Assembly: GCA_025927765.1 (NCBI GenBank)
Contig: JAICKU010000011.1
Coordinates: 1 to 64,000 of the forward strand
From: Burkholderiales bacterium
GTDB lineage: Bacteria > Pseudomonadota > Gammaproteobacteria > Burkholderiales > Casimicrobiaceae
Direction of reading: 5' to 3'
DNA: 64,000 nucleotides
In this document: one piece after another, positions 1 through 64,000 of the stretch
Layout: each line of letters starts with the position of its first letter
How positions within the stretch are numbered: the stretch's first letter is position 1
The notes under the pieces: generated by a model
Database searches by the model: none
Told to the model about the DNA's origin: nothing
Seen by the model: only the letters and a program-made list of their open reading frames with translations
Made by a program: the position numbers and the translations under genes

Positions 1-2
1 GG

Positions 3-251
3 GGCGTCGTGTCCGGACTCAAGCGGGAGTACCGTTCGCCGGAGGGTAAGCGCCTGCTCACCAACCTGATCCAGTTCGACGCCGCCGCGAACCCGGGCAG
101 CTCCGGCGGCCCGCTCGTCACGATGGACGGCGAGGTCGTCGGCATCGTGACCGGCATCCTCAATCCTAACAATCAGCGCGTGTTCATCGGCATCGGCTTC
201 GCCGTGCCCATCGAGAACGCCGCCGCGGCGGCGGGGCTTTCGCCGTTCTGA
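3..251 (+). CDS. trypsin-like serine protease (HtrA/DegP type), C-terminal part
   Basis: The reading frame is open from the window edge, so only the last part of the protein is visible. It contains NPGSSGGPL, the catalytic serine motif (GNSGGPL type) of HtrA/DegP-like periplasmic proteases, followed by the strand GEVVGIVTG and the GIGFAVPI segment that usually ends the protease domain. No PDZ domain follows, since the frame stops shortly afterwards, so this resembles a single-domain S1C protease. The GTG at position 9 in the ORF track is internal and not the start. The MoxR gene follows after 21 bp on the same strand and could be co-transcribed. The His and Asp of the triad lie outside the window. 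Confidence 0.8.
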
Positions 252-272
252 AACTTCAAGCCAGGGAGCGTC

Positions 273-1286
273 ATGGAAAACCGGGACAACGTCGGCAGCG
301 ACGTCGCGTCGCTGATGCAGCGCATTCTCTACGAAGTGAAGAAGGTCGTCGTCGGCCAGGATCACTTCCTCGAGCGCGTGCTGGTCGCGATCCTCGCGCA
401 GGGTCACCTGCTCGTCGAAGGCGTGCCGGGGCTCGCGAAGACGCTGACGGTGAAGACGCTCGCGCGCGTGATCCGCGGCTCGTACCGGCGCATCCAGTTC
501 ACGCCCGACCTCGTGCCCGCCGACCTCGTCGGCACGCGCATCTACAACCAGAAGACCGGCGAGTTCGCGACGTCGCTCGGGCCGGTGTTCACCAATCTGC
601 TGCTCGCCGACGAAATCAACCGTGCGCCGGCGAAGGTGCAAAGCGCGCTGCTCGAAGTGATGCAGGAGTACCAGGTCACGATCGCCGGCGAGACGCATCG
701 CGTGCCCAATCCCTTCCTCGTGATGGCCACACAGAACCCGATCGAGACCGAAGGCACGTATCCGCTGCCCGAAGCGCAGGTCGACCGCTTCATGATGAAG
801 GTGCTGGTGGGCTATCCGAGCGAGGAGGAGGAGTTCGTGATCGTCGAGCGCGTCACGGGCCTCGCCGCGGATGTGTCGACCGTCGCCACGACCGACCAGC
901 TCGCAGCACTCCAGCGCGAATGCCGCAACGGCTACGTCGATCCGTCGCTGATCCAGTACGCGGTGAAGCTCGCGACCGCCACGCGCTTTCCCGACCGCTA
1001 CGGCTTGAACGATTTCGGCAAGTACGTGACGTTCGGCGCGAGCCCGCGCGCGTCGATCGCGCTGATCGAAGGGGCGCGCGCGCTCGCGTACCTCCGCGGT
1101 CGCGACTACGTGCTGCCCGAGGACGTGAGCGATCTCGCGCCCGACGTGCTGCGCCACCGCCTCGTGCTGTCGTACGAAGCGCTCGCCGACGGCCTCGCCC
1201 CCGACGATCTCGTGCACCGGATCATGCAGCGCGTGCGGCCGCCGGAGAAGCCGCTCGAGACGCACGTGAGCTTCGCCCGGGCGTGA
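273..1286 (+). CDS. MoxR-family AAA+ ATPase
   Basis: This 337-residue protein is a MoxR-type AAA+ chaperone ATPase, a cytoplasmic class thought to remodel or activate partners such as VWA-domain proteins. Visible motifs are a Walker A variant VEGVPGLAKT (about residue 48), Walker B LLADEINRAP (about 111), sensor-1 ATQNP (about 151) and a C-terminal lid helix region. The length fits the family. The ATG start follows AGGGAGCGTC, a good ribosome site. Downstream lie a DUF58 protein and a VWA protein, the classic MoxR-DUF58-VWA arrangement, so the three probably form one functional unit in envelope maintenance. A palindromic repeat separates it from the DUF58 gene. Confidence 0.92.
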   Translation: MENRDNVGSDVASLMQRILYEVKKVVVGQDHFLERVLVAILAQGHLLVEGVPGLAKTLTVKTLARVIRGSYRRIQFTPDLVPADLVGTRIYNQKTGEFATSLGPVFTNLLLADEINRAPAKVQSALLEVMQEYQVTIAGETHRVPNPFLVMATQNPIETEGTYPLPEAQVDRFMMKVLVGYPSEEEEFVIVERVTGLAADVSTVATTDQLAALQRECRNGYVDPSLIQYAVKLATATRFPDRYGLNDFGKYVTFGASPRASIALIEGARALAYLRGRDYVLPEDVSDLAPDVLRHRLVLSYEALADGLAPDDLVHRIMQRVRPPEKPLETHVSFARA

Positions 1287-1295
1287 ATGGCATCC

Positions 1296-1350
1296 AAAAT
1301 GCGGGTCAGAGATGCATTTCGGAGTGAAATCCATCTCTGACCCGCATTTT
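1296..1350. repeat. REP-like palindrome 1 (GGGTCAGAG family)
   Basis: A perfect 19-bp inverted repeat, AAATGCGGGTCAGAGATG at its core, has arms at 1296-1314 and 1332-1350. With one mismatch the stem extends inward (GATGCATTTC / GAAATCCATC), leaving a five-base loop. It lies 9 bp after the moxR stop and directly before the DUF58 gene. It matches the element at 4886-4953 in arm sequence. It may act as a terminator or as an RNA-stabilising hairpin within the operon. Confidence 0.9.
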
Positions 1351-1379
1351 GAAGGGTGACCCTCGTTTCACGGACAGCG

Positions 1380-2390
1380 ATGCGATTCCGACGCGCCAAA
1401 CCGCAAGCCGACGCGCAAACGCCTGCAAGCAACGTCGTTCCCATCGATTCGGCACGCAGCGCCGAGAACGCGCTGCGGCGGCTCGAATGGACGGTGCTGC
1501 GCCGGCTCGACGGCCTGCTGCACGGCGATTACCGCACGCTGTTCCGCGGCTTCGGCCTCGATCTCGCCGATTTGCGCGAGTACCAGTACCACGACGACGT
1601 GCGACACATCGACTGGAACGTCACGGCGCGCCTGTCGACGCCGTACGTGCGCGAGTACAACGAGGATCGCGACGTCACCGCGTGGTTCCTGCTCGACGTG
1701 AGCCCGTCGGTCGACTTCGGCTCGGGCGACGTGCGAAAGCGCAGCGTATCGATCGATTTCGTCACCGTTCTCGCGCGCGTGCTCACGCGCCACGGCAATC
1801 GCGTGGGCGCCGCGTTCTACGGCGAGACCATGGATACGGTGATCCCGCCGCGCAGCGGCCGCCGCCACGTGCTGGAGATCCTGCATCGGCTGATTCACCG
1901 TCCGCCGCCAACGGGCGCCACCGCCACGGACCTGCACGCATTCCTGAAGGGCGCGTTCCCCGCGATTCCGCGGCGCTCGCTCGTGTTCGTCGTGTCCGAC
2001 TTCATCAGCACGTCGGCGTGGGCGCCCGCACTCGCGCAGCTCGCCGAACGCCACGAAGTGATCGCCGTGCGCCTGTACGATCCGCTCGAGCGCGAGCTCC
2101 CCGACATCGGCCTCCTCACGATGCAGGACGCCGAAACGGGCGAGCAGGTGTTCGTCGACACGCACGATCGCGGTTTCCGCCGGCGTTTCCTGAAGGCCGC
2201 CGAAGAGCGCGAGACACGCATCCGCAACGGGTTTCGCGACGCGGGCGTCGATGCGCTGGAGCTTTCCACCAGCGACGATCTCGCCGACGCGATCATGCGC
2301 TTCGCCGACCTGCGCAAGCGGCGCAGCCGTCTCGCCGCCGGCGCGGTGATGCCGCGTACGTGGTCCCACGATGTCGTTCCTCTGGCCTGA
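1380..2390 (+). CDS. DUF58 domain-containing protein
   Basis: This protein of about 336 residues belongs to the DUF58 family, VWA-like proteins encoded between MoxR and VWA genes. It carries the typical DYRTLFRGFGLDLADLREY and DDVRHIDWNVTAR signatures and the segment LLDVSPSVDF, a MIDAS-like DxSxS motif. I chose the ATG at 1380; the ORF track's GTG at 1356 begins only 5 bp after a palindromic repeat, so the extra eight residues look like run-in from the repeat flank, though they cannot be excluded. The 3' end overlaps the next gene by 20 bp, indicating translational coupling. No signal peptide is visible, so it is probably cytoplasmic. Confidence 0.88.
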   Translation: MRFRRAKPQADAQTPASNVVPIDSARSAENALRRLEWTVLRRLDGLLHGDYRTLFRGFGLDLADLREYQYHDDVRHIDWNVTARLSTPYVREYNEDRDVTAWFLLDVSPSVDFGSGDVRKRSVSIDFVTVLARVLTRHGNRVGAAFYGETMDTVIPPRSGRRHVLEILHRLIHRPPPTGATATDLHAFLKGAFPAIPRRSLVFVVSDFISTSAWAPALAQLAERHEVIAVRLYDPLERELPDIGLLTMQDAETGEQVFVDTHDRGFRRRFLKAAEERETRIRNGFRDAGVDALELSTSDDLADAIMRFADLRKRRSRLAAGAVMPRTWSHDVVPLA

Positions 2391-3420
2391 ATTCCTCTAC
2401 CTCGCGGCGCTGCTGCCCGTGCTGGTCGGGCTGTACGTGCTGGCACTGCGCCGCAAGAAGCGGCTCGCCCTGCGCTATGCGAGCCTGTCGATGGTGCGCG
2501 ACGCGCTCGGCGTGCGCCAGCGCGTACGCCGGCACATTCCGCCGATCCTGTTCCTGATCGGCATCGCGCTGATGATCGTGGCGATGGCGCGGCCGGTCGC
2601 GACGGTCACGCTGCCGACGCAACACGAGCTCGTGATCCTCGCCATCGACGTATCGGGCAGCATGCGCGCCGTCGACGTGAAGCCTACGCGCCTCGCAGCC
2701 GCGCAGGAAGCCGCGCGCGCGTTCATCAACGACCAGCCGTCGAACGTCAAGATCGGCCTCGTGTCGTTCGCCGGCACCGCCGCCGTGGTGCAGCCGCCCA
2801 CCGAGAATCGCGACGACCTGCTCGCCGCGATCGACCGCTTCCAGCTGCAGCGCGCCACCGCGATCGGCAGCGGCCTGCTCGTCGCGCTGAAGTCGATCTT
2901 CCCCGACGTCGAATTCGACCTGCGCTCGTCGAACCCGCGACCGAAGCCCGACGCGAACGGCCAATCGCTCGACGACCTCGCGAAGGCGCCGAAGAAGACA
3001 CCACCGAAGCCGGTGCCGCCGGGCTCGTACATGTCGGCGGCGATCATCCTGCTGACCGACGGCCAGACGACGACCGGGCCCGATCCGATCGAGGCGGCGA
3101 AGATGGCGGCCGAGCGCGGCGTGCGCGTCTACACCGTGGGTGTCGGCACGGTCGAAGGCGAGGTGATCGGCTGGGAAGGCTGGTCGATGCGCGTCAAGCT
3201 CGACGAGGATTCGCTGAAGAAGATCGCCAACGTGACGCGCGGCGAGTACTACTACGCGGGCAACGCGAAGGACCTGAAGCAGATCTACAAGGGCATGAGC
3301 TCGAAGATGGTGATGCAGAAGCAGCAGACCGAGGTGAGCGCGCTGTTCGTCGCCGCCGCGCTGCTCTTCGTCATCGCCGGTGCCGGTCTCTCGCTCGCGT
3401 GGTTCAACCGGTTACTATAG
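2371..3420 (+). CDS. VWA-domain membrane protein (BatA-like)
   Basis: This 349-residue protein has a membrane helix near the N-terminus (LYLAALLPVLVGLYVLAL), a second around residue 62-78 (ILFLIGIALMIVAMARPV), a von Willebrand A domain with an intact MIDAS motif AIDVSGSMR and the distal LLTDGQTTTGPD, and a C-terminal helix (ALFVAAALLFVIAGAGLSLAWF). This is the BatA/Aer-operon topology in which the VWA domain is held near the inner membrane between helices. It overlaps the DUF58 gene and completes the MoxR module. A low-complexity Pro/Lys stretch (KAPKKTPPKPVPPG) interrupts the VWA fold in a loop. The exact physiological role of such modules is not well defined. Confidence 0.88.
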   Translation: MSFLWPEFLYLAALLPVLVGLYVLALRRKKRLALRYASLSMVRDALGVRQRVRRHIPPILFLIGIALMIVAMARPVATVTLPTQHELVILAIDVSGSMRAVDVKPTRLAAAQEAARAFINDQPSNVKIGLVSFAGTAAVVQPPTENRDDLLAAIDRFQLQRATAIGSGLLVALKSIFPDVEFDLRSSNPRPKPDANGQSLDDLAKAPKKTPPKPVPPGSYMSAAIILLTDGQTTTGPDPIEAAKMAAERGVRVYTVGVGTVEGEVIGWEGWSMRVKLDEDSLKKIANVTRGEYYYAGNAKDLKQIYKGMSSKMVMQKQQTEVSALFVAAALLFVIAGAGLSLAWFNRLL

Positions 3421-3448
3421 GTCTTCAGTCGATCACCGAGGGCCCGCA

Positions 3449-3832
3449 ATGACCGATTTCAACTCGCAGCGCAATCGTGTCGTGTGGTTCGACATCCCGG
3501 TGCAGAACCTCGATCGCGCGAGCGCGTTCTACCGCGGCGTGCTCGCGGTCGACGTCGAGATCGTGTCGATGAGCGAAACGTCGTTCGCCGTGATCGCGCA
3601 CGACGAAGGCAACGGCGGCTGCCTGATCCCCGACGCCGGCGCGATCGCCAACGCGGGGGTGCTCGTATACCTCAACGCCGACGGCCGCATTCGCGACGCG
3701 CTGCAGCGTGTCGAAGAGCTCGGGGGACGCATCGTCCAGCCGTTGCATGCCATCGGCGAGCACGGCTTTCGCGCCGTGATCCTCGACAGCGAAGGCAATC
3801 GGCTGGCGCTCCATTCGAGCGTCGACGCGTAG
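3449..3832 (+). CDS. VOC family protein (glyoxalase/bleomycin-resistance fold)
   Basis: A 127-residue vicinal-oxygen-chelate protein. The start VVWFDIPVQNLDRASAFYRGVL is the classic first beta-alpha-beta unit of VOC proteins, and the end GFRAVILDSEGNRLALHS is the classic last strand pair with a Glu that can act as a metal ligand. The ATG at 3449 gives the normal family start; the longer ORF in the track runs back into the VWA gene. The substrate cannot be told from the sequence; relatives include uncharacterised YdcB/PhnB-like enzymes. It follows the VWA gene closely and may be expressed with it. Confidence 0.85.
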   Translation: MTDFNSQRNRVVWFDIPVQNLDRASAFYRGVLAVDVEIVSMSETSFAVIAHDEGNGGCLIPDAGAIANAGVLVYLNADGRIRDALQRVEELGGRIVQPLHAIGEHGFRAVILDSEGNRLALHSSVDA

Positions 3833-3860
3833 GCGTCGCCGCAACGACGACAGCGCCATC

Positions 3861-4886
3861 GTGCGCGCCGCGCTGATTCGCCGCGTGCTGGCACCGATCG
3901 CGCGGCGCGCCGGCTACGCGGCGCGGCTGCGCCGCGAGCAGTCGTACTACGCCGAGCGCGCGCAGGTGCACGACCTGCCGCCGATCTTCCATTACTGGTC
4001 TAACCGCTACCTGCGACCGAAGCTCGAGGCATTCGGCTTCGCGCATCCCGACGCGTTCTTCGCGCTCTACGTCGGGCGCGCATTGAGATTGCGCCAGGAA
4101 GGCCGCGGCATCGTCGCGAGCATCGGCGCCGGGAACTGCGACACCGAGATCCGGCTCGCGCAGGCGCTCGTCGCGCAAGGCTTCGACGGCTTCGAGATCG
4201 AATGCATCGACCTGAATCGGCGCATGCTCGAGCGTGGCGCCGCCGACGCCCGGGCGGCGGGCCTGGAGGGCTCGATGCGCTTCACGCAGGCCGATTTCAA
4301 CAAGTGGACGCCGGCGCGACGCTACGACGCGATCGTCGCCAACCAGTCGCTGCACCACGTGCTGGCGCTCGAGCATCTGCTCGACGCGATCCGCGGCGCG
4401 CTCGCGCCGAACGGCCTCTTCGTCACGTCGGACATGATCGGCCGCAATGGCCATCAGCGCTGGCCGGAAGCGCGCGCGATCGTGGACGAATTCTGGACGG
4501 AATTGCCGTCCGCGTACCGCCGCAACCTGCAGCTCGGGCGCCATGAAGAGCGCTTTCTCGACTGGGATTGCGCGGGCGACGGCTTCGAAGGCATTCGTGC
4601 GCAGGACGTGCTGCCGCTTCTGATCGAGCGCTTCGCGTTCGATCTCTTCATCGCGTTCGGCAACGTGATCGATCCGTTCATCGACCGCTCGTTCGGGCAT
4701 CACTTCGATGCAAACAACGCGCGGGATCGCGATTTCATCGACCGCGTGCACGCGCGCGACGAAGCGGAGATCGCCGCCGGGCGCCTGACGCCGACGCACA
4801 TGATGGCGGTGATGCGGGTGGGCGGCGCAGGCGCGCCATTGACGGTGGGTGGGCTGACGCCAGAGCGCTGCGTCCGTCGCCAGTAA
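3861..4886 (+). CDS. class I SAM-dependent methyltransferase
   Basis: A 341-residue protein with a Rossmann-type SAM site: motif I VASIGAGNCDTE (about residue 85), acidic loop IECIDLNRRM (about 113), motif around QADFNKW and post-motif DAIVANQSLHHV with the usual helix LLDAIRGALAPNGLFVTSD. The substrate is unknown. The start is a GTG; an alternative in-frame Met is not obvious nearby. The C-terminal third (after about residue 200) is a helical extension with FIAFGNVIDPFIDRSFGHHFD. The stop codon abuts a large palindromic repeat that separates it from the convergent rodA gene. Confidence 0.82.
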   Translation: MRAALIRRVLAPIARRAGYAARLRREQSYYAERAQVHDLPPIFHYWSNRYLRPKLEAFGFAHPDAFFALYVGRALRLRQEGRGIVASIGAGNCDTEIRLAQALVAQGFDGFEIECIDLNRRMLERGAADARAAGLEGSMRFTQADFNKWTPARRYDAIVANQSLHHVLALEHLLDAIRGALAPNGLFVTSDMIGRNGHQRWPEARAIVDEFWTELPSAYRRNLQLGRHEERFLDWDCAGDGFEGIRAQDVLPLLIERFAFDLFIAFGNVIDPFIDRSFGHHFDANNARDRDFIDRVHARDEAEIAAGRLTPTHMMAVMRVGGAGAPLTVGGLTPERCVRRQ

Positions 4887-4953
4887 AGAAAATCGGGGTC
4901 AGAGATGTATTTCACCGATGCTCGGGAAATTCATCTCTGACCCCGATTTTCTT
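4886..4953. repeat. REP-like palindrome 2 (GGGTCAGAG family), between convergent genes
   Basis: A perfect 22-bp inverted repeat, with AAATCGGGGTCAGAGATG in the arm, has arms at 4886-4907 and 4932-4953. One more inner block pairs with a single mismatch (TATTTC / GAAATT), as in repeat 1. It begins at the last base of the methyltransferase stop codon and lies 22 bp before the rodA stop. Because A-runs and T-runs flank the stem on both sides it could serve as a bidirectional rho-independent terminator. Confidence 0.9.
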
Positions 4954-4975
4954 CTGAACCCTGGTCCCTGGCCCC

Positions 4976-6079
4976 TCACGTCATCACCAACTTCCGATGC
5001 GCCTGCACGCTCATCAGGATGCCGAGGCCGATGAACAGCGAAATGAGCGCGGTGCCGCCGTATGACACGAGCGGCAGCGGCACGCCGACGACCGGCAGGA
5101 GGCCGCTCACCATCGCCATGTTGACGAACGCGTAGGTGAAGAACATCAGCGTGATCGCGCCGGCAAGGAGCCGCGCGAAGAGCGTCGACGCGTGCGCGGT
5201 GATCATCATCGCGCGCCCGATCAGGAGCAGGTAGAGCACGAGCAGCACGGTGTTTCCGATCAGGCCGAATTCCTCGCCGAATACCGCGAAGATGAAGTCG
5301 GTGTGACGCTCGGGCAGGAAGTCGAGGTGCGTCTGCGTGCCGTTCAGCCAGCCTTTGCCGACGATGCCGCCCGAGCCGATGGCGATCGAGGCCTGCATCG
5401 AGTGGTAGCCGGCACCGAGCGGGTCGCGCGACGGATCGAGAAACGTGAGGATGCGCTCGCGCTGGTAGTCGTGCAGGTGCGTCCACACCATCGGCCCCAC
5501 GGCGGCGCCGAGCGCGGCGAGGCCCATGATGATCTTCCACGAGAGCCCGGCGAGGAACAACACGTAGAATCCCGACGCGCCGATCAGAAGCGACGTGCCG
5601 AGATCGGGCTGGCGCTTGATCAGGTACACGGGAACGACGATCAGCACCGCCGCGAACACGAAGTCGCGGATGCGGATGCGCCCCTCGAACTTCTGGAAGT
5701 ACCACGCGAGCATCAGCGGCAGCGCGATCTTCATCAGCTCCGACGGCTGGAAGCGCGCGACGCCGAGGTTCAGCCACCGGCGCGAGCCGTTGACGACGAC
5801 ACCGAACATCGCGACGCCCACGAGCATCGCCACCGCGACGATGTAGAGCGGCACCGCGACGCGCGCGAGCGTCTGCGGCGCGATGTTCGCGAACATCCAC
5901 ATCAGCACGATCGCGAACGACAGGCTCATCACCTGGCTCGTTTCGCGCGCGATGCTCTGGTCGGCGGCGGAGAAGAGCGTGACGAGCCCCACGCCGACGA
6001 TCGCGAGCGCGCACACGAAGAGCATCGGGTCGATGCGCCGCGCGAGCACTTCCCACAGGCGTGCGAGCATCGTGCCCAT
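4976..6079 (-). CDS. rodA: peptidoglycan glycosyltransferase RodA
   Basis: A 367-residue SEDS-family polytopic membrane protein that polymerises lipid II for cell elongation together with PBP2. The sequence shows about ten hydrophobic segments and the family signatures FQPSELMKIALPLMLAWYF (about residue 105-125) and SYGGTALISLFIGLGILMSV at the C-terminus. The putative catalytic aspartate region is in KRQPDLGTSLLI. Length is usual for RodA. It is the last gene of mreB-mreC-mreD-mrdA-rodA; mrdA lies 44 bp upstream. A palindromic repeat follows its stop codon. Confidence 0.96.
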   Translation of the reverse strand: MGTMLARLWEVLARRIDPMLFVCALAIVGVGLVTLFSAADQSIARETSQVMSLSFAIVLMWMFANIAPQTLARVAVPLYIVAVAMLVGVAMFGVVVNGSRRWLNLGVARFQPSELMKIALPLMLAWYFQKFEGRIRIRDFVFAAVLIVVPVYLIKRQPDLGTSLLIGASGFYVLFLAGLSWKIIMGLAALGAAVGPMVWTHLHDYQRERILTFLDPSRDPLGAGYHSMQASIAIGSGGIVGKGWLNGTQTHLDFLPERHTDFIFAVFGEEFGLIGNTVLLVLYLLLIGRAMMITAHASTLFARLLAGAITLMFFTYAFVNMAMVSGLLPVVGVPLPLVSYGGTALISLFIGLGILMSVQAHRKLVMT

Positions 6080-6123
6080 TCAGTGCCGCGCTCCCACGCG
6101 CGAATTCGTCGCCTCGGTCACGT

Positions 6124-8091
6124 TCAATCGCCGTCGTCGTCGTCGCTGTCCGGCATGTCCTTCGCCGCACCCGGCTCGGATTCGCCGAGCAGCCAGCGGT
6201 CGAACACCTTGCGCGCGATCGGCGCGGCGGCCGACGCGCCGAAGCCCCCGTTCTCCACGAGCACCGCCACGGCGATTTTCGGGTGGTCCGCCGGCGCGTA
6301 CGCCTCGAACCACGCGTGGTCGCGCAGCCGCTCGTCGACCTTGTGCTCGGAGTACTTCTCACCCTTGAGCGAGAACACCTGCGCCGTGCCGGTCTTGCCG
6401 GCGCTCACGTACTTCGCATCCTTGAACGCCGCCGCGGCCGTGCCTTCCTTGTTGACGCCGACGAGTGCGTGCTTGATCACGGCCAGCTGCTCGGGCTTCA
6501 CGTCGAGCTTCGACGCCGGCTGCGCGGCAATCTCGCGCACCTCGCCCGTCTTCACGTTCGTCACCGATTTGACGAGGTGCGGCGTGTAACCGACGCCGTC
6601 GTTGGCGATCATCGCGATCGCGTGCGCGAGCTGCATCGGCGTGAACGCGTTGTAGCCCTGGCCGATCCCCGCCGAGATCGAGTCGCCGAGGTACCACTTG
6701 CGGTGCTCGTCGCGATAGTTCTTGCCGGCGAAGCGCTGGCGCTTCCAGGCGCGCGACGGCAGCACGCCGGTCAGCTCGCCTTCGATGTCGATGCCGGTCT
6801 TCGCGCCGAAGCCGAGCTTGCCCAGGAAACGGGCGGTGTCGTCGATGTCGGTGTCGTTGGCGAGCATGTAGTAGTACGTGTCGCACGACTGCACGATCGA
6901 CTTGTACATGTCGACGGTGCCGTGGCCGCCCGGCTTGTCGTCGCGGAAGCGGTGCGCCTGCCCGGGGATCTGGAAGAACCCCGGGTCGTAGATCGTCTGG
7001 TTCGGCGTGCGCTTGCCGGAGTTGAGCGCGGCGAGCGCGAGATACGGCTTGATCGTCGAGCCCGGCGGATAGGCGCCGCGAAGCGGCCGATTCAAGAGGG
7101 GCTTGTCCGGCGATTCGTTCAGTTCCTGCCAGTTCGCGGGGTCGATGCCGTCGACGAAGAGGTTGGGGTCGAATCCGGGCTTCGACACGAACGCGAGCAC
7201 GTCGCCCGACGTGGGATCGATCGCAACGAGCGCGCCGCGGCGGTCGCCGAACGCCTGCTCGGCCACTTCCTGCAGCTTGATGTCGATGGAGAGCCGCAGG
7301 TTGTTGCCGGCGATCGGCGGCGTGCGCTTCAGCGTGCGCACCGCGCGGCCGCCCGAATCGACCTCGACGTCCTCGACGCCGGTGGTGCCGTGCAAATCGC
7401 GCTCGTACGAGAGTTCCACGCCCACCTTGCCGATGTAGTCGGAGCCCTTGTAGTTCGCCGTCTCGTCCCACTCGGCGATCCGCTCGTTGTCCTTGTCGTT
7501 GATGCGGCCGATGTAGCCGACGACGTGCGACGCGATCTCGCCGAACGGATATTGGCGGAAGAGCCGCGCCTTGATGTCGACGCCCGGGAAGCGATAGCGA
7601 TTGACGGCGAAGCGCGCCACTTCCTCGTCGGTCAGCTTCGTGCGGATGGGCAGGCTCTCGAAGTTCTTCGATTCGTCGAGCAGCTTGCGAAAGCGCTTGC
7701 GATCGCGCGGCTCGATGTTCACGATCTCTGCGAGCTTGTCGATCGTCGCCTCGAGGTTGCCGATGCGCGACGGGGTGATCTCGAGCGTGTACGCGGAATA
7801 GCTTTGCGCGAGCACGATGCCGTTGCGGTCGGTGATCACGCCGCGGTTCGGCACGATGGGCACGATCGCGATGCGATTCGTGTCGGCGAGCGTTTCGAAA
7901 TGCGCGTGCTGCACGACCTGCAGGTAGAAGAAGCGCGTGAAGAGGCCGCAGAACGCGAGGAACACGAGCACGCCGACGAGCGACAGCCGGCGCCGGAACA
8001 GGAACAGGTCGCGCTCGGGATTGCGCAGCTCGGACGGCTCGTAGCCGCCGCTTCCGCGACCGCGCGACGTGAAGATCAGGCGGCCCGGCAT
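6124..8091 (-). CDS. mrdA: penicillin-binding protein 2 (peptidoglycan transpeptidase MrdA)
   Basis: A 655-residue class B PBP of the elongasome. One membrane anchor (LSLVGVLVFLAFCGLFTRFFYLQ, about residue 36-58) is followed by a pedestal domain and the transpeptidase domain. Active-site motifs are STIK in YPPGSTIKPYL (SxxK), SCD in VQSCDTYYYML (SxN-like, with Asp in place of Asn as in other PBP2s) and KTGTAQ (KTG). It acts in the periplasm with RodA, which follows it. The C-terminus is acidic (DSDDDDGD). The start is the ATG 19 bp after mreD, giving a basic cytoplasmic tail. This is the expected position in the betaproteobacterial mre operon. Confidence 0.96.
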   Translation of the reverse strand: MPGRLIFTSRGRGSGGYEPSELRNPERDLFLFRRRLSLVGVLVFLAFCGLFTRFFYLQVVQHAHFETLADTNRIAIVPIVPNRGVITDRNGIVLAQSYSAYTLEITPSRIGNLEATIDKLAEIVNIEPRDRKRFRKLLDESKNFESLPIRTKLTDEEVARFAVNRYRFPGVDIKARLFRQYPFGEIASHVVGYIGRINDKDNERIAEWDETANYKGSDYIGKVGVELSYERDLHGTTGVEDVEVDSGGRAVRTLKRTPPIAGNNLRLSIDIKLQEVAEQAFGDRRGALVAIDPTSGDVLAFVSKPGFDPNLFVDGIDPANWQELNESPDKPLLNRPLRGAYPPGSTIKPYLALAALNSGKRTPNQTIYDPGFFQIPGQAHRFRDDKPGGHGTVDMYKSIVQSCDTYYYMLANDTDIDDTARFLGKLGFGAKTGIDIEGELTGVLPSRAWKRQRFAGKNYRDEHRKWYLGDSISAGIGQGYNAFTPMQLAHAIAMIANDGVGYTPHLVKSVTNVKTGEVREIAAQPASKLDVKPEQLAVIKHALVGVNKEGTAAAAFKDAKYVSAGKTGTAQVFSLKGEKYSEHKVDERLRDHAWFEAYAPADHPKIAVAVLVENGGFGASAAAPIARKVFDRWLLGESEPGAAKDMPDSDDDDGD

Positions 8092-8110
8092 GGCGCCTCT
8101 CGCGGTACCG

Positions 8111-8659
8111 TCAGAATCCGTCGTTGCGGCGCGACCGCGACGGACGCTGCGGCGTCTGCAACAGCACCGACACGAGCGGCCAGAGTGCGGCCCCGACGAG
8201 CGGCGGCGCGAGGTAAGTCCACTTCGGCAGCATCGCGCCGCCGACGAAGCGCACGAGCAGCACGATCAGCGAGCACAGCACGAGCAGCACGGCCACCTGC
8301 ACCGCCTGCTGCCACAGCGGAAAGCGCAGCACGCGACGGCGGAAATATTCGGCGCCGTACGCGAGCACCGCGTACGCAAGCGCGTGCTGGCCGAACACGG
8401 TGGCGTCGCCCACGTCCATCACGAGACCCACGAACCACGCGCTGCCGACGCCCACGTAGCGCGGCTGCTGGATGCACCAGTAGAGCAGCACGAGGGCGAG
8501 AAAGTCGGGCCGATACGTCATCGCCTCGGGGGGCAGCGGCACGAGGTTCAGCGTGAGACCGACGGCGATCGACAGCAGCACGAACCACGGCTTCGCCGGC
8601 CGCAGGATCTCCTCCGGCGCCGCCGGCACGAAGCTGCCCATATGCGGCAGTACACGCAT
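8111..8659 (-). CDS. mreD: rod shape-determining protein MreD
   Basis: A 182-residue inner-membrane protein with five to six hydrophobic segments and the MreD signature GLVMDVGDATVFGQHALAYAV. It is part of the MreBCD elongasome that positions cell-wall synthesis. The start codon overlaps the mreC stop by one base (TGATG on the coding strand), so translation is probably coupled. The C-terminal tail is basic (RPSRSRRNDGF). Identification rests on motif, topology and position between mreC and mrdA. Confidence 0.93.
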   Translation of the reverse strand: MRVLPHMGSFVPAAPEEILRPAKPWFVLLSIAVGLTLNLVPLPPEAMTYRPDFLALVLLYWCIQQPRYVGVGSAWFVGLVMDVGDATVFGQHALAYAVLAYGAEYFRRRVLRFPLWQQAVQVAVLLVLCSLIVLLVRFVGGAMLPKWTYLAPPLVGAALWPLVSVLLQTPQRPSRSRRNDGF

Positions 8660-9585
8660 CAGGGAGCGATGCGCCGCGCTTTCGCGCGCGCGCCTTTCTT
8701 CGTCGTGTCCGTGTCGCTCGCCTCCTCCGGCCGTGGCGGCGGCGGCGACGACGGCGCGAGCACGAGCAGGAACTTGCTGTGATCGATGCCCGCGAGCGGC
8801 TTGCAGACGATGCGCGCGAACATCTGGCCCGTGTCGCGCACGACGTCGACGATCTCGGCCACGGCGAGGCCGGGGGGATACGTGCCGTCGAGACCCGACG
8901 TGAGCAGGCGATCGCCGACGCGCAGGTCCGCCGACGGCGACGTGAAGCGCAGTTCCGGCGCGCGGCCGGTGCCGTTGCCGAACAGCACGCTCCGCGCGGC
9001 GTTGCGCTCGACCTGCACGGGCACCGCCTGGTCGCGATCGGTGATGAGCGTGACCTCGGCCATGTACGGATACACGCGCGTCACCTGCCCGACGACGCCG
9101 TTCTCGTCGATCACGCCGGCGCCCGCCTGCACGCCCGCGCTCGTCCCCTTGTCGACGAACACCTTCTGCGCGAACGGATCGCGGCCGGCATAGAGCACCT
9201 CCACCGCGATCGCGGTGCTGCCATCGCGCGAGCGCACGTCGAGCAGCGCGCGCAGCCGCGCGTTCTCCTCCTCGACGCGGTGGTAACCCATCGTCGCCGG
9301 TGCGCGCGCGACCAGTTCCTGTCGCAGGGCCGCATTCTCGTCCGCAAGCTGCCGCTTCGAACCGAAGTAGTCGGCGACGAACGCAAGCGCCGCGCCCGGC
9401 ATGCCGAGCGCACGTCCCACGGGATAGAGCGCGATCGCAACCCCCTGGCGCACGTTCTCGAGATAGCGGTAGCGCGTGTCGGCGAAGAGGAGCGCGACCG
9501 ACAGCAGGCCGAAGATCGCGAGCCGCGTGAGCGGCGAGGGCCCGCGATTGAAGAACGGCTGGCTGTCGACGGGGATCGGACGCAT
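8659..9585 (-). CDS. mreC: rod shape-determining protein MreC
   Basis: A 308-residue bitopic protein: a short cytoplasmic N-terminus, a membrane helix (LAIFGLLSVALLFADTRYRYL, about 23-43), a coiled-coil region (LADENAALRQEL, ENARLRALLDV) and the periplasmic beta-domain with GVIDENGVVGQVTRVYPYMAEVTLITDR. The core is typical; the C-terminus carries a Pro/Lys/Arg-rich tail (SSPPPPRPEEASDTDTTKKG). It scaffolds MreB, MreD and PBP2 in the periplasm. The gene follows mreB after 178 bp, a gap that contains a degenerate repeat and may hold processing or terminator signals. Confidence 0.94.
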   Translation of the reverse strand: MRPIPVDSQPFFNRGPSPLTRLAIFGLLSVALLFADTRYRYLENVRQGVAIALYPVGRALGMPGAALAFVADYFGSKRQLADENAALRQELVARAPATMGYHRVEEENARLRALLDVRSRDGSTAIAVEVLYAGRDPFAQKVFVDKGTSAGVQAGAGVIDENGVVGQVTRVYPYMAEVTLITDRDQAVPVQVERNAARSVLFGNGTGRAPELRFTSPSADLRVGDRLLTSGLDGTYPPGLAVAEIVDVVRDTGQMFARIVCKPLAGIDHSKFLLVLAPSSPPPPRPEEASDTDTTKKGARAKARRIAP

Positions 9586-9763
9586 GCTCGGCTTCCTGGC
9601 GTCAGCGAAACGTCGGTGGGTCAGAGCACGCCATCGCCGCTCGCTCCCGCCCGCATTTCGGTTCGCACCTCACCCTGCCCGCCCTGACCCCGAACTCGCG
9701 ATTGGCATCGACTTCGCTACATCGACGTAATGCGCCGAACCGCGACGGCGCGCGGCAACGCTT
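9586..9763. other. mreC-mreB intergenic region with degenerate repeat
   Basis: This 178-bp gap within the mre operon has no credible ORF. It holds GTGGGTCAGAGC (about 9616) and GCCCTGACCCC (about 9680), which pair as short, partly mismatched arms about 55 bp apart. The core GGGTCAG/CTGACCC matches the REP-like family seen elsewhere in the window, so this looks like a decayed copy. No clear promoter was seen. Confidence 0.5.
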
Positions 9764-10894
<1,131 letters not shown>

Positions 10895-10998
10895 CTAAGC
10901 TTCCGTTTTCTCCGCATGGGTTCGGCGCGCTTTTTTCATGCGAAATGCATGACGCGCCGCCCGCCGCCTCGCCGAGCTCGGGGTCGGACTCCGGCAAA

Positions 10999-11055
10999 AC
11001 TGGGGTCAGACCCGATTTTCCGGCGACGTATCGGAAAGTCGAGTCCCACCCCAAT
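10999..11055. repeat. REP-like palindrome 3, upstream of gatC
   Basis: An imperfect 24-bp inverted repeat (19 of 24 positions paired) with arms ACTGGGGTCAGACCCGATTT... (10999-11022) and CGGAAAGTCGAGTCCCACCC... (11032-11055) and a nine-base loop. It belongs to the GGGTCAG family. It lies in the divergent mreB/gatC region, 25 bp before the gatC start, so it would be in the gatC leader or promoter. A further TGGGGCC stub sits directly before the gatC start codon. Confidence 0.7.
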
Positions 11056-11080
11056 GTCCGCCCGACCCTAAACTGGGGCC

Positions 11081-11368
11081 ATGAGCTTTTCGTCCGACGA
11101 CATCGCGCGTCTCGCACGCCTTGCGCGCATCCGCCTCGACGCCGTCGAGACGAACGACGTGCGCGAGAAGCTCGACGCGATCTTCTCGCTGATCGACGCG
11201 CTGCAGGCGATCGACACGGCGGGGGTCGCCCCGATGGCGCACGCGCAGGACGTGATGCTGCCGCTGCGCGACGACATCGTTACGAGGGAAGACTGTCGCG
11301 CCCGCTTCCAGGCGCAGGCGCCGGAAGTGGCGGACGGCCTGTATATCGTGCCGCGGGTCGTCGAATGA
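11081..11368 (+). CDS. gatC: Asp-tRNA(Asn)/Glu-tRNA(Gln) amidotransferase subunit GatC
   Basis: A 95-residue subunit that stabilises the GatA-GatB pair. It has the family pattern: N-terminal [14 protein letters not shown] helix, [22 protein letters not shown] in the middle, and the C-terminal [15 protein letters not shown] that packs against GatA. The stop overlaps the gatA start (ATGA). Together the three genes make the enzyme that amidates misacylated Glu-tRNA(Gln) and/or Asp-tRNA(Asn). Confidence 0.96.
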
Positions 11369-12834
11369 GCGGCGCCTTCGGTTCGATCGTCGAGCTCGCG
11401 GCAGGCCTTCGTGCGCGCGAATGGTCGTGCGTCGAGCTCGCGACCGATACGCTCGCGCGGCTACGCGATTCGCAAGCGGCGGTCAACGCGTTCATCAGCG
11501 TCGACGAGGAAGGTGCGCTCGCGCAGGCGCGCGCCGCCGACGCACGCCTCGGCGCGGGCGATGCGCCCGTGCTGACCGGCATTCCGATCGCGCACAAGGA
11601 CGTGCTGATGACGAGAGGGCTGCGCACCACCTGCGCGTCGCGGATGCTCGAGCGCTTCGTCGCGCCCTACGACGCGCACGTCGTCGCGCGGCTGCGCGAG
11701 GCCGGCACCGTGCTCGTCGGCAAGACGAACATGGACGAGTTCGCAATGGGCTCGTCGTCGGAGACGTCGTACTTCGGGCCGGTGCGCAATCCATGGAGCG
11801 CCGAATGCGTGCCGGGCGGCAGTTCCGGCGGCTCGGCGGCGGCCGTTGCCGCGGGCATCGTGCCCGCGACCACCGGCACCGACACCGGCGGGTCCATTCG
11901 GCAACCCGCCGCGCTCACCGGCATCTGCGGCCTGAAGCCCACGTACGGCCTGTGCTCGCGCTACGGCCTCGTTGCGTTCGCGTCGAGCCTCGACACGCCC
12001 GGCCCGTTCGCGCATACCGCGCACGATTGCGCACTGCTGCTCAATGCGATGGCCGGCCACGACGAGCGCGATTCGACGTCGGTTTCGCGAACGGCCGAGG
12101 ACTATGCGCGGCTGATCGATGCGAACGCGGGGACGAAGCCGCTCGACGGCTTGCGCATCGGCATCCCGCGCGAGTTCGCCGACGACGCGCTCGAGCCCGA
12201 CGTCGTCGCGTCCGTCGAGGAAGCGCTCGCCGCGTTGCGCTCGCTCGGCGCTTCGACCCTCGACATCACGCTGCCGCGCCTTTCGTATTGCGTGCCCGTG
12301 TACTACGTGGTCGCGCCGGCCGAAGCGTCGTCGAACCTGTCGCGCTTCGACGGCGTGCGCTATGGCCATCGCGCCGCCGAGTACGACGATCTCTTCGAGA
12401 TGTATTGCCGCACGCGCGCCGAAGGCTTCGGCGCCGAGGTGAAGCGACGCATTCTCGTCGGCACCTACGTGCTGTCGCAGGGCTACTACGACGCGTATTA
12501 CCTGAAGGCGCAGCAGGTGCGGCGCCTGATCGCCGAGGACTTCACGCGCGCGTTCGCGCAATGCGACGTGATCGCGGGCCCGACGGCGCCCACCTGCGCA
12601 TTCACGATCGGCGCGAAGGCGAACGATCCGGTGCAGATGTACCTGAACGACATCTTCACGATCGCCGCGAACCTGACCGGCATGCCGGCGATGTCGGTAC
12701 CGTGCGGGCTTTCGAAGCAGGGCCTGCCGATCGGGCTGCAGCTGCAGGCGAACTATTTCGACGAGGCGCGGCTTTTGAACGTCGCGCATCGCTTCCAGCA
12801 GGCGACCGACTGGCATTCGCGGCGGCCTTCATGA
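11365..12834 (+). CDS. gatA: amidotransferase subunit GatA (amidase signature enzyme)
   Basis: A 489-residue amidase-signature protein that releases ammonia from glutamine. The Ser-cisSer-Lys machinery is present: Lys in [11 protein letters not shown] (about 78), and [14 protein letters not shown] followed by [12 protein letters not shown] (about 150-178). The ATG at 11365 overlaps the gatC stop; the much longer ORF in the track is run-back into gatC. The stop overlaps the gatB ATG in the same ATGA manner, so gatC-gatA-gatB are translationally coupled. Confidence 0.97.
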
Positions 12835-14303
12835 GGTTCGAAATCGTCATCGGCCTCGAGACGCACGCACAGCTGTCGACGTCGTCGAAGATCTTTTCCA
12901 GCGCGTCCACGGCGTTCGGTGCGCCGCCGAACACGCAGGCATCCGCCGTCGACATCGCCTTGCCGGGCGTGCTGCCGGTGCTGAACCGCGGCGCAGTCGA
13001 GCGCGCGATCCGCTTCGGCCTCGCCGTCGGCGGGACGATCAACCGCCGCAGCGTGTTCGCGCGCAAGAACTACTTCTATCCCGATCTCCCCAAGGGCTAC
13101 CAGATCTCGCAGTACGAGACGCCGGTGGTGTCGGGCGGCAGCGTCACGATCGTCACCGACACGGGCGAGAAATCGGTCCGCCTGGTGCGCGCGCATCTCG
13201 AGGAGGACGCCGGCAAGTCGGTGCACGAAGGATTGCCGCCGGAGTTGGGCGACGTGTCGGGCATCGATCTCAATCGCGCGGGCATGCCGCTGCTCGAGAT
13301 CGTGACCGAGCCCGACATGCGCAGCGCCGCGGAAGCCATCGCGTACGCGAAGACGCTGCACGCGCTCGTCACGTGGATCGGCATCTGCGACGGGGACATG
13401 CAGGAGGGCAACTTCCGCTGCGACGCGAACGTGTCGGTGCGAAGACCCGGCGAGCCGCTCGGCACGCGCTGCGAGATCAAGAACCTGAACAGCTTTCGCT
13501 TCCTCGCGCAGGCGATCGAATACGAGGCGCGACGGCAGATCGAATTGATCGAGGACGGCGGGCGCGTCGAGCAGGAGACGCGCCTCTACGACCCCGATCG
13601 CGACGAAACGCGGTCGATGCGCAGCAAGGAAGACGCGCAGGACTACCGTTACTTTCCCGATCCGGACCTGCCGACGCTCGTGATCGACGACGCGTGGATC
13701 GCGCGCGTGCGCGATGCGATGCCCGAGCTGCCGGACGCCTTGCGCGCGCGTCTCGTGCAAGCCTACGGTCTCACTCCATACGACGCGGAACAGCTCACGC
13801 TGTCACGCGCACTCGTCGATTACTACGAGGCGGTGACGCAGGCGCTCGAGGCGCGCGACGCGGCGGCGTACAAGCTCGCGGCGAACTGGGTGCTCGGCGA
13901 ATTCAGCGCAGCGCGCAATCGCGCCGACGTGGCGATCGAGCATGCGAAGGTGTCGCCGCGTGCGCTCGCAGGCCTCCTTCGGCGCATCGCCGATCACACG
14001 ATCTCCGGCAAGATCGCGAAGGACGTGTTCGACACGATGTGGTCGGGCGAGGGGAGTGGCGACGATGCGGCCGACGCGATCATCGAGCGGCGCGGACTGC
14101 GGCAGATCTCGGACACGTCGGCGATCGAAGCGCTGGTGAACGACGTGCTCGCGAAGAACGCGGCGATGGTCGAAGAATATCGCGCGGGCAAGGACAAGGC
14201 GGTGAATGCGCTCGTCGGCCAGGTGATGAAGGCATCGAAGGGCAAGGCCAATCCCACGCAGGTGAACGAAATCCTGCGTCGCGTGCTCGCGAGCGGAAAG
14301 TAG
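12831..14303 (+). CDS. gatB: amidotransferase subunit GatB
   Basis: A 490-residue subunit that activates the misacylated tRNA by phosphorylation and receives ammonia from GatA. It starts with [20 protein letters not shown], has the characteristic [15 protein letters not shown] and [10 protein letters not shown] segments, and ends with the YqeY-like tail domain ([23 protein letters not shown]). The start ATG at 12831 overlaps gatA. The last codon and the stop (GGAAAGTAGGATCAG) lie inside the first arm of a palindromic repeat, so the natural C-terminus may have been altered by that insertion by only a residue or two. Confidence 0.97.
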
Positions 14304-14379
14304 GATCAGACTCTACTTTCGACACCGAGCGAGCTTCGATTCGAACCGCCCCGAAAAGCAGAGTCCGATCCTGCTTTCC
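14295..14379. repeat. REP-like palindrome 4, overlapping the gatB stop codon
   Basis: Arms GGAAAGTAGGATCAGACTCT... (14295-14320) and AAAGCAGAGTCCGATCCTGC... (14355-14379) pair over 25 positions; the three non-Watson-Crick positions read as U:G wobbles if the gatB transcript folds. The core GATCAGA/TCCGATC is a variant of the GGTCAGA family. The TAG stop of gatB is contained in the first arm. The structure probably ends or stabilises the gatCAB mRNA. Confidence 0.8.
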
Positions 14380-14501
14380 GGCCACCGCGTCGGACATCGC
14401 ACGACAGCATTTGCCGCGATCGTCCGTCGCGCTGTGCCGGAACCTCGTCGGCGCGCGGCTTTCCATGATGAATCGTCTCGAATTCATCCAAGCCGCCAAG
14501 G

Positions 14502-14954
14502 ATGCCCGCGCGAAAGCTCGCCGTTCTCGCCACTTTCATCACCTTTGCGCTTTGCGCGTGCAGTGACGCGCAAGCGCTCGACGCCCGCACGCACACGCAT
14601 GGTGCAAAACACCCTCGCATCGCGAAGGCCATCCAGCACGGCAAGATTTCCTGGTATGGACGCGCGTTCGCCGGACACAGGACCGCCAGCGGGGAACGGT
14701 TCGATCCGCATGCATTGACGATGGCGCATCGATCGCTGCCGCTCGGCACGATCGTGTTCGTGATCAACGACGACAACGGGCGCGGGGTCACGCTACGCGT
14801 CAACGATCGCGGCCCTTACTGCGACGGTCGCGTCGCCGACGTCTCGCGCGCGGCGTCGCGCGAACTCGGCTTCCAGGCGTTCGGCATCGTCGAGGCGACG
14901 ATCGAGGTGCTGTGGGTGCCGCCGGCGAGCGGCGACGCGTCCGCCATCAGCTGA
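14502..14954 (+). CDS. RlpA-like double-psi beta-barrel protein
   Basis: A 150-residue exported protein. The N-terminus (RKLAVLATFITFALCACS) is a signal peptide with a possible lipobox LCAC. The mature part is an RlpA-type double-psi beta-barrel: GKISWYGRAFAGHRTASGERFDP, then HRSLPLGTIVFV and LRVNDRGPYCDGRVADVS with the conserved ND.GP. RlpA proteins are septal lytic transglycosylases that cleave naked glycan; small single-domain members like this one lack the SPOR domain. The ATG at 14502 follows AAGG. It stands alone after the gatCAB repeat. Confidence 0.85.
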   Translation: MPARKLAVLATFITFALCACSDAQALDARTHTHGAKHPRIAKAIQHGKISWYGRAFAGHRTASGERFDPHALTMAHRSLPLGTIVFVINDDNGRGVTLRVNDRGPYCDGRVADVSRAASRELGFQAFGIVEATIEVLWVPPASGDASAIS

Positions 14955-15027
14955 CGCCTGACGACTGCTCATGGCACAGCGCCGCCCGGGCGCGCGCCCG
15001 GGCGGCGACGTCGGGCGACGGCGGCGG

Positions 15028-15201
15028 CTAGAACACCAGCACGCCGAGCAGCACGCCGAAGATCAGCACGATCAGGAAGATCACGAGCGCGATGAAGAAC
15101 AGGACCTTGGCGACGGTCCGCGCGCCCGATGCCACGCCCGTGAAGCCGAAGAAGCCGGCGATGAGCGAGATCACGAAAAAGATGATGGCCCACTTGATCA
15201 T
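15028..15201 (-). CDS. DUF1328 (YtjA-family) small membrane protein
   Basis: A 57-residue protein too short for the ORF track. It reads [20 protein letters not shown]..., two hydrophobic helices linked by a short glycine-rich turn ([14 protein letters not shown]), exactly the pattern and length of DUF1328/YtjA proteins. The start is well defined by AAGGAGG six bases upstream of the ATG. Its function is unknown; family members are often stress- or envelope-related. It is monocistronic in appearance, divergent from nothing obvious, with ettA on the same strand upstream at 15339. Confidence 0.88.
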
Positions 15202-15338
15202 TGCCGACCTCCTTGATGTTGTTGTCCGCCTTGCAAGGACTGCGGCAGGGCGGCGTCGGTTCCCCGGGGCTTAGGGGATCCTTGGATTCAGCGACCGGGC
15301 AGTGGGGCAGCTGCGCTTGGATCCCGGCGCCGGGTCCC

Positions 15339-17003
15339 TCAGTGCATCAGCGGCTTGTACCGCGGCCGGTGCGGCTTCGCCCCTTCCTCGCCGAGCCGCT
15401 TCCTCTTGTCCGCTTCGTATTCCTGGTAGTTGCCCTCGTAGAACACCCACTTCGAGTCGTCCTCCGCCGCGAGAATGTGCGTGGCGATCCGGTCGAGGAA
15501 CCAGCGATCGTGCGAGATCACGAGCGCGCTGCCCGCGAATTCCGTCAGCGCCTCCTCGAGCGCACGCAGCGTCTCGACGTCGAGGTCGTTCGACGGCTCG
15601 TCGAGCAGCAGCACGTTACCGCCCTTCAGCAGCGTGGCCGCAAGATGCAGCCGCCCGCGCTCGCCGCCGGAAAGCTGGCCCACGTTCTTCTGCTGGTCGC
15701 TGCCCTTGAAGTTGAAGCGGCCGAGGTAGGCGCGCGAGGGCATCTCGAACTTGCCGACGTTGATGATGTCGAGGCCACCCGAGATCGCCTGCCACGCCGT
15801 CTTGTCGTTCGGCAGCGCTTCGCGCGTCTGGTCGACGACGGCAAGTTGCGCGGTGTGGCCGATGATCACCTCGCCGGAATCCGGCGCCTCGCGCCCGGTA
15901 ATCAGGCGAAAGAGCGTCGTCTTGCCTGCGCCGTTCGGGCCGATGACGCCGACGATCGCCCCCGGCGGCACCTTGAACGACAGGTCGTCGATCAGCAGTC
16001 GATCGCCGAAGCCCTTGCTCACGTTGAGGAACTCGATCACCTCGTTGCCGAGGCGCTCCGCGACCGGAATGAAGATCTCCTGCGTCTCGTTGCGCTTCTG
16101 GTGCTCGTACGACGACAGTTCCTCGAAGCGCGCGATGCGCGCCTTCGCCTTCGCCTGCCGGCCCTTGGGATTCGAGCGCACCCACTCGAGCTCGCGCTGT
16201 ACCGCCTTGAGGCGCGCCGCTTCCTGCTTCGCCTCGCGCGCGAGACGCTCCTCCTTCTGCGTCAGCCACGAGGTGTAGTTGCCCTTCCACGGGATGCCGT
16301 AGCCGCGGTCGAGCTCGAGGATCCACTCGGCGGCGTTGTCGAGGAAATAGCGGTCGTGCGTGACGGCGATCACGGTGCCGGGAAACTTCGCGAGGTACTG
16401 CTCGAGCCACTCGACGCTCTCGGCGTCGAGGTGGTTGGTCGGCTCGTCGAGGAGCAGCATGTCGGGCTTCGACAGCAACAACCGGCACAGCGCGACCCGG
16501 CGCTTCTCGCCGCCGGACAGGTTGCCGATCTTCGCGTCCCACGGCGGCAGCCGCAGCGCGTCGGCGGCAATCTCCATCTGCACGCCGGCATTGGCGCCGG
16601 CGCTTGCGATGATCGCCTCCAGGCGCGCCTGCTCGACTGCGAGGCCGTCGAAGTCGGCATCGGGCTCGGCGTACGCGGCGTACACCTCGTCGAGGCGCGC
16701 CTTGGCACCCAGCACCTCGCCCATGCCCTCCTCGACGATGCTCCGGACCGTCGCCTCCGGATCGAGCTTCGGCTCCTGCGGCAGGAAGCCGATCCGAAGG
16801 TCGGGCATCGGCGTCGCTTCGCCTTCGTATTCCTTGTCCTCGCCCGCCATGATGCGAAGCAGGCTCGACTTGCCGGCACCGTTCAAGCCGAGCACGCCGA
16901 TCTTGGCGCCGGGGAAAAACGACAGCGAGATGTCTTTAAGGATGACGCGCTTGGGCGGGACGAGCTTGCCCACACGATTCATCGTGTAAACGTATTGAGC
17001 CAT
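15339..17003 (-). CDS. ettA: energy-dependent translational throttle protein EttA (ABC-F)
   Basis: A 554-residue ABC-F ATPase that binds the ribosomal E site and gates the first elongation step according to the ATP/ADP ratio. Two ABC domains are complete: Walker A GLNGAGKSSLLRI and GPNGAGKTTLFRLI, signatures LSGGEKRRVALC and LSGGERGRLHLA, Walker B LLLDEPTNHLDAESVEW and LLLDEPSNDLDVETL. The start MAQYVYTMNRVGKLVPPKR is the conserved EttA N-terminus, so the start is at 17003; the 828-residue ORF in the track runs back through the upstream gap and into the ABC permease gene. Length is typical. Confidence 0.96.
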   Translation of the reverse strand: MAQYVYTMNRVGKLVPPKRVILKDISLSFFPGAKIGVLGLNGAGKSSLLRIMAGEDKEYEGEATPMPDLRIGFLPQEPKLDPEATVRSIVEEGMGEVLGAKARLDEVYAAYAEPDADFDGLAVEQARLEAIIASAGANAGVQMEIAADALRLPPWDAKIGNLSGGEKRRVALCRLLLSKPDMLLLDEPTNHLDAESVEWLEQYLAKFPGTVIAVTHDRYFLDNAAEWILELDRGYGIPWKGNYTSWLTQKEERLAREAKQEAARLKAVQRELEWVRSNPKGRQAKAKARIARFEELSSYEHQKRNETQEIFIPVAERLGNEVIEFLNVSKGFGDRLLIDDLSFKVPPGAIVGVIGPNGAGKTTLFRLITGREAPDSGEVIIGHTAQLAVVDQTREALPNDKTAWQAISGGLDIINVGKFEMPSRAYLGRFNFKGSDQQKNVGQLSGGERGRLHLAATLLKGGNVLLLDEPSNDLDVETLRALEEALTEFAGSALVISHDRWFLDRIATHILAAEDDSKWVFYEGNYQEYEADKRKRLGEEGAKPHRPRYKPLMH

Positions 17004-17116
17004 GGAATGCGACCGCGGAAGGTTGAGACCAAACGCGCGATTATCGCAGGCGCCCCCGTGCGCGCCGCTGCTCGCCGAAACGAGCGTGGGCAATGCCGGT
17101 CGCGACGCGCGCGAGG

Positions 17117-17983
17117 TTATGCTGCGACGTCTGCGTTGCGGCGAGCCCAGAAGGTCACGCGGCGCTCGATCAACGCGAAGATCGCGTACATCGCGACGCC
17201 GAGCACCGCGAGCAGGAACACGCCCGCGAAAACCAGCGGGACGTCGAACGTCGAACTCGCGAGGATCATCATGCTGCCGATGCCGATGTTGGCGGCCACC
17301 GTTTCGGCCACGACGGTCCCGACGAACGCCAGCGACACTGCGATCTTGAGCGAGGCGAAGAAATAGGGCATCGACCGCGGCAGCCCCACGCGGCGGAGCA
17401 CGTCGAGCTTGCTCGCACCGAGTGCGCGCAAGACGTCCTCGAGCTCGGGCTCGGTCGTCGCAAGTCCCGTCGCTACGTTCACCACCACGGGAAACAGGCA
17501 CATGATCGCCGCCGTCAGAATTGCCGGGATCGTGCCGATGCCGAACCAGATCACGAGAATCGGCACGACGGCGATCTTCGGCACGCTGTAGAAGCCGATG
17601 AGCAGCGGATACGTGACGCGATAGACGAAGCGTGACAGGCCGACACAGGCGCCAATCGCGGCACCCACGAGTACGCCGAGCGCAAAGCCGACGATCGTCG
17701 TATAGAGCGTTTGAATCGCGTTGGGCAGGATCGCCGGCCACTTGGCGATCAGCACGCCCAGGAACTCGCTTGGCTTCGGCAAAATGAATACGGGCACGTT
17801 GAACACCCGGCAGACAATCTCCCAAACGACGAAGAACAGCACGATCGCGAGCGCCGGGAACACCTTGTCGGGGGCGGCGAGCTCGCGAAGACTTTTTGCG
17901 ATCCGTCCGCGCGTGCTGCCCGACCGTGCGCGCGCGTCCATCGTCGTGCGGCTGACCGTATCAAGCTCGTCTACCGTTCGCAT
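17117..17983 (-). CDS. ABC transporter permease (SsuC/TauC type)
   Basis: A 288-residue inner-membrane permease with about six hydrophobic segments and the EAA-type loop LEDVLRALGASKLDVLRRVGLP. It belongs to the nitrate/sulfonate/taurine-type (NMT1) importers. It forms an operon with an ATPase (17992) and a periplasmic binding protein (18842), all minus strand with gaps under 10 bp. Upstream in the same direction lie a LOG-family enzyme, an HbpS-like protein and the ring-opening amidohydrolase, so the likely cargo is a small organic ring compound or a precursor rather than a sulfonate. The cargo assignment is inference. Confidence 0.88.
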   Translation of the reverse strand: MRTVDELDTVSRTTMDARARSGSTRGRIAKSLRELAAPDKVFPALAIVLFFVVWEIVCRVFNVPVFILPKPSEFLGVLIAKWPAILPNAIQTLYTTIVGFALGVLVGAAIGACVGLSRFVYRVTYPLLIGFYSVPKIAVVPILVIWFGIGTIPAILTAAIMCLFPVVVNVATGLATTEPELEDVLRALGASKLDVLRRVGLPRSMPYFFASLKIAVSLAFVGTVVAETVAANIGIGSMMILASSTFDVPLVFAGVFLLAVLGVAMYAIFALIERRVTFWARRNADVAA

Positions 17984-17991
17984 CGGAAGCC

Positions 17992-18837
17992 CTATACGCC
18001 GCGATCGTGGGAGATGTGACTGCGCAGCTCGTGAACGAGCTGCGAAGCCGTATCGGTGAAGAGATCATCGAGCGTGCGCGGCCGCCGAATGTCGACGCGA
18101 TGCGACGTGAGCACGCGCCCAGGGCGCGCGCTCATCACGTGCACGGTGTCGGCGAGGAATACCGCCTCGCGCAGATCGTGCGTCACGAGGATGACGGTCG
18201 GATGGCGCTCCATCCAGAGCTTCTGCAGGACCTGCCACAGGTCCTCGCGCGTGAACGCGTCGAGCGCGCCGAACGGCTCGTCGAGCAGAAGCAGCCGCGG
18301 GTCGTGGATCAGCGCGCGGCAAAGCGAGGCGCGCTGCAGCATCCCGCCCGACAGCTCCCACGGATACTTGTCGGCGAAGTGGGCGAGTCCCACTTCCGCG
18401 AGCAGGCCGCGCGCCATCTCGCGGTATTCCTCCTTCTTCGCCCGGAACTGGCTGCGATGCGGCTCGACGATCTGCAACGGCATCAGCACGTTGTCGATCG
18501 TGCGGAGCCAGGGCAGCATCGTCGGGTTCTGGAACGCCATGCCGACGATCTTGATCGGCTTGACGACCGCGCTGCCCCCGACCAGCACCTCGCCCGACGA
18601 CGGCCGTCGCAAGCCGGACGCGAGCTTCAAGAGCGATGACTTGCCGCACCCGCTGGGACCGACGATCGCGACGAATTCGCCGCGCCGCAGAGTCATGTTC
18701 GTCTCGTCGAGCGCGAGCGTCGAGCTGTCGTCGCCGACCTGGTAATTGAGCCGGACGTTCTGGACGTCGACGAACACGTCGTCGGCGTCCCGGTCGCCGG
18801 GCGCCGCCGCGACGGCCGTACCGATTCCGTTCGTCAT
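17992..18837 (-). CDS. ABC transporter ATP-binding protein (SsuB/TauB type)
   Basis: A 281-residue ATPase with Walker A GPSGCGKSSLLKLASGL (about 60), signature LSGGMLQRASLCRAL (about 162), Walker B LLLLDEPFGALDA and switch His VTHDLREAVFLAD. It energises the neighbouring SsuC-type permease. The start follows the binding-protein gene by 4 bp. The N-terminus has a short Ala/Asp-rich extension before the ABC domain, as in many TauB/SsuB relatives. Confidence 0.9.
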   Translation of the reverse strand: MTNGIGTAVAAAPGDRDADDVFVDVQNVRLNYQVGDDSSTLALDETNMTLRRGEFVAIVGPSGCGKSSLLKLASGLRRPSSGEVLVGGSAVVKPIKIVGMAFQNPTMLPWLRTIDNVLMPLQIVEPHRSQFRAKKEEYREMARGLLAEVGLAHFADKYPWELSGGMLQRASLCRALIHDPRLLLLDEPFGALDAFTREDLWQVLQKLWMERHPTVILVTHDLREAVFLADTVHVMSARPGRVLTSHRVDIRRPRTLDDLFTDTASQLVHELRSHISHDRGV

Positions 18838-18841
18838 CGGA

Positions 18842-19891
18842 TCATTCCGGCTTGAGCTCGTGGATGTTGCGTAGATCGCGTGCGGGCAGGAACTCGCGCG
18901 TGAACACGTCCTGCCCCGCGGGCGTGCGCTTCAAATCGTAGGCCTCGACGACGATGCCGATGCCCTTCTTCAAGTGCGCGTCGTCGACGTCGCCGATGCC
19001 GATGCGCTGCGATTCGGGCGAGAACATCTCGACGTTCACCGTGGCGATCAGGTTCTCGAGCTCGATCTTGCGGTCGAGCAGCGGCTGGCGCTTGAGCGCC
19101 GCGTCCACCCCCATGCCGGGATTGGCGAGCACGTCCTGAAAGCCCTTCGCGATCGCCCGAACGAACCCCCTGACCGCCTCGGGATGCTGCTGGATGAATT
19201 CGCGCGACACGATGATCGCGTTGCTGTAGAGGTCGAGTCCGTAGTTGCTGTACTTCATGATGTTCACGTGCTCGCCCGGGTTCGGGTAGATCTTGCGGAG
19301 GCTGAACCAGACGGTATTGATGTAGCCCGACACCGCGTCGACTTCCCCACGCACGAGCATCTGCTCACGCAGGCTCGGCTGCATATGCTTCCACTTCACC
19401 TTGCTCGCGTCGATGCCGGCGGCCTTCGCAAACGCCGGGAAGAGCTTGAACGGCGCGTCGTCCACCGGTGCGCCGAGCGTCTTGCCTTCGAGCTGCTTGG
19501 GCGACGTGATGTTCTTGTCCTTCATCGAGTAGATCGAGTAAGGCGAATTGCCGTACAGCATGAAAACCGCCTTCGGCGAGTCGTCCGGATGCTGAGCCGC
19601 GAAGACCGTCAGCGCGCTCATGTCGCCGAACCCGATGTCGTACGCCTTGCTCGCGACGCGCGTCACGGCGGCACCGGATCCTTCGCCCTGGTCCATCTGG
19701 ACATCGAGGCCCTCGGCCTTGAAGTAGCCCTTGTCCTGCGCGACGAAGAACCACGCCTGCGGGCCCTGGTACTTCCAGTTCAGCACGAAGCGGATCTTGA
19801 CCGGCTCCGCGCCGTACGCGGTGCAGGCGACCGACATCACGGCCAACGTCGCCGCGATGGTACGTAGAAAGGCGCGTATTGACATGGTCAT
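18842..19891 (-). CDS. ABC transporter substrate-binding protein (NMT1/THI5-like)
   Basis: A 349-residue periplasmic protein with a cleavable signal (FLRTIAATLAVMSVACTAYGA) followed by the NMT1/THI5-like pattern IRFVLNWKYQGPQAWFFVA, DQGEGSGAAVTRVASKAYDIGFGD. This family (SsuA, ThiY, RutR-less pyrimidine importers) often binds pyrimidine-like or aromatic small molecules. It is paralogous to the orphan binding protein at 36386 in the same island. It leads directly into the ATPase and permease genes. A sequence AAGGAGGAGGATGAC precedes the start on the coding strand, a strong ribosome site. Confidence 0.9.
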   Translation of the reverse strand: MTMSIRAFLRTIAATLAVMSVACTAYGAEPVKIRFVLNWKYQGPQAWFFVAQDKGYFKAEGLDVQMDQGEGSGAAVTRVASKAYDIGFGDMSALTVFAAQHPDDSPKAVFMLYGNSPYSIYSMKDKNITSPKQLEGKTLGAPVDDAPFKLFPAFAKAAGIDASKVKWKHMQPSLREQMLVRGEVDAVSGYINTVWFSLRKIYPNPGEHVNIMKYSNYGLDLYSNAIIVSREFIQQHPEAVRGFVRAIAKGFQDVLANPGMGVDAALKRQPLLDRKIELENLIATVNVEMFSPESQRIGIGDVDDAHLKKGIGIVVEAYDLKRTPAGQDVFTREFLPARDLRNIHELKPE

Positions 19892-19928
19892 CCTCCTCCT
19901 TCGGTTGGCGACTTCGTACGGGGTACGA

Positions 19929-20495
19929 TCACATCCACTTCGATGCAGTCACGGGCGCGAACGCCTCGAACGCATCGAGCAGCCGGTCGGGATCGGTGTC
20001 GGCGACGATCATCGACCGATGCTGCGGCGGCAAAAAGCCTTCGGCGATCATCGTGTCGATGAAGCCGAGGAGCCCGCCGAAAAAACCGTCGACGTTGAGC
20101 AGTCCTAGCGGCTTCTCGTGACCGTCGAACTGCGCATCGACCCACATCTCGAAAAGCTCCTCGAGCGTGCCGAGGCCGCCTGGCATCGCAATGAACGCGT
20201 CGGCGAGCTCCGCCATCCGGCGCTTGCGCAGCGACCGCGTGTCGACGACGTCCGCACGTGTCAGTTGCGCGTACCGCTGGCCCTTGTCGACGAGCGAACG
20301 CGGGATGACGCCATGAACGACACCACCGCCTTCGACGACCGCATCGGCGACGATTTTCATCAGGCCCTTGCCGGTGCCGCCGAAAACGAGGTCGATCCCG
20401 CGCGCCGCGAGCGCGCGGCCGAGCGAGCGCGCGCCCTCGCCGTAGCGCGGCGAGCGGCCCTGGTTCGATCCGCAGAAGACGGCGATCCGGTTCAT
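19929..20495 (-). CDS. LOG family protein (TIGR00730), nucleotide phosphoribohydrolase type
   Basis: A 188-residue LOG-family Rossmann protein. It has the nucleotide motif AVFCGSNQGRSPRYGEGARSL at the N-terminus, VFGGTGKGLMKIVADAV and the catalytic PGGLGTLEELFEMW (PGGxGTxxE). Family members hydrolyse nucleoside 5'-monophosphates to free base and ribose 5-phosphate (cytokinin activation in plants; nucleotide turnover in bacteria). In this operon, beside the ring-opening amidohydrolase, a role in releasing a base from a nucleotide is plausible, but the family is also widespread as a housekeeping enzyme. Confidence 0.88.
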   Translation of the reverse strand: MNRIAVFCGSNQGRSPRYGEGARSLGRALAARGIDLVFGGTGKGLMKIVADAVVEGGGVVHGVIPRSLVDKGQRYAQLTRADVVDTRSLRKRRMAELADAFIAMPGGLGTLEELFEMWVDAQFDGHEKPLGLLNVDGFFGGLLGFIDTMIAEGFLPPQHRSMIVADTDPDRLLDAFEAFAPVTASKWM

Positions 20496-20562
20496 CGGTG
20501 CCTTGCGAACGCTCTGCGAGGCAAGCGTGGGGTCGTGATCCGATGTCGCGAGGCGGACGCCG

Positions 20563-20985
20563 TCAGCCGAACGTCACGGTGCCCTCGATCGCGGCGAGGC
20601 CGGCCTTCGCCACTTCGAGATCTTCCTCGCCGGTTTGCGAGCCCACGCCGATGCCGCCGATTGTCATCCCGTCGACGATGATCGGCAAACCGCCCTTCAG
20701 GTTCACGAGTTGCCCGGAGGTCGCGTGCGCGAGTCGAAATTCGAGCTCGCCCTGGATGCCGCCGGTGGGCGCGCGGCTCGAAGCGGCCGTCGAGGCCTTG
20801 CGAATCGCCGATTCGATGCTGAGCCGCTTGCCGCCGTCCATGCGGGTGAACGCGAGAAGATGACCGCCCTCGTCGACGACGGCGATGCATTGCGGCTTTT
20901 TCATCTCGACAGCCTTGCGAACGGCCGCCTCGATGATCTTCATGGCGCCCGCCTGCGTGAGGCGAAGATGTTGTTCGACGTGCAT
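20563..20985 (-). CDS. heme-binding protein-like (GlcG/HbpS family)
   Basis: A 140-residue GlcG/HbpS-fold protein. Visible family features are the N-terminal helix LTQAGAMKIIEAAVRKAVEM, CIAVVDEGGHLLAFTRMDGG and the Gly-rich GGLPIIVDGMTIGGIGVGS. I chose the ATG at 20985, preceded by GAGGAGACCGATCG, over the ATG at 21009. Members are often encoded in catabolic operons (glycolate, diols) and some bind haem, but the biochemical role is generally unclear. It lies 26 bp after the ring-opening amidohydrolase gene, in the same operon. Confidence 0.85.
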   Translation of the reverse strand: MHVEQHLRLTQAGAMKIIEAAVRKAVEMKKPQCIAVVDEGGHLLAFTRMDGGKRLSIESAIRKASTAASSRAPTGGIQGELEFRLAHATSGQLVNLKGGLPIIVDGMTIGGIGVGSQTGEEDLEVAKAGLAAIEGTVTFG

Positions 20986-21011
20986 CGATCGGTCTCCTCG
21001 CGCGCTCATGT

Positions 21012-22118
21012 TCACGCTTCGGCGATGACGCAGATCAGGTTCGCGCCGGGCGGCCCCTGATGCTCGGCACCGGCCGACGCGAGGAACATCGTGTCGCCGA
21101 CGATGGTCGCGACGGCCGCATGCGCCACCGCTTTGGCCTGAATGCCGGAGAAGGGGGCGAGGAAGTCGGAGTGCAGCACGTGCCTGCGCCCGCGCACGCT
21201 CGTCACGTAATCGGCGCCCGCATTCACGAGCACGGCCGCGATGCGCGGGCGATCGCGCTCGCTCACCGTGCCGTCCTGCAGCTCGAGTCCCGCGCGCGCG
21301 AACGCCTCGCGTGCGCCGCGAATGTCGAGCTGATCCTGCATCACGCCATGCGCTGCGACGAGCTTGCCCGGCGCACCCTCGACGTTGCCGATGACGAGCA
21401 CGCGGCACGCGACCTGCTCGCCGCCCGCCGACGTCGACGCGACCGACGAATACACGGATTTGTCGACGTTGATCATCGCGTCGGAAAGCCGCTCGCGCGC
21501 GACTTCGCCGGTGGCCACCGCCACGCCGAGTGCGCACGCGCCCTTCGCGAGCGACGATGCGACGACCGGGTTCGTATTGGCGACCTTGCGCCCGCGCTGC
21601 CCGGCGTCAGCCACGCGCGCGGGCGTCATCGCCGGGCATTTGATCTCCACGCATTCGATTTGCGAGGGATCGCTGATGCCGGCGTCCTTCATCGCGGCGC
21701 GCACCGCGTCCGCGACGAGGTCGACCTGCACCATCGTGCCGTATTCCTCGGGCAGCAGCTGTCGGCTGCTCGCAACGCCGAGCGCGAGGCGTTTCTGCGT
21801 GCCGCCCGCCGCAGCGGGCTTGCGGATGAACAGGATGATGTGGGGGCACATGATGCCGCCCACGCCGCCAATCATCATCATCGGGATCCGTTCGAACACC
21901 TCCCGCCGGGAGATGCCGAGCCGCTCGGAGAGCAGGACTTCCATCGCGAGCGTCGCGTAGCCGCGCGCGTACGGATCGCCTTCGGTCTGCTCCATGATGG
22001 CGACGACATGCTTCGGATCGATTTCCTTGCGGTCGAACAGCGCGGCCACGCCCGAGACGTCGCCCGGCCCGCTCATCGGCACGCGCACCACTACCGCTTC
22101 GAATCCCTCACTCGACAC
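21012..22118 (-). CDS. ring-opening amidohydrolase (cyanuric acid hydrolase/barbiturase family), divergent
   Basis: A 368-residue protein of the AtzD/barbiturase family, enzymes that open cyanuric acid or barbituric acid rings with a Ser-Lys dyad on a pseudo-threefold fold. The middle site is intact: Lys in CVEIKCPAMTPARV and Ser in SSVASTSAGGEQ, the dyad regarded as catalytic. The other sites have decayed: the first Lys (GKTEGNG in AtzD) is Gln in IMEQTEGD and its Ser (SGGTEGVLSPH) is Ile in IGGVGGIMCPH; the third Lys (AKAEA) is Asn in VNAGAD, while SAGAEHQGPPGA keeps its Ser. This suggests a less symmetrical substrate. GTG start, GAGGAG five bases upstream. It is the first gene of an operon driven by a clear promoter at 22148-22176. 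Confidence 0.88.
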   Translation of the reverse strand: MSSEGFEAVVVRVPMSGPGDVSGVAALFDRKEIDPKHVVAIMEQTEGDPYARGYATLAMEVLLSERLGISRREVFERIPMMMIGGVGGIMCPHIILFIRKPAAAGGTQKRLALGVASSRQLLPEEYGTMVQVDLVADAVRAAMKDAGISDPSQIECVEIKCPAMTPARVADAGQRGRKVANTNPVVASSLAKGACALGVAVATGEVARERLSDAMINVDKSVYSSVASTSAGGEQVACRVLVIGNVEGAPGKLVAAHGVMQDQLDIRGAREAFARAGLELQDGTVSERDRPRIAAVLVNAGADYVTSVRGRRHVLHSDFLAPFSGIQAKAVAHAAVATIVGDTMFLASAGAEHQGPPGANLICVIAEA

Positions 22119-22147
22119 GTCAACTCCTCGACGATTCGGCGGGGATC

Positions 22148-22189
22148 AGTAAAACGACTATCGCTCCTGATGTCAAGTTATTTCGAAAT
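22148..22189 (-). promoter_or_regulatory. promoter with upstream ATTTCGAAAT palindrome (ring-opening amidohydrolase operon)
   Basis: On the minus strand a perfect -35 TTGACA (22176-22171), a 17-bp spacer and TTTACT (22153-22148) as -10 predict a start near 22141, about 23 nt before the GTG of the amidohydrolase. Three bases upstream of the -35 lies the palindrome ATTTCGAAAT (22180-22189) in the context GGAATTTCGAAATA. The same geometry recurs at 28853-28894. The palindrome centre is near -44, a position that fits an activator or a repressor site. Confidence 0.75.
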
Positions 22190-22321
22190 TCCGGATAACG
22201 TAATATGAAGCCCCGGATGGCCAACATGAGCGGAGGTGCCGGCCGCGCGATGACGACGCGCGAAGATGCGTCGAAACGCTCGAAACCGACGCGTCGCGAG
22301 ACGACGCCGAACGCGAAAGCG

Positions 22322-22786
22322 TCAGCCCCGCTTGTGCCGCCAGCACTCGAACGGCGCCTCGCCGTCGACGTGCATCGGCACGTGCTCGATCCGGATCGAT
22401 TGCCGCGACACGGGCTTGGCCATTTCCGCGTAGATCGCAGCCGTCGACAGCCCGTATTGCTCGGCGTCCTCGTTCGAGTACGCGTAGTAGACCTCCGAGA
22501 TGCCGGTCAGGTGGATCGCCGACAGGCACATGGGACAGGGGTGAGCGCTGGCGTACATCACGCACCGCTCGAGGCGCGGGCTCTTCAGCCGGACCGCGGC
22601 GGCGCGGATCGACTGCATTTCCGCGTGCGTCGAGGGGTCGTGGGTGGCGAGCACTTCGTTGACGCCCGTCGCCAGCACCTCGTCGTCCCTGACGAGGACG
22701 GCGCCGAACGGGCGCCCGCCGCGTTCGAGCACGTTCTCCCGTGCGAGGCGGATGGCGGTCGCAAGATGATCGCGGTTCATGATCAT
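22322..22786 (-). CDS. nucleoside/nucleobase deaminase (GuaD-like, CDA fold)
   Basis: A 154-residue cytidine-deaminase-fold enzyme most like small bacterial guanine deaminases. The zinc site is complete: STHAEMQSI (HAE: one ligand plus the catalytic Glu) and AHPCPMC (two Cys ligands); the usual CEPCPMC has Ala-His in place of Cys-Glu. The C-terminal FECWRHKRG is longer than the FxAW tail of GuaD. It would deaminate a purine, pyrimidine or triazine amino group; related GuaD-type enzymes have been shown to accept ammeline. It is the last gene of the minus-strand import/deamination operon. Confidence 0.85.
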   Translation of the reverse strand: MIMNRDHLATAIRLARENVLERGGRPFGAVLVRDDEVLATGVNEVLATHDPSTHAEMQSIRAAAVRLKSPRLERCVMYASAHPCPMCLSAIHLTGISEVYYAYSNEDAEQYGLSTAAIYAEMAKPVSRQSIRIEHVPMHVDGEAPFECWRHKRG

Positions 22787-22815
22787 GGTTGTGCTTCCCT
22801 TTTGCGCTTAGAAAT

Positions 22816-24033
22816 TCAGTGGCCGACGTATTTTCCGTCGCGCGCGACGAGCTTTCCGGCCTTGAACACGTGGCTTCGCGCCGGACGGGCGACGACCGCC
22901 TCTGCGACGTTGCGTGCAGGAACGACGATCAGGTCCGCCGGTGCCCCCGCGTGCACGCCGTAGTCGTCGACACGCAGCGCGCGCGCCGCGCTGTGCGTCG
23001 CGAGATCGAGCGCGACGGCGAGTTCCTCGTCGGTGAGGAAGCCCGAGCCGTAGGCGATCAGCATCGCGCGCTCGAGCATGTCGGCGTCGCCGTAGGGCCA
23101 CCAGGCGTCGCGGATGTTGTCGTTGCCCGCGATGACGGTCACCCCCGCCTCGCGTAGCTGCATGACCGACGGATAGGCGTGGTTGCCTGGCGCGTTGGTG
23201 AGAATCGACACGCCGGCGTCGGCGAGCTTCTCCGCGGTGCGTTGAGCATCTGCCTCGGGCACCATGCCGAGCGCGTACGCATGGCTCACGTTGACGCTGC
23301 CCGCCATGCCGACGGCCTTGGTGCGCCGTGCGATCTCGTCGAGTTCGGCCAGCCCTTCGCCCGCGGCATCGTGCAGGTGGATGTCGATGCCTGCGGCGTG
23401 GCGCTGCGCGAGTCCGAACACGGCGTCGAGCTGGCCGTCGACGTCGTGATCGACGCCCGACGGGTCGAGCCCACCCACGAGGTCCGCGCCTTCACGCAGC
23501 GCCGCATCCATCAGCTCGAGCGTCCCGGGGCACGACACGAGGCCGCGCTGCGGGAACGCCACGATCTCGATCGATGCCGCGTGCTTGTAGCGTTCGCGCG
23601 CAGCCAGCACGGCGTGCAGGCTCTTCAAGCCGGTGACGGGATCGATGTCGACATGCGAGCGCATCCGGGTCGTGCCATGCGCAACCGCGAGTTCGATCAG
23701 GGCGGCGGCGCGCTGCTCGACGGGCGCCGCGCGACCGAGGATTTCCGCTTCGATGGCGACGCGCTCCATCACGCTGAATGTCGCGCTCGTGCCGCGGCGG
23801 TGCGATTGCCACGCATCGCCGACCAGCGACTTGTCGAGATGCACGTGCGCGTCGATCAGCCCGGGCAGCACCAGCGACCCGCCGAGCGACATCGCGTCGC
23901 CCCCAGCGGGAAGCGCAGCGTCGATCGCCGCGATGCGGCCCGCGGTGATGCCGATCGAGACCGTGCTGCCGTCCGCGAGCAGCGCATCCGCCAGCACGGT
24001 ATCGAAGCGGTGACCCGCCTTCGCGTTCATCAC
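22816..24033 (-). CDS. amidohydrolase of the cytosine deaminase (CodA/AtzC) type
   Basis: A 405-residue metal-dependent hydrolase of the cytosine deaminase-like group. Metal-site residues are visible: HVHLDK (HxH after beta-1, about 63), IDIHLHDAAGEG (about 218), VSHAYALG (about 253) and GNDNIRDAWWPYGD (catalytic Asp, about 303). The HVHLDK and GNDNIRD motifs match CodA and AtzC (N-isopropylammelide hydrolase) rather than dihydroorotase-type enzymes. It probably hydrolyses an exocyclic amine from a pyrimidine or triazine ring. No signal peptide, so it is cytoplasmic. It sits between the BMP transporter genes and the GuaD-like gene in one operon. Confidence 0.87.
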   Translation of the reverse strand: MMNAKAGHRFDTVLADALLADGSTVSIGITAGRIAAIDAALPAGGDAMSLGGSLVLPGLIDAHVHLDKSLVGDAWQSHRRGTSATFSVMERVAIEAEILGRAAPVEQRAAALIELAVAHGTTRMRSHVDIDPVTGLKSLHAVLAARERYKHAASIEIVAFPQRGLVSCPGTLELMDAALREGADLVGGLDPSGVDHDVDGQLDAVFGLAQRHAAGIDIHLHDAAGEGLAELDEIARRTKAVGMAGSVNVSHAYALGMVPEADAQRTAEKLADAGVSILTNAPGNHAYPSVMQLREAGVTVIAGNDNIRDAWWPYGDADMLERAMLIAYGSGFLTDEELAVALDLATHSAARALRVDDYGVHAGAPADLIVVPARNVAEAVVARPARSHVFKAGKLVARDGKYVGH

Positions 24034-24035
24034 GC

Positions 24036-25136
24036 CTACGACTTAGGAAAGGGTCCGTTGATGCCTTCGACGAGCCAGTTGATGCTGCGGATTTCCTTGT
24101 CAGACAGCGAGCCGCCGGCGGCCACGCGCTGCTTGCCGTCGCGATCCTTGAGCGGGCCGGCGAACACCTTGAGCTTGCCGCTGACGATGTCCTTTTCGCG
24201 CTGCTTGGCGTCCGCGACCACCTCGGCGGGTATCGCGGCGTTGTAGGGGACCATTGCGCAGAATCCACCCTCGCCGAGGCCTCGAAAGCGGTCTTGCGCC
24301 TTCCACGTTCCGGCCAGGGCGTCGCGTGCGGAGTCGATGTACGCGCTGCGCCAATCGAAGATGTCGCCGGTCAGCTGCTTCTTCGGCACGAACTTGGAAA
24401 AGTCGCTGCAGTTGGCGATCGACCACGCGCCACGCTCTTCCGCGGCAACGCCCTGCACCGGCGTGTTCGGGCTGCCCGCAAGCACGTCGGCGCCCTGCGA
24501 AATCAGCGCGTTCACCGCATCCTTCTCCTTTGCGGGGTCGTTCCAGGTATTGATCCAGACGACGTTGCACACCGCCTTCGGATTGACGCTCCGCGCGCCG
24601 AGCATGAAGCCGTTCATTCGCCACACGGTCTGCGGGATGGGAAATGCGCCGACCCAGCCGAGCGTGTTGCTCCTGGTCATCCGGCCGGCGATGACGCCGG
24701 CGACATAGCTCGCCTCGTAGTTGCGCGCTTCGAACGCGCCCATGTTCTTCAGCGTCGTGACCGACGCGCAGCAATCGAAATGGGTGTTGGGTGCGGTGCG
24801 GGCGACCTTCAGCATCGGAGCCATGTGCGAGAACGTGGTTCCGAAGATCAGCTTGTTGCCCTGCGACGCGAGCTCGCGGAACACGCGCTCGGAGTCCTGC
24901 GCCTGCTGCACGTCGGCGACGACCGTCACCTTGACCTTGCCGGGAAATGCGGCCTCCATCGCCTTCCATCCCAACGCGTGCTGCGTTTCCCAGCCGACTT
25001 CGCCGATCGGATATTGATGCACGACGCCCACGTTGAGGACGTCCTGCGCGAACGCATCGAGCGCGCGAGCGCCGAGTGCCGCGATGCCAAGCGACGAAGA
25101 GGCCTTCAGGAAATCACGTCTGTTCACGATACGCAT
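24036..25136 (-). CDS. BMP-family ABC transporter substrate-binding protein
   Basis: A 366-residue periplasmic binding protein of the BMP/PnrA family, which binds nucleosides or nucleobases. Mature-domain signatures include NVGVVHQYPIGEVGWETQHALG and the DVLAGSPNTPVQGVA region. Export is by a Tat-type signal: NRRDFLKASSSLGIAALGARALDAFAQD, with twin arginine and an AFA cleavage site. A lipobox, usual in Firmicute members, is absent. Its stop lies 2 bp from the CodA-like gene, linking uptake with deamination. Confidence 0.9.
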   Translation of the reverse strand: MRIVNRRDFLKASSSLGIAALGARALDAFAQDVLNVGVVHQYPIGEVGWETQHALGWKAMEAAFPGKVKVTVVADVQQAQDSERVFRELASQGNKLIFGTTFSHMAPMLKVARTAPNTHFDCCASVTTLKNMGAFEARNYEASYVAGVIAGRMTRSNTLGWVGAFPIPQTVWRMNGFMLGARSVNPKAVCNVVWINTWNDPAKEKDAVNALISQGADVLAGSPNTPVQGVAAEERGAWSIANCSDFSKFVPKKQLTGDIFDWRSAYIDSARDALAGTWKAQDRFRGLGEGGFCAMVPYNAAIPAEVVADAKQREKDIVSGKLKVFAGPLKDRDGKQRVAAGGSLSDKEIRSINWLVEGINGPFPKS

Positions 25137-25214
25137 GGCTTTCTCCTGCTCTGGGTCATGGTTGCCGATGTCGTTGGCAACGTCGCAACGACGCTCGCCG
25201 CGGACTCGCTTGTT

Positions 25215-26138
25215 TCATACGCCCGGGTGGAACGGCTTGCCGAGTGACACGGGGGCATTGAGGCGGATCATGGCCACATCGCGCGAAATCACCACCAGCA
25301 CCACGATCGTGGCAAGGTAAGGAAGCATCGACATGAACTGCGTGGCAAACGCGACGCCCGCACTTTGCGCGAAATACTGCACGATCGTGATGCCGCCGAA
25401 CAGATAGGCCCCGAGCATCACGCGTGCGGGACGCCACGTCGCGAACACCACCAGCGCGAGCGCGATCCATCCGCGGCCCGCGACCATGCCTTCGAGCCAC
25501 AGCGGGGCGTAGACGAGCGAAAGATAGGCGCCGCCGATCCCGGCCATCGCGCCGCCGAACAGCGTCGCCAGATAGCGGATGCGGATGACCGGATAGCCCA
25601 CTGCGTGCGCCGATGCGGGCGATTCGCCGACGGCGCGCAGCACGAGGCCCGCGCGGCTGCGGAACAGGAACCAGCTGACGCCTGCGAACAGCAGCCACGA
25701 CACGTAGACCAGCGGGTGCAGCGAATGCAGCAGCGGGCTCAGCAGCGGAATGTCGATCGGCAGCGAGAGACCGGCGTCCGCGCGGTTCTCGAGCGTCACT
25801 CCCACGAAGCCCTTGCCGATGAACGCGCTGACACCCGCGCCGAAGATCGCGAGCGCGAGACCCGCCGCCACCTGGTTGGCCTGCAGCGTCAAGGTCGCGA
25901 AGGCGAACAGCAGCGCCATCAGCGCGCCCGCGACGCCTGCGACGGCCACGCCGAGCCACAGATCCCCCGTCGAGCGCATCGTGATGAATGCGACGATCGC
26001 ACCGACGAGCATCATGCCTTCGACGCCGAGATTGAGAACCCCGGATTTCTCGGCGACCAGTTCTCCGAGTGCCGCGAAAATCAGCGGCGTGCCGGCGCCG
26101 AGCGTCGCGGCGATGACCGACACGACCATGTCCATCAC
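25215..26138 (-). CDS. nucleoside/nucleobase ABC transporter permease (YufQ/BmpC type)
   Basis: A 307-residue permease with eight or more hydrophobic segments. The start region ATLGAGTPLIFAALGELVAEKSGVLNLGVEGMM is the family signature of the second permease of BMP-type importers. It overlaps the upstream permease gene by 4 bp. The gap of 78 bp to the binding-protein gene contains no obvious terminator. Confidence 0.92.
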   Translation of the reverse strand: MMDMVVSVIAATLGAGTPLIFAALGELVAEKSGVLNLGVEGMMLVGAIVAFITMRSTGDLWLGVAVAGVAGALMALLFAFATLTLQANQVAAGLALAIFGAGVSAFIGKGFVGVTLENRADAGLSLPIDIPLLSPLLHSLHPLVYVSWLLFAGVSWFLFRSRAGLVLRAVGESPASAHAVGYPVIRIRYLATLFGGAMAGIGGAYLSLVYAPLWLEGMVAGRGWIALALVVFATWRPARVMLGAYLFGGITIVQYFAQSAGVAFATQFMSMLPYLATIVVLVVISRDVAMIRLNAPVSLGKPFHPGV

Positions 26139-27226
26139 AGCGCCGCCCTGGGCTGATCGAGCGGGACGGCGCGGATGACCCGCACACGGAAGTTGACCAG
26201 CACGTCGGCGCCGAGCAGGAAGAACAGCAGCGCGCCCTGAAACAGCGCAGCCGCGGCGGCCGGCAATCCCATGCTGATCTGCGCGGAGTCGCCGCCGAGG
26301 TAAAGCAGCGACATCAGCAAGCCGGCGAACACGATGCCCACCGGATCGAGGCGCCCGACGAACGCAACGATGATGGCCGTGAAGCCGTAGCCCGGCGATA
26401 TCGTCGGCAACAATTGCCCGAGCGGCCCCGCGACCTCGCCGACGCCCGCGAGTCCTGCCGCAGCGCCGCCGGCGAGCATGCCGACCCAGACGGTGCGCTT
26501 CTCGCTGAATCCCGCATAGCGCGCCGCGGCGCTCGACAGCCCGACGACGCGCGTCTTGTAACCGAGAAAGCTTTTCTCGAGGAATACCCAGCTCACGACG
26601 ACCGCCGCCAACGTCAACAGCACGCTGGCATTGAGCCGCGTGTTGGCGATCAGGATCGGAAACAGCGCGCCGTCGGCGAAGAGCGCCGATTGCGGTGTGT
26701 TGAACCCCTGGGGATCGCGCCAGGGGCCGAACACCAGCCAGTTGACCAGCAACTGCGCAACGTACGTGAGCATCAGGCTGACGAGGATCTCGTTCGCGTT
26801 GAAGCGCGTGCGCAGGAACGCGGGAATCGCCGCCCAGGCCATGCCGCCGAGGATGCCGGCGACGATCATCGCGGCGAGCAGCAGCGGACTGTCGGCGAAC
26901 GCGGGATCGAGCGCCACCCAGCCGGCTGCGATGGCACCGAGGGTCAGCTGTCCCTCGGCGCCGATGTTCCAGATGTTGCTGCGAAATCCCACCGCCAGCC
27001 CGAGCGCGATCAGCACCAGCGGCGACGCCTTGAGGAACAGCTCGGCCAGGCCGCCGACGCTGTTGATCGGCGCGATGAAAAACGCGTAGAAGGCCGCGGG
27101 CGGATTCTTGCCGAGCGCGGCGAACAGGATGAATCCCATCACGAGCGTCAGGGCCGCGGCAATGAGCGGTGATGCATAGCGCATCGCGCGCGATTGCAGC
27201 GCGCGGGGCTCCAGTCTAAGTTGCAT
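26135..27226 (-). CDS. nucleoside/nucleobase ABC transporter permease (YufP/BmpB type)
   Basis: A 363-residue polytopic permease, the longer partner of the pair, with the typical GFRSNIWNIGAEGQLTLGAIAAGW motif (about 80-103) and SPGYGFTAIIVAFVGRLDPVG (about 287-307). It overlaps the ATPase gene by 11 bp upstream and the second permease by 4 bp downstream, so the whole import operon is tightly coupled. Confidence 0.92.
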   Translation of the reverse strand: MQLRLEPRALQSRAMRYASPLIAAALTLVMGFILFAALGKNPPAAFYAFFIAPINSVGGLAELFLKASPLVLIALGLAVGFRSNIWNIGAEGQLTLGAIAAGWVALDPAFADSPLLLAAMIVAGILGGMAWAAIPAFLRTRFNANEILVSLMLTYVAQLLVNWLVFGPWRDPQGFNTPQSALFADGALFPILIANTRLNASVLLTLAAVVVSWVFLEKSFLGYKTRVVGLSSAAARYAGFSEKRTVWVGMLAGGAAAGLAGVGEVAGPLGQLLPTISPGYGFTAIIVAFVGRLDPVGIVFAGLLMSLLYLGGDSAQISMGLPAAAAALFQGALLFFLLGADVLVNFRVRVIRAVPLDQPRAAL

Positions 27227-28787
27227 GCAGCGACTCGACGAGCGGCGCGCTGACCGGGCCGGCCACCTGGTCGGGCCACAGACCGCTCATCCACACGCCG
27301 ATTTCCTCGACGTCGGTTTCGGTGACGCGCTTTGCATGCGACAGGCGGCCGTTCGCCATCACCGCGATGCGATCACAGATCTCGAACAGTTCCTCGAGAT
27401 CCTCGGACACCACGAGCACGGCGGCGCCGGCGTTGCGAAGTTCGATGAGCGATTGGCGGATCGACACCGCCGCCCCGACATCGACGCCCCACGTCGGCTG
27501 CGATACGACGAGCACCTTCGGATGCTGCATCACCTCCCGACCGACGATGAATTTCTGCAGGTTGCCGCCCGACAGGCTCTTCGCTTCGGCATGCGGGCCC
27601 GCGCACTTCACATCGAAATCATCGATGCAACGCCGAGCGAAGTCGGTGATCGCGTCGGATCGCAGCATGCCGAGCGCAACCATCCGCTGGGCATGCGCCG
27701 TCAGCAGCGCATTGTCGGCAAGCGACATCGACGGGATCGCGGCGCGACCCAGCCGCTCTTCGGGAATGAAGCAAAGCCCGAGCCGTCGACGTGCGGCGGC
27801 ACCGAGGCGTGCCACCGCTATCCCGCACACATGAATGGCATCGTCATCGGGCGTGCTGCGTTCGCCGGACAGCGCCGCGAGCAGCTCCTGCTGTCCATTG
27901 CCGGAGATGCCGGCGATGCCGAGGATTTCGCCGCTTCGCACGGCCAGCCGGATGTCGGCCAAATCGGTGCCGAATGGATCGTCGCAGACAAGGGAAAGCC
28001 CGTTGACGACGAGGCGTTCCTCACCGTCGCCCGCGGCCTCGGGATGATTGCATTTGGGCAAGTCGCGGCCGATCATCAGGCGCGCCATGCTGGCGGCGGT
28101 CTCGCGCTGCGGCTCGCACGTTCCGGTCACCTTGGCCGCGCGGAGCACCGTTGCACGATGACAAAGCGCCTTGATCTCGTCGAGCTTGTGGCTGATGTAG
28201 AGAACGCTGCAGCCTTCACCCGCCACCTGCCGCAACGTCTCGAACAGTCGCGTTGCGGCCTGCGGCGTCAGCACGGACGTCGGCTCGTCCATGATGAGCA
28301 GCTGCAGATCCTGCAGCAGGCAGCGAATGATTTCCACGCGCTGGCGCTCGCCGATGGAGAGCGAATGGACGAGCGCCCGAGGATCGACGGTCAGGCCGTA
28401 GCGTTCCGACACTCCCCCGATCCGCGCGGCGACGTCGTCGAGACCGGGGTTGCCTGGCAACACCAGCGCGACGTTTTCGGCGACGGTCAGCGTTTCGAAC
28501 AGCGAGAAGTGCTGGAAGACCATGCCGATGCCGAGCTCGCGCGCATGCGCAGGACTGGCGACGTCGATCCGCGCACCATGCCAGAGGATCTCGCCCGCGT
28601 CCGGCTTGACGACGCCGTAGATGATCTTCATGAGCGTGCTCTTGCCGGCGCCGTTTTCACCCAGGACAGCGTGAATCTCGCCCGGCATGACGCGAAGATC
28701 GATGCCGTCGTTGGCGACGACCGCGGGATAGGACTTGCAGATGCCCCGCAATTCCAGTCGCGCGGGATTGTCGTTACGCGCGGCCAC
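27216..28787 (-). CDS. nucleoside/nucleobase ABC transporter ATPase (duplicated domain)
   Basis: A 523-residue ATPase with two ABC domains, as in RbsA/YufO-type importers. The first has Walker A GENGAGKSTLMKIIYG, signature LSIGERQRVEIIRCLL and Walker B LLIMDEPTSVLTP. The second has a degenerate Walker A (GISGNGQQELLAALSG) and signature LSGGNLQKFIVGREV, which is normal for this family. The GTG start at 28787 follows a 59-nt leader from the promoter at 28853-28881. It is the first gene of the operon ATPase-permease-permease-BMP protein-CodA-like-GuaD-like. Confidence 0.92.
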   Translation of the reverse strand: MAARNDNPARLELRGICKSYPAVVANDGIDLRVMPGEIHAVLGENGAGKSTLMKIIYGVVKPDAGEILWHGARIDVASPAHARELGIGMVFQHFSLFETLTVAENVALVLPGNPGLDDVAARIGGVSERYGLTVDPRALVHSLSIGERQRVEIIRCLLQDLQLLIMDEPTSVLTPQAATRLFETLRQVAGEGCSVLYISHKLDEIKALCHRATVLRAAKVTGTCEPQRETAASMARLMIGRDLPKCNHPEAAGDGEERLVVNGLSLVCDDPFGTDLADIRLAVRSGEILGIAGISGNGQQELLAALSGERSTPDDDAIHVCGIAVARLGAAARRRLGLCFIPEERLGRAAIPSMSLADNALLTAHAQRMVALGMLRSDAITDFARRCIDDFDVKCAGPHAEAKSLSGGNLQKFIVGREVMQHPKVLVVSQPTWGVDVGAAVSIRQSLIELRNAGAAVLVVSEDLEELFEICDRIAVMANGRLSHAKRVTETDVEEIGVWMSGLWPDQVAGPVSAPLVESLHAT

Positions 28788-28852
28788 GACGAGCGTCAGT
28801 GATGTTCACAGGCTCCAGATGCCCGTCGCGGTCGCGCGCACGAGCGGGGACC

Positions 28853-28894
28853 AGTAAACTGGCTATCACGCACGTTGTCAAGATATTTCGAAAT
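28853..28894 (-). promoter_or_regulatory. promoter with upstream ATTTCGAAAT palindrome (BMP importer operon)
   Basis: On the minus strand, -35 TTGACA (28881-28876), a 17-bp spacer and -10 TTTACT (28858-28853) predict a start near 28846. The palindrome ATTTCGAAAT (28885-28894) lies three bases upstream of the -35, as at 22148-22189. Even the spacer shares a GATAG core with that promoter. This repeated architecture argues for one regulator acting on both operons. Confidence 0.75.
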
Positions 28895-29002
28895 TCCACA
28901 GGAGTTGCCTGCGCAAGGAGCGGCGGGGAGAACGATCGGGCTCCGGCTCGAGCCGGAAAGGTCGGCGTCCCGCCTCGTCGCGCTGGCGCCGAAGAAGCAG
29001 AT

Positions 29003-29034
29003 ATTTCGAAATTCCTGCCTGTATGCGATATTAT
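29003..29034 (+). promoter_or_regulatory. candidate promoter with ATTTCGAAAT palindrome (split fdrA / ylbE operon)
   Basis: The 331-bp divergent gap 28788-29118 holds a second copy of the motif here, GATATTTCGAAATTCC (16 bp identical to the copy at 28883-28898). Downstream on the plus strand is TATTAT (29029-29034), a good -10, which would give a start near 29041 and place the palindrome over the -35 region. No separate TTGACA is present, so the site may be an activator site replacing the -35, or a repressor site. A GC-rich self-complementary CCGGCTCGAGCCGG lies in between. Confidence 0.55.
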
Positions 29035-29118
29035 CCGTGACCTTGCACGCCGTCACCCGGCAATCGCCGGCACACCCTCGCGCGCCTGAAACGGTTACGG
29101 AGAACGGGAGAGCACGTC

Positions 29119-29289
29119 ATGGAAACGGACAAGCTGCTGCAATCGGAGGTGCGCGTGATCAATATCGGACTCGCCGAGTTCGCCCACGACCTCGAGCGGT
29201 GCGACGTGCCCGTGGTCCACGTCGAATGGTCGCCTCCCGCCGTCGGCGATCCCCGGATCGCGGCGCTGCTCGCCAAGCTCGGCGGCTGA
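29119..29289 (+). CDS. small protein equivalent to the detached C-terminal domain of FdrA
   Basis: A 56-residue ORF, too short for the track, starting at ATG 29119 after GGAGAGCACGTC and ending 7 bp before the DUF1116 gene. Its sequence has the pattern VRVINIGLAEFAHDL...PVVHVEWSP...GDPRIAALLAKL. From memory of E. coli FdrA (about 555 residues), the last ~50 residues of that protein read VAVINIGLRSFALEL...PVVHYQWSPVAGG, a clear match. The FdrA encoded at 30612 here is 502 residues and ends before this domain. So FdrA is split, with the C-terminal piece encoded first, ahead of the DUF1116 gene. It probably re-associates with the main FdrA chain. Confidence 0.78.
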   Translation: METDKLLQSEVRVINIGLAEFAHDLERCDVPVVHVEWSPPAVGDPRIAALLAKLGG

Positions 29290-29296
29290 GGGTGAG

Positions 29297-30559
29297 ATGA
29301 CGAGCGCGTCCCCCGACACCATCGCCGGCGCCAACCGCGAGGCGCTGCGGCGCATCCTCGCGAGCGATCCCGTCCTCGTGGACGTTCAGCTCGCTCGCGA
29401 CGCGATCCCGCGGCTTCCCGATCGTACGATCCTGCACGCAGGCCCGCCGATCGGCTGGGACCGCATGTGCGGGCCGATGCGGGGCGCGGTCGCCGGTGCG
29501 ATCGTGTTCGAAGGATGGGCGGACGACCTCGATGCTGCGGCGCGGCTCGCGGCATCGGGCGAGATCCGCTTCGAGCCGAATCACCATTACGACGGCGTGG
29601 GGCCGATGACGGGCATCACGACGCGCAACATGGCGGTGCTGGTCGTCGAGAACCGCGCGTTCGGCAACCGGGCCTTCTGCACGGTGAACGAAGGCATCGG
29701 CAACGTGATGCGCTTCGGCGGCAACGATCGCGAGGTCATCGAGCGTCTCCAGTGGATCGCGTCCGTCGCCGGCCCCGCGCTCGGAGCGGCGATTCGCCAC
29801 CGCAAGGGCATTCCGCTCAAGAGCCTCATCGCGCGCGGCCTGTCGATGGGCGACGAAATGCACATGCGCAACGCCGCGTGCTCGAGCCTGATCCTGCGCG
29901 AACTCGCCGGCGACCTCGCGGACACGGCGCGCTCCGACCTGAGCCGCATCCTGCGGTTCATCGCCGGCAACGACATGTTCTTCCTGAATGTCGCGATGGC
30001 GATGGCGAAGTCGATCGCTGCCGCGGCGCACGACATCCCGCACTCGACGGTCGTCACGACGATGGCTCGCAATGGCACCGATTTCGGCATTCGCGTGAGC
30101 GGCACCGGCGATCACTGGTTCACCGGCCCCGCGCAGATGGCGCGCGGACTGCTGTTCGCCGGCTTTTGCGAAGCCGACGGCAACGTGGACATCGGCGATT
30201 CGTGCATCACCGAAACGGTCGGGCTCGGCGGCTTCGCGATGGCGGCGTCGCCGGCCGTCGTCGGCTTCATCGGCGCGGGAACGCTCTCCGACGCGATCGC
30301 GTACACGCACCGCATGCGCGAGATCACCGTCGGCACGAACGCCGACTGGGCGCTGCCCACGCTCGAGATGGCGGGCGTGCCCACCGGCATCGACATCCGC
30401 AAGGTGCTGGCCACCGGTGTGCTGCCGGTCATCAACACCGCGATCGCCAACCGCTTGCCAGGGCGCGGCCAGGTGGGCGCCGGCGTCGTTCACCCGCCGC
30501 TGACCTGTTTCGAGCAGGCGCTGATCAGGTTTGCCGAAATGAATGGAGCCGACGCATGA
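29297..30559 (+). CDS. DUF1116 protein, YlbE/AllG-type carbamoyltransferase subunit (copy 1)
   Basis: A 420-residue DUF1116 protein homologous to E. coli YlbE. Conserved stretches include HAGPPIGWDRMCGPMRGAV, PNHHYDGVGPMTG, RAFCTVNEGIGNVMRFGGND, ARGLSMGDEMHMRN and ARNGTDFGIRVSGTGD. In E. coli YlbE acts with FdrA and YlbF and the three have been reported to form oxamate carbamoyltransferase, which phosphorolyses oxalurate to oxamate and carbamoyl phosphate. The gene is flanked by both parts of split FdrA, so it is likely that complex's partner. A second DUF1116 copy lies at 34227. Cytoplasmic; no signal peptide. Confidence 0.88.
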   Translation: MTSASPDTIAGANREALRRILASDPVLVDVQLARDAIPRLPDRTILHAGPPIGWDRMCGPMRGAVAGAIVFEGWADDLDAAARLAASGEIRFEPNHHYDGVGPMTGITTRNMAVLVVENRAFGNRAFCTVNEGIGNVMRFGGNDREVIERLQWIASVAGPALGAAIRHRKGIPLKSLIARGLSMGDEMHMRNAACSSLILRELAGDLADTARSDLSRILRFIAGNDMFFLNVAMAMAKSIAAAAHDIPHSTVVTTMARNGTDFGIRVSGTGDHWFTGPAQMARGLLFAGFCEADGNVDIGDSCITETVGLGGFAMAASPAVVGFIGAGTLSDAIAYTHRMREITVGTNADWALPTLEMAGVPTGIDIRKVLATGVLPVINTAIANRLPGRGQVGAGVVHPPLTCFEQALIRFAEMNGADA

Positions 30560-30611
30560 GCGCGCAGGGCCGCGAATCGATTCCGCAGTGCAACGCCCGG
30601 AGGGGAGTCCA

Positions 30612-32120
30612 ATGACCACCGTCGTCAACCAGGTTCGCCGCGCGTTCTATCGCGACTCGGTCGCCCTCATGCGCATCTCGCGCGCGGTTGCCGCGCTTCC
30701 GGGCGTCGGCGACGCGGCGCTCATGATCGGCTCGACGACCAACAAGAAGCTGATGCAGGACGCCGGGTTGCTCAATGCCGACGGCGAAGGGGCGTCGCCG
30801 AACGACCTCGTCTTCGCCGTCACGGCCGACACTCTGGAGAATGCAAACTCGGCGCTCGCCGAGGCTGCGCGCCTGCTCGACGAGCCGAGCACGTCCGAGC
30901 AAGGCGACGCGCGCTGGCACCCGAAATCGCTCGACACCGCGCTCTCGCAGTTGCCGGGCGCCAACATTGCGCTGATTTCGGTGCCCGGCGAATTCGCAGC
31001 GGCCGAGGCGCGGCGCGCGCTGAACCGCGGCCTGCACGTGATGATGTTCAGCGACAACGTGCCCGTCGCCGACGAGGTCGCGCTGAAGCAGGACGCGCGT
31101 GCCCGCGGACTGCTGATGATGGGCCCCGATTGCGGCACGTCGATCATCGGCGGCGTCCCCCTCGCGTTCGCGAACGTGATCGCGCGCGGCGACATCGGCA
31201 TCGTCGGGGCGTCGGGAACCGGCTTGCAGGAAGTGTCGACGTTGATCGCCCGCCACGGCGGTGGCGTGTCGCACGCGATCGGCGTGGGCGGCCGCGACCT
31301 CAAGCAGGCGGTCGGCGGCATCACGACGCTGATGGCGTTCGACGCGCTCGACCGCGATCCGGGCACGCGACAGATCGTGCTGATCTCGAAACCGCCCGAG
31401 GCGTCGGTGGCGAACGCCGTGCTCGAGCGGATCGGCCAAAGCGACAAGAAAGTGTCGATCTGCTTCATCGGGACGGGCGAGATGCGCGTGCCGCCGAATG
31501 CCGCGCTCTTCTCCGACCTGCGATCGACCGCCGAAAGCGCGCTCGGGGGCAAGCGCATCGGATGGCAAGGCACGGCGCCGTCGCCGGCGGAGCTCGCGCG
31601 CCGCGTCGGCCGAGGCCGCACGCGCGTGCGCGGACTCTTCTCCGGAGGCACGATGTGCGCCGAAGCGCAGGTGTTCTTCGGCCGCGCGGGCGTCGAAGTC
31701 ACGTCGAACGTGCCGATTCCCGGGGTGCGCGAGGCGGACGCCGGTTCGAGGGAGGGCAACGTCCTGCTCGATCTCGGCGACGACGAGTACACGGTCGGCC
31801 GGCCGCATCCGATGATCGACGCGACGCTACGCAATCGCATGCTCGCCGAGACGCTCGCGGACGATCGCACGGCGGTCGTGCTGCTCGACGTCGTCATCGG
31901 CTACGGCGCCCACGCCGATCCCGCGAGCGAACTCGTGTCGGCCTTACCCGACGCGCGAGCGAGGCAGGCGGTCGTGATCACGTCCGTTTGCGGCACCGAG
32001 GACGATCCGCAAAGCTATTCGCGCCAGGCGCGCGTGCTCGAGGATGCGGGTGTCGTCGTCGCGCCGTCGAATGCGCACGCGGCGGAAATCGCGCTCGACG
32101 TGCTGCGCGCGCTCGCCTAG
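30612..32120 (+). CDS. fdrA: FdrA-like protein, main part (acyl-CoA synthetase-like fold)
   Basis: A 502-residue protein with the succinyl-CoA-synthetase-like domains of FdrA. Typical stretches are RAFYRDSVALMRISRAV at the start, ALISVPGEFAAAEARRAL, MMFSDNVPVADEVALK, MGPDCGTSIIGGVPLAFANV, GIVGASGTGLQEVS and LGDDEYTVGRPHPMIDATLRN. It lacks the last ~50 residues of full-length FdrA, which are encoded separately at 29119. The ATG at 30612 follows GGAGGGGAGTCCA. It converges on the DUF2877 gene with only 4 bp between stops. The proposed role is transfer of a carbamoyl group to phosphate as part of an oxamate-carbamoyltransferase-like complex. Confidence 0.88.
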   Translation: MTTVVNQVRRAFYRDSVALMRISRAVAALPGVGDAALMIGSTTNKKLMQDAGLLNADGEGASPNDLVFAVTADTLENANSALAEAARLLDEPSTSEQGDARWHPKSLDTALSQLPGANIALISVPGEFAAAEARRALNRGLHVMMFSDNVPVADEVALKQDARARGLLMMGPDCGTSIIGGVPLAFANVIARGDIGIVGASGTGLQEVSTLIARHGGGVSHAIGVGGRDLKQAVGGITTLMAFDALDRDPGTRQIVLISKPPEASVANAVLERIGQSDKKVSICFIGTGEMRVPPNAALFSDLRSTAESALGGKRIGWQGTAPSPAELARRVGRGRTRVRGLFSGGTMCAEAQVFFGRAGVEVTSNVPIPGVREADAGSREGNVLLDLGDDEYTVGRPHPMIDATLRNRMLAETLADDRTAVVLLDVVIGYGAHADPASELVSALPDARARQAVVITSVCGTEDDPQSYSRQARVLEDAGVVVAPSNAHAAEIALDVLRALA

Positions 32121-32124
32121 AACC

Positions 32125-33012
32125 TCATCGGACGAGCGCCGCGCAGACGGCCACGGCGCCCGCGAGGCAATCCCAGCCGGACGTGTGACCGACGGCGTCG
32201 ACGGCGTCGAGGCACGCGTCGAGCGACGGCTGCCCCGGCTGCAGCAGACATGCGAGCACATCGAACAGCACGATCGATGCTTCGCCGGTCGACGCGCAGC
32301 GAAGGTACGCGTGGCTCACGAGGTTCGTCGCGTGCGCCGCACGAGGCAGAACGGCGTCCGCCAGCCGCGACGCGATCGCGCCGTGACCGAAGAAGTTCAA
32401 CGCCGCCATCACCCCGCACAGGTAATCGTCGCCCGACGGCGTGAGACCGCCGCCGAGGCCGATCAGCGCCTCGACGTCCGGCACCGGCTCCTCGCGACTC
32501 GAAAGCGACGTCGCGAGCCACGCGCGGAGCGCCGCGATCGTCGGGGCCGACGCCTCGAGCAGCCGATCGTTCCCGGCACGCGACGTGCCGTCCGGCACGC
32601 CTAGCAGCGGACCATAGCCGCCCGGTGCGCGTGCCGCGACCGACGCCGCAAGCCGCGCGAGACCCGCGCGCAGTACTCCCGCGTCGACCCCGCGCGGCCC
32701 GGCCGGGCGCGTCCATACCTGGGCGCCCTCGAAATCGATGCGAAAGCGTCCATCGATATGGAGCGACATGCCGTCGCGCACGACGTCGACATTCGGCGCG
32801 AGCCCGCGAGCGGCCCAGGCCACACGTTCCTCGCAGAGCGCGTTCAGCGGCCCCGCGCGAAGGCCGAGCTGACCGAAGCACACGAGGTCGTCGCCGAAGC
32901 GAACGTAGAAGCTGCGCTGGAACACCGCGAGCACGCCGCCGCGGTCGTGCGCGCGCAGCGTGTCGGCGGCGCGGCTGCCGACGACGACGACGTTGATGCG
33001 CGCGTGCGGCAC
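32125..33012 (-). CDS. DUF2877 protein, YlbF/AllH-type carbamoyltransferase subunit
   Basis: A 295-residue DUF2877 protein, the family of E. coli YlbF. A Gly-rich segment LIGLGGGLTPSGDDYLCGVMAALNFF (about 194-219) is the family hallmark. In E. coli the gene lies with fdrA, ylbE and the carbamate kinase gene ybcF and has been reported as the third subunit of oxamate carbamoyltransferase. Here it is on the minus strand, 19 bp downstream of carbamate kinase, so the two form a separate operon converging on fdrA. Confidence 0.82.
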   Translation of the reverse strand: MPHARINVVVVGSRAADTLRAHDRGGVLAVFQRSFYVRFGDDLVCFGQLGLRAGPLNALCEERVAWAARGLAPNVDVVRDGMSLHIDGRFRIDFEGAQVWTRPAGPRGVDAGVLRAGLARLAASVAARAPGGYGPLLGVPDGTSRAGNDRLLEASAPTIAALRAWLATSLSSREEPVPDVEALIGLGGGLTPSGDDYLCGVMAALNFFGHGAIASRLADAVLPRAAHATNLVSHAYLRCASTGEASIVLFDVLACLLQPGQPSLDACLDAVDAVGHTSGWDCLAGAVAVCAALVR

Positions 33013-33031
33013 GGTCGGCGCGCCGCCGACA

Positions 33032-33994
33032 TCAGTCGGCGACGATGTGCGTCCCTGCTTGGCCGCGAAGGACCGGCACGGCGTCCTCGAGCCGGCCGAT
33101 CATCACTCGACGGCCGCCGCCTTCGAGAAACTGGATCGCGGCGTCGATCTTCGGTCCCATGCTGCCCGGCGGGAACTGTCCTTCGGCGTGCCACTTGCGG
33201 ACTTCGGCGAGCGTGACCCGGTCGAGCGGGCGCTGGTCCGGCTTGCCGAAGTTGATGGCGACACGCGGGACCGCCGTGAGGATCATCAGGTCGTCGATAT
33301 GCAGCACGTTCGCCATGAGCGCCGACGTGCGATCCTTGTCGATGACCGCCTCGACACCCCGCCGCTGGCCCCTGCCGCTGCGCACGACCGGCACACCGCC
33401 GCCGCCGCCGGCGATGACGACCGCGCCGCTCTTCGCGACCGTCTGCACGAGCGAGATGTCGACGATGTGCCGCGGACGCGGTGAAGGCACGACGTGGCGC
33501 CAGCCCCTGCCGGAATCCTCGCGCATCTGCCAGCCGAGTTCCTCCTGCAGCGCCTTCGCCTCCTGCTCGGTGTAGAAGTAGCCGATCGGCTTCGATGGAT
33601 TGGCGAACGCGGGATCGTTCGGGTCGACTTCGACCTGCGTCAGCAGGCACACGACGTGGCGAGGATTGCCCTTGGCGCGCAGCGCGTTTTCGAGCGCCTG
33701 CATCAGCAGATAGGCGATACCGCCCTGGCTGTGCGCGACACAGATGTCGAGCGACATCGGCTCGACGCGCTGGCGCGCGATCGACTGGCGCATGAGGATC
33801 TTGCCGACGACCGGGCCGTTGCCGTGCGTGATGATGAGCTCGTTGCCGAGCTCCATGACGGGCAACAGCGCGTCGCCAAGCCTGGCCGCCACCTCGGCCT
33901 GCTCCGAAGGCGTGCCGCGAATGCCTTCGGGATGCGTGGCATTGCCGCCTATCGCGATCACCAGGCGCTCCGGAATGCCATTGGCGTTCGACAT
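33032..33994 (-). CDS. arcC: carbamate kinase (catabolic)
   Basis: A 320-residue amino-acid-kinase-fold enzyme. Signatures are VIAIGGNATHPEG at the N-terminus, LIITHGNGPVVGKILM, VVIAGGGGGVPVV, DKDRTSALMANVLHIDDLMILTAV and the C-terminal FPPGSMGPKIDAAIQFLEGGG. It converts carbamoyl phosphate plus ADP to ATP, CO2 and NH3 and so conserves energy from carbamoyl-phosphate-forming pathways. No arginine deiminase or ornithine carbamoyltransferase gene is nearby; the adjacent FdrA/YlbE/YlbF set is the evident source of carbamoyl phosphate. Start at ATG 33994 with AGGA upstream; the ORF track start lies 66 bp further up. Confidence 0.94.
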   Translation of the reverse strand: MSNANGIPERLVIAIGGNATHPEGIRGTPSEQAEVAARLGDALLPVMELGNELIITHGNGPVVGKILMRQSIARQRVEPMSLDICVAHSQGGIAYLLMQALENALRAKGNPRHVVCLLTQVEVDPNDPAFANPSKPIGYFYTEQEAKALQEELGWQMREDSGRGWRHVVPSPRPRHIVDISLVQTVAKSGAVVIAGGGGGVPVVRSGRGQRRGVEAVIDKDRTSALMANVLHIDDLMILTAVPRVAINFGKPDQRPLDRVTLAEVRKWHAEGQFPPGSMGPKIDAAIQFLEGGGRRVMIGRLEDAVPVLRGQAGTHIVAD

Positions 33995-34099
33995 CGGTGA
34001 TTCCTCGAATCCACCCGCCGCAAGTCGCCGCGCACGCAGTGCGCGCGCGGCGGGGCGCAAGGCGGGTAGATTAAGGCATCGCGCGCGCTTGTGCGAGTT

Positions 34100-34178
34100 T
34101 TTCGAAATTTTTCGACTGTGGCACGATCGACGGTTACTTCGATCTTTATTGCCTGCGCTCGCCGCGCTCCGGTATCAT
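34100..34178. promoter_or_regulatory. divergent regulatory region between arcC and the second ylbE
   Basis: This lies in the 232-bp gap 33995-34226. A TTTCGAAA palindrome inside TTTTTCGAAATTTTTCG (core 34100-34107) is a weaker variant of the motif in the other island promoters. Toward ylbE copy 2, TTGCCT (34149-34154), 18 bp and TATCAT (34173-34178) form a plausible promoter with a start near 34185. Toward arcC the sequence after the palindrome aligns in spacing with the other promoters but the hexamers (TCGCAC, TAATCT) are poor. Confidence 0.45.
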
Positions 34179-34226
34179 CGGACGCGGCGTCACGCGACCG
34201 CCAGAAACGACGAGGAGAAACGCGCC

Positions 34227-35477
34227 GTGCAGAAGATCGAACTCGCGAACAGGGAAGCGCTGCGCACTATTCTCGACGGGCAGCCGGTGCTCGTCGACGT
34301 GCAGCCCGCGGGCAGCGTGATCGAGGGTCTCGGCAGGAACGTGATCCTCCACTCCGGTCCCCCGATCTCATGGGAGCGGATGTGCGGGCCGATGCGTGGA
34401 GCGGTATGCGGCATCGCCGTGTTCGAAGGCTGGGTCGCCGACCTCGACGACGCGGCGCGCGCCGCGGCAAGCGGCCGGTTCGCCTTCCACCCGAACCACC
34501 ATTTCGGCGCGGTCGGTCCGATGACCGGCATGACGACGATGAGCCAGCCGGTGATGATCGTCGAGAACAAGGCGTTCGGAAACCGCGCCTACTGCACGAT
34601 CAACGAGGGCCTCGGCAAGGTGATGCGCTTCGGCGGCAACGACGCCGAAGTGCTCGAGCGGCTGCGCTGGATCGCCGATGTGCTCGGGCCGGCGCTTTCC
34701 GCGGCGCTGACGGCGAGCGGTGGCCTCGGTCTCAAGAGCATCATCGCGCGCGGCCTCGCCATGGGCGACGAGATGCATCAGCGCAACGTCGCGTGCTCGG
34801 CGCTGTTCCTGCGCGAGATCGCACCTTCGCTCGCACGCACGTCTCGCGATCGCGACACGCTCGCCGAAGTGATGGCGTTCATCGGCAGGAACGACCAGTT
34901 CTTCCTGAACGTGGCGATGGCGATGGGCAAGGCGATGACGGACCCCGCGAGCGGCATCGACGGCTCGTCGATCGTCACCGTGATGTGCCGCAACGGCACC
35001 GACTTCGGCGTGCGCGTGAGCGGCACCGGCGATCGCTGGTACACCGCGCCGGTCGAGATGCCGGTCGGCCTCTTCTTCCCCGGCTACTCGCAACGCGACG
35101 CGAATCCCGACATGGGCGATTCCGCGATCGTCGAAACGATCGGCCTCGGCGGTTTCGCGATGGCCACCGCGCCGGCAGTCGCGGGCTTCGTCGGCGCCGG
35201 TTCCGCGCGCGACGCGGCCAACTACACGAACGCGATGTACGAGATCACCGTCGGCCGCAATGCCGAGTGGACGATGCCGAATCTCGACTTCGCCGGCGTG
35301 CCGACGGGCATCGACATCCGCAAGGTTCTCGCGACCGGCCAGGCACCGGTGATCAATACCGGAATCGCGCACCGCGAGGCGGGTGTCGGCCAGGTCGGTG
35401 CAGGTATCGTGCGCGCTCCGCTCGCATGCTTCGAGCAGGCACTAACCGGACTCGCGCAGCAACTGGGCGTCGACTGA
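34227..35477 (+). CDS. ylbE: DUF1116 protein, YlbE/AllG-type carbamoyltransferase subunit (copy 2)
   Basis: A 416-residue paralogue of the protein at 29297. It reads HSGPPISWERMCGPMRGAV, PNHHFGAVGPMTGMTTM, RAYCTINEGLGKVMRFGGND, RNDQFFLNVAMAMGKAMTDPA and GIAHREAGVGQVGAGIV. Several stretches (DQFFLN, GYSQRDANPDMGDSAIVE) are closer to E. coli YlbE than copy 1 is. The GTG at 34227 with GAGGAGA upstream gives the family N-terminus; the 577-residue track ORF runs back over the divergent promoter. It heads an operon with the GntR regulator, a binding protein, an amidohydrolase, an amidase and a PRTase. No FdrA gene is adjacent, so it may swap with copy 1. Confidence 0.88.
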   Translation: MQKIELANREALRTILDGQPVLVDVQPAGSVIEGLGRNVILHSGPPISWERMCGPMRGAVCGIAVFEGWVADLDDAARAAASGRFAFHPNHHFGAVGPMTGMTTMSQPVMIVENKAFGNRAYCTINEGLGKVMRFGGNDAEVLERLRWIADVLGPALSAALTASGGLGLKSIIARGLAMGDEMHQRNVACSALFLREIAPSLARTSRDRDTLAEVMAFIGRNDQFFLNVAMAMGKAMTDPASGIDGSSIVTVMCRNGTDFGVRVSGTGDRWYTAPVEMPVGLFFPGYSQRDANPDMGDSAIVETIGLGGFAMATAPAVAGFVGAGSARDAANYTNAMYEITVGRNAEWTMPNLDFAGVPTGIDIRKVLATGQAPVINTGIAHREAGVGQVGAGIVRAPLACFEQALTGLAQQLGVD

Positions 35478-35535
35478 GAGACCGGCAAGGCATGAATTCT
35501 CGGTTTGGCGACGACGCTAACGAAGGCGATAGAAG

Positions 35536-36306
35536 ATGCTGAAGGAACATGTGCGCCAGGACCGAGCGGCGAGCGGAGGGGCCTCGTTCTCCGGCTCGCC
35601 GTCGCCGACGAGCGAAGTCGCGTCGCGAACGCTCGCCGGCGAGACGTTCGAACGGCTGCGCCGCGACATCCTCACGGCACGCCTGCCCCCGGGCACGAAG
35701 CTCCGCTTCGATTACCTGCGCAAGACCTACAAGGTCGGGCTGAGCCCGCTTCGCGAGGCGCTGTCGCGGCTGGCCGAGAACCGTCTCGTCGTCGCAACCG
35801 GGCAGCGCGGGTTTCGGGTGCCGTCGGTGTCCGCGCAGGACATCATGGACATCGCGATGGTGCGCAAGGAAATCGAAGCGCTCGCGCTGCGCCTGTCGAT
35901 CGAATACGGCGACGACGCATGGGAGGCGAACATGGTCGCCGCTCGCCACAAGGTGGCCCTGCTCGAGAAGGCCGGCAAAAACGTCGCCGAGGACGTCTGG
36001 GAGACGCGCCACCGCGATTTCCACCGCACGCTCGTCTCGGCCTGCCGATCGGAATGCCTGCTCCATCTTCACGGCCTGCTGAGCGACCAGTTCGATCGCT
36101 ATCGCCGGCTCTCGGCGAAGAGCCGACTGCCCAATTCGCCGCGCTCGCTGATCCACCAGCGGCTCCTCGACGCCGTGCTCGCTCGCAACGCCGACCTCGC
36201 CGTCAAGCTTCTGTGCGACCACATCGACGAAGCGACGAAGCTGATCGTCGCCGGACTCTCGTCGCCCGAGAAGCGGGCGCGAAAGAAGAACGGCGCCCGC
36301 GCGTGA
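35536..36306 (+). CDS. GntR-family transcriptional regulator (FCD domain)
   Basis: A 256-residue regulator. The winged-helix DNA-binding domain is seen at TFERLRRDILTARLPPGTKLRFDYLRKTY and VGLSPLREALSRLAENRLVVATGQRGFRVP (about 35-95); the rest is a helical FCD effector domain with ETRHRDFHRTLVSAC and a late His (LLCDHIDEATKLI). The N-terminus has a 30-residue Ser/Ala-rich extension. FCD-type GntR proteins usually repress and are released by a carboxylic acid intermediate. It is the only regulator gene in the island and so the best candidate to act on the shared ATTTCGAAAT promoters, though that motif is not the classic FadR-type operator. Confidence 0.9.
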   Translation: MLKEHVRQDRAASGGASFSGSPSPTSEVASRTLAGETFERLRRDILTARLPPGTKLRFDYLRKTYKVGLSPLREALSRLAENRLVVATGQRGFRVPSVSAQDIMDIAMVRKEIEALALRLSIEYGDDAWEANMVAARHKVALLEKAGKNVAEDVWETRHRDFHRTLVSACRSECLLHLHGLLSDQFDRYRRLSAKSRLPNSPRSLIHQRLLDAVLARNADLAVKLLCDHIDEATKLIVAGLSSPEKRARKKNGARA

Positions 36307-36385
36307 ACGCTTCGTGGTAACCGGCAACGCCCGCGACCCCGCGCGTCGCTTCGATTCCACCCGTCATCGAACACAGGAGGGCGTC

Positions 36386-37420
36386 ATGATCCGTCTCTCG
36401 AGAACCGTGGCGCTCGTGCTGATGTGCGCGCTCGCAGCGGGTACGGCGAGCGCGCAGGACAAGGTGAAGATCCACTTCACGCTGGACTGGAAGCTGCAGG
36501 GCATTCACGCGTGGTTCTTCTGGGCGAAGGAAAAGGGCTACCTCGCGAAGGAGAACATCGACGTCACGATCGACCAGGGCGACGGGTCCGCCTACACGGT
36601 GACGCGCATCATGTCCGGCACCTACGATGCGGGCTTCGGCGACGTCAACGCGATCATCCAGAACACCGCGCAGCGGCCGGGTGTCGCGCCGGTCATGGTC
36701 TACATGATCTACAGCAAGGCGCCCTTCGCGCTGTTGACGAAGGCAACCAGCCCGATCAAGACCGTGGCGGACATGCGCGGCCACAAGCTCGGCGCGCCGG
36801 CCGGCTCGGCCGCGCTCACGCTGTTTCCGCTGCTGGCCGAGAAGAATGGACTGCCGATGAGCGCCGTTACCGTCGAGAACATGACGCCGGCGCTCCAGGA
36901 GCCGCTCCTTCTGCGGAACGAGGTCGACGCGTCCGCCGTGTTCACCGCAACGAGCTACATGAACCTCGTCGCGCTGGGTCTCGATCCCGACAAGGATTTT
37001 CGCTGGCTCTACTATACGGACTACGGCCTTAACCTGTATTCCAACGGGGTGATGGTCTCGCAGAAGCTCATCAAAGAGCATCCCGAAGCGGTGAGGGGTC
37101 TGCTGCGCGCGCTCGCGCGCTCGATGCGCGAAGTGCTCGAGCATCCCGACGAGGCGATGGCGCTTCTCGCGAAGTCGCAGCCGCTTCTCAACAAGGACAT
37201 CGAGAAGCGGCGCCTGCTGTACGTGACGCGTACGCTGATCGACACGCCGGAGAGCCGGCAAATCGGCGTCGGCGACATTTCGGACAAGCGGATGGCCGAC
37301 TCCATCGGCGCCGTGGTGAAGGCGTACAACCTGCCGCGGACGCCGAGCGTCGCCGAAGTGTTCGATCGCTCGTTCCTGCCGCCGAAAGCCGAGCGCACGC
37401 TGCCGCCGCTTTCTAACTGA
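36386..37420 (+). CDS. ABC transporter substrate-binding protein (NMT1/THI5-like), orphan
   Basis: A 344-residue periplasmic protein with signal peptide LSRTVALVLMCALAAGTASAQ and a mature N-terminus VKIHFTLDWKLQGIHAWFFW that aligns closely with the binding protein at 18842 (VKIRFVLNWKYQGPQAWFFV). Both have the YD.GFGD motif and C-terminal relatedness. No permease or ATPase gene accompanies it, so it probably delivers a second cargo to the SsuBC-type transporter at 17117-18837. Start ATG 36386 follows AGGAGGGCGTC. Confidence 0.88.
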   Translation: MIRLSRTVALVLMCALAAGTASAQDKVKIHFTLDWKLQGIHAWFFWAKEKGYLAKENIDVTIDQGDGSAYTVTRIMSGTYDAGFGDVNAIIQNTAQRPGVAPVMVYMIYSKAPFALLTKATSPIKTVADMRGHKLGAPAGSAALTLFPLLAEKNGLPMSAVTVENMTPALQEPLLLRNEVDASAVFTATSYMNLVALGLDPDKDFRWLYYTDYGLNLYSNGVMVSQKLIKEHPEAVRGLLRALARSMREVLEHPDEAMALLAKSQPLLNKDIEKRRLLYVTRTLIDTPESRQIGVGDISDKRMADSIGAVVKAYNLPRTPSVAEVFDRSFLPPKAERTLPPLSN

Positions 37421-37438
37421 GCCACGCAGCCGTCGCCA

Positions 37439-38917
37439 GTGCCTACGGTGATCGACGAGCACGCCGTCGTGGACGCTCTCGACTGCGCCTACGTTCTTCC
37501 GTCGCCGCGCGCCGATGTCGCGACTAATCGGCGGATGACTTTTGCGAGCGGCCGAATCGCCACGGTGGAGTCGTGCGATCCGGCCACGGTGCGGCCGATC
37601 CTCGCCCTCCCCGCGCTCGTCAACGCGCACGACCACGCGCGACCCGTCCGCGCGAGCTCGTTCGGCGCCGGCGACAAACCGCTCGAAGCCTGGCTGCATT
37701 ACTCGGCGATGCTGCCGCCGGTCGATCCTTATCTTGCCACGGCGGTTTCGCTCGCGCGAAGCGCGCTCGGCGGTGCGGGAACCGTCATGGTCCATTACAC
37801 CCGCGTGCAGGGGATCACGGACCTCGTCACCGAAGCGCAGCAGGTCGCGCGCGCCGCGCGCGATGTCGGCGTCCGCGTGGGCTTCGCGGTGGCGCTTCGC
37901 GACATCAATCCGCTGGTGTACGGACCTTCCGAACCCATCCTTGCCCGGCTGCCGCCGCCCGTGCGCGCGGAAATCGAGCGACGCTTCCCGGACCGTGCGC
38001 CCGCCGTCCACGACATGCTGGCGGGCGTGGATGCGATCGCGGCCGCGTGCGACGAACCGGACTTCAACGTGCAGTACGGCCCGGCCGGCGTCCAATGGTG
38101 CTCGCCGGCGCTGCTTGGCGCGGTGAGCGAAGCCTCGGCTCGCACGGGGCGGCGCGTGCACATGCACCTGCTGGAAACGCGCTACCAGCGCGAATGGGCG
38201 GATCGCGAATTCCCGCAGGGAATCGTCGTTCATCTCGACGAGATCGGGTTGCTCAGCCCACGGCTGACGCTCGCGCATTGCACGTGGGCCCGACCCGACG
38301 AGCTCGAGCTCATCGCGATGCGCGGCGCGACGATCGCGGTCAATACGAGCTCGAACCTTGGCATCCGCTCGGGCGTGGCGCCCGTCGCCGAAATGATCCG
38401 CCGCGGCTGCCGCGTCGCGCTCGGGCTCGATGGCCTCGCGCTCGACGAGGACGACGACGCACTGCGTGAGTTGCGCCTTGGTTATCTGCTGCACACCGGA
38501 ACCGGATTCGCGATCGACGTCGACCGCGCAACGATGCTTGAGATCGCCGTGGAAAACGGCCGGCGGTCGGTCCTCAACGTCAGCGATGCGATCGCGCTTG
38601 CGCCCGGCGCGCCCGCGGACGTGCTCGTGCTCGACTGGCAGCAGCTCGACGCCGATCGCCTGCTTCCTGCGTCTGATCCGCGCGCGCTGCTGTTCTCCCG
38701 CGCCACGGCTCGCCACGTCGATGCGCTGATTGTCGCGGGCAGGACCGTCGTGCGGCAGGGCGAGGTCGTGGGCGTCGATTTCCCCGCGCTGCAAGCGGAG
38801 CTGCTCGCGCGGCTTCGCGCCGGGATCGCCCAAAACGCGGATCTCGCCGTTGCGCTTCCCTCTCTGACGGGCGCGATCGCCGCGAGCCTCGAACCCCGAT
38901 ACGCCTGCTGCTGGTAA
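37439..38917 (+). CDS. ATZ/TRZ-type amidohydrolase (aminohydrolase/chlorohydrolase family)
   Basis: A 492-residue metal-dependent hydrolase in the group with TrzN, AtzB, 8-oxoguanine deaminase and SAH deaminase. The metal site is visible: VNAHDHARP (HxH, about 62), VHMHLLETRYQREWAD (about 240), LAHCTWARPDE (about 280) and LGLDGLALDEDDD (catalytic Asp, about 330). An ETRYQRE segment following the third His is typical of the family. It probably removes an amino, alkylamino or similar group from a ring. GTG start, with a second GTG nine bases on. It lies 19 bp after the orphan binding-protein gene. Confidence 0.82.
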   Translation: MPTVIDEHAVVDALDCAYVLPSPRADVATNRRMTFASGRIATVESCDPATVRPILALPALVNAHDHARPVRASSFGAGDKPLEAWLHYSAMLPPVDPYLATAVSLARSALGGAGTVMVHYTRVQGITDLVTEAQQVARAARDVGVRVGFAVALRDINPLVYGPSEPILARLPPPVRAEIERRFPDRAPAVHDMLAGVDAIAAACDEPDFNVQYGPAGVQWCSPALLGAVSEASARTGRRVHMHLLETRYQREWADREFPQGIVVHLDEIGLLSPRLTLAHCTWARPDELELIAMRGATIAVNTSSNLGIRSGVAPVAEMIRRGCRVALGLDGLALDEDDDALRELRLGYLLHTGTGFAIDVDRATMLEIAVENGRRSVLNVSDAIALAPGAPADVLVLDWQQLDADRLLPASDPRALLFSRATARHVDALIVAGRTVVRQGEVVGVDFPALQAELLARLRAGIAQNADLAVALPSLTGAIAASLEPRYACCW

Positions 38918-38922
38918 AGGAC

Positions 38923-39891
38923 ATGAACGACGACCGCCGCGCACTTCCCCGGATCGACGCCGCGCCAGAGACCGTTCACTGGGGCTATTTCGACGCGCGC
39001 CTCGCGCCGGTCCTCACGATCGACAGCGGCGAGCGTGTGGTGATGTCGACAGTATCGGGAGCGCCCGAGTTGTTGCCGCCGCCGCCGTTCGAAATTCCGG
39101 CGTCGCTGCCCGCGATACACGCAGCGAATGGACCGCAGCGTTTTTTCGGTCACATGTGCACGGGGCCCGTGGCGATACGCGGGGCGAAGGCCGGGCAGAC
39201 GCTGCGCGTCGACATCGAGGCGATCGAGCCTCACTACGACTGGGGTCACAACGTCGTGCGACCGCTGTCGGGTGCGCTGCCCGACGATTTCGCGGAGACG
39301 CGTGTGACGCACATCGCACTCGACCGCCAACGGGGCATGTGGCGGCTTCCATGGGGGCAGGAGGTTCCGTTCCGGCCGTTCTTCGGCGTCATCGCCGTCG
39401 CGCCGCCGCCCGCGTGGGGCGCAATCCCGACGCCGCCGCCGCGACGTAACGGCGGCAACATCGACAACAAGGAGCTCGTTGCCGGATCGACGCTGTACCT
39501 GCCGATCTTCAACGACGGCGCACTGTTCTCGGTGGGCGACGGCCACGGCGCGCAGGGCGACGGCGAGGTGTGCGTCACGGCCGTTGAAACCGGACTGATC
39601 GGCACGTTCCGCCTGACGGTCGTCGACGACATGAAGCTCGAGTGGCCGCGCGCCGAGACGCCGACGCACGTGATCACCATGGCCTTCGACCCCGATCTCG
39701 ACACCTGCGTGCAGATCGCGCTGCGGCAGATGATCGACCTGCTGGTCGAGCGCGCCGGGATCGATCGCTACCAGGCGTACTCGCTCGTGAGCCTGGCAGG
39801 CGACCTGCGCGTGACGCAGGTCGTCAACGGCAACAAGGGCATCCACCTGATGCTCGAGAAGCGCTATCTCGAGCGCGTGCATCGGGCATAA
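38923..39891 (+). CDS. acetamidase/formamidase family protein
   Basis: A 322-residue FmdA/AmdA family amidase. Characteristic stretches are [19 protein letters not shown], the [21 protein letters not shown] block and [21 protein letters not shown], which carries the metal/catalytic region of the family. It hydrolyses a small amide to the acid and ammonia. In this operon a likely substrate is the amide product left after carbamoyl transfer (for example malonamate or oxamate), or formamide; this is inference. It follows the ATZ/TRZ-type gene by 5 bp. Confidence 0.87.
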
Positions 39892-39920
39892 TCGATGTCA
39901 GACCGATTGCCGGGTTGACC

Positions 39921-40616
39921 ATGCACGCAATGAGCTTTGCGGATCGCGCGCTGATCGCCGAGACGACAGCGAAGATGCTCCTCGAGATCGGGGCCGTGCT
40001 GTTTCGCGCCGACGACCCGTTCATCTTCACGTCCGGCTGGGCGAGTCCCGTCTACATCGATTGCCGCAAGCTCATTTCCTACCCGCGCGTGCGGCGCACG
40101 CTCGTCGATTTCAGCTGCGCGACGATATTTCGCGAGGTGGGATTCGAATCGATCGACACGGTCGTCGGGGGCGAGACCGCCGGCATTCCGTTCGCCGCGT
40201 GGATCGCGGAAGCGATGATGCTTCCGATGCAGTACGTGCGAAAGAAGCCGAAGGGATTCGGACGCAACGCCCAGATCGAAGGCCAACTCGCCGAAGGCGC
40301 ACGAGCCCTGCTGGTCGAGGATCTGACGACAGATGGACGCAGCAAGATCAATTTCTGCGAGGCGCTGCGCAGCGCAGGCACGCGCGTCGATCACGTGTTC
40401 GTGATCTTCTACTACGCGATCTTTCCCGAAAGCGAGAAGATCCTGTCCGACCTCGGCGTCGCGCATCACTGCCTCGCCACCTGGTGGGACGTGCTTGCCG
40501 CCGCCAAGAAATACCGCTACTTCGACACCAAGACGCTCGAGGAAGTCGAGCGATTCCTGCATCAGCCGACCGCATGGTCGGCGGCGCACGGCGGGACGCC
40601 GGTCACCGAGGGCTGA
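39921..40616 (+). CDS. orotate phosphoribosyltransferase-like protein
   Basis: A 231-residue type I PRTase with the PRPP motif [16 protein letters not shown] (about 117-132) and the OPRT pattern [41 protein letters not shown] and [19 protein letters not shown]. It is longer than E. coli PyrE and closely resembles the alphaproteobacterial (Rhodobacter-type) long form, including the [13 protein letters not shown] and AWSAAHGG ends. As the last gene of a catabolic operon it may be a horizontally acquired base-salvage enzyme rather than the biosynthetic pyrE. Start at ATG 39921; the 324-residue track ORF runs back into the amidase gene. Confidence 0.87.
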
Positions 40617-40649
40617 CGGCCGCATTCGGCGGCCGTGCGTCGAGTCCGT

Positions 40650-41414
40650 TCAGCGGGGACTCGTGATCTCCGGGGGGTTCGCGCGCACCTCGGCGACGCG
40701 ACCCGCGTCCCCATTGACGAGCGTGCCGCTCGCCGCCGAGGTGCGCAGTTCCCGAAAGCGCTGCTTGTCCGCATCGTAGCGTGCCGCGACATTCGCCGCC
40801 TCGCGCAGCTTGCCGGCGATGAACTGGTCTTGGCGCGCGAGCTCGGCGTCGATCGTTTCGATCTCGCGCGGAATTTCACCCGGTACCGGTCGCGGAGCGT
40901 AGGTGCTCTTCTTGTCCTCGAGCTCCTTGCGCCGCTTCTGGATCTGCGCGACGTACCCGTGCGCGGACGTGACTTGCGCGTCGATCGTCGCGAGTGCGCG
41001 CGATTTCGCGAGTTCGATTTCCGCCTCGTTGGCGTACGATTCGAGAAGCGCGCGATCGCGGCGCTCGGCGACGACCCGCCCGCGATCTGCATCGCGCTGT
41101 TTCTGCGCCTCGGCTTCGGCCTTGGGCAAGTTCTCGGTGACCGCACGCGCCTGCTGCGTACGGCGCACGATCATCGCCTGGGGGTTGAGCTGGGTGCTCG
41201 CGCGATTGACCGCGTCCGCCGGCAACGTATCGCTGTAGTGCACAACGCCGTGATCGTCGGTCCACTTGTAGAGCGCGGCGTGCGCGGTCCCGCAGGCCGC
41301 GAACGCCGCCAGGACGAGCAAGCGAAGTGGCGCACGCAGCCGCTTCCTGTCGCACGCCTTCGATCCGCGCTCGCTTCGCGGCGCTTCGTCGCTCGGCACG
41401 ATCCTTCGCTTCAA
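40650..41414 (-). CDS. DUF4124 domain-containing exported protein
   Basis: A 254-residue protein with a long basic N-terminus, a signal sequence (LRLLVLAAFAACGTAHA) and then the DUF4124 motif ALYKWTDDHGVVHYSDTLP. The remainder (about 75-210) is a charged, coiled-coil-like region rich in Arg, Glu and Ala (AEAEAQKQRDADRGRVVAERRD). DUF4124 proteins are common in Beta- and Gammaproteobacteria; their function is unknown. The true start may lie downstream of the annotated ATG, because the n-region before the hydrophobic core is unusually long (about 28 residues). It ends 33 bp from the PRTase gene, convergent. Confidence 0.8.
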   Translation of the reverse strand: MKRRIVPSDEAPRSERGSKACDRKRLRAPLRLLVLAAFAACGTAHAALYKWTDDHGVVHYSDTLPADAVNRASTQLNPQAMIVRRTQQARAVTENLPKAEAEAQKQRDADRGRVVAERRDRALLESYANEAEIELAKSRALATIDAQVTSAHGYVAQIQKRRKELEDKKSTYAPRPVPGEIPREIETIDAELARQDQFIAGKLREAANVAARYDADKQRFRELRTSAASGTLVNGDAGRVAEVRANPPEITSPR

Positions 41415-41656
41415 CGCGCTTGCTCCTGCTGGGTTCGTTTACGCGCAGCGCGCGATAGTGACGGTGCGCGGCACGCGATCGCGGTCGTGTGACCCGACGA
41501 ACGTCGTCCCGCAGTCCTGCACGGGAAAAAGCATGTGACATGCCAAGGCGAAAGCGCAGCGGGCTGTCCGCGTGGCGTCCGCGAACGGCGAGATCAGTGC
41601 GCGAAGCGTTGTCCGCCGACTCGGTTAAACTCGCGCGCTTTGTCGCTCGTCGCGCC

Positions 41657-42430
41657 ATGCGCATCATCACGCTGAACGTCAACGGCCTGCGCGCCGCGGA
41701 GCGCAAGGGCTTCGCGCGCTGGCTCGCGCGCATCGAGCCGTGGGACGTCGTGTGCCTGCAGGAGATCAAGTGCGACGCGGGCGACGTGCCGCGCCCGCTC
41801 GCGGCGCCGCGCAAGTCGCACGCGTCGTTCCATCCCGCGACGAAGAAGGGTTACAGCGGCGTCGCGCTCTACGCGAAGCATCCGCCGCGCGTGGGCACCG
41901 GCTTTGGCCACACCGAGTTCGACGCGGAGGGCCGCTACCTGCAGGCCGACTTCCACGAACTGTCGGTGGTGAGTCTGTACCTGCCTTCGGGATCGAGCGG
42001 CCCGCATCGGCAGGCGTCGAAATTCCGCTTCCTCGACGCGTTCCTGCCGCATCTCGACACGCTCGTGCGAAGCGGCCGCGAAGTGATCCTGTGCGGCGAC
42101 TTCAACATCGCGCACCAGCCGATCGACCTTCGCAACTGGAAGAGCAACCAGAAGAATTCCGGCTTCCTGCCCGAGGAGCGCGCATGGTTCTCGCGCGTGC
42201 TCGACATGGGCTTCGTCGACGTGTTTCGCCGGGTCGACCCGCGGCCCGAGCAGTACACGTGGTGGTCGAACCGCGGCCAGGCGTGGACGAAGAACGTCGG
42301 CTGGCGCATCGACTATCAGATCGCGACGCCCGGGATCGCCGCACGCGCACACGCCGCGTCGATCTACAAGAACCGGCGCTTCTCCGACCACGCGCCGCTG
42401 ATCATCGATTACGACTACGTGCTGCGCTAG
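41657..42430 (+). CDS. xthA: exodeoxyribonuclease III
   Basis: A 257-residue ExoIII-type endonuclease/exonuclease/phosphatase-fold enzyme of base excision repair (AP endonuclease, 3'-5' exonuclease). Motifs: RIITLNVNGLRAAERKGF at the start, CLQEIKCD (Glu metal ligand), YSGVALYAK, CGDFNIAHQPIDLRN (Asp/Asn) and SDHAPLIIDY (Asp-His catalytic pair) near the end. I use the ATG at 41657, which gives the family N-terminus; the track ORF extends 168 bp upstream without homology. It lies 24 bp before an ABC-F gene. Confidence 0.95.
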   Translation: MRIITLNVNGLRAAERKGFARWLARIEPWDVVCLQEIKCDAGDVPRPLAAPRKSHASFHPATKKGYSGVALYAKHPPRVGTGFGHTEFDAEGRYLQADFHELSVVSLYLPSGSSGPHRQASKFRFLDAFLPHLDTLVRSGREVILCGDFNIAHQPIDLRNWKSNQKNSGFLPEERAWFSRVLDMGFVDVFRRVDPRPEQYTWWSNRGQAWTKNVGWRIDYQIATPGIAARAHAASIYKNRRFSDHAPLIIDYDYVLR

Positions 42431-42454
42431 CAGCGCGTCGACTCGTCATCGGCG

Positions 42455-44359
42455 ATGCTTCGCGTCCAGGACCTGACGCTCGCGCGCGGCGCACGCCGCC
42501 TGCTCGACGGCGCCGAGCTGTCGCTCCACCACGGGCACAAGGTCGGCCTTGTGGGCCCGAACGGCGCCGGCAAGTCGAGCCTCTTCGCGGCGGTTCGCGG
42601 CGAACTGCTGCCCGACGCGGGCTCGATCGAGCTGCCGCCGTCGTGGGTGGTCGCGCACGTCGCGCAGGAGACGCCGCACGCCGACATCGCGGCCATCGAC
42701 TACGTGCAGGACGGCGACCGCGAGCTGCGTGCGCTCGAGCGCGAGCTCGCCACCCCCGCGATTCACGACGGCGAAGCGCTCGCCGAGCTGCATCATCGGT
42801 TCGACGCGATCGGCGGCTACGGCGCGCGGGCGCGCGCCGCGGCGCTGCTCGCAGGCCTCGGCGTGCCAGGTCACGAGCAGTCGCGGCCGGTCGCCGCGTT
42901 TTCCGGCGGTTGGCGCATGCGCATCCATCTCGCTCAGGCGCTGATGTGCCGCTCCGACCTGCTGCTCCTCGACGAGCCGACGAACCACCTCGACCTCGAC
43001 GCCGTACTGTGGCTCGAGGATTGGCTGCGCCGCTATCGCGGCACGCTGCTCCTGATCACGCACGATCGCGATTTCCTCGAAGCGATCGCCGACACGATCG
43101 TGCACATCGACGCCGGCAAGCTCGTGACGTACACGGGCAACTACGCGGCGTTCGAGCGCGAGCGCGCGGCACGGCTCGCGCTGACGCAGGCCACGTACGC
43201 GAAGCAGCAGCGCCAGGTCGCGCACTTGCGTTCGTACATCGACCGCTTCCGCGCGAAGGCGACCAAGGCCCGCCAGGCGCAGAGCCGGATCAAGGCGCTG
43301 GAGCGGATGGAGGTGATCGCGCCGGCGCACGTCGAGAGCGCGTTCCATTTCGAGTTCGCGCCGGCCGGCACGCGCGGGCGCCAGCTGGTTCGCCTCGAGC
43401 GGGCGACGCTCGGCTACGACGAGCATCCCGTGCTGCGCGACGTCGACTGGAGCGTGCTCGCCGATGCGCGCATCGGCCTGCTCGGGGCGAACGGCGCGGG
43501 CAAGTCGACGCTCCTGAAGGCGCTCGCGGGGCGCCTTGTGCCGCTCACGGGCACCCGCAGCGTGTCGCAGGGCCTGCGCCTCGGCTACTTCGCGCAACAC
43601 CAGGTCGATCAGTTGCGCGTCGACGAGACGCCGCTGTGGCACCTCGCACGGCTCGAGCCGAACGCGCGCGAGCAGGAGCTTCGCGACTACCTCGGCGGCT
43701 TCGACTTTCGCGGCGACATGGCGACGTCGCAGGTGGCGCGCTTCTCGGGCGGCGAGAAGGCCCGGCTCACGCTGGCGCTGATCGTGCGCGAGCGGCCGAA
43801 CCTGCTGCTGCTCGACGAGCCGACGAACCATCTCGACATCGAGATGCGCGAGGCGCTGACCGAAGCGCTGCAGGATTACGACGGCGCGCTGATCGTCGTC
43901 GCGCACGACCGGCATCTGCTGCGCGCAACGGTCGACGAGTTATGGCTCGTCGCCGACGGAAGCGTGCGCCCGTTCGACGGCGACCTCGACGACTATCGCG
44001 CGTTCGTGCTCGACCGCGCGCGCCACGCGTCGCGAAACGACGACGCGCAAGCGCCGGAACGAAGCGCGAGCCTGCGGCGTACGCAGAAGCGCGAAGAGGC
44101 GCAGGCGCGGCAGAAGCGGGCGGAGGCGCGCAAGCCCCTGCTCGCGCGCCAGGCCGCTATCGAGCGGGACCTCGAGCGCCTTGGCACGGAGAAGAATGAA
44201 ATCGACGCGTGGCTCGCGACGAGCGACGCCTACGTCGAGGAGGCGAAAGCGAGGCTGCTGTCGTCGCTCGAGCGACAGGGCGAGCTCACGTGGGTACTCG
44301 CGCGGCTCGAAGCGGAATGGCTCGAGGTGGCGGAGGCGCTGGAGGAGGAGGGGAAATGA
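42455..44359 (+). CDS. ABC-F family ATPase (YheS-type)
   Basis: A 634-residue ABC-F protein with two ABC domains and no membrane segment. Walker A GPNGAGKSSLFAAV and GANGAGKSTLLKAL; signatures FSGGWRMRIHLAQAL and FSGGEKARLTLALIV; Walker B LLLDEPTNHLDLDAVLW and LLLDEPTNHLDIEMREAL. A basic linker (YIDRFRAKATKARQAQSRIKALERM) and a C-terminal coiled coil (RRTQKREEAQARQKRAEARK ...) match YheS rather than EttA. ABC-F proteins act on the ribosome; the precise job of YheS is not settled. Its stop is followed by a short palindromic TTGGGGTCGGACTCCAA remnant of the REP-like family. Confidence 0.92.
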   Translation: MLRVQDLTLARGARRLLDGAELSLHHGHKVGLVGPNGAGKSSLFAAVRGELLPDAGSIELPPSWVVAHVAQETPHADIAAIDYVQDGDRELRALERELATPAIHDGEALAELHHRFDAIGGYGARARAAALLAGLGVPGHEQSRPVAAFSGGWRMRIHLAQALMCRSDLLLLDEPTNHLDLDAVLWLEDWLRRYRGTLLLITHDRDFLEAIADTIVHIDAGKLVTYTGNYAAFERERAARLALTQATYAKQQRQVAHLRSYIDRFRAKATKARQAQSRIKALERMEVIAPAHVESAFHFEFAPAGTRGRQLVRLERATLGYDEHPVLRDVDWSVLADARIGLLGANGAGKSTLLKALAGRLVPLTGTRSVSQGLRLGYFAQHQVDQLRVDETPLWHLARLEPNAREQELRDYLGGFDFRGDMATSQVARFSGGEKARLTLALIVRERPNLLLLDEPTNHLDIEMREALTEALQDYDGALIVVAHDRHLLRATVDELWLVADGSVRPFDGDLDDYRAFVLDRARHASRNDDAQAPERSASLRRTQKREEAQARQKRAEARKPLLARQAAIERDLERLGTEKNEIDAWLATSDAYVEEAKARLLSSLERQGELTWVLARLEAEWLEVAEALEEEGK

Positions 44360-44383
44360 GGGCCCATTGGGGTCGGACTCCAA

Positions 44384-45142
44384 TTAGCCGACGTACGGGC
44401 CCGGACGGTAGAACAGATAGATCGCGAAGCCGAGCGTATCGCGGCCGTAGCGCAGGTACGCGTCGCGCCAGCGGCGAATGCGCTCGAGCATCTGCGGCAC
44501 GTCGGGATCCTCGGGGCGCTCGCGCGCGTAACGCTCGATCGAGCGGCAGTACTTCCACTCGTACTCGTCCCACTCGTCGACCGATGCGGTGACGGCGTGC
44601 ATCGGAATCAGGCCCGCGTCGACGCCGGCCTGCACGTTGCCCGCATGGTTCAGGTACTGGCCGGCTTCCGCGCCGAGCAGCGCGAGGTACTGCGGCGCCG
44701 GGCGCTTGTTCCAGTAGCCTTCGCCGATCATCACGTAGCCGCCGGACTTCGTCCACGACTTGAGGTGCCGGCAGATGCCGGCCATGCCGCCCGGGATGCC
44801 GCTCGCGCCGAGCATCACCGTCAAATGGAACGTTTCCGGATCGGCCTGGAATTCGGCGATGTCGACGTTGTCGAGGTGCAGCCGGCCGAGCGCCCCCGTC
44901 CATTCGGCGCGCTCGCGCGCGGCGTCGAGCATCAGCGACGAGTGGTCGACGGCCATCACGCGTGCGCCGAAGCGCTCGATGATGCGAAGCGCGAGCTCGG
45001 CGCGTCCGCAGCCCAAGTCGAGCACGCGCGACGCGTCGTCCAGCGGCAGGAGGTCGAGCATCCGCTCGATCTTCGCCGCGGAGATCGGGTTGCAGTAATC
45101 GTGGTCGCGATGCGCGATCGCGGAGAACTTCTGCCGATTCAT
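44384..45142 (-). CDS. class I SAM-dependent methyltransferase
   Basis: A 252-residue cytoplasmic methyltransferase. The SAM site is [18 protein letters not shown] (motif I, about 40) with acidic VMAVDHSSLMLDAAR and FHLTVMLGASGIPGG. The start MNRQKFSAIAHRDHDYCNPIS at 45142 is chosen because the longer track ORF would overlap the AmpG-like gene. The C-terminal half (WNKRPAPQYLALLGAE, VDEWDEYEWKYCRSIERY) resembles uncharacterised methyltransferases annotated only at family level; substrate unknown. It lies 13 bp downstream of the AmpG-like gene on the same strand. Confidence 0.85.
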   Translation of the reverse strand: MNRQKFSAIAHRDHDYCNPISAAKIERMLDLLPLDDASRVLDLGCGRAELALRIIERFGARVMAVDHSSLMLDAARERAEWTGALGRLHLDNVDIAEFQADPETFHLTVMLGASGIPGGMAGICRHLKSWTKSGGYVMIGEGYWNKRPAPQYLALLGAEAGQYLNHAGNVQAGVDAGLIPMHAVTASVDEWDEYEWKYCRSIERYARERPEDPDVPQMLERIRRWRDAYLRYGRDTLGFAIYLFYRPGPYVG

Positions 45143-45155
45143 GGGCCGAGGATCG

Positions 45156-46514
45156 TCAGGCGCGGGTTTGGGTGACGACCCCGGGCTTGTCCTCGGTTCG
45201 CTGCGCGAAATCGAGTCGAATTCGACTCTCCGGGGCACCGGTCCGGTCACGGTTTTCGGCCAGAGACGTAATGCGATCGCCATTCCACGGGGCAACACGC
45301 AAGAGCAATGCCATGCCCGGCAGCGCCAGAAGCGTGCACAGCAGGTAGAAGTCGAGCCAGCCCATCTGCTCGACGATCCAGCCGGTCGACGCGTTGATCA
45401 CCGTGCGCGGCACGGCGGCGAGACTCGTGAAGAGCGCGTATTGCGTGGCCGTGTAGCGCGGATCGGTCGCGCGCGCGATGTAGGCGGTGAATGCCGCGGT
45501 GCCGAGGCCCACGCCGAGCGCCTCGACGCCGATCACGACGGCGAGGAGCATGCGGTCCGGCTGATTGACGTAGGCGAGCCACGCGAAGCCGAGAATCGAC
45601 ACCACCTGCACGACGCCGAACAGCCACAGCGCGCGGTTGATGCCGATCTTCACCATCCAAAGGCCGCCGAGCAGGCCGCCGACCACGCTCGCCCACAACC
45701 CGGCGTTCTTCGCGATCACGCCGATGTCGGTCTTCGAAAAGCCCATGTCGAGGTAGAACGGCGTCGCCAGTGCGGTCGCCATGCTGTCGCCGAGCTTGTA
45801 GAGAAAGATGAAGAGCAGCACGAGCATCGCTTCGCGCCAGCCGTTGCGCGCCAGGAACTCGTGGAACGGCTCGACGACCGCTTCACGCAGCGTACGCGGC
45901 CGGCCCTCGACCAACGCCGGCTCGTTGACGACCAGCGTCATCGCGATGCCCGGCAGCATGAAGAGCGCGGTGACGAGATAGACGGTCGACCACGGCGCGC
46001 GGTCGGCGAGGATCAGCGCGAGCGCGCCGGGCACGAGGCTCGAAATGCGATACGCGTTGACGTGGATCGACGTGCCGAGGCCGAGCTCGGGGTCGGGCAG
46101 GATCTCGCGCCGGTACGCGTCGAGCACGATGTCCTGGCTCGCGGAGAAGAACGCGACGAGCGTCGACAGCGCCACCACCGCCCAGATGTCGACCTGCGGA
46201 TGCAGCACGCCGAAGATCGGGATCGTCGCGAGCAACACGAGCTGGGTCAGCAGCATGAAGCCGCGCCGCCTGCCGAGCAGCGGCAGCGCGTAACGATCGA
46301 GCAGCGGCGACCACAGGAACTTCCACGTATAGGGCAGCTGGATCAGCGCGAAGAAGCCGATCGTCTTGAGATCGACGCCTTCGGTGCGAAGCCACGCCGG
46401 CAGCAAATTGATGAGCAGGTAGAGCGGCAGCCCCGACGAGAAGCCGGTGAAGACGCAGATCAGCATCCGGCGGTTGAAGAGCGCCTGCCACCAGGTTTCG
46501 CGCGGGGTCGTCAT
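45156..46514 (-). CDS. ampG: AmpG-family muropeptide/MFS transporter
   Basis: A 452-residue major-facilitator protein with 12 or so hydrophobic segments. The N-terminus [36 protein letters not shown] and [28 protein letters not shown] are typical of AmpG, the inner-membrane permease for anhydro-muropeptides in cell-wall recycling. The ATG at 46514 overlaps the metX-metW stop (ATGA); the 1088-residue track ORF is run-back in a different frame from metX-metW. The last ~40 residues (after [12 protein letters not shown]) are hydrophilic and coincide with a palindromic repeat remnant, so the natural C-terminus may have been extended. Confidence 0.9.
45213..45228. repeat. perfect 16-bp palindrome inside the 3' end of ampG
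   Basis: GAGTCGAATTCGACTC is a perfect palindrome within the sequence coding for the hydrophilic C-terminal tail of the AmpG-like protein. The flank TCCGGGGC and the distal GACCCCGGG (about 45176) resemble the outer arms of the REP-like family, so this looks like a decayed or rearranged member of it. Confidence 0.5.
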
Positions 46515-48364
46515 TGCTTTCGGAACCGATAGATCGCGAGCTCGCCGGCGAGGTTGGGCATGAACGCGACCGGGCGTCCGCCGGCAAGCACGACTCGATC
46601 CAGCACGCGATAGTGACGCGCGGCGAGGAACGCGTCGAAGTCGGCGACGGTGCAGAGGTGAATGTTCGGCGTGTCGTACCACTGGTACGGCAGCGACTTC
46701 GACACCGGCATGCGTCCGCGCGCGATCTGCAGCCGATGCGACCAGTGGCCGAAGTTCGGGAACGTGACGATCGCCTCGCGTCCCACGCGCAGCATCTCCG
46801 CGACGATGTCCTCGACGCGACGCATCGCCTGCAGCGTCTGCGACAGGATCACGACGTCGAACGCGCCATCGTCGAAGCCCGCGAGCCCGCGCTCGAGGTC
46901 GCTCTGGATCACGTCGGTGCCGTTGGCAACGCTCGCCAGCACGCCGGCGTCGTCGATCTCGATGCCGTAGCCGGTCGCATTGCGCTGCTTGCCGAGGAAG
47001 CGCAGCAGCGTGCCGTCGCCGCAGCCGAGGTCGAGCACGCGCGCGTTCGGCTCGACCCAGCCGGCGATCGCGGCGTAGTCGGCGCGGTCGATGGCGCTGA
47101 CACGGGCGGACATCGGGGTCAGAGCCGTATCTCGAGATGTACGCATTCCGCTGCGTGACGGCTCCGGAGATACGGCTCTGACCCCGATGTCGCCGATGTC
47201 GGCCGTCATCCGCGCGAACCATGCGCGTACCACCGCGTGGTACTGCGCGTTGTCGAGCAGGAATGCGTCGTGGCCGTGCGGTGCCGCCACCTCCGCGTAC
47301 GACACGTGACGGCGCGTGCGCACGAGCGCCTTCACGATCTCGCGCGAGCGCGACGCCGGGAAGCGCCAGTCGGTCGTGAACGACACGACGAGGAAGCGGC
47401 AGCTCGCGGACGCGACCGCCTGCGCGAGATCGCCACCCGTGCGCGTCGCGGGATCGAAATAGTCGAGCGCCTTGGTGATGCGCAGGTACGCGTTCGCGTC
47501 GTAATACTCGGCGAACTTCTCGCCCTGGTAACGCAGGTACGACTCGATCTGGAACTCCGGCGCGAACGAGAAGTTGAGGCCTTCGCGGAGCTTGCGCCCG
47601 AACTTTGCCTCCATCTGCTCGTCGGACAGGTACGTGATGTGGCCGATCATCCGCGCGACGCGCAGGCCGCGCCGCGGCTTCGCATCGAACGCCTGGAAGT
47701 TGCCGTCGTGGAAATCGGGATCGGACAGGATCGCCTGCCGCGCCACTTCGTTGAACGCGATGTTCTCGGCGGACAGATTCGGCGCCGCCGCGATCACCAG
47801 CGCATTGGCGATGCGCTGCGGATAGCGGATCGCCCAGTCGAGCGCCTGCATGCCGCCGAGGCTGCCGCCCATCACCGCCGCCCAGCGCGCGATGCCGAGG
47901 CGATCGGCGAGTTGCGCCTGCGCGTCGACCCAATCCTCGACCGTCAGCACCGGAAATGCGCTGCCCCACGGCTTGCCGGTCTCGGCATTGATCGTGATGG
48001 GCCCGGTCGAGCCGAAGCAGCTGCCGAGGTTGTTCATGCCCACGACGAAGAAGCGGTCGGTATCGAGCGGCTTGCCGGGGCCGACCATGTTGTCCCACCA
48101 GCCGACGTTGTCCGGATCGTCGGCGTAGAAGCCCGCGACGTGGTGCGAGGCGTTCAGCGCATGGCACACGAGCACGGCGTTCGACCGCTCGGCGTTCAGC
48201 GTGCCGTACGTTTCGTACGCGAGTTCGTAGTGGTCGAGCGTGCGGCCGCATGCGAGCGGCAGCGGCGTATCGAAGCGCGCGACCTGCGCGACGACCGGGC
48301 CGACCGAGCGGTCGGCGCGTGCTTCGGGATCGGCACCGCCGGTGGTGGCGGAAAAGGACGGCAT
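46511..48364 (-). CDS. metX: MetX-MetW fusion: homoserine O-acyltransferase joined to methionine biosynthesis protein MetW
   Basis: One uninterrupted 617-codon ORF covers two normally separate, adjacent genes. Residues ~1-386 are MetX, an alpha/beta-hydrolase that acylates homoserine: nucleophile MGGSLGGMQ, Asp in FTTDWRFP, His in PHGHDAFL. Residues ~418-617 are Met[17 protein letters not shown], a SAM-like fold, ending in a typical MetW tail. Residues ~392-418 are encoded by an in-frame palindromic repeat (47111-47189) that carries no stop. The old metW ATG survives at 47113, at the edge of the repeat, so internal initiation is possible, but no good ribosome site precedes it. Whether the acyl donor is acetyl- or succinyl-CoA cannot be read from sequence here. 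Confidence 0.93.
47111..47189. repeat. REP-like palindrome 5, in frame between metX and metW
   Basis: A perfect 23-bp inverted repeat, CATCGGGGTCAGAGCCGTAT... (47111-47133) and ...ATACGGCTCTGACCCCGATG (47167-47189), with a 33-base loop. It is the best-preserved copy in the window. It encodes a linker in the minus-strand MetX-MetW ORF. On the coding strand GACATCGG occurs just before and at the beginning of the element, which could be a short target duplication. Confidence 0.93.
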
Positions 48365-48501
48365 GGCGCGCCATCGTAAAGCACGCGCCGGCGAGGCGCG
48401 TACGCTTCTTACGCTGCGTCAAAGCGGTCGCGACGGATTCGCGCTATAGATCGACGACGAGCCGCGCCGCCGGCGCGGCCGCCCAACGCATTGGAGCCCC
48501 G

Positions 48502-48762
48502 ATGAACATGCACGTGCACGTTTCCCCCGAAGCCATCTACCCGTTCGACGCCCGCGGCGTCGCCAAGCGCTTTCGTCACGCGGCGATCTTCGGTGCGCTC
48601 GATACGCTGATGCCCGGCGAGACGATGCGCTTCATGAACGACCACGACCCGTTGCCGCTGCTGCAGCAGCTTGAGGCGCGCTACGGCGAGGCGGTGACCA
48701 TCAGCTACCGCCAGCGCGAGCCGGGCGCGATCGTGATCGATTTCGCGCGCGTGCAGGCGTAA
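48502..48762 (+). CDS. DUF2249 domain-containing protein
   Basis: An 86-residue protein with the DUF2249 pattern: DARGVAKRFRHAAIFGALDTLMPGETMRFMNDHDPLPLLQQLEARYGE. Such proteins are TusA-like in size and frequently encoded near denitrification and hemerythrin genes; their function is unknown. The ATG at 48502 lies after TTGGAGCCCCG. It is convergent with apbE of the nos operon, the stop codons being only 1 bp apart. Confidence 0.85.
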   Translation: MNMHVHVSPEAIYPFDARGVAKRFRHAAIFGALDTLMPGETMRFMNDHDPLPLLQQLEARYGEAVTISYRQREPGAIVIDFARVQA

Positions 48763-48763
48763 G

Positions 48764-49828
48764 TCATGCGGCGACGAGTGCCGCGAACGCGCTCGTCGTG
48801 CGATCCGCGAGGCCCCCGCCGGCGACGCGGCTGACGAAATACGCGGCGAGGCTCGCCTGCTCGGCGAACGCGTATCCGGCGTCGGGCCCGAGCACCATCA
48901 ACGCGGTGGCAAGCGCATCGGCGCGCGCGCAATCGGACGCCGCCACCGTCACCGACGTGAGCGCGTGCGCGACCGGGCTCGCGCTGACGGGGTCGATTTC
49001 GTGGCAATAGCGGCGGCCGTCGCGCTCGAAGAAGATGCGATAGTCGCCGGAGGTGGCCAGCGCATGACCGGCGAGCGGCACCACGCGCCGGACGCGGCGC
49101 GGTGCGGCCTGCGGCTCCTCGATGCCGACGCGCCACGGCTCGTCCGCGATGTTGCGCCCGCGCGCGAGCACTTCGCCGCCGAGCTCGATGACGAAATCGG
49201 CGATGCCAAGCGCATTCAATGCCGCCGCCGCGCGGTCGGCCGCGTACCCCTTCGCGATACCCGACAGGTCGACGTACATGCCCGGATGCGACTTGCGCAC
49301 GGTCCGCGCGCTCGCGTCGAGCTCGAGTCCGCGAAAGCCCACGCGCTCGCGCAGCAGCGCGCGCTCGCGCAGCGACGGAATGCGCGGGTGACGATCGGGG
49401 CCGAAGCCCCACGCGTTGACGAGTGGTCCGGCGGTGATGTCGAATGCGCCCTGCGTCGCGTCGCTCACGTCATGCGCGGCGGTGAGCACGGCGAACGCAT
49501 CGGCCGACAGCGCGAACGCGCGCTCGGCACGCTGCACATTGAGCCGCGTGATTTCCGACTCGGGGGCGAACGTCGACATGCTCGCGTCCACAGCCGCGAT
49601 CGCGCGATCGACGGCCGCACGCGCCGCTTGCGGCAACAGCGCTTCCGACCGCGGCGCGACGAAGCGCACGCTGTACGTCGACCCCATCGCGTCGCCGGCG
49701 AACTGGAATTCGCCGCGGCCATCCGCGACGAGCGCGCGCAACGCCGCCGGCGTGATCGCGGCGACGCCGAGCGCCGAGAGGCCGCCCACGAGGAAACGGC
49801 GCCGCATGCGTGAATGAACGGTGTTCAT
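48764..49828 (-). CDS. apbE: FAD:protein FMN transferase (ApbE/NosX)
   Basis: A 354-residue ApbE-family protein. It attaches FMN to a threonine of target proteins outside the cytoplasm; the target here is almost certainly NosR, whose SGATVT site is present. A Tat-like signal RMRRRFLVGGLSALGVAAITPAALRAL begins the protein. Domain signatures: FAGDAMGSTYSVRFVAP, VDASMSTFAPESEITRLN, DLSGIAKGYAADRAA and the catalytic-metal region GGEVLARG. It is the last gene of the nos operon, as nosX often is in Betaproteobacteria. Confidence 0.92.
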   Translation of the reverse strand: MNTVHSRMRRRFLVGGLSALGVAAITPAALRALVADGRGEFQFAGDAMGSTYSVRFVAPRSEALLPQAARAAVDRAIAAVDASMSTFAPESEITRLNVQRAERAFALSADAFAVLTAAHDVSDATQGAFDITAGPLVNAWGFGPDRHPRIPSLRERALLRERVGFRGLELDASARTVRKSHPGMYVDLSGIAKGYAADRAAAALNALGIADFVIELGGEVLARGRNIADEPWRVGIEEPQAAPRRVRRVVPLAGHALATSGDYRIFFERDGRRYCHEIDPVSASPVAHALTSVTVAASDCARADALATALMVLGPDAGYAFAEQASLAAYFVSRVAGGGLADRTTSAFAALVAA

Positions 49829-49841
49829 CGCGACCTCCGCC

Positions 49842-50366
49842 CTACAGCGCGTCCTTCAGCACGCCGCCGTCGAGCGTCACCATCTGCGGCGTGATCTCGG
49901 CGAAGCGCAGCACCTTGCCGCCGTTGTCGTGCGCGAACGCCTGCGCGTCGGGCTCGTGCGAAAACGTCGCGAGCGTCGGACCCATCGAGCCGGTCTTGCG
50001 GCTGCCGATCACATAGAACGCGGCCTTCGCGTCGATCCAGTGGCCCTGCGGCTTGTCCCACGACGTCGCTCCCATGTCCTGCGTGTACACGGCGACCACG
50101 CGCTTCTGCTGCTCGGGGGCGAGCAGCGTCGACACGAGCTCGACCGTGTCGCAGAAGAAATCCGGCGCGCCCTGGTCGTAGACGATCTGGCCCTTGGGCC
50201 CCGGGAATTCGGACAGCAGCATGCCGTCGAGCGCGCAGGGCGTGTCGGCGGCGATCTCGGTGGGTTGCAGGACGGCATGGTCGGCGCACGCCGCGACGAG
50301 CGCGACGGCCGCGACGAGGATCGCGCGGCGCCACCCGGCGCGCGCGCTGGTGCGATGCGAGTTCAT
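49842..50366 (-). CDS. nosL: nitrous oxide reductase accessory protein NosL
   Basis: A 174-residue lipoprotein (signal AILVAAVALVAAC with a lipobox Cys). The mature protein has the copper-binding-type CALDGMLLSEFPGPKGQIVYD segment and YTQDMGATSWDKPQGHWIDA, the NosL pattern. NosL hands Cu(I) to the NosZ assembly apparatus in the periplasm. The ATG at 50366 overlaps the nosY stop (ATGA); the track ORF begins 273 bp too early. Confidence 0.92.
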   Translation of the reverse strand: MNSHRTSARAGWRRAILVAAVALVAACADHAVLQPTEIAADTPCALDGMLLSEFPGPKGQIVYDQGAPDFFCDTVELVSTLLAPEQQKRVVAVYTQDMGATSWDKPQGHWIDAKAAFYVIGSRKTGSMGPTLATFSHEPDAQAFAHDNGGKVLRFAEITPQMVTLDGGVLKDAL

Positions 50367-51184
50367 CTGAACCTCCAGGTGGCAAGCCCAAGCGGCACCA
50401 GGATCCACGCGACGAGCGCGGCGGCCTGGACCTGCGGGTTGGCGAGCGAGCGCGGCACGACGGTCGCAAGACCATAGAAGCGCGCCATGTCGGCGAAGCC
50501 GAAGATGTTGACCATGCGGAACGCGTCGGCGGGATTGGCGAGCAGCAGCGCCGGCACCACCGTCGACGGCAGGCGGCTCGAGAACGCGACGAGCAATGCG
50601 AGCAGCACGAGGTCGTACACGAGCACGAAGCCGAACCACGCGACGATCGCCATGCCGCTCGCGCCGATGCGCGTGGCCGCGACGACGGAGATCAGCACCG
50701 AGATGCTGAGGAACGCGAGCCCGAGGCCAACGGCGCTCGCGACGAAGCCGGCGTAGTGGACGAGCGCCACCGCGCCGAAGCGCATTGCGAGCAGCACGCC
50801 GACGATGCTAAAGCCGATGGTCGTCGCGAGCGTGAGCGCAAGGGCCAGGCCCGCGAACTTGCCGAGCAGGAGCTCGCTGCGCGTGATCGGCAGCGACATC
50901 AGCAGCGCGAGCGAGCCGCGCTCGCGTTCGCCGACGATCGCGTCGTAGCCCAGCATCAGCGCGATCAGCGGCACGAGGTAGATCACGAGGCTCACGAGAC
51001 TCGCGATCGTGACGTCGGCGCTTCGGAGGCCCACGCTGCCCTGCTGTGCGGCGCCGAAGTAGGCGATCGCCAGCGCGAACACGGTGAACACCGACGCGAC
51101 CGCGAGCGCCCAGCGATTGCGGATGCGGTCGCGGCATTCCTTCGCCGCGATCGTCATCACGGGACGAAGCTCGAATGCACTCAT
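50363..51184 (-). CDS. nosY: nitrous oxide reductase maturation ABC permease NosY
   Basis: A 273-residue ABC-2 type permease with six hydrophobic segments and the motif DAIVGERERGSLALLMSLPITRSELLLGKFAGL. With the ATPase NosF it forms a complex in the inner membrane that drives delivery of sulfide or copper for CuZ assembly. It overlaps nosF by 4 bp at the start and nosL by 4 bp at the stop. Confidence 0.94.
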   Translation of the reverse strand: MSAFELRPVMTIAAKECRDRIRNRWALAVASVFTVFALAIAYFGAAQQGSVGLRSADVTIASLVSLVIYLVPLIALMLGYDAIVGERERGSLALLMSLPITRSELLLGKFAGLALALTLATTIGFSIVGVLLAMRFGAVALVHYAGFVASAVGLGLAFLSISVLISVVAATRIGASGMAIVAWFGFVLVYDLVLLALLVAFSSRLPSTVVPALLLANPADAFRMVNIFGFADMARFYGLATVVPRSLANPQVQAAALVAWILVPLGLATWRFR

Positions 51185-52098
51185 TGGGCGGCCTTTCGAT
51201 AGCCGAGATAAACGTCCTCGAGCGTGGGCTCCTTCAGCGTCACGTCGAGGAGGCGTTGGCCGAGTCCCGACAAAGCGGCGAGCACGCCGACCTTGGCGCC
51301 GCGCGCGCAGCGGAAACGCGCGCGGCCGTCACGAATGTCGGGCTCGATCGCGAACGGCGTCAGCACCGCGCGAAGGTCCGGCTCCGCGTCGTCGCGCACG
51401 GCGACGTCGAACGCGAGCGGCAGGTCGAGGGCTTCGCGCAGCGCCTGCACGCTGCCGCACGCCTGCAGCTTGCCCGCGCTCATCAGGGCGAGGCGGTCGA
51501 CGCGCTGCTCGACTTCGGAGAGCACGTGCGAGGTGAGCACGATGGTCACGCCGTGGGTGCGCAGTTCATCGAGCGTCGCGTAGAAGTCCGAAACGCCCGA
51601 CGGATCGAGGCCGTGCGTGGGCTCGTCGAGGAACAGGATGCGCGGCTGCCCGAGCAGCGCCTGCGCGAACAGCAGGCGCTGCGCCATGCCCTTCGAGTAC
51701 TGGCGCACCGGCCGCGCCCCCGCGTGGCCGAGGCCCACGCGCGCGAGCAGCGTCGTGCATTGCTTCGCGTCGGCGTTCTTCAGGCGCGCGAAGAAGCGCA
51801 GCGTCTCGAGCCCCGTGAGGTTCGGATAGAGCGACGTCGTTTCCGGCATGTAGCCCACGCGCCTTCGCACGTCGCGAAAGCGCGGGCCCGACACGGCAAT
51901 GCCGTCGATCTTGATCGCGCCCGCGCTCGGCCGTTCGAGGCCGAGCATCATCTTGAAGAGCGTCGTCTTGCCGGCGCCGTTGTGGCCGATCAGGCCCATC
52001 ACCTCGCCGTGCGCGACGGCGAGGTCGACGCCGTCGACGGCGCGCACCGGTCCGTAGTGGCGCGCAACGCCGCGCACCTCAATGCTGTTCGCGTTCAA
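51181..52098 (-). CDS. nosF: nitrous oxide reductase maturation ATPase NosF
   Basis: A 305-residue ABC ATPase: Walker A GHNGAGKTTLFKMMLGL, signature YSKGMAQRLLFAQALL, Walker B LFLDEPTHGLDPSGV and switch LTSHVLSEVEQR. I chose the TTG at 52098, preceded by GGAG at a spacing of eight; it overlaps the nosD stop by 20 bp. The upstream ATG in the track would add 22 Arg-rich residues encoded within nosD. NosF powers NosY during copper-site assembly. Confidence 0.92.
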   Translation of the reverse strand: MNANSIEVRGVARHYGPVRAVDGVDLAVAHGEVMGLIGHNGAGKTTLFKMMLGLERPSAGAIKIDGIAVSGPRFRDVRRRVGYMPETTSLYPNLTGLETLRFFARLKNADAKQCTTLLARVGLGHAGARPVRQYSKGMAQRLLFAQALLGQPRILFLDEPTHGLDPSGVSDFYATLDELRTHGVTIVLTSHVLSEVEQRVDRLALMSAGKLQACGSVQALREALDLPLAFDVAVRDDAEPDLRAVLTPFAIEPDIRDGRARFRCARGAKVGVLAALSGLGQRLLDVTLKEPTLEDVYLGYRKAAQ

Positions 52099-53335
52099 GC
52101 CATCGACTCCAGTCGCGGTGATACGGCGCCATGCGCGGATGCGCGTCGACGATGCTCGGCGCACGCAGGATGGGGAACGCCTGCGTCACCATGCGCAGCG
52201 CCGCGACCGCGGCGCTGCCCATCAGCACGCGTGCCATCGGGTAGCGCCACGTGAGGCGGTCGACGAGATCGTTCGCCTCGTAGCGCACGTCGCCGATGCC
52301 GTCGCCGTCGCCGTCGAAGCCGCCGTAGTTGCTGAAGAAGTTGCCGCCTCCCGTCCCCCACGCCTCGTCGCGCGTCGCGACGTAGCGCACCTGCTCGCGG
52401 TTGTCGATGAAGTCGTTCGAATCGACACGATTGCGATACGAGCCCGCCGCGACGTGCGCGCCGGTGCCGTTGCCGACGACGAGATTGCCGCGGATGGTGT
52501 TGTTCTCGGCGTCGTAGACGAAGAACCCGCGATTGTTGTCGGCGACGACGTTGTTCTCGATCACCGAGTCCTGGATCGTACGCAGCATGATGCCGTGGTC
52601 GGTGTTGTCCCACGCGCGGTTGTCGCGCACGACCTGGTCGCGCACTTCCATCAGGGCCAGGCCGCCGCGGTTGCGCCACACGTCGTTGCGCTCCCACACG
52701 TTGTGCCACGAGTTCATGTAGTGCGTGCCGTAGCGCACGTGATGGATGCGGTTGCCGACGAAGCGTGCGTGATGCGAGATGTCGACGTAGATGCCGTCGC
52801 GCACGAACGAGATGTGGTTGTCCTCGACCTGCGCGCGCTCGCTCGCGTAGAGCTGGATGCCGTTGCCGCGCTGCGCCGACGCGTGGTCGCGCTTGCCGGT
52901 GACGAGGTTGCGCGCGATGCGCGCGTCGTTCGCCTTGTTGAGCCAGATGCCGAACAGCGTGTACGCGAACACGTTGTCGCGGATCGCGATGCGGTCCGAG
53001 CCCGGCTCGACGAAGATGCCGGCGTTCTGCGCAGTGAGATCGTCGCCGCTGTCACGGATAATGAAGCCGGCGATCGTGACGTCGGGCGATTTCACGCGGA
53101 TCACGTCGCCGCGATTGCCGCCATCGAGCGTGGGCCGGCCGACGCCTTCGAGTGTCAGCGGCTTCGCGACGACGAGGTGGACCTCGTATTCGCCCCGCGC
53201 GACGTGCACGGTGTCGCCCGGGGCTGCACGGTCGATCGCCGTCTGGAGGTCGTCGCCGGAGCGCACCGTCCGGTCGGCCGCGTGGGCGCTTGCGAGCGCC
53301 AGCGACGTGGCGAGTGCGAACAGCGCACGGCGCAT
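52079..53335 (-). CDS. nosD: nitrous oxide reductase maturation protein NosD (beta-helix)
   Basis: A 418-residue periplasmic right-handed beta-helix protein of the CASH/pectate-lyase type. Signal peptide RRALFALATSLALASAHAAD, then repeating NxxxxN-type coils (NGIQLYASERAQVEDNHIS, DNRAWDNTDHGIML, VIENNVVADNNRGFFVYDAENNTIRGN). A DGDGDGIGD loop looks like a calcium-binding site. NosD works with NosFY in CuZ assembly. The start is at ATG 53335, giving a clean signal peptide; the longer track ORF overlaps nosR. Confidence 0.94.
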   Translation of the reverse strand: MRRALFALATSLALASAHAADRTVRSGDDLQTAIDRAAPGDTVHVARGEYEVHLVVAKPLTLEGVGRPTLDGGNRGDVIRVKSPDVTIAGFIIRDSGDDLTAQNAGIFVEPGSDRIAIRDNVFAYTLFGIWLNKANDARIARNLVTGKRDHASAQRGNGIQLYASERAQVEDNHISFVRDGIYVDISHHARFVGNRIHHVRYGTHYMNSWHNVWERNDVWRNRGGLALMEVRDQVVRDNRAWDNTDHGIMLRTIQDSVIENNVVADNNRGFFVYDAENNTIRGNLVVGNGTGAHVAAGSYRNRVDSNDFIDNREQVRYVATRDEAWGTGGGNFFSNYGGFDGDGDGIGDVRYEANDLVDRLTWRYPMARVLMGSAAVAALRMVTQAFPILRAPSIVDAHPRMAPYHRDWSRWLEREQH

Positions 53336-53355
53336 TCGCAGGCGGCGACGGGGCG

Positions 53356-55986
53356 TCAATGCAGCCACCGCAGCACCTCCGTGCGCGCGAGCAGGTCGAG
53401 CATGCCCGCCGAATGCATGGCGCCGAACGCAAGCACGCCTATCAGGAGGTTCTTCGTCGCGACGTACGCGGCGATGTCGGCCGTGGTGCCCGCGCGGAAG
53501 TCGCGCTTCCACCAGCGGCCGTCCTTGATCCACGGCAGGTTCGCGCGCCGGCTCGCGACTTCATACACGCTCCAGCCGATCCACCACGCGATCACGACAG
53601 TCGGACCCACGTGCCCCGTGCCCGACAGCAGCCACAGCACGGTGACGACGACGGCGAGGCCGACACCCGCAGCCTTCAGCGCGTCGTGGTGATCGGCGCG
53701 CCACGGCAGGAGATGGAATTTCGCCTCTTCCCACAGCCAACGCAGAAGCGACGCCGACCGATCGGCGACGCGCAGCGGCACGTCGAGCGACGTGCGCGGC
53801 GTGGCTGCAGCGCGCGGCGGCGCGGCGAGCGAAACGATCGGGATGTAATAGCCGTTGCCGGCGATGCGCGTGAGCGGAATGCCCGCCTTCTCGCGCGCCT
53901 TGCGCTCCTTGGCGAGCGGCGGACACGCGTGCGTGTCGTAGTACAGCACCTGGCAGTCGAGGCACAGCAGGCATTCGCGCTGGTCGATGCGCCCCTGGTC
54001 GTCGATCGCCAGCGACGAGCACCCCTTCCCGCAGGCGTGGCAGCTCGTGCATTCCGCCTTGCGCTTCAGCGCGAAATTGCGAAACGTCGACGGAATGGCG
54101 AGGCCGGCGCCGAGCGGGCACAGGTACTTGCAGAACGGCCGCTCGGACAGCATCGCCCACACGAGGAGCGTCGCGAAGAACAGCGCGTAGGGCCACGAAC
54201 GATGCCATACGCCGACCAGGAACGTCGTCTTGAACGGCTCGACTTCGGCGAGCTTCTCGGCGGTGCCCATCGAATGGAACGACACGGCGAGCAGCAGCGC
54301 GAATACCGCGTACTTCACCCATTTCAGGCGGTCGTGCCAGCGCTTCGGCAACGCGAACTGGAAGCGCGCGAGGCCGAGCTTGCCGGCGAGGCGAAACGCG
54401 ACCTCCTGCAAGCTTCCATACGGGCAGAGCCAGCCGCAGAATAGGCCGCGGCCGACGAAGAACACGCCGGCGATCACGAACCACCAGAACACGAACACGA
54501 ACGGGTCGGAGAGGAAGAGCTCCCAGTGCCATTCGAAGATCAGTGCGTGGAACCACGTGAGCACCTGCGTGATGCTCGGCTGCGCCTTCAGATGGAAGCC
54601 GATGAAGCCCACGCCGAGCACGAGGAACCCATAGCGCGGCCATTCGACCCAGCGCTTGTCGCGGCGCGAGGCCCGGCGCACCAGCCGATCGCGCAGCGCA
54701 TAGGTGACGGACGCCGCACCCAGGATCAGCACCAGTGCCGCGAGGGGGAGCGCCTTCGCCTTCCACACGTCGATCCACGCCGCGTTCTCGACGGCGACGG
54801 CCGGCCGGCCGCCGTCGAGCATGCGCGCGGGCAGCCAGTACTCGCGCTCGAAGTTCACGAACGTCTTCGCGCCGCTCGCGCGGTCGACGCGATTGCCGAG
54901 GAACACCAGCCGCCACGGATACGCGGCGGAGAACGCGTGGTCGTGAACGATGAAGATGCCCGATTCGCGGAGCGCCGGCGCGCCCGCGGCCTCGATGCCG
55001 TACAGGTTGCGGTAGTCGGTGTCGCGGAACGTGAACGTGTCGTGGTCCTGCCGCAGGTGGATGCGGTCGAAGATGCCGCCGCGCACGAACGCCGAGCCCT
55101 TGAACGAGCCGGTGCCGTTCGCGGCGACGAAGATCGCGTGCTCGCCGGGTGCGAGGTCGGCCATGAGCCGCGCGTAGTTGGCGGCGCCGAGAATGCTGCG
55201 GCCGACGTCGGGCGCGACGAGGTCGCCGAAGTACATGTCGATGTACGGCTCGCCGGTCGCCGGCAGCCCGAGCTCGGACGGATGCACGGTGAGCCGCGCG
55301 ACGGCGCCTTCGTCGACGAGCTGCTTCCACGACATGGCCGCGTGGAATGGCGCGAGCTTCGCCGCCGGCCGCGGCTGCGCCTTCACGATGCCCACCTCGC
55401 GCGCGATCGCATACGCGCCCTGCATGATCGTCTGGTTCTCGGCGAGCACGGTCACCGTCGCGCCGCTGATCGCGTCGATCGCGCCGTTGTCGCCGTCGTG
55501 CGCCTTGCCGAGGTGCAGGCGCTCGGACGCGAGGCGGCCGACGAACTGGTGGATGAACTTCGACAGCGCGTCCTCGGGAATGCCGACGAGCAGGATCGGC
55601 TCCGAATGCTTCAGCACCTGCGCGCCCGTGATGTGTCCGCTCGTGTCCATGCCCACGAGCGTGACGAGCGGCTTGCCCGAATAGCCGGGGATGTCGACGA
55701 CGTCGGTCGACAGGAACACGTACCCTACGAGCCGGCGCTTGTCGCCGTGTCCGTCGTACGCCTCGACGTACGGCGGATGGCCCTTCCGCGTGGAAAAGCC
55801 GTCCGCCTCGTGCAATACGTTCCGGCATGCGACGAGCGCGCAAAGATCCGGGGCGGACGCAAGGTCGGCGGGCAGCGCCGCTTCGTACGCGCCACCCCAC
55901 GCGCCGCTCGCGAGGATCGCGAACGGCGCGGCGAGGAGGAAACGCCCGAGGATCAGCCCCCGGGCGCAAACACGACGACCGACCAT
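53356..55986 (-). CDS. nosR: NosR, polyferredoxin-type electron donor/regulator for N2O reductase
   Basis: An 876-residue membrane flavoprotein/iron-sulfur protein. Signal (GRFLLAAPFAILASGAWGG), periplasmic FMN-binding domain with the ApbE flavinylation site IDAISGATVTV (about 146-156), several membrane helices, two Cys motifs in the membrane core (FCGWLCPYGSLQE, CKYLCPLGAG) and two ferredoxin-type clusters (CTSCHACGKGC, CLLCLDC). The final ~110 residues are an added hydrophobic region with three likely helices (LKAAGVGLAVVVTVLWLLSG, VVIAWWIGWSVYEVAS, LLIGVLAFGAMH), making it longer than the ~720-780 residues usual for NosR. It feeds electrons to NosZ. Its stop is 20 bp from the nosD start and its ATG 4 bp from the nosZ stop. 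Confidence 0.94.
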   Translation of the reverse strand: MVGRRVCARGLILGRFLLAAPFAILASGAWGGAYEAALPADLASAPDLCALVACRNVLHEADGFSTRKGHPPYVEAYDGHGDKRRLVGYVFLSTDVVDIPGYSGKPLVTLVGMDTSGHITGAQVLKHSEPILLVGIPEDALSKFIHQFVGRLASERLHLGKAHDGDNGAIDAISGATVTVLAENQTIMQGAYAIAREVGIVKAQPRPAAKLAPFHAAMSWKQLVDEGAVARLTVHPSELGLPATGEPYIDMYFGDLVAPDVGRSILGAANYARLMADLAPGEHAIFVAANGTGSFKGSAFVRGGIFDRIHLRQDHDTFTFRDTDYRNLYGIEAAGAPALRESGIFIVHDHAFSAAYPWRLVFLGNRVDRASGAKTFVNFEREYWLPARMLDGGRPAVAVENAAWIDVWKAKALPLAALVLILGAASVTYALRDRLVRRASRRDKRWVEWPRYGFLVLGVGFIGFHLKAQPSITQVLTWFHALIFEWHWELFLSDPFVFVFWWFVIAGVFFVGRGLFCGWLCPYGSLQEVAFRLAGKLGLARFQFALPKRWHDRLKWVKYAVFALLLAVSFHSMGTAEKLAEVEPFKTTFLVGVWHRSWPYALFFATLLVWAMLSERPFCKYLCPLGAGLAIPSTFRNFALKRKAECTSCHACGKGCSSLAIDDQGRIDQRECLLCLDCQVLYYDTHACPPLAKERKAREKAGIPLTRIAGNGYYIPIVSLAAPPRAAATPRTSLDVPLRVADRSASLLRWLWEEAKFHLLPWRADHHDALKAAGVGLAVVVTVLWLLSGTGHVGPTVVIAWWIGWSVYEVASRRANLPWIKDGRWWKRDFRAGTTADIAAYVATKNLLIGVLAFGAMHSAGMLDLLARTEVLRWLH

Positions 55987-55990
55987 CGAA

Positions 55991-57955
55991 TCATGCTTCG
56001 ACGATCATCCGGCCGCGCATCTCGAGGTGCAGCGCATGGCAGAAGTGCGTGCAGTAGTACCAGAACACACCCGGCTTGTCGGCCTTGAACGTGACCGACG
56101 CCGTCTGCTGCGGATTGACGATGAAGTTGATGTCGTAGTGCGACAGCCCGAAGCCGTGCGTCAGGTCCTCGACGGTGTCGTGGTTCGTGAGGATGATCGT
56201 CACCTCGTCGCCCTGCTTCACGCTGAACTGCGGCAGGCTGTACGTCGGCGCCACCGACGCGATGCGCACCGTCACCTTGCGCCCTTCCCGGGCGACGCCC
56301 GACTCCTCGAACTTCTTCACCGCGTGCGGGAAGTCCGACATCGCGTACACCTGCTTCGTCTTCAGGACGTCGCGGCGCACGATGATCGCGTCGTGCGGTT
56401 CCGGATATGCGGTGTGGTCGTGGATCAGCTTCATCTTGTCGCCGCCGATGTCGATCAGCTGCTCGGTCTCGACGTGCAGCGGGCCCACCGGCAGGAAGCG
56501 GTCCTTCGAGAACTTGTTGCCCGAGTTGAAGAACCTGCCGTCGGCCTCCTTGGTCTCGCCCATCGACGAGTAGCCGTGCCCCGGCTGGTAATGGACGTCG
56601 ATGCGATCGACGACCGCCTGCACCGTCTTGTCGCCCTTGTACTGCGCGATCGCCTTGTCGATGTTCCACTTGACGATCTGGCTGTCGAGGAAGAGCGTGG
56701 TGAACGCGTTGCCCTTGCCGTCGAACGCCGTGTGCAGCGGACCGAGACCCACTTCCGGCTCGGCGACCACCGCATCGCGCGGCTCCTTCAATCCACCGTC
56801 GAACCACTTCAGCACGAGCTCGTGCGCGATCACCGTCGTCGTCGGGGACAGCTTGCCCGAGCAGACGAAGTACTTGCCGTCGGGGCTGATGTTGACGCCA
56901 TGCGGGTTCTTCGGTACGGGCACGTAGCAGGTGAGCGCCGTCTTCGGGTCCGCGTTCGCGGCTTGCGTGCCGTCGACGACCGGAATCCCGGAGTCGCCGA
57001 GCGTGAACGTCTTGCCGGCCTTCACGGCGGCCTCGATGCGCGCGACGTTGAAGAACACGCAGGCGTCGCGCTCGGCCGACATCATTTCCTGGAAGACGAG
57101 GCCGTTCTCGGTGTTGTACTGGTTGCACGCGGCGAGCTTGCCGTCGTACGAGGTGGCGCAAAGGTCCATGTTGCCGTCGACCTTCACCTGCCAGCGCGGC
57201 CCCATCGTCTCCGCGTCGACGCAGGTGAAGAGGCACGCATACTTCTTCGCGTCGTCGACGTCCGCCTTCTTCGCCGAGAACGGAATGTGGAACTCGGCGC
57301 CGCAGAACACGCGCGTCGTGTGGTTGACGGCGGCATCGACCGGATCGCGCTTGTCGGTGAAGATGCCGTGGAAGCCCTGCACGTTCGGGATCTCGGTGAT
57401 CCGGTCGCACTCCATGTAATCGCCGCGGATGCGCGCGATGCGGGCGTTCAGCTTGTCGTTGACGAAGAAGTACTTGCCGTCGTACGTGCCGTCGGTGTAC
57501 GAGCCGTGCACGTGGTGCGTGTCGCCGGTGTGGTACCTGAGGCTCCCGTCGGCCTTGCAGCCGAGGATCTTCTTCGACTCGTTGGTGATGCCCCAGCCGA
57601 CCATCGGGTCGACGTTGAACACCGGGATACGCTTGATCGTGCGCCCGGACGGCAGGCCGAAGATGCGCACTTCGCCCGAGTGGCCGCCGCTCGAGATGAT
57701 GTAGTAATCGTCGAGCTGGCCGGGCGGCACCTCGTAGCGCGTCTTCGCGTCGATCGCCGCTGCGGGTGCCGCCGCCTGGTGCTCGCCCGCCGCCTTCGCT
57801 TGCGCCGACTTGCTGTCGGCAGGCGCTTCGCCGCACGCCGCGAGTGCGGCACCGAGTCCGGTGGCGGCGATGCCCGCGCATGCCGTGCCGAGGAAGCTGC
57901 GCCGCGCAACGCTCTCGGGAACGTGCACCGCGCGGTCCTGCTCTCTGGTTTTCAT
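55991..57955 (-). CDS. nosZ: nitrous oxide reductase NosZ (Tat-exported, clade I type)
   Basis: A 654-residue periplasmic multicopper enzyme that reduces N2O to N2. Tat signal VARRSFLGTACAGIAATGLGAALAACG; seven-bladed propeller holding CuZ (His-rich segments GGHSGEVR, THHVHGSY, EFHIPF, NPHGVNI, DVHYQPGHGYS); C-terminal cupredoxin domain with the CuA site CTHFCHALHLEMRGRM. The Tat signal and NosR/ApbE context mark clade I. I use the ATG at 57955 rather than the TTG at 57964. It is the first gene of nosZRDFYL-apbE; an FNR-type box lies about 58 bp upstream. Confidence 0.97.
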   Translation of the reverse strand: MKTREQDRAVHVPESVARRSFLGTACAGIAATGLGAALAACGEAPADSKSAQAKAAGEHQAAAPAAAIDAKTRYEVPPGQLDDYYIISSGGHSGEVRIFGLPSGRTIKRIPVFNVDPMVGWGITNESKKILGCKADGSLRYHTGDTHHVHGSYTDGTYDGKYFFVNDKLNARIARIRGDYMECDRITEIPNVQGFHGIFTDKRDPVDAAVNHTTRVFCGAEFHIPFSAKKADVDDAKKYACLFTCVDAETMGPRWQVKVDGNMDLCATSYDGKLAACNQYNTENGLVFQEMMSAERDACVFFNVARIEAAVKAGKTFTLGDSGIPVVDGTQAANADPKTALTCYVPVPKNPHGVNISPDGKYFVCSGKLSPTTTVIAHELVLKWFDGGLKEPRDAVVAEPEVGLGPLHTAFDGKGNAFTTLFLDSQIVKWNIDKAIAQYKGDKTVQAVVDRIDVHYQPGHGYSSMGETKEADGRFFNSGNKFSKDRFLPVGPLHVETEQLIDIGGDKMKLIHDHTAYPEPHDAIIVRRDVLKTKQVYAMSDFPHAVKKFEESGVAREGRKVTVRIASVAPTYSLPQFSVKQGDEVTIILTNHDTVEDLTHGFGLSHYDINFIVNPQQTASVTFKADKPGVFWYYCTHFCHALHLEMRGRMIVEA

Positions 57956-58013
57956 CGCTTTCAATGACGCCGTTGGGATGGCGGCATGAAATCACGTCGC
58001 GCGCGTTCGCGCG

Positions 58014-58027
58014 TTGACGGCGGTCAA
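58014..58027 (-). promoter_or_regulatory. FNR/DNR-type box upstream of nosZ
   Basis: TTGACGGCGGTCAA is a perfect palindrome of the FNR/CRP-family form TTGAC-N4-GTCAA, one base per half-site from the consensus TTGAT-N4-ATCAA. It lies between the ptsI stop and the nosZ start, centred about 65 bp upstream of the nosZ ATG, a normal place for an anaerobic activator site at -41.5. No convincing -10 was assigned. Confidence 0.65.
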
Positions 58028-58076
58028 AGGGACATCGACGTGCGCCGTGTCCCGTGCGGACCGGCGCGGCGACGTT

Positions 58077-59819
58077 TCAGGCCAGCGCGTTCAGCCGTTC
58101 GAGCAGCGCCTTGAGACGCTCCGGATCGTCGACGCGGCGGATGCGATCGACGATCGACGCGCCGGCCGCGATGTTCGTTTGCAGCACGCGATGCTTGACC
58201 GTGAGGAGCTGCGACGGATGCATCGAGAACTCGCGCAGGCCGAGGCCCAGCAGGAGCCGCGTGAGCTCCTGCTCGCCGGCCATCTCGCCGCACACGGCGA
58301 TCGGCCGGCCCGCCTTCGTCGCGCTGCCGATCGCGAGGCCGATCAGCTTCAGCACTGCAGGATGCAGCGGATCGTACAGATGCGACACCGCCTCGTCGGC
58401 GCGATCGACGGCGAGCGTGTACTGGATGAGATCGTTGGTGCCGATCGACAGGAAATCGAGCTTGCGCAGGAACGCGCCGATCGACAGCACGGCGGCAGGG
58501 ATCTCGATCATCCCGCCGATTTTCGTGTCCGGCCTGAACGGCACGCCCTGCTCGGCGAGCGTCGCCTTCGCGCGCTCGATCATCGCGAACGTCTGGTCGA
58601 TCTCCGACACCGACGCGAGCATCGGAATCAGGATGCGCACGTTGCCGTAATGCGAGGCGCGCAGGATCGCGCGGAGCTGCGTCTGGAAGAGCCGCGGTTC
58701 GGCAAGGCAGAAGCGGACCGCGCGAAGCCCGAGCGCCGGATTGGGCGCGACGCGCGTCAACTCGAATTCGTGCGGCTGCTTGTCGGCGCCCAAGTCGAAC
58801 GTGCGGATCGTGACCGGCTTGCCCTGCATGCCCTCGGCGACCTTGCGATACGCCTCGAACTGCTCGTCCTCGGACGGCAGGTCGTTGCGATTGAGGAACA
58901 GGAACTCGGAGCGGAACAGTCCCACGCCTGCCGCGCCGTTGGCGTTCGCCTGGTCGATGTCCTCGGGCAGCTCGATGTTCGCCTCGAGCTCGACGCGAAC
59001 GCCGTCGAGCGTTTCCGCGCGCTTGCTGCGAAGACGCCGCAGTTTCTGCCGCGCGAGCTCGAGCTCGTCCTGGCGCAACCGGTATTCGCCGAGTACCGAG
59101 CGGTCGGGATTGACGATCACGACATGCCGGCCGCCGTCGACGATCAGCATCTCGCCTTCGCGGATCAGCTGCCGCGCGTTGTGCGTCGCGACCACCGCTG
59201 GCACGTTGAGGCTCCGCGCGACGATGGCGGTGTGCGACGTCGCGCCGCCGAGGTCGGTGAGGAACGCGGCGAAGTGGTGATGCTTGAACTGGATCACGTC
59301 GGCGGGCGACAGGTCGTGCGCGACGAGGATCGTCTGCTCCTCCGCCGACGGCGACGGCAGCGTGCCGGGCCGTCCCATCAGCCGCTTCAGCACGCGCTCG
59401 CCCACCTGCACGACGTCGGCCTTGCGCTCGCGCAGGTACGGATCCTCGATCTGGTCGAACTGCTCCACGAGCACGTTCATCTGCAGCGTCAGCGCCCACT
59501 CGGCGTTGCAGCGCTGCTCGACGATGATCCGCTTCGGCGCTTCGGACAGCGTCGGGTCGTTGAGGATCATCCAGTGCACGTCGAGGAACGCGCCGAACTC
59601 GCCGGGCACGTCGCCGCTCGTCAACGCGGTGTGCAGCCCTTCGAGCTCGTGCTGCACCTCGGCGACGGCACTTTCGAAGCGCGCGATCTCGCTTTCGACC
59701 TGCGACTTCGGGATCGTGTAGTGCGCGACTTCCCGCGTCGCATGCGAGACGAGCTGCGCGCGGCCGATCGCAATGCCGCTCGACACGCCGACGCCATGCA
59801 GCGCGAAGCTCACCGTCAT
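58077..59819 (-). CDS. ptsI: phosphoenolpyruvate-protein phosphotransferase (PTS enzyme I)
   Basis: A 580-residue enzyme I that moves phosphate from PEP to HPr. The phosphorylated histidine lies in DLGGATSHTAIVARSLNVPAVV (about 185-206); the PEP-binding domain has GVGLFRSEFLFL, IRTFDLGADKQPHE and the C-terminal IAVCGEMAGEQELTRLLLGLGLREFSM. Length is typical. It is the last gene of gshB-EIIA(Man)-HPr-EI. With no EIIB/EIIC sugar permease in view, the chain is probably regulatory, as in other Betaproteobacteria. Confidence 0.96.
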   Translation of the reverse strand: MTVSFALHGVGVSSGIAIGRAQLVSHATREVAHYTIPKSQVESEIARFESAVAEVQHELEGLHTALTSGDVPGEFGAFLDVHWMILNDPTLSEAPKRIIVEQRCNAEWALTLQMNVLVEQFDQIEDPYLRERKADVVQVGERVLKRLMGRPGTLPSPSAEEQTILVAHDLSPADVIQFKHHHFAAFLTDLGGATSHTAIVARSLNVPAVVATHNARQLIREGEMLIVDGGRHVVIVNPDRSVLGEYRLRQDELELARQKLRRLRSKRAETLDGVRVELEANIELPEDIDQANANGAAGVGLFRSEFLFLNRNDLPSEDEQFEAYRKVAEGMQGKPVTIRTFDLGADKQPHEFELTRVAPNPALGLRAVRFCLAEPRLFQTQLRAILRASHYGNVRILIPMLASVSEIDQTFAMIERAKATLAEQGVPFRPDTKIGGMIEIPAAVLSIGAFLRKLDFLSIGTNDLIQYTLAVDRADEAVSHLYDPLHPAVLKLIGLAIGSATKAGRPIAVCGEMAGEQELTRLLLGLGLREFSMHPSQLLTVKHRVLQTNIAAGASIVDRIRRVDDPERLKALLERLNALA

Positions 59820-59850
59820 CGCGTCACCTCGCGACGCATGCGTTCCGGCA

Positions 59851-60120
59851 CTATCCGCCTTCGCCGAAGCAATCGGCGACGAGCGCGCAGATCGCGTCCA
59901 TCGCCGGCACTTCGTCGGGACCTGCGATCTCGACGGTGATCTTCGAGCCCTTGCCGGCCGCGAGCATCATCACGCCCATGATGCTCTTCGCGTTGACCTT
60001 GCGGCCGTTGCGCTCGACGTGCACGTCGCTGTCGAACTTTGCCGCGAGCTGCGTGAGCTTCGCCGATGCCCGAGCGTGCAACCCGAGCTTGTTGACGATC
60101 TCGATCTCGCGCCGGAGCAT
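59851..60120 (-). CDS. ptsH: HPr phosphocarrier protein
   Basis: An 89-residue HPr: phospho-His in KLGLHARASAKL (about 15-26) and the regulatory Ser region NAKSIMGVMMLAAGKGS (about 43-60). It passes phosphate from enzyme I to the mannose-type EIIA encoded just upstream. The ptsI start follows after 31 bp. Confidence 0.96.
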   Translation of the reverse strand: MLRREIEIVNKLGLHARASAKLTQLAAKFDSDVHVERNGRKVNAKSIMGVMMLAAGKGSKITVEIAGPDEVPAMDAICALVADCFGEGG

Positions 60121-60135
60121 GCTCAGTCGCGAAGG

Positions 60136-60173
60136 GCCGCCCCGAGCGAGCGGTCCGCCCAGCGGGGGGCGGC
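60136..60173. other. GC-rich hairpin between the EIIA(Man) and ptsH genes
   Basis: The 84-bp gap 60121-60204 contains an 8-bp inverted repeat, GCCGCCCC (60136-60143) and GGGGCGGC (60166-60173), with a 22-base loop. It has no T-run and is unrelated to the GGGTCAG repeats. It could tune expression between the two PTS genes or be incidental in such GC-rich sequence. Confidence 0.4.
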
Positions 60174-60204
60174 GAGCTCTGCGAGCGTGGAGGGCGCTTT
60201 CATT

Positions 60205-60585
60205 CTAGACGCGCAGCACGCCTTCGCAGCCGCCCGATACGGCCTTGCGCACGATCGTGTCCATGCCGCGGTCGCGATACGTGAACGTGCGCACGAGCAT
60301 CGGCAGGTTCACGCCGGCGATCACTTCGACGCGGCCGCGCTCGACGAGCTTCAGCGCGAGGTTGCACGGCGTCGCGCCGTAGAGGTCGGCGAACACGACG
60401 ACGCCGTCGCCGCCGTCGACGGCGGCCACCGCTTCCTGCGCACGTGGCAACAGCGTGAGCGGATCGTCGTCGGCGTCGACGGCGAACGCCGCGAGCTGCG
60501 GGGGTCGCGTACCGAGCACGTGCGTCAGCGCCGCGACCAGGCTTTCGGCGAGCGCGCCGTGCGCGACGACGAGGATGCCGACCAT
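60205..60585 (-). CDS. PTS EIIA component, mannose/fructose type
   Basis: A 126-residue EIIA(Man)-family protein. The phosphorylation site is the His in GILVVAHGALAESL (residue ~9), and VFADLYGATPCNLA plus IAGVNLPMLVRTF are the usual family blocks. In Betaproteobacteria such single EIIA proteins, encoded next to gshB and ptsHI, serve regulatory rather than transport roles. It lies 4 bp after gshB. Confidence 0.93.
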   Translation of the reverse strand: MVGILVVAHGALAESLVAALTHVLGTRPPQLAAFAVDADDDPLTLLPRAQEAVAAVDGGDGVVVFADLYGATPCNLALKLVERGRVEVIAGVNLPMLVRTFTYRDRGMDTIVRKAVSGGCEGVLRV

Positions 60586-60589
60586 CGGG

Positions 60590-61537
60590 TCACGCGAGCC
60601 CGCAGGCCTCGAGCAGTCGTGATGCGAACAGCGCGCCGACGTCGAAGCCCGACTGCTCGGTGATCTCGACGAAGCAGGTCGGGCTCGTCACGTTCACTTC
60701 GGTCAGGTAGTCCCCGATCACGTCGATGCCGACGACGAGCATGCCGGCCGCCCACAGCGGCTTCGCCAGCGCCTCGCCGATCTCGCGGTCGCGCGCCGAC
60801 AGCGGCTGCGCGACGCCGCGGCCGCCCGCCGCCAGGTTGCCGCGCGTTTCGCCGGGCTTGGGGATGCGGGCGAGCGACCAGGGCACGACCTCGCCGCCGA
60901 TCAGCAGGATGCGCTTGTCGCCCTGGCGAATCGCCGGGATGAAGCGCTGCGCCATCACACTGCGCGTGCCGAGCTGCGATACGGTCTCGACGATCACGTT
61001 GCGGTTCGGGTCGTCGTCGCGCACGCGGAAGACGGACACGCCGCCCATGCCGTCGAGCGGCTTCACGATCACGTCACCCTGCTCGTCGATGAATGCGTCG
61101 ATGCGCGCCTCGTCGCGGCTCACGAGCGTGGGCGCGATGAACTCGCGGAATTCGGCGATCGCCATCTTCTCGTTGTAGTCGCGGATCCCGCGCGGCTTGT
61201 TGAACACGCGGGCGCCTTCGCGCTCGGCCGCTTCGAGCAGGTACGTCGCGTAGACGTATTCCATGTCGAACGGCGGGTCCTTGCGCATCAGCACCGCGGC
61301 GAAATCGCTCAGGCGACGATCCTCGGGCTCGCCCGCCGAGTACCAGCGGTGGTCATCATCGTGCAGCTCGAGCGGCGTGACGAGGGCGCCGGTGACGCCG
61401 TCGCGCCAGTACATCTCGGACGGCTGCGTCGCCCAGATCCGGTGCCCCCGCGCGGCGAGCGCCCGCATCATCGCGATGCTCGTGTCCTTGTAGGCCTTGA
61501 GCAGCGGCAGCGGGTCGAGGATGAAGGCGAAGTCCAT
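60590..61537 (-). CDS. gshB: glutathione synthetase
   Basis: A 315-residue ATP-grasp ligase that joins gamma-glutamylcysteine and glycine. It begins FAFILDPLPLLKAYKDTSIAMM, with FNKPRGIRDYNEKMAI, VIVKPLDGMGGVSVFRV (ATP-grasp Lys) and GIDVIGDYLTEVNVTSPTCFVEI near the end. The ATG at 61537 gives the family N-terminus; the track ORF extends 438 bp upstream without homology and overlaps the dodecin gene. First gene of the gshB-PTS operon. Confidence 0.95.
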   Translation of the reverse strand: MDFAFILDPLPLLKAYKDTSIAMMRALAARGHRIWATQPSEMYWRDGVTGALVTPLELHDDDHRWYSAGEPEDRRLSDFAAVLMRKDPPFDMEYVYATYLLEAAEREGARVFNKPRGIRDYNEKMAIAEFREFIAPTLVSRDEARIDAFIDEQGDVIVKPLDGMGGVSVFRVRDDDPNRNVIVETVSQLGTRSVMAQRFIPAIRQGDKRILLIGGEVVPWSLARIPKPGETRGNLAAGGRGVAQPLSARDREIGEALAKPLWAAGMLVVGIDVIGDYLTEVNVTSPTCFVEITEQSGFDVGALFASRLLEACGLA

Positions 61538-61668
61538 GGCGGTCGGGTGCGGGTTGCGCCGGCATCGCGAAGCGTCGACGCCAGGATGGCGGGCCTGCCG
61601 CGCGGCCATCGTACCGCATCTCGCAAACCCGGACGGGCGAGATCCCCGCCCGGGCTGCACGCCCGGCG

Positions 61669-61893
61669 TCAGCCCTCGTACTTGAACGAGAGCTGCAGCC
61701 GCGTGCGGAACGCGACGATCTTCCCGCCGTCGATCTTCACGTCGAGCTTCTGCACCTCGGCGATGCGCAGGTCCCGCAGGGACTTGCTCGCCATTTCCAC
61801 CGCGTTCCTCGCCGCGTCCTCCCAGGACGCGTCGCTGCTGCCGACCACGTCGATGACGCGATAGACGCCTTCCGTCGATGCCGTGTCCGCCAT
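61669..61893 (-). CDS. dodecin family flavin-binding protein
   Basis: A 74-residue dodecin: YRVIDVVGSSDASWEDAARNAVEMASKSLRDLRIAEV with a beta-strand end (KIVAFRTRLQLSFKYE). Dodecins form dodecameric shells that store flavins (FMN/FAD) in the cytoplasm. The conserved Trp that stacks on flavin is present in ASWEDA. Start at ATG 61893 preceded by AAGGAGGTCAAC on the coding strand. Stands alone, with gaps of about 130 bp on each side. Confidence 0.93.
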   Translation of the reverse strand: MADTASTEGVYRVIDVVGSSDASWEDAARNAVEMASKSLRDLRIAEVQKLDVKIDGGKIVAFRTRLQLSFKYEG

Positions 61894-62022
61894 GTTGACC
61901 TCCTTCGATTGGCGACAAACGTGCCCGGGGAGAATCTGCGCGAGCGGCCCGCCGGGCACCGCAAGCTGCCGGCACGATCCACGATACTCACTCGTGCCGT
62001 GCACGACAACCGCGCCGCATCG

Positions 62023-63153
62023 CTACGCGGAAGCGTCCGGCACCGCGTCGCGCAGCGGCATGAGGTGGATCGCGTCGGCCAGCAACGAAACGCCGGCCGC
62101 CACGCCGACCTCCACCGAATTGCGCTGCGCGACGTGCGTCGGCACGCGCAGCGTCACGAACGCGCCGCCGGCGGCGGGCACGCGAAGGCCGATCGTCGTG
62201 TCGTCGCCGAGGCGCAGGCATTCCTCGACCGTGCCGAACACCGGATTCTCGTGCTCGCCGCGCGACGGCCGGTCGCGCCGATGCAGCACGATCCCGCTCA
62301 CCGGAATCGTCCACGACACGCGCGTGCCCGGCGCGAACGACGGCGCGCGCAGCGCTTCGAGCGACACGCCGTGCCAGTCGAGATACGTGCGGCCGAGTGC
62401 CGCATCATGGCCCTGCACCGTGGCATCGAACACATTGCGGAGATCGACGAGCCGGGCGACGAGCGCGTCGACCGGCTTCGTCATCACCTCGTGCGGCGTG
62501 CCGATCTGCAGCGTGCGGCCGCGGTACAGGATGCACATGCGATCGGCGAGCATCGCCGCCTCATCGAGGTCGTGCGTGACGAGCACGATGGGCATCGCGA
62601 GCGTCCGGCGCAGCGTCGCGAGCTCGCGATAGAGCTTCTGGCGCGTGACGCGATCGACGGCGGCGAACGGCTCGTCGAGGAGCAGCGCGAGCGGGTCGCG
62701 GGCGAGCGCGCGCGCCATCGCGACGCGCTGTTGCTGCCCCCCCGACAGCTGGCCAGGGCGGCGTTGCTCGAGGCCCGTCAGGTGCACGGCGGCGAGCAGT
62801 TCGCGCGCCCGCGCTTCGCGCTGGAGGCCCGGGCGGTGGCCAAGTGCGGCGACGACGTTCTCGAGCGCCGTCATGTGCGGAAACAGCGCGTAGTGCTGGA
62901 ACACGAAGCCGACGTTGCGCGCCTGCGGCGTCGCGTTCACACGCCGTGCGCTGTCGAGCCACACGCGGCCGGCGCACGCGATCGTGCCGCTCGCACCGCG
63001 GTCGATGCCGGCGATGCAGCGAAGCAGCGTCGACTTGCCGCTGCCCGATGGCCCGGTCAGCGCGAGGAGCTCGCCGGGCCGGCAGTCGAACCTCGCATCG
63101 AGCGGAATGGGGACCTGCTGCGTGACGGCCACGGCGAGCCGGCCGTCATCCAC
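62023..63153 (-). CDS. modC: molybdate ABC transporter ATP-binding protein ModC
   Basis: A 376-residue ATPase: Walker A GPSGSGKSTLLRCIAG, signature LSGGQQQRVAMARAL, Walker B LALLLDEPFAAVDRV, switch VTHDLDEAAMLAD; the C-terminal ~130 residues form a regulatory domain with the MOP/OB-like pattern (SFAPGTRVSWTIPVSGIVLH). It is longer than E. coli ModC only slightly. The start overlaps the modB stop by 8 bp. The trailing MOP-type domain fits molybdate, and molybdenum need (nitrate reductase) fits a denitrifier; tungstate cannot be excluded. Confidence 0.9.
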   Translation of the reverse strand: MDDGRLAVAVTQQVPIPLDARFDCRPGELLALTGPSGSGKSTLLRCIAGIDRGASGTIACAGRVWLDSARRVNATPQARNVGFVFQHYALFPHMTALENVVAALGHRPGLQREARARELLAAVHLTGLEQRRPGQLSGGQQQRVAMARALARDPLALLLDEPFAAVDRVTRQKLYRELATLRRTLAMPIVLVTHDLDEAAMLADRMCILYRGRTLQIGTPHEVMTKPVDALVARLVDLRNVFDATVQGHDAALGRTYLDWHGVSLEALRAPSFAPGTRVSWTIPVSGIVLHRRDRPSRGEHENPVFGTVEECLRLGDDTTIGLRVPAAGGAFVTLRVPTHVAQRNSVEVGVAAGVSLLADAIHLMPLRDAVPDASA

Positions 63154-63814
63154 GCGCCGGCTCCGAGCGCCACGTCGTCGAATAGGCGATCGCGATCGCG
63201 GCGAGCGACAGCACGAGCAGCACCGCCGACATCAGCGCGGCGGCGTGCGTGTCGAACGCCTGCACGCGATCGTAGATGGCGATCGCGATCGTGCGCGTCT
63301 CGCCGGGAATGTTGCCGCCCACCATCAGCACGACGCCGAATTCGCCGAGCGTGTGCGCGAACGTCAGCACGAGCGCCGACAGCACGCCCGGCCACGCGAG
63401 CGGCAACTCGACGGCGGTGAAGATGCGCCAGCGGCTCATGCCGCAGCAGGCGGCCGCCGCACGGATGTCGCCGCCGATGCCTTCGAACGCGCGCTGCATC
63501 GGCTGGATGGTGAACGGCAGGTTGAAGATCAGCGATGCGACGAGCAGTCCGGCGAAGCTGAACGCGAGCGGGTGGCCGGTGAACGATGCGAACGCGCGAC
63601 CGACCGGCGAGCCGCCGGCAAACGCTGTCAGCAGGTAGTAGCCGAGGACGGTCGGCGGCAGCACGAGCGGCAGCGCCAGCGCCGCTTCGACGAGGCGCCG
63701 GCCGACGAAGCGGCGCCACGCGAGCTGGCGCGCGACGACGATTCCGAGCGGAAGCAGGATCGCCACGGTGCACGCGGCGAGCTCGAGCGAGAGAGTGAGC
63801 GCTTGCCAATCCAT
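63146..63814 (-). CDS. modB: molybdate ABC transporter permease ModB
   Basis: A 222-residue permease with five to six hydrophobic segments and the EAA loop FEGIGGDIRAAAACCGMSRWRIFTAVELPLAWPG. It ends ...GEFGVVLMVGGNIPGETRT, a ModB hallmark. The ATG at 63814 is used; the track start adds 15 Arg-rich residues that run into modA. It overlaps modC by 8 bp. Confidence 0.93.
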   Translation of the reverse strand: MDWQALTLSLELAACTVAILLPLGIVVARQLAWRRFVGRRLVEAALALPLVLPPTVLGYYLLTAFAGGSPVGRAFASFTGHPLAFSFAGLLVASLIFNLPFTIQPMQRAFEGIGGDIRAAAACCGMSRWRIFTAVELPLAWPGVLSALVLTFAHTLGEFGVVLMVGGNIPGETRTIAIAIYDRVQAFDTHAAALMSAVLLVLSLAAIAIAYSTTWRSEPARG

Positions 63815-63824
63815 CGTCGATCGA

Positions 63825-64000
63825 TCAGGGCATCGCCGCGATCGACGTCCGCGATGCATCGGTGTGCGTGACGCCGCGTTCCCTGGGGCGCGGCGGTGGG
63901 GGTGGCGGCGATGGCGCCGGAGGCGGCTCGAAGCCGTAACGCGTGAGGATTTCGCGCGCCGGCGGCGTCTGCACGAATTTGTAGAACGCTTGCGCGGTGC
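63825..64000 (-). CDS. modA: molybdate-binding protein ModA, C-terminal part (truncated by window)
   Basis: The frame enters from the window end and reads TAQAFYKFVQTPPAREILTRYGFE, the conserved C-terminus of ModA periplasmic molybdate-binding proteins, then a stop 10 bp before modB. After the conserved end there is an unusual extra tail of about 33 residues rich in proline (PPPAPSPPPPPPRPRERG ...). Only the last 57 residues are visible. Confidence 0.85.
   Translation of the reverse strand, partial: TAQAFYKFVQTPPAREILTRYGFEPPPAPSPPPPPPRPRERGVTHTDASRTSIAAMP

Follow-up and report, generated by a model that had tools for sequence, protein, structure and literature searches.

The gene at positions 21012..22118 (minus strand, GTG start) of the window, by which is meant the whole 64,000-nucleotide stretch of DNA analyzed here, encodes a ring-opening amidohydrolase (ROA) of 368 amino acids in which two of the three Ser-Lys dyads of the AtzD/TrzD/barbiturase family are broken. 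The reading that we favor, at a probability of roughly 0.55, is that this is a functional, neofunctionalized member of the family that acts in a co-regulated carbamoyl-phosphate pathway, with a chemistry, a pathway order, and a substrate class that we infer. More tentatively, the small clade to which it belongs may represent a new ring-opening activity, acting on an unrecognized cyclic ureide at one Ser-Lys-Glu site and feeding an energy-conserving route to ATP via AllF/AllG and carbamate kinase, with the same coupling applying to plasmid-borne TrzD.

Family membership, fold, and active-site residues

The open reading frame has exactly the bounds 21012-22118 on the minus strand. In profile searches, its product matched the Amido_AtzD_TrzD family over its full length, with 376.5 bits against PF09663 (cut-off 25) and 313.8 bits against TIGR02714 (cut-off 153.1), and it scored 326 bits against NF052395, the cyanuric acid amidohydrolase equivalog, which is below the cut-off of 360. 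The best relatives in the PDB are cyanuric acid hydrolases, at 38-42% identity. An AlphaFold (AF2) model with a pLDDT of 93.7 matches the cyanuric acid hydrolase of Moorella (6bup) with a TM score of 0.93 and an rmsd of 1.6 (Foldseek), and the Toblerone fold is therefore predicted to be unchanged despite the dyad losses.

Active-site residues were mapped by phmmer alignment to AtzD (4bvq), TrzD (5t13), and the cyanuric acid hydrolases of Moorella (6bum) and Azorhizobium (4nq3). A second, family-wide alignment of about 80 sequences gave the same assignments, and alignment error as the origin of the dyad losses was rejected because the two independent alignments agree. In dyad 1, Lys42 of AtzD is replaced by Gln44 (MEQTEGD versus MGKTEGN) and Ser85 by Ile83 (IGGVGG versus SGGTEG); in dyad 3, Lys296 is replaced by Asn299 (LVNAGAD versus FAKAEAS), and the serine is retained as Ser348 (ASAGAEHQGP). 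Dyad 2 is intact, with Lys160 and Ser230 equivalent to Lys162 and Ser233 of AtzD. The typical arrangement of three Ser-Lys dyads is thus absent from ROA (Q44, I83, N299), and the preliminary description, which had reported two broken dyads from the motifs EQTEGD, IGGVGG, and VNAGAD, had read those motifs correctly.

The losses extend beyond the dyads themselves. In dyads 1 and 3, the partner Glu has likewise given way to Gly (Gly87 and Gly301), four residues (GCVN) are deleted from the loop after TEG, and the partner of dyad 2 is retained as Glu234. Of the arginines, Arg52 is intact, that equivalent to Moorella Arg328 is Lys329 in the ROA clade, and that of domain 2 is Lys192 in the four close clade members, such that cationic residues occupy all three carbonyl sites of ROA (Arg52, Lys192, and Lys329). 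Within the clade, K160, S230, E234, and Arg52 are invariant, and dyad 2 with its Glu, as expected of the family, is therefore present. Other Lys or Ser residues filling the vacated positions had been named in advance as the result that would tell against dyad loss; as judged by fold match and alignment only, none was found at the sequence level, the family alignment containing no new clade-invariant Lys or Ser except Lys329, which is an Arg replacement.

A distinct clade under purifying selection

Family members were gathered from three sources, namely some 1,860 genomes, a species-level contig collection that was scanned, and plasmids. The Gln/Ile/Asn pattern was found in exactly five homologues: the window ROA, those of a Hyphomonadaceae MAG (L045, 81% identical to the window ROA), an alphaproteobacterial MAG (L046, 73%), and Rhodoplanes serenus (L047, 79%), and the most divergent member, L002 (genome G240, about 52%). 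All five carry Q/I/N, whereas 65 of 65 other typical members carry K/S/K at the positions of Lys42, Ser85, and Lys296, a pattern in the aligned sequences that is not due to chance. The five are monophyletic (SH-aLRT 100), the stem leading to them, at 1.19 changes per column, is about as long as that of the barbiturases, and the phylogeny with characterized members that had been proposed earlier sets them apart from the barbiturase (5hwe) clade, with support of 100 for each; the tree is a quick one, which leaves the deeper placement of the clade uncertain. For pairs of the close members, dN/dS comes to about 0.12-0.22. A pseudogene, or drift, is ruled out by the clade-fixed pattern, this purifying selection, and the intact predicted fold.

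In the host family, 63 other genomes, among them 21 from the host genus, lack the ROA gene, an absence which suggests that the host gained it horizontally. Base composition is flat, with no foreign signature over the ROA cluster, and the plasmid collection contained no close orthologue (best match 43.7%).

The reverse of the ROA case is found in one genus (f13/g16), where the dyad-2 Ser, a residue termed "absolutely conserved" in earlier papers, is replaced by Phe (MVFSGAEL) in homologues L017-L024, L029, and L030, together with the fragment L025. Dyads 1 and 3 are retained in these homologues, which make up a clade of their own at the end of a very long branch and adjoin a gene for a TRZ/ATZ-type amidohydrolase.

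Implications for catalysis and specificity

Opinions differ on the identity of the catalytic Ser-Lys pair in Toblerone-fold enzymes. In AtzD, the catalytic role was assigned to Ser85 (PMC3758960), whereas the domain-2 Ser was taken as catalytic in cyanuric acid hydrolases (PMC4051656, PMC6557486), with nucleophilic attack at the B site of Ser231-Lys161 and Arg52 according to Shi et al. 2019 (PMC6557486). The dyad residues were reported to be conserved in all 68 family members by Peat 2013; in 119 sequences, absolute conservation was limited to the domain-2 dyad with its Glu (PMC4051656). Because the ROA clade keeps precisely S230, K160, E234, and R52, the set identified as catalytic by Shi et al. 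and in the 2014 Azorhizobium study, a catalytic Ser230 is the simplest reading, and the earlier view of dyad 2 as intact and catalytic is upheld to the extent that Ser230-Lys160 is, from sequence conservation, likely to be the catalytic dyad. Conservation of dyad 2 only was already apparent in earlier papers, and so ROA represents an extreme variant and not a new principle. It does, though, provide a natural test of which pair matters: a natural enzyme with the domain-2 set only would show dyad 1 to be dispensable, once its substrate is identified.

For the Azorhizobium enzyme acting on cyanuric acid, replacement of any of the Lys by Ala costs about 10^4-fold and that of any of the Ser by Ala 10^7-10^8-fold (PMC4051656). 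Since the sites altered in the clade are those other than S230, K160, E234, and R52, cyanuric acid is unlikely to be the main substrate of ROA. The shift of substrate relative to the cyanuric acid hydrolases that had been proposed from the dyad losses is likely, given these mutant costs, the score below the NF052395 cut-off, and the absence from the host of an allophanate hydrolase over cut-off. The accompanying suggestion of a ring with fewer carbonyls, or of a substituted ring, is not one that we adopt, because Arg or Lys at all three carbonyl sites would still admit a three-carbonyl ring of another shape. Activity of the clade is itself not assured, as a class V member of the family, which also has altered specificity residues, had no detected activity on cyanuric or barbituric acid (PMC3758960).

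Gene neighborhood

The genes around ROA offer the best clue to its function. Just downstream of ROA lies a gene for an HbpS/GlcG-like protein (20563..21009, minus strand; PF03928) that is also its neighbor in L045, L046, and L047. The next gene of the operon encodes a LOG-type lysine-decarboxylase-fold protein (19929..20495, minus strand; PF03641) and is conserved in L045 and L047. Downstream of the operon are the permease, ATPase, and binding protein of an ABC transporter (17117..19891, minus strand), putatively of the NMT1/THI5 type; by synteny, its orthologues lie near the L046 ROA and also accompany several ordinary ROAs.

Between ROA and allG1-allF is a BMP-type ABC transporter operon, the last two genes of which encode deaminases. 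It encodes a BMP/PnrA-type nucleobase/nucleoside transporter (24036..28787, minus strand), consisting of a binding protein, two permeases, and an ATPase (PF02608, PF02653 twice, and PF00005), followed by an AtzC/cytosine-deaminase-like amidohydrolase of the PRK05985 group (22816..24033, minus strand; NF004636 525 bits, cut-off 408), which matches PDB entry 6nbo with E=1e-86 and is 35% identical to E. coli YahJ. The last gene encodes a small, Zn-dependent, guanine-deaminase-like protein (22322..22786, minus strand; PF00383), for which the best PDB match is guanine deaminase 1wkq (E=5e-29).

Beyond this operon, the subunit families of oxamate carbamoyltransferase and a carbamate kinase are found together at 29297-35477, such that the complete module of AllF, AllG, AllH, and carbamate kinase is present. 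It is made up of AllG1 (29297..30559, plus strand; PF06545 E=1.8e-87), which is 72-81% identical to the copies next to ROA in L045, L046, and L047; AllF (FdrA) (30543..32120, plus strand; NF004760 485 bits, cut-off 433); AllH (32125..33012, minus strand; PF11392); the carbamate kinase (33032..34060, minus strand), with 75% identity to an AA_kinase-family protein (PF00696) of L047 and 44% to E. coli YahI; and a second AllG paralogue, AllG2 (34227..35477, plus strand), with 72% identity to AllG2 of L047 (PF06545) and 54% to E. coli AllG, the GTG start of which is approximate, the listed open reading frame running from 33744. AllF and AllG1 are about equally close to AllF/AllG and YahF/YahG of E. 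coli (40-49%), and specificity for oxalurate is therefore not to be assumed.

A small open reading frame of 56 amino acids (29119..29289, plus strand) is homologous to a segment that elsewhere is fused to FdrA/AllF or AllG, with tblastn matches to the C terminus of E. coli fdrA (allF), the N terminus of YahG, and orthologous loci. In yahG and the plasmid copies, this segment forms the N terminus of AllG, and it appears to be a short unit that shifts from one subunit to another.

The gene at 35536..36306 (plus strand), conserved near ROA in L045, L046, and L047, presumably encodes a regulator of the GntR family. It is followed by genes for an NMT1-type binding protein, a TRZ/ATZ-type amidohydrolase, and an FmdA/AmdA-like amidase (36314..39891, plus strand), and the same set adjoins the ordinary ROAs of L121 and L129. 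A recurrent set of two NMT1-type binding proteins and a TRZ/ATZ-type amidohydrolase, sometimes with an FmdA-like amidase, is seen beside ordinary ROAs (L103, L104, L118, L121, and L129).

A shared palindrome and a conserved gene association

The operator-like palindrome ATTTCGAAAT occurs at 4 sites in the 4.0 Mb host genome, three of which are the promoters of ROA (22180..22189), the transporter/deaminase operon (28885..28894), and allG1-allF (29003..29012); at the first two, TTGACA follows directly. The fourth copy, on another contig (G000 C111), lies inside a coding region and was thus dismissed as a regulon member, being probably due to chance. A weaker copy of the motif, TTTTTCGAAATTT, is located between carbamate kinase/allH and allG2 (34100..34108, plus strand). 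Near-copies are present at the ROA/allG1 junctions of L045, L046, and L047, that of L046 being single and not significant alone, and also near allG2/carbamate kinase of L047. The occurrence of ATTTCGAAAT at three promoters and almost nowhere else is strong evidence, at the level of sequence, that ROA, the transporter/deaminase operon, and allG1-allF constitute one regulon. The putative GntR regulator (35536..36306) is a candidate for the protein that binds this operator.

The association with AllF/AllG is repeated in other genomes. In L045, L046, and L047, ROA is divergent from allG1-allF and is followed by the HbpS-like gene. Among 41 ROA contexts, AllF/AllG lie near ROA in four of the five clade members, as against 1 of 36 others (Fisher test, p=2.4e-4, a value that serves only as a guide because shared phylogeny keeps the genomes from being independent samples). 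The parts of the sequence read around the ROA of L002 contain no AllF/AllG, and so the link to this pathway may be confined to the four close members. The locus of this most divergent member (L048, G240:C71) contains genes for a luciferase-like monooxygenase, an amidase, and a TctC-type binding protein, and with neighbors so different from AllF/AllG, it may serve another pathway. A barbiturase-type ROA, L107 (G010:C97), is located within 6 kb of AllF and AllG, an arrangement that would fit phosphorolysis of ureidomalonate.

Proposed pathway

In the proposed mechanism, Ser230, activated by Lys160 with the help of Glu234, would attack the ring carbonyl that Arg52 holds in the B site, and hydrolysis of the resulting acyl-enzyme would release an acylurea or carbamoyl compound with its ring opened. 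The remaining two thirds of the pocket, without Ser-Lys-Glu, would have been rebuilt for a cyclic ureide other than cyanuric acid, the features involved being Gln44, Ile83, the loop deletion, Asn299, Lys192, Lys329, Gly325, and Ala349. The pathway would begin with the BMP-type ABC importer and continue through one or two deaminases to ring opening by ROA. AllF/AllG, with AllH/AllG2, would then phosphorolyze the acylurea to an amide and carbamoyl phosphate, from which carbamate kinase would make ATP.

In E. coli, AllFGH catalyze the conversion of oxalurate and phosphate to oxamate and carbamoyl phosphate (PMC11326118). An acylurea product, as this chemistry would require, points to imide-type rings, and by analogy barbiturate-like or parabanate-like imides are our leading guesses for the substrate (parabanate itself undergoes hydrolysis at neutral pH; PMC5703782); the ring opened by ROA probably differs from the cyanuric acid and barbiturate of the classical enzymes. 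Profile searches of the host found no allantoinase and no allophanate hydrolase (AtzF) over cut-off. Allantoin as a source of oxalurate, and cyanuric acid degraded via allophanate, were rejected on these grounds, both the oxalurate-from-allantoin and the carboxybiuret-via-allophanate routes being poorly supported. A pterin/lumazine pathway, of the kind that a pterin-deaminase cluster would encode, was set aside, having found no support in the literature searched.

Alternative explanations

The first alternative, that ROA continues to hydrolyze cyanuric acid (or barbiturate), the missing groups being compensated or dispensable, is one that we consider unlikely. It draws on the same predicted fold, on nearest PDB relatives that are cyanuric acid hydrolases (38-42%), on a very similar TrzD operon (AtzC-like, BMP-ABC, and AllF/AllG/carbamate kinase), and on the Lys that barbiturase also has at AtzD position 325. 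However, hydrolysis of cyanuric acid depends heavily on each of the three Lys and three Ser residues, and the clade has no new invariant Lys or Ser. The specificity residues are also at odds with both substrates. At AtzD positions 195/321/325/345/346, ROA has K192, G325, K329, A349, and G350 (K,G,K,A,G); only Gly346 matches the cyanuric signature of Arg195, Thr321, Arg325, Gly345, and Gly346 (AtzD numbering, PMC3758960), and only Lys325 matches the barbiturase (class VI) signature of Asn195, His321, Lys325, Val345, and Ser/Ala346. For cyanuric acid in particular, the NF052395 score below cut-off and the absence from the host of an allophanate hydrolase over cut-off argue the same way. It is similarly doubtful that catalysis has been lost and that ROA is a binding or regulatory protein: although two of the three Ser-Lys pairs are gone and a class V member is without detected activity, Ser230-Lys160-Glu234 and Arg52 are clade-invariant, and the gene is co-regulated with those of catabolic enzymes.

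The purine-type BMP transporter and the guanine-deaminase-like protein under the ATTTCGAAAT operator, together with the change from Ser to Ile on one face of the pocket, might instead indicate a fused pyrimidinedione (xanthine- or lumazine-like) that is produced by the two deaminases and has its second ring accommodated on the Ile83 side. This is improbable, as the deaminases are not conserved beside ROA in other clade members, AllF/AllG are known for acylurea and not aryl urea, and members of the family have a small pocket (157 A^3 in the Moorella cyanuric acid hydrolase; PMC6557486). A coincidence of nitrogen-gene islands, with AllFGH serving allantoin as it does in E. coli, is very improbable, given that the host has no allantoinase over cut-off, that the palindrome is common to three promoters and found almost nowhere else in the genome, and that the adjacency is repeated in three other genomes and with TrzD.

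Comparison with known systems

AtzD (4bvq) and the cyanuric acid hydrolases of Moorella and Azorhizobium (6bum and 4nq3) share with ROA the fold, dyad 2, its Glu, and Arg52. They differ from it in dyad 1, the dyad-3 Lys, the Glu partners, the GCVN loop, and two of the three Arg, which in ROA are now Lys. Barbiturase (5hwe) resembles ROA in its Lys at AtzD 325 and in dyad 2, and an acylurea product would suit AllF/AllG, but it belongs to a separate clade, keeps three dyads, and differs at the other specificity residues. Class V, compared by its published description, consists here of AZC_3203 and 5hy0, an entry deposited as "orotic acid hydrolase" that we take to be the Frankia class V protein. 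Its published signature, Gly/Arg/Trp at position 321, Lys/Arg at 325, Gly/Ala at 345, and Gly at 346, mostly fits ROA, but position 195, described as absent from class V, is Lys in ROA, and identity is 31-32%. The AllFGHK and yahEFGIJ operons of E. coli have in common with the window the AllF/AllG/AllH/carbamate kinase module, with YahJ related to the AtzC-like enzyme, but neither contains a ring-opening amidohydrolase.

A very similar gene content is found with TrzD. The sequence of 5t13 is identical over 368 aligned residues to the ROA of two plasmid loci, L091 (Klebsiella plasmid pKqs_SB610_3, 3892-25101) and L092 (Aminobacter SR38 plasmid pSR8, 10588-24676). The plasmid gene order is fdrA-DUF1116-TrzD-carbamate kinase, with an AtzC-like amidohydrolase, a BMP transporter, and DUF2877 (AllH) downstream, and an arrangement of this type recurs, around an ordinary ROA, on a Citrobacter plasmid. 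The gene set is thus like that of ROA (AllF, AllG, a ring-opening amidohydrolase, carbamate kinase, AtzC-like, BMP-ABC, and AllH), as is the fold (TM 0.94); unlike ROA, TrzD has its three dyads intact and an allophanate hydrolase, AtzF, in its Klebsiella cluster, and the two are 42-44% identical. No discussion of the association of TrzD with AllF/AllG/carbamate kinase genes was found in the literature searched. By analogy, the plasmid systems may convert 1-carboxybiuret and phosphate to allophanate and carbamoyl phosphate. By the logic proposed to be common to TrzD and ROA, the opened ring would be an acylurea, its phosphorolysis would give carbamoyl phosphate, and carbamate kinase would form ATP from the latter. 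The link between ROA, AllF/AllG, and carbamate kinase suggests that ring opening, including that by TrzD, can lead into an ATP-yielding route.

Follow-up and report, generated by a model that had tools for sequence, protein, structure and literature searches.

The window analyzed here, a 64,000-nucleotide stretch of a Burkholderiales bacterium (Casimicrobiaceae; assembly GCA_025927765.1, contig JAICKU010000011.1), carries a complete AllFGH-type gene set, consisting of FdrA/AllF with its CoA_binding and Ligase_CoA domains, two AllG genes, AllH, and a catabolic carbamate kinase (Table 1). FdrA, YlbE, and YlbF are AllF, AllG, and AllH, the three subunits of E. coli oxamic transcarbamylase, which converts oxalurate and inorganic phosphate into oxamate and carbamoyl phosphate, and AllF was crystallized as a homodimer (PMC11326118). 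The same study contains no discussion of the FdrA C-terminal segment or of a separate small protein. In the window, a gene for a protein of this segment type stands directly before AllG copy 1, at a spacing that looks coupled, and opens a transcription unit flanked by operator-like sites.

Table 1. Genes and operator-like sites of the cluster, in window positions
Feature	Position	Strand	Evidence or remark
Ring-opening amidohydrolase (cyanuric acid hydrolase/barbiturase family)	21012..22118	-	PF09663 E 1.8e-112; 6bum_A E 3.5e-81; barbiturase 5hwe_A E 4.4e-51
ATTTCGAAAT site	22180..22189	.	Upstream of ring-opening amidohydrolase
Palindromic operator-like site ATTTCGAAAT	28885..28894	.	Upstream of small gene, after ABC transporter
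Second ATTTCGAAAT site	29003..29012	.	Upstream of small gene, after ABC transporter
Free-standing FdrA C-terminal-type module, 56 aa	29119..29289	+	ATG start; NF004760 and 3dmy_A matches; invariant G17, W37, P39
Small-gene stop, 7-base gap with GGGTGAG, AllG copy 1 ATG	29287..29299	+	Sequence; gap 7 nt, frame offset 1
AllG (YlbE, PF06545) copy 1	29297..30559	+	PF06545 E 1.8e-87; 3clq_A E 1.9e-123
FdrA/AllF core without C-terminal module, 502 aa	30612..32120	+	PF00549 (Ligase_CoA) E 2.3e-33; PF02629 (CoA_binding); NF004760 485 bits, cut-off 433
AllH (YlbF)	32125..33012	-	PF11392 E 1.3e-23
Carbamate kinase (AllK/ArcC type)	33032..34060	-	TIGR00746 E 6.4e-105; NF009007 above cut-off; true start probably internal
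TTTTCGAAAT operator-like site	34099..34108	.	Upstream of AllG copy 2
AllG copy 2, without module attached or upstream	about 34227..35477	+	PF06545 E 1.6e-91
GntR/FCD regulator	35536..36306	+	PF00392, PF07729; orthologues L027 73%, L151 69%

The small gene and its cluster

The 56-residue protein matched positions 505-554 of the 555 in the NCBIfam profile NF004760 (E 3.9e-11) and residues 425-475 of 3dmy_A, the crystal chain of E. coli FdrA (E 1.5e-8). The match of the window FdrA to NF004760 was limited to positions 6-494 and its match to 3dmy ended at residue 411 of 480, indicating that this protein lacks the C-terminal segment. The original prediction was therefore correct in assigning the small protein to the FdrA C-terminus, in describing the main FdrA as stopping short of that segment, and in giving the order as C-terminal piece, ylbE copy 1, and FdrA. 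Three residues (G17, W37, and P39) were invariant across 62 module homologues, in fused and free forms alike. The module was predicted to fold as helix-strand-helix-strand-helix (mean pLDDT 85). Foldseek gave the segment in 3dmy as the closest match, at 51% identity (prob 1.00), although with an E-value of only 6.7e-3 (TM 0.5). No Pfam model matched the module at E <= 1, and a literature search found no paper on a separate FdrA domain protein or on the FdrA C-terminal segment. Homology of the module to the AllG N-terminus, which looks alike by eye (V.V..a....L....H.gPP), or to any region of FdrA was rejected, with HHalign probabilities of 1.4% and 0.6%, respectively.

The small open reading frame is a real gene under purifying selection, as evident from low dN/dS against its two nearest relatives (0.19/1.42 and 0.37/1.52; the L083/L104 pair was left out owing to mis-anchored starts), substitutions dominated by the third codon position (14/7/27 by position against the nearest relative), and a GGGAGAG-like ribosome-binding site 5' of its ATG. 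Its position-specific GC content (0.75/0.39/0.86) was also coding-like. At 171 bp, the gene exceeds the minimum length that widely used gene finders apply by default. Since it lies in a different frame from AllG copy 1, the pair is not a read-through fusion.

The two AllG copies of the window are accompanied by a single gene each for FdrA, the module, AllH, and carbamate kinase, and AllH occurs as a single copy in the whole genome. No module match was obtained next to AllG copy 2, including in the translated upstream region. The same two-AllG cluster is found in Rhodoplanes serenus (L151 5463-6941), with a module-less second AllG (76% identical to AllG copy 2), a carbamate kinase (75%), and AllH. 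These clusters hint at a mixed complex of both AllG proteins. The GntR/FCD protein at the end of the cluster is likely its regulator.

In comparison with E. coli AllFGH (FdrA of 555 aa, 3DMY), the window shares the FdrA core domains, AllG, AllH, carbamate kinase, and the module sequence family. In E. coli, however, the module is fused to FdrA in the order fdrA-ylbE-ylbF-ybcF, whereas the window has a separate module gene in the order module-allG-fdrA, with allH and the kinase gene on the other strand. The second E. coli system, YahF/YahG, resembles the window in having the module immediately before AllG but differs in that the module is fused to YahG and FdrA lies upstream of it. The closest arrangement is that of alphaproteobacterial module-AllG-FdrA(-kinase-AllH) operons (Bradyrhizobium; R. 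serenus, L028), which have a free-standing module and the same gene order, although their AllH and carbamate kinase genes are mostly on the same strand, and a second AllG and a nearby ring-opening amidohydrolase distinguish the window clade from them.

Distribution of the module and direction of change

To place the module in other loci, 127 AllG genes and their surroundings were searched with profiles built from those loci. They were drawn from 80 loci (one genome per species), a 399-genome sample of the phylum of the window, relatives of the window, and a few plasmid records; because the 80 loci were the best matches to the window AllG, the sample leans toward its relatives and the counts are not global frequencies, with Bacillota, Actinomycetota, and Archaea hardly sampled. 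The module was fused to the AllG N-terminus in 58 loci, with linkers of 5-14 residues to the AllG core, and to the FdrA C-terminus in 5. In a further 51 it was free-standing just 5' of AllG, with gaps of -4 to 140 nt and all three frame offsets represented. It was not found in the stretch examined in 12 loci, and the contig was cut in 1. The 15 modules in the evenly drawn 399 genomes comprised 10 AllG fusions, 3 FdrA fusions, and 2 free-standing genes. The module thus lies 5' of AllG almost always, and the variable part is whether FdrA comes before or after: where FdrA was present in the locus, AllG preceded it in 46/46 free-standing cases, and FdrA preceded AllG in 5/5 FdrA fusions. Both fusions occur in E. 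coli K-12, one as FdrA (555 aa) with YlbE and the other as a YahF-type FdrA (515 aa) with YahG (472 aa), which carries the module at its N-terminus.

Several loci were distinctive in other respects. In a member of the same genus as the window (L126 1-294; contig cut just inside FdrA), FdrA end, module, and AllG are three genes in the E. coli order, with a TGATG overlap between the FdrA end and the module, and another member of this genus has one fused homologue (L125). Two FdrA/AllG systems stand side by side in Bradyrhizobium (L066, L072, L073, L074, L078, and L105), one with a free-standing module and the other with an AllG-fused one. On a Methylocystis plasmid (L142 5833-10526), a module-AllG fusion lies opposite a divergent 640-aa FdrA with an N-terminal extension, annotated as an oxidoreductase, near MSMEG_0572/0565-type nitrogen-starvation genes.

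The direction of change was examined on AllG and FdrA trees, both unrooted quick-search trees and the former built without the module columns. The FdrA fusions formed one clade on each tree (SH-aLRT 100), confined to enterics and Photobacterium. The AllG tree implied at least 10 changes among the three architectures, with free-standing and AllG-fused forms interchanging repeatedly, and the FdrA tree implied 8. The FdrA fusion is accordingly best regarded as a derived state of one enteric/Vibrionaceae clade, a direction taken from its distribution as the trees are unrooted, and its being the general ancestor is hard to reconcile with this single clade. It is a special case, and the genome of the window did not depart from it.

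AllG copy 1 and FdrA of the window grouped with those of two alphaproteobacteria, a Hyphomonadaceae member (L027) and R. serenus (L028); the grouping was fully supported on the AllG tree and had a support of 99 on the FdrA tree (identities of 81/79% and 72/69%, respectively). Both of these nearest relatives carry the free-standing module-AllG-FdrA order, so the absence of the small gene from relatives with the same operon, which would have counted against the original prediction, was not the case; the shared order also means that no split or permutation took place in the genome of the window. The prediction of a split and permuted FdrA, in which an ancestral full-length protein was divided in this lineage and its C-terminal piece moved before ylbE, does explain the presence of the segment on E. 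coli FdrA and the difference in gene order from E. coli. It is nevertheless improbable given the single clade of FdrA fusions, the position of the module 5' of AllG in the closest relatives and most sampled loci, the existence of an AllG fusion in E. coli itself (YahG), and the unpermuted three-gene arrangement of L126 in the same genus. The cassette of the window is shared with alphaproteobacteria, although most genomes of its own order have the AllG fusion, a pattern suggestive of horizontal transfer.

A module that follows FdrA and may contact AllG

The module and FdrA profiles matched the same 11 of the 399 genomes, with equal copy numbers in each (15 and 15), and in four genomes with AllG and no FdrA (G387, G076, G251, and G356), AllH and the module were also missing. 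Loci without an adjacent module had a copy elsewhere in the genome (e.g., G480 and G481), including the apparent exception of an FdrA without a neighboring module (L051) and a contig beginning at AllG (L037), and FdrA itself was elsewhere in the genome for L033, L046, L050, L069, and L091. We therefore regard the 56-residue protein as an obligate module, encoded by its own gene, of an FdrA/AllG/AllH transcarbamoylase of the oxamic-transcarbamylase type, at a probability of roughly 0.78.

Because the module can be fused to the end of FdrA or to the start of AllG, assembly of the enzyme should bring it near both, probably at the point of contact between FdrA and AllG. In the mechanism we propose, gene order and short gaps would keep translation of the module in step with that of AllG, and the module would dock at the junction of the FdrA C-terminus with the AllG N-terminus, completing an (AllF)2/(AllG)2 assembly. 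The enzyme would then phosphorolyze a ureide, such as oxalurate or the product of the neighboring ring-opening amidohydrolase, to carbamoyl phosphate and an amide, and carbamate kinase would produce ATP and ammonia from the carbamoyl phosphate. In the predicted monomer of a fused small-AllG chain (pTM 0.84), the module (residues 1-50) had block means of 64-84 and was modeled less confidently than the rest, so its packing on AllG is not established; Foldseek with this model recovered AllG 3clq only.

A substantial minority possibility is that the module serves FdrA alone, by completing the FdrA fold or dimer, and that its place beside AllG reflects only operon history. The one-to-one occurrence with FdrA and the absence from AllG-only genomes would fit such a role, as would the inclusion of the module in the FdrA homodimer crystal construct 3dmy (PMC11326118). 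In three Nitrospinota loci (L146, L147, and L148), a further FdrA also has a module gene behind it but no AllG in the vicinity, and the module may thus belong to FdrA alone. Set against these observations are the 58 N-terminal AllG fusions with their short linkers and the adjacency to AllG in nearly all other loci, which point to proximity to AllG too. It is far less credible that the small gene is merely a leader or translational-coupling peptide for AllG: small size, a 7-base gap, and a position at the head of the operon are what such a peptide would have, but the invariant G, W, and P in fused and free forms, the low dN/dS, and the existence of the module as a domain of larger proteins exclude this as its sole role. 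Equally implausible is a decaying remnant or an assembly or frameshift artefact of a fused gene, as might be suspected in a draft genome of 148 contigs whose genus has one fused homologue (L125); this was rejected on the 51 free-standing cases with their varied gaps and all three frame offsets, the conserved sequence, and the ribosome-binding site.

The genes around the three Nitrospinota loci resemble, as judged by eye, those for a UbiX-type prenyltransferase, an FAD-dependent reductase, an NAD-binding dehydrogenase, and an amidase. In ten loci (L063, L079, L086, L098, L153-L155, L158, L159, and L161), mostly from Nitrospinota/Tectomicrobia, an AllG that lacks both module and FdrA stands beside an AtzC/cytosine-deaminase-like amidohydrolase; AllG probably has a different use there.

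Operator-like sites and a possible ring-opening pathway

At up to one mismatch, ATTTCGAAAT occurred 5 times in the 64 kb of the window against 0.77 expected, a count reached in 0/100 shuffles, and 4/5 of these sites were at promoters of the cluster, namely those of the amidohydrolase, the small gene (two sites), and AllG copy 2. The palindrome is likely a GntR-family operator, and the ring-opening amidohydrolase would be a putative member of the same regulon as the module cluster. In L027 and Rhodoplanes, the interval from the amidohydrolase to the small gene also contains similar palindromes, although the L027 count is weak alone. The amidohydrolase scored below the cyanuric-acid equivalog cut-off and has orthologues in L027 (82%) and L151 (79%). 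Together with a LOG-type protein, it is conserved beside module-AllG1-FdrA (window 19929-28787, L027 4205-6700, and L151 12487-14808), and this part of the window also contains an AtzC/cytosine-deaminase-like enzyme, a small deaminase, and a BMP-type ABC transporter. A placement of allFGHK next to biuret and triuret genes was noted in a 2025 study of nitrifiers (PMC12625717).

Because the cluster shares its palindromic operator with the ring-opening amidohydrolase, the substrate of the window enzyme may not be oxalurate, which has no support from the neighborhood; the neighborhood suggests a different or additional ureide. The enzyme may act on a ureide released by ring opening (carboxybiuret, biuret, or ureidomalonate), supplying carbamoyl phosphate to carbamate kinase. 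We tentatively extend this to a broader model, which is speculative as a whole, in which the transcarbamoylase of most bacteria outside the enteric/Vibrionaceae clade would need the module apart from FdrA and would in many be a four-protein enzyme with an undescribed smallest subunit of ~56 residues; in the window clade, it would include a second AllG and convert the ureide of the ring opener (carboxybiuret/biuret or ureidomalonate) into carbamoyl phosphate, which would be an undescribed route for such compounds.

A separate module gene is a common arrangement, and on our preferred reading the module is an undescribed, obligate part of a recently assigned enzyme, separately encoded in many bacteria. 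The three-gene assignment of oxamic transcarbamylase dates from 2024 and was made in an enteric bacterium, where the module goes unnoticed as part of FdrA. If only fdrA, allG, and allH were expressed from species that encode the module separately, a conserved portion of the enzyme would be missing. The exchange of fusion partners predicts, in testable form, the site at which FdrA and AllG come together, and the association with a cyanuric-acid/barbiturate-type ring opener suggests that allantoin is not the only source from which this enzyme family recovers energy and nitrogen.
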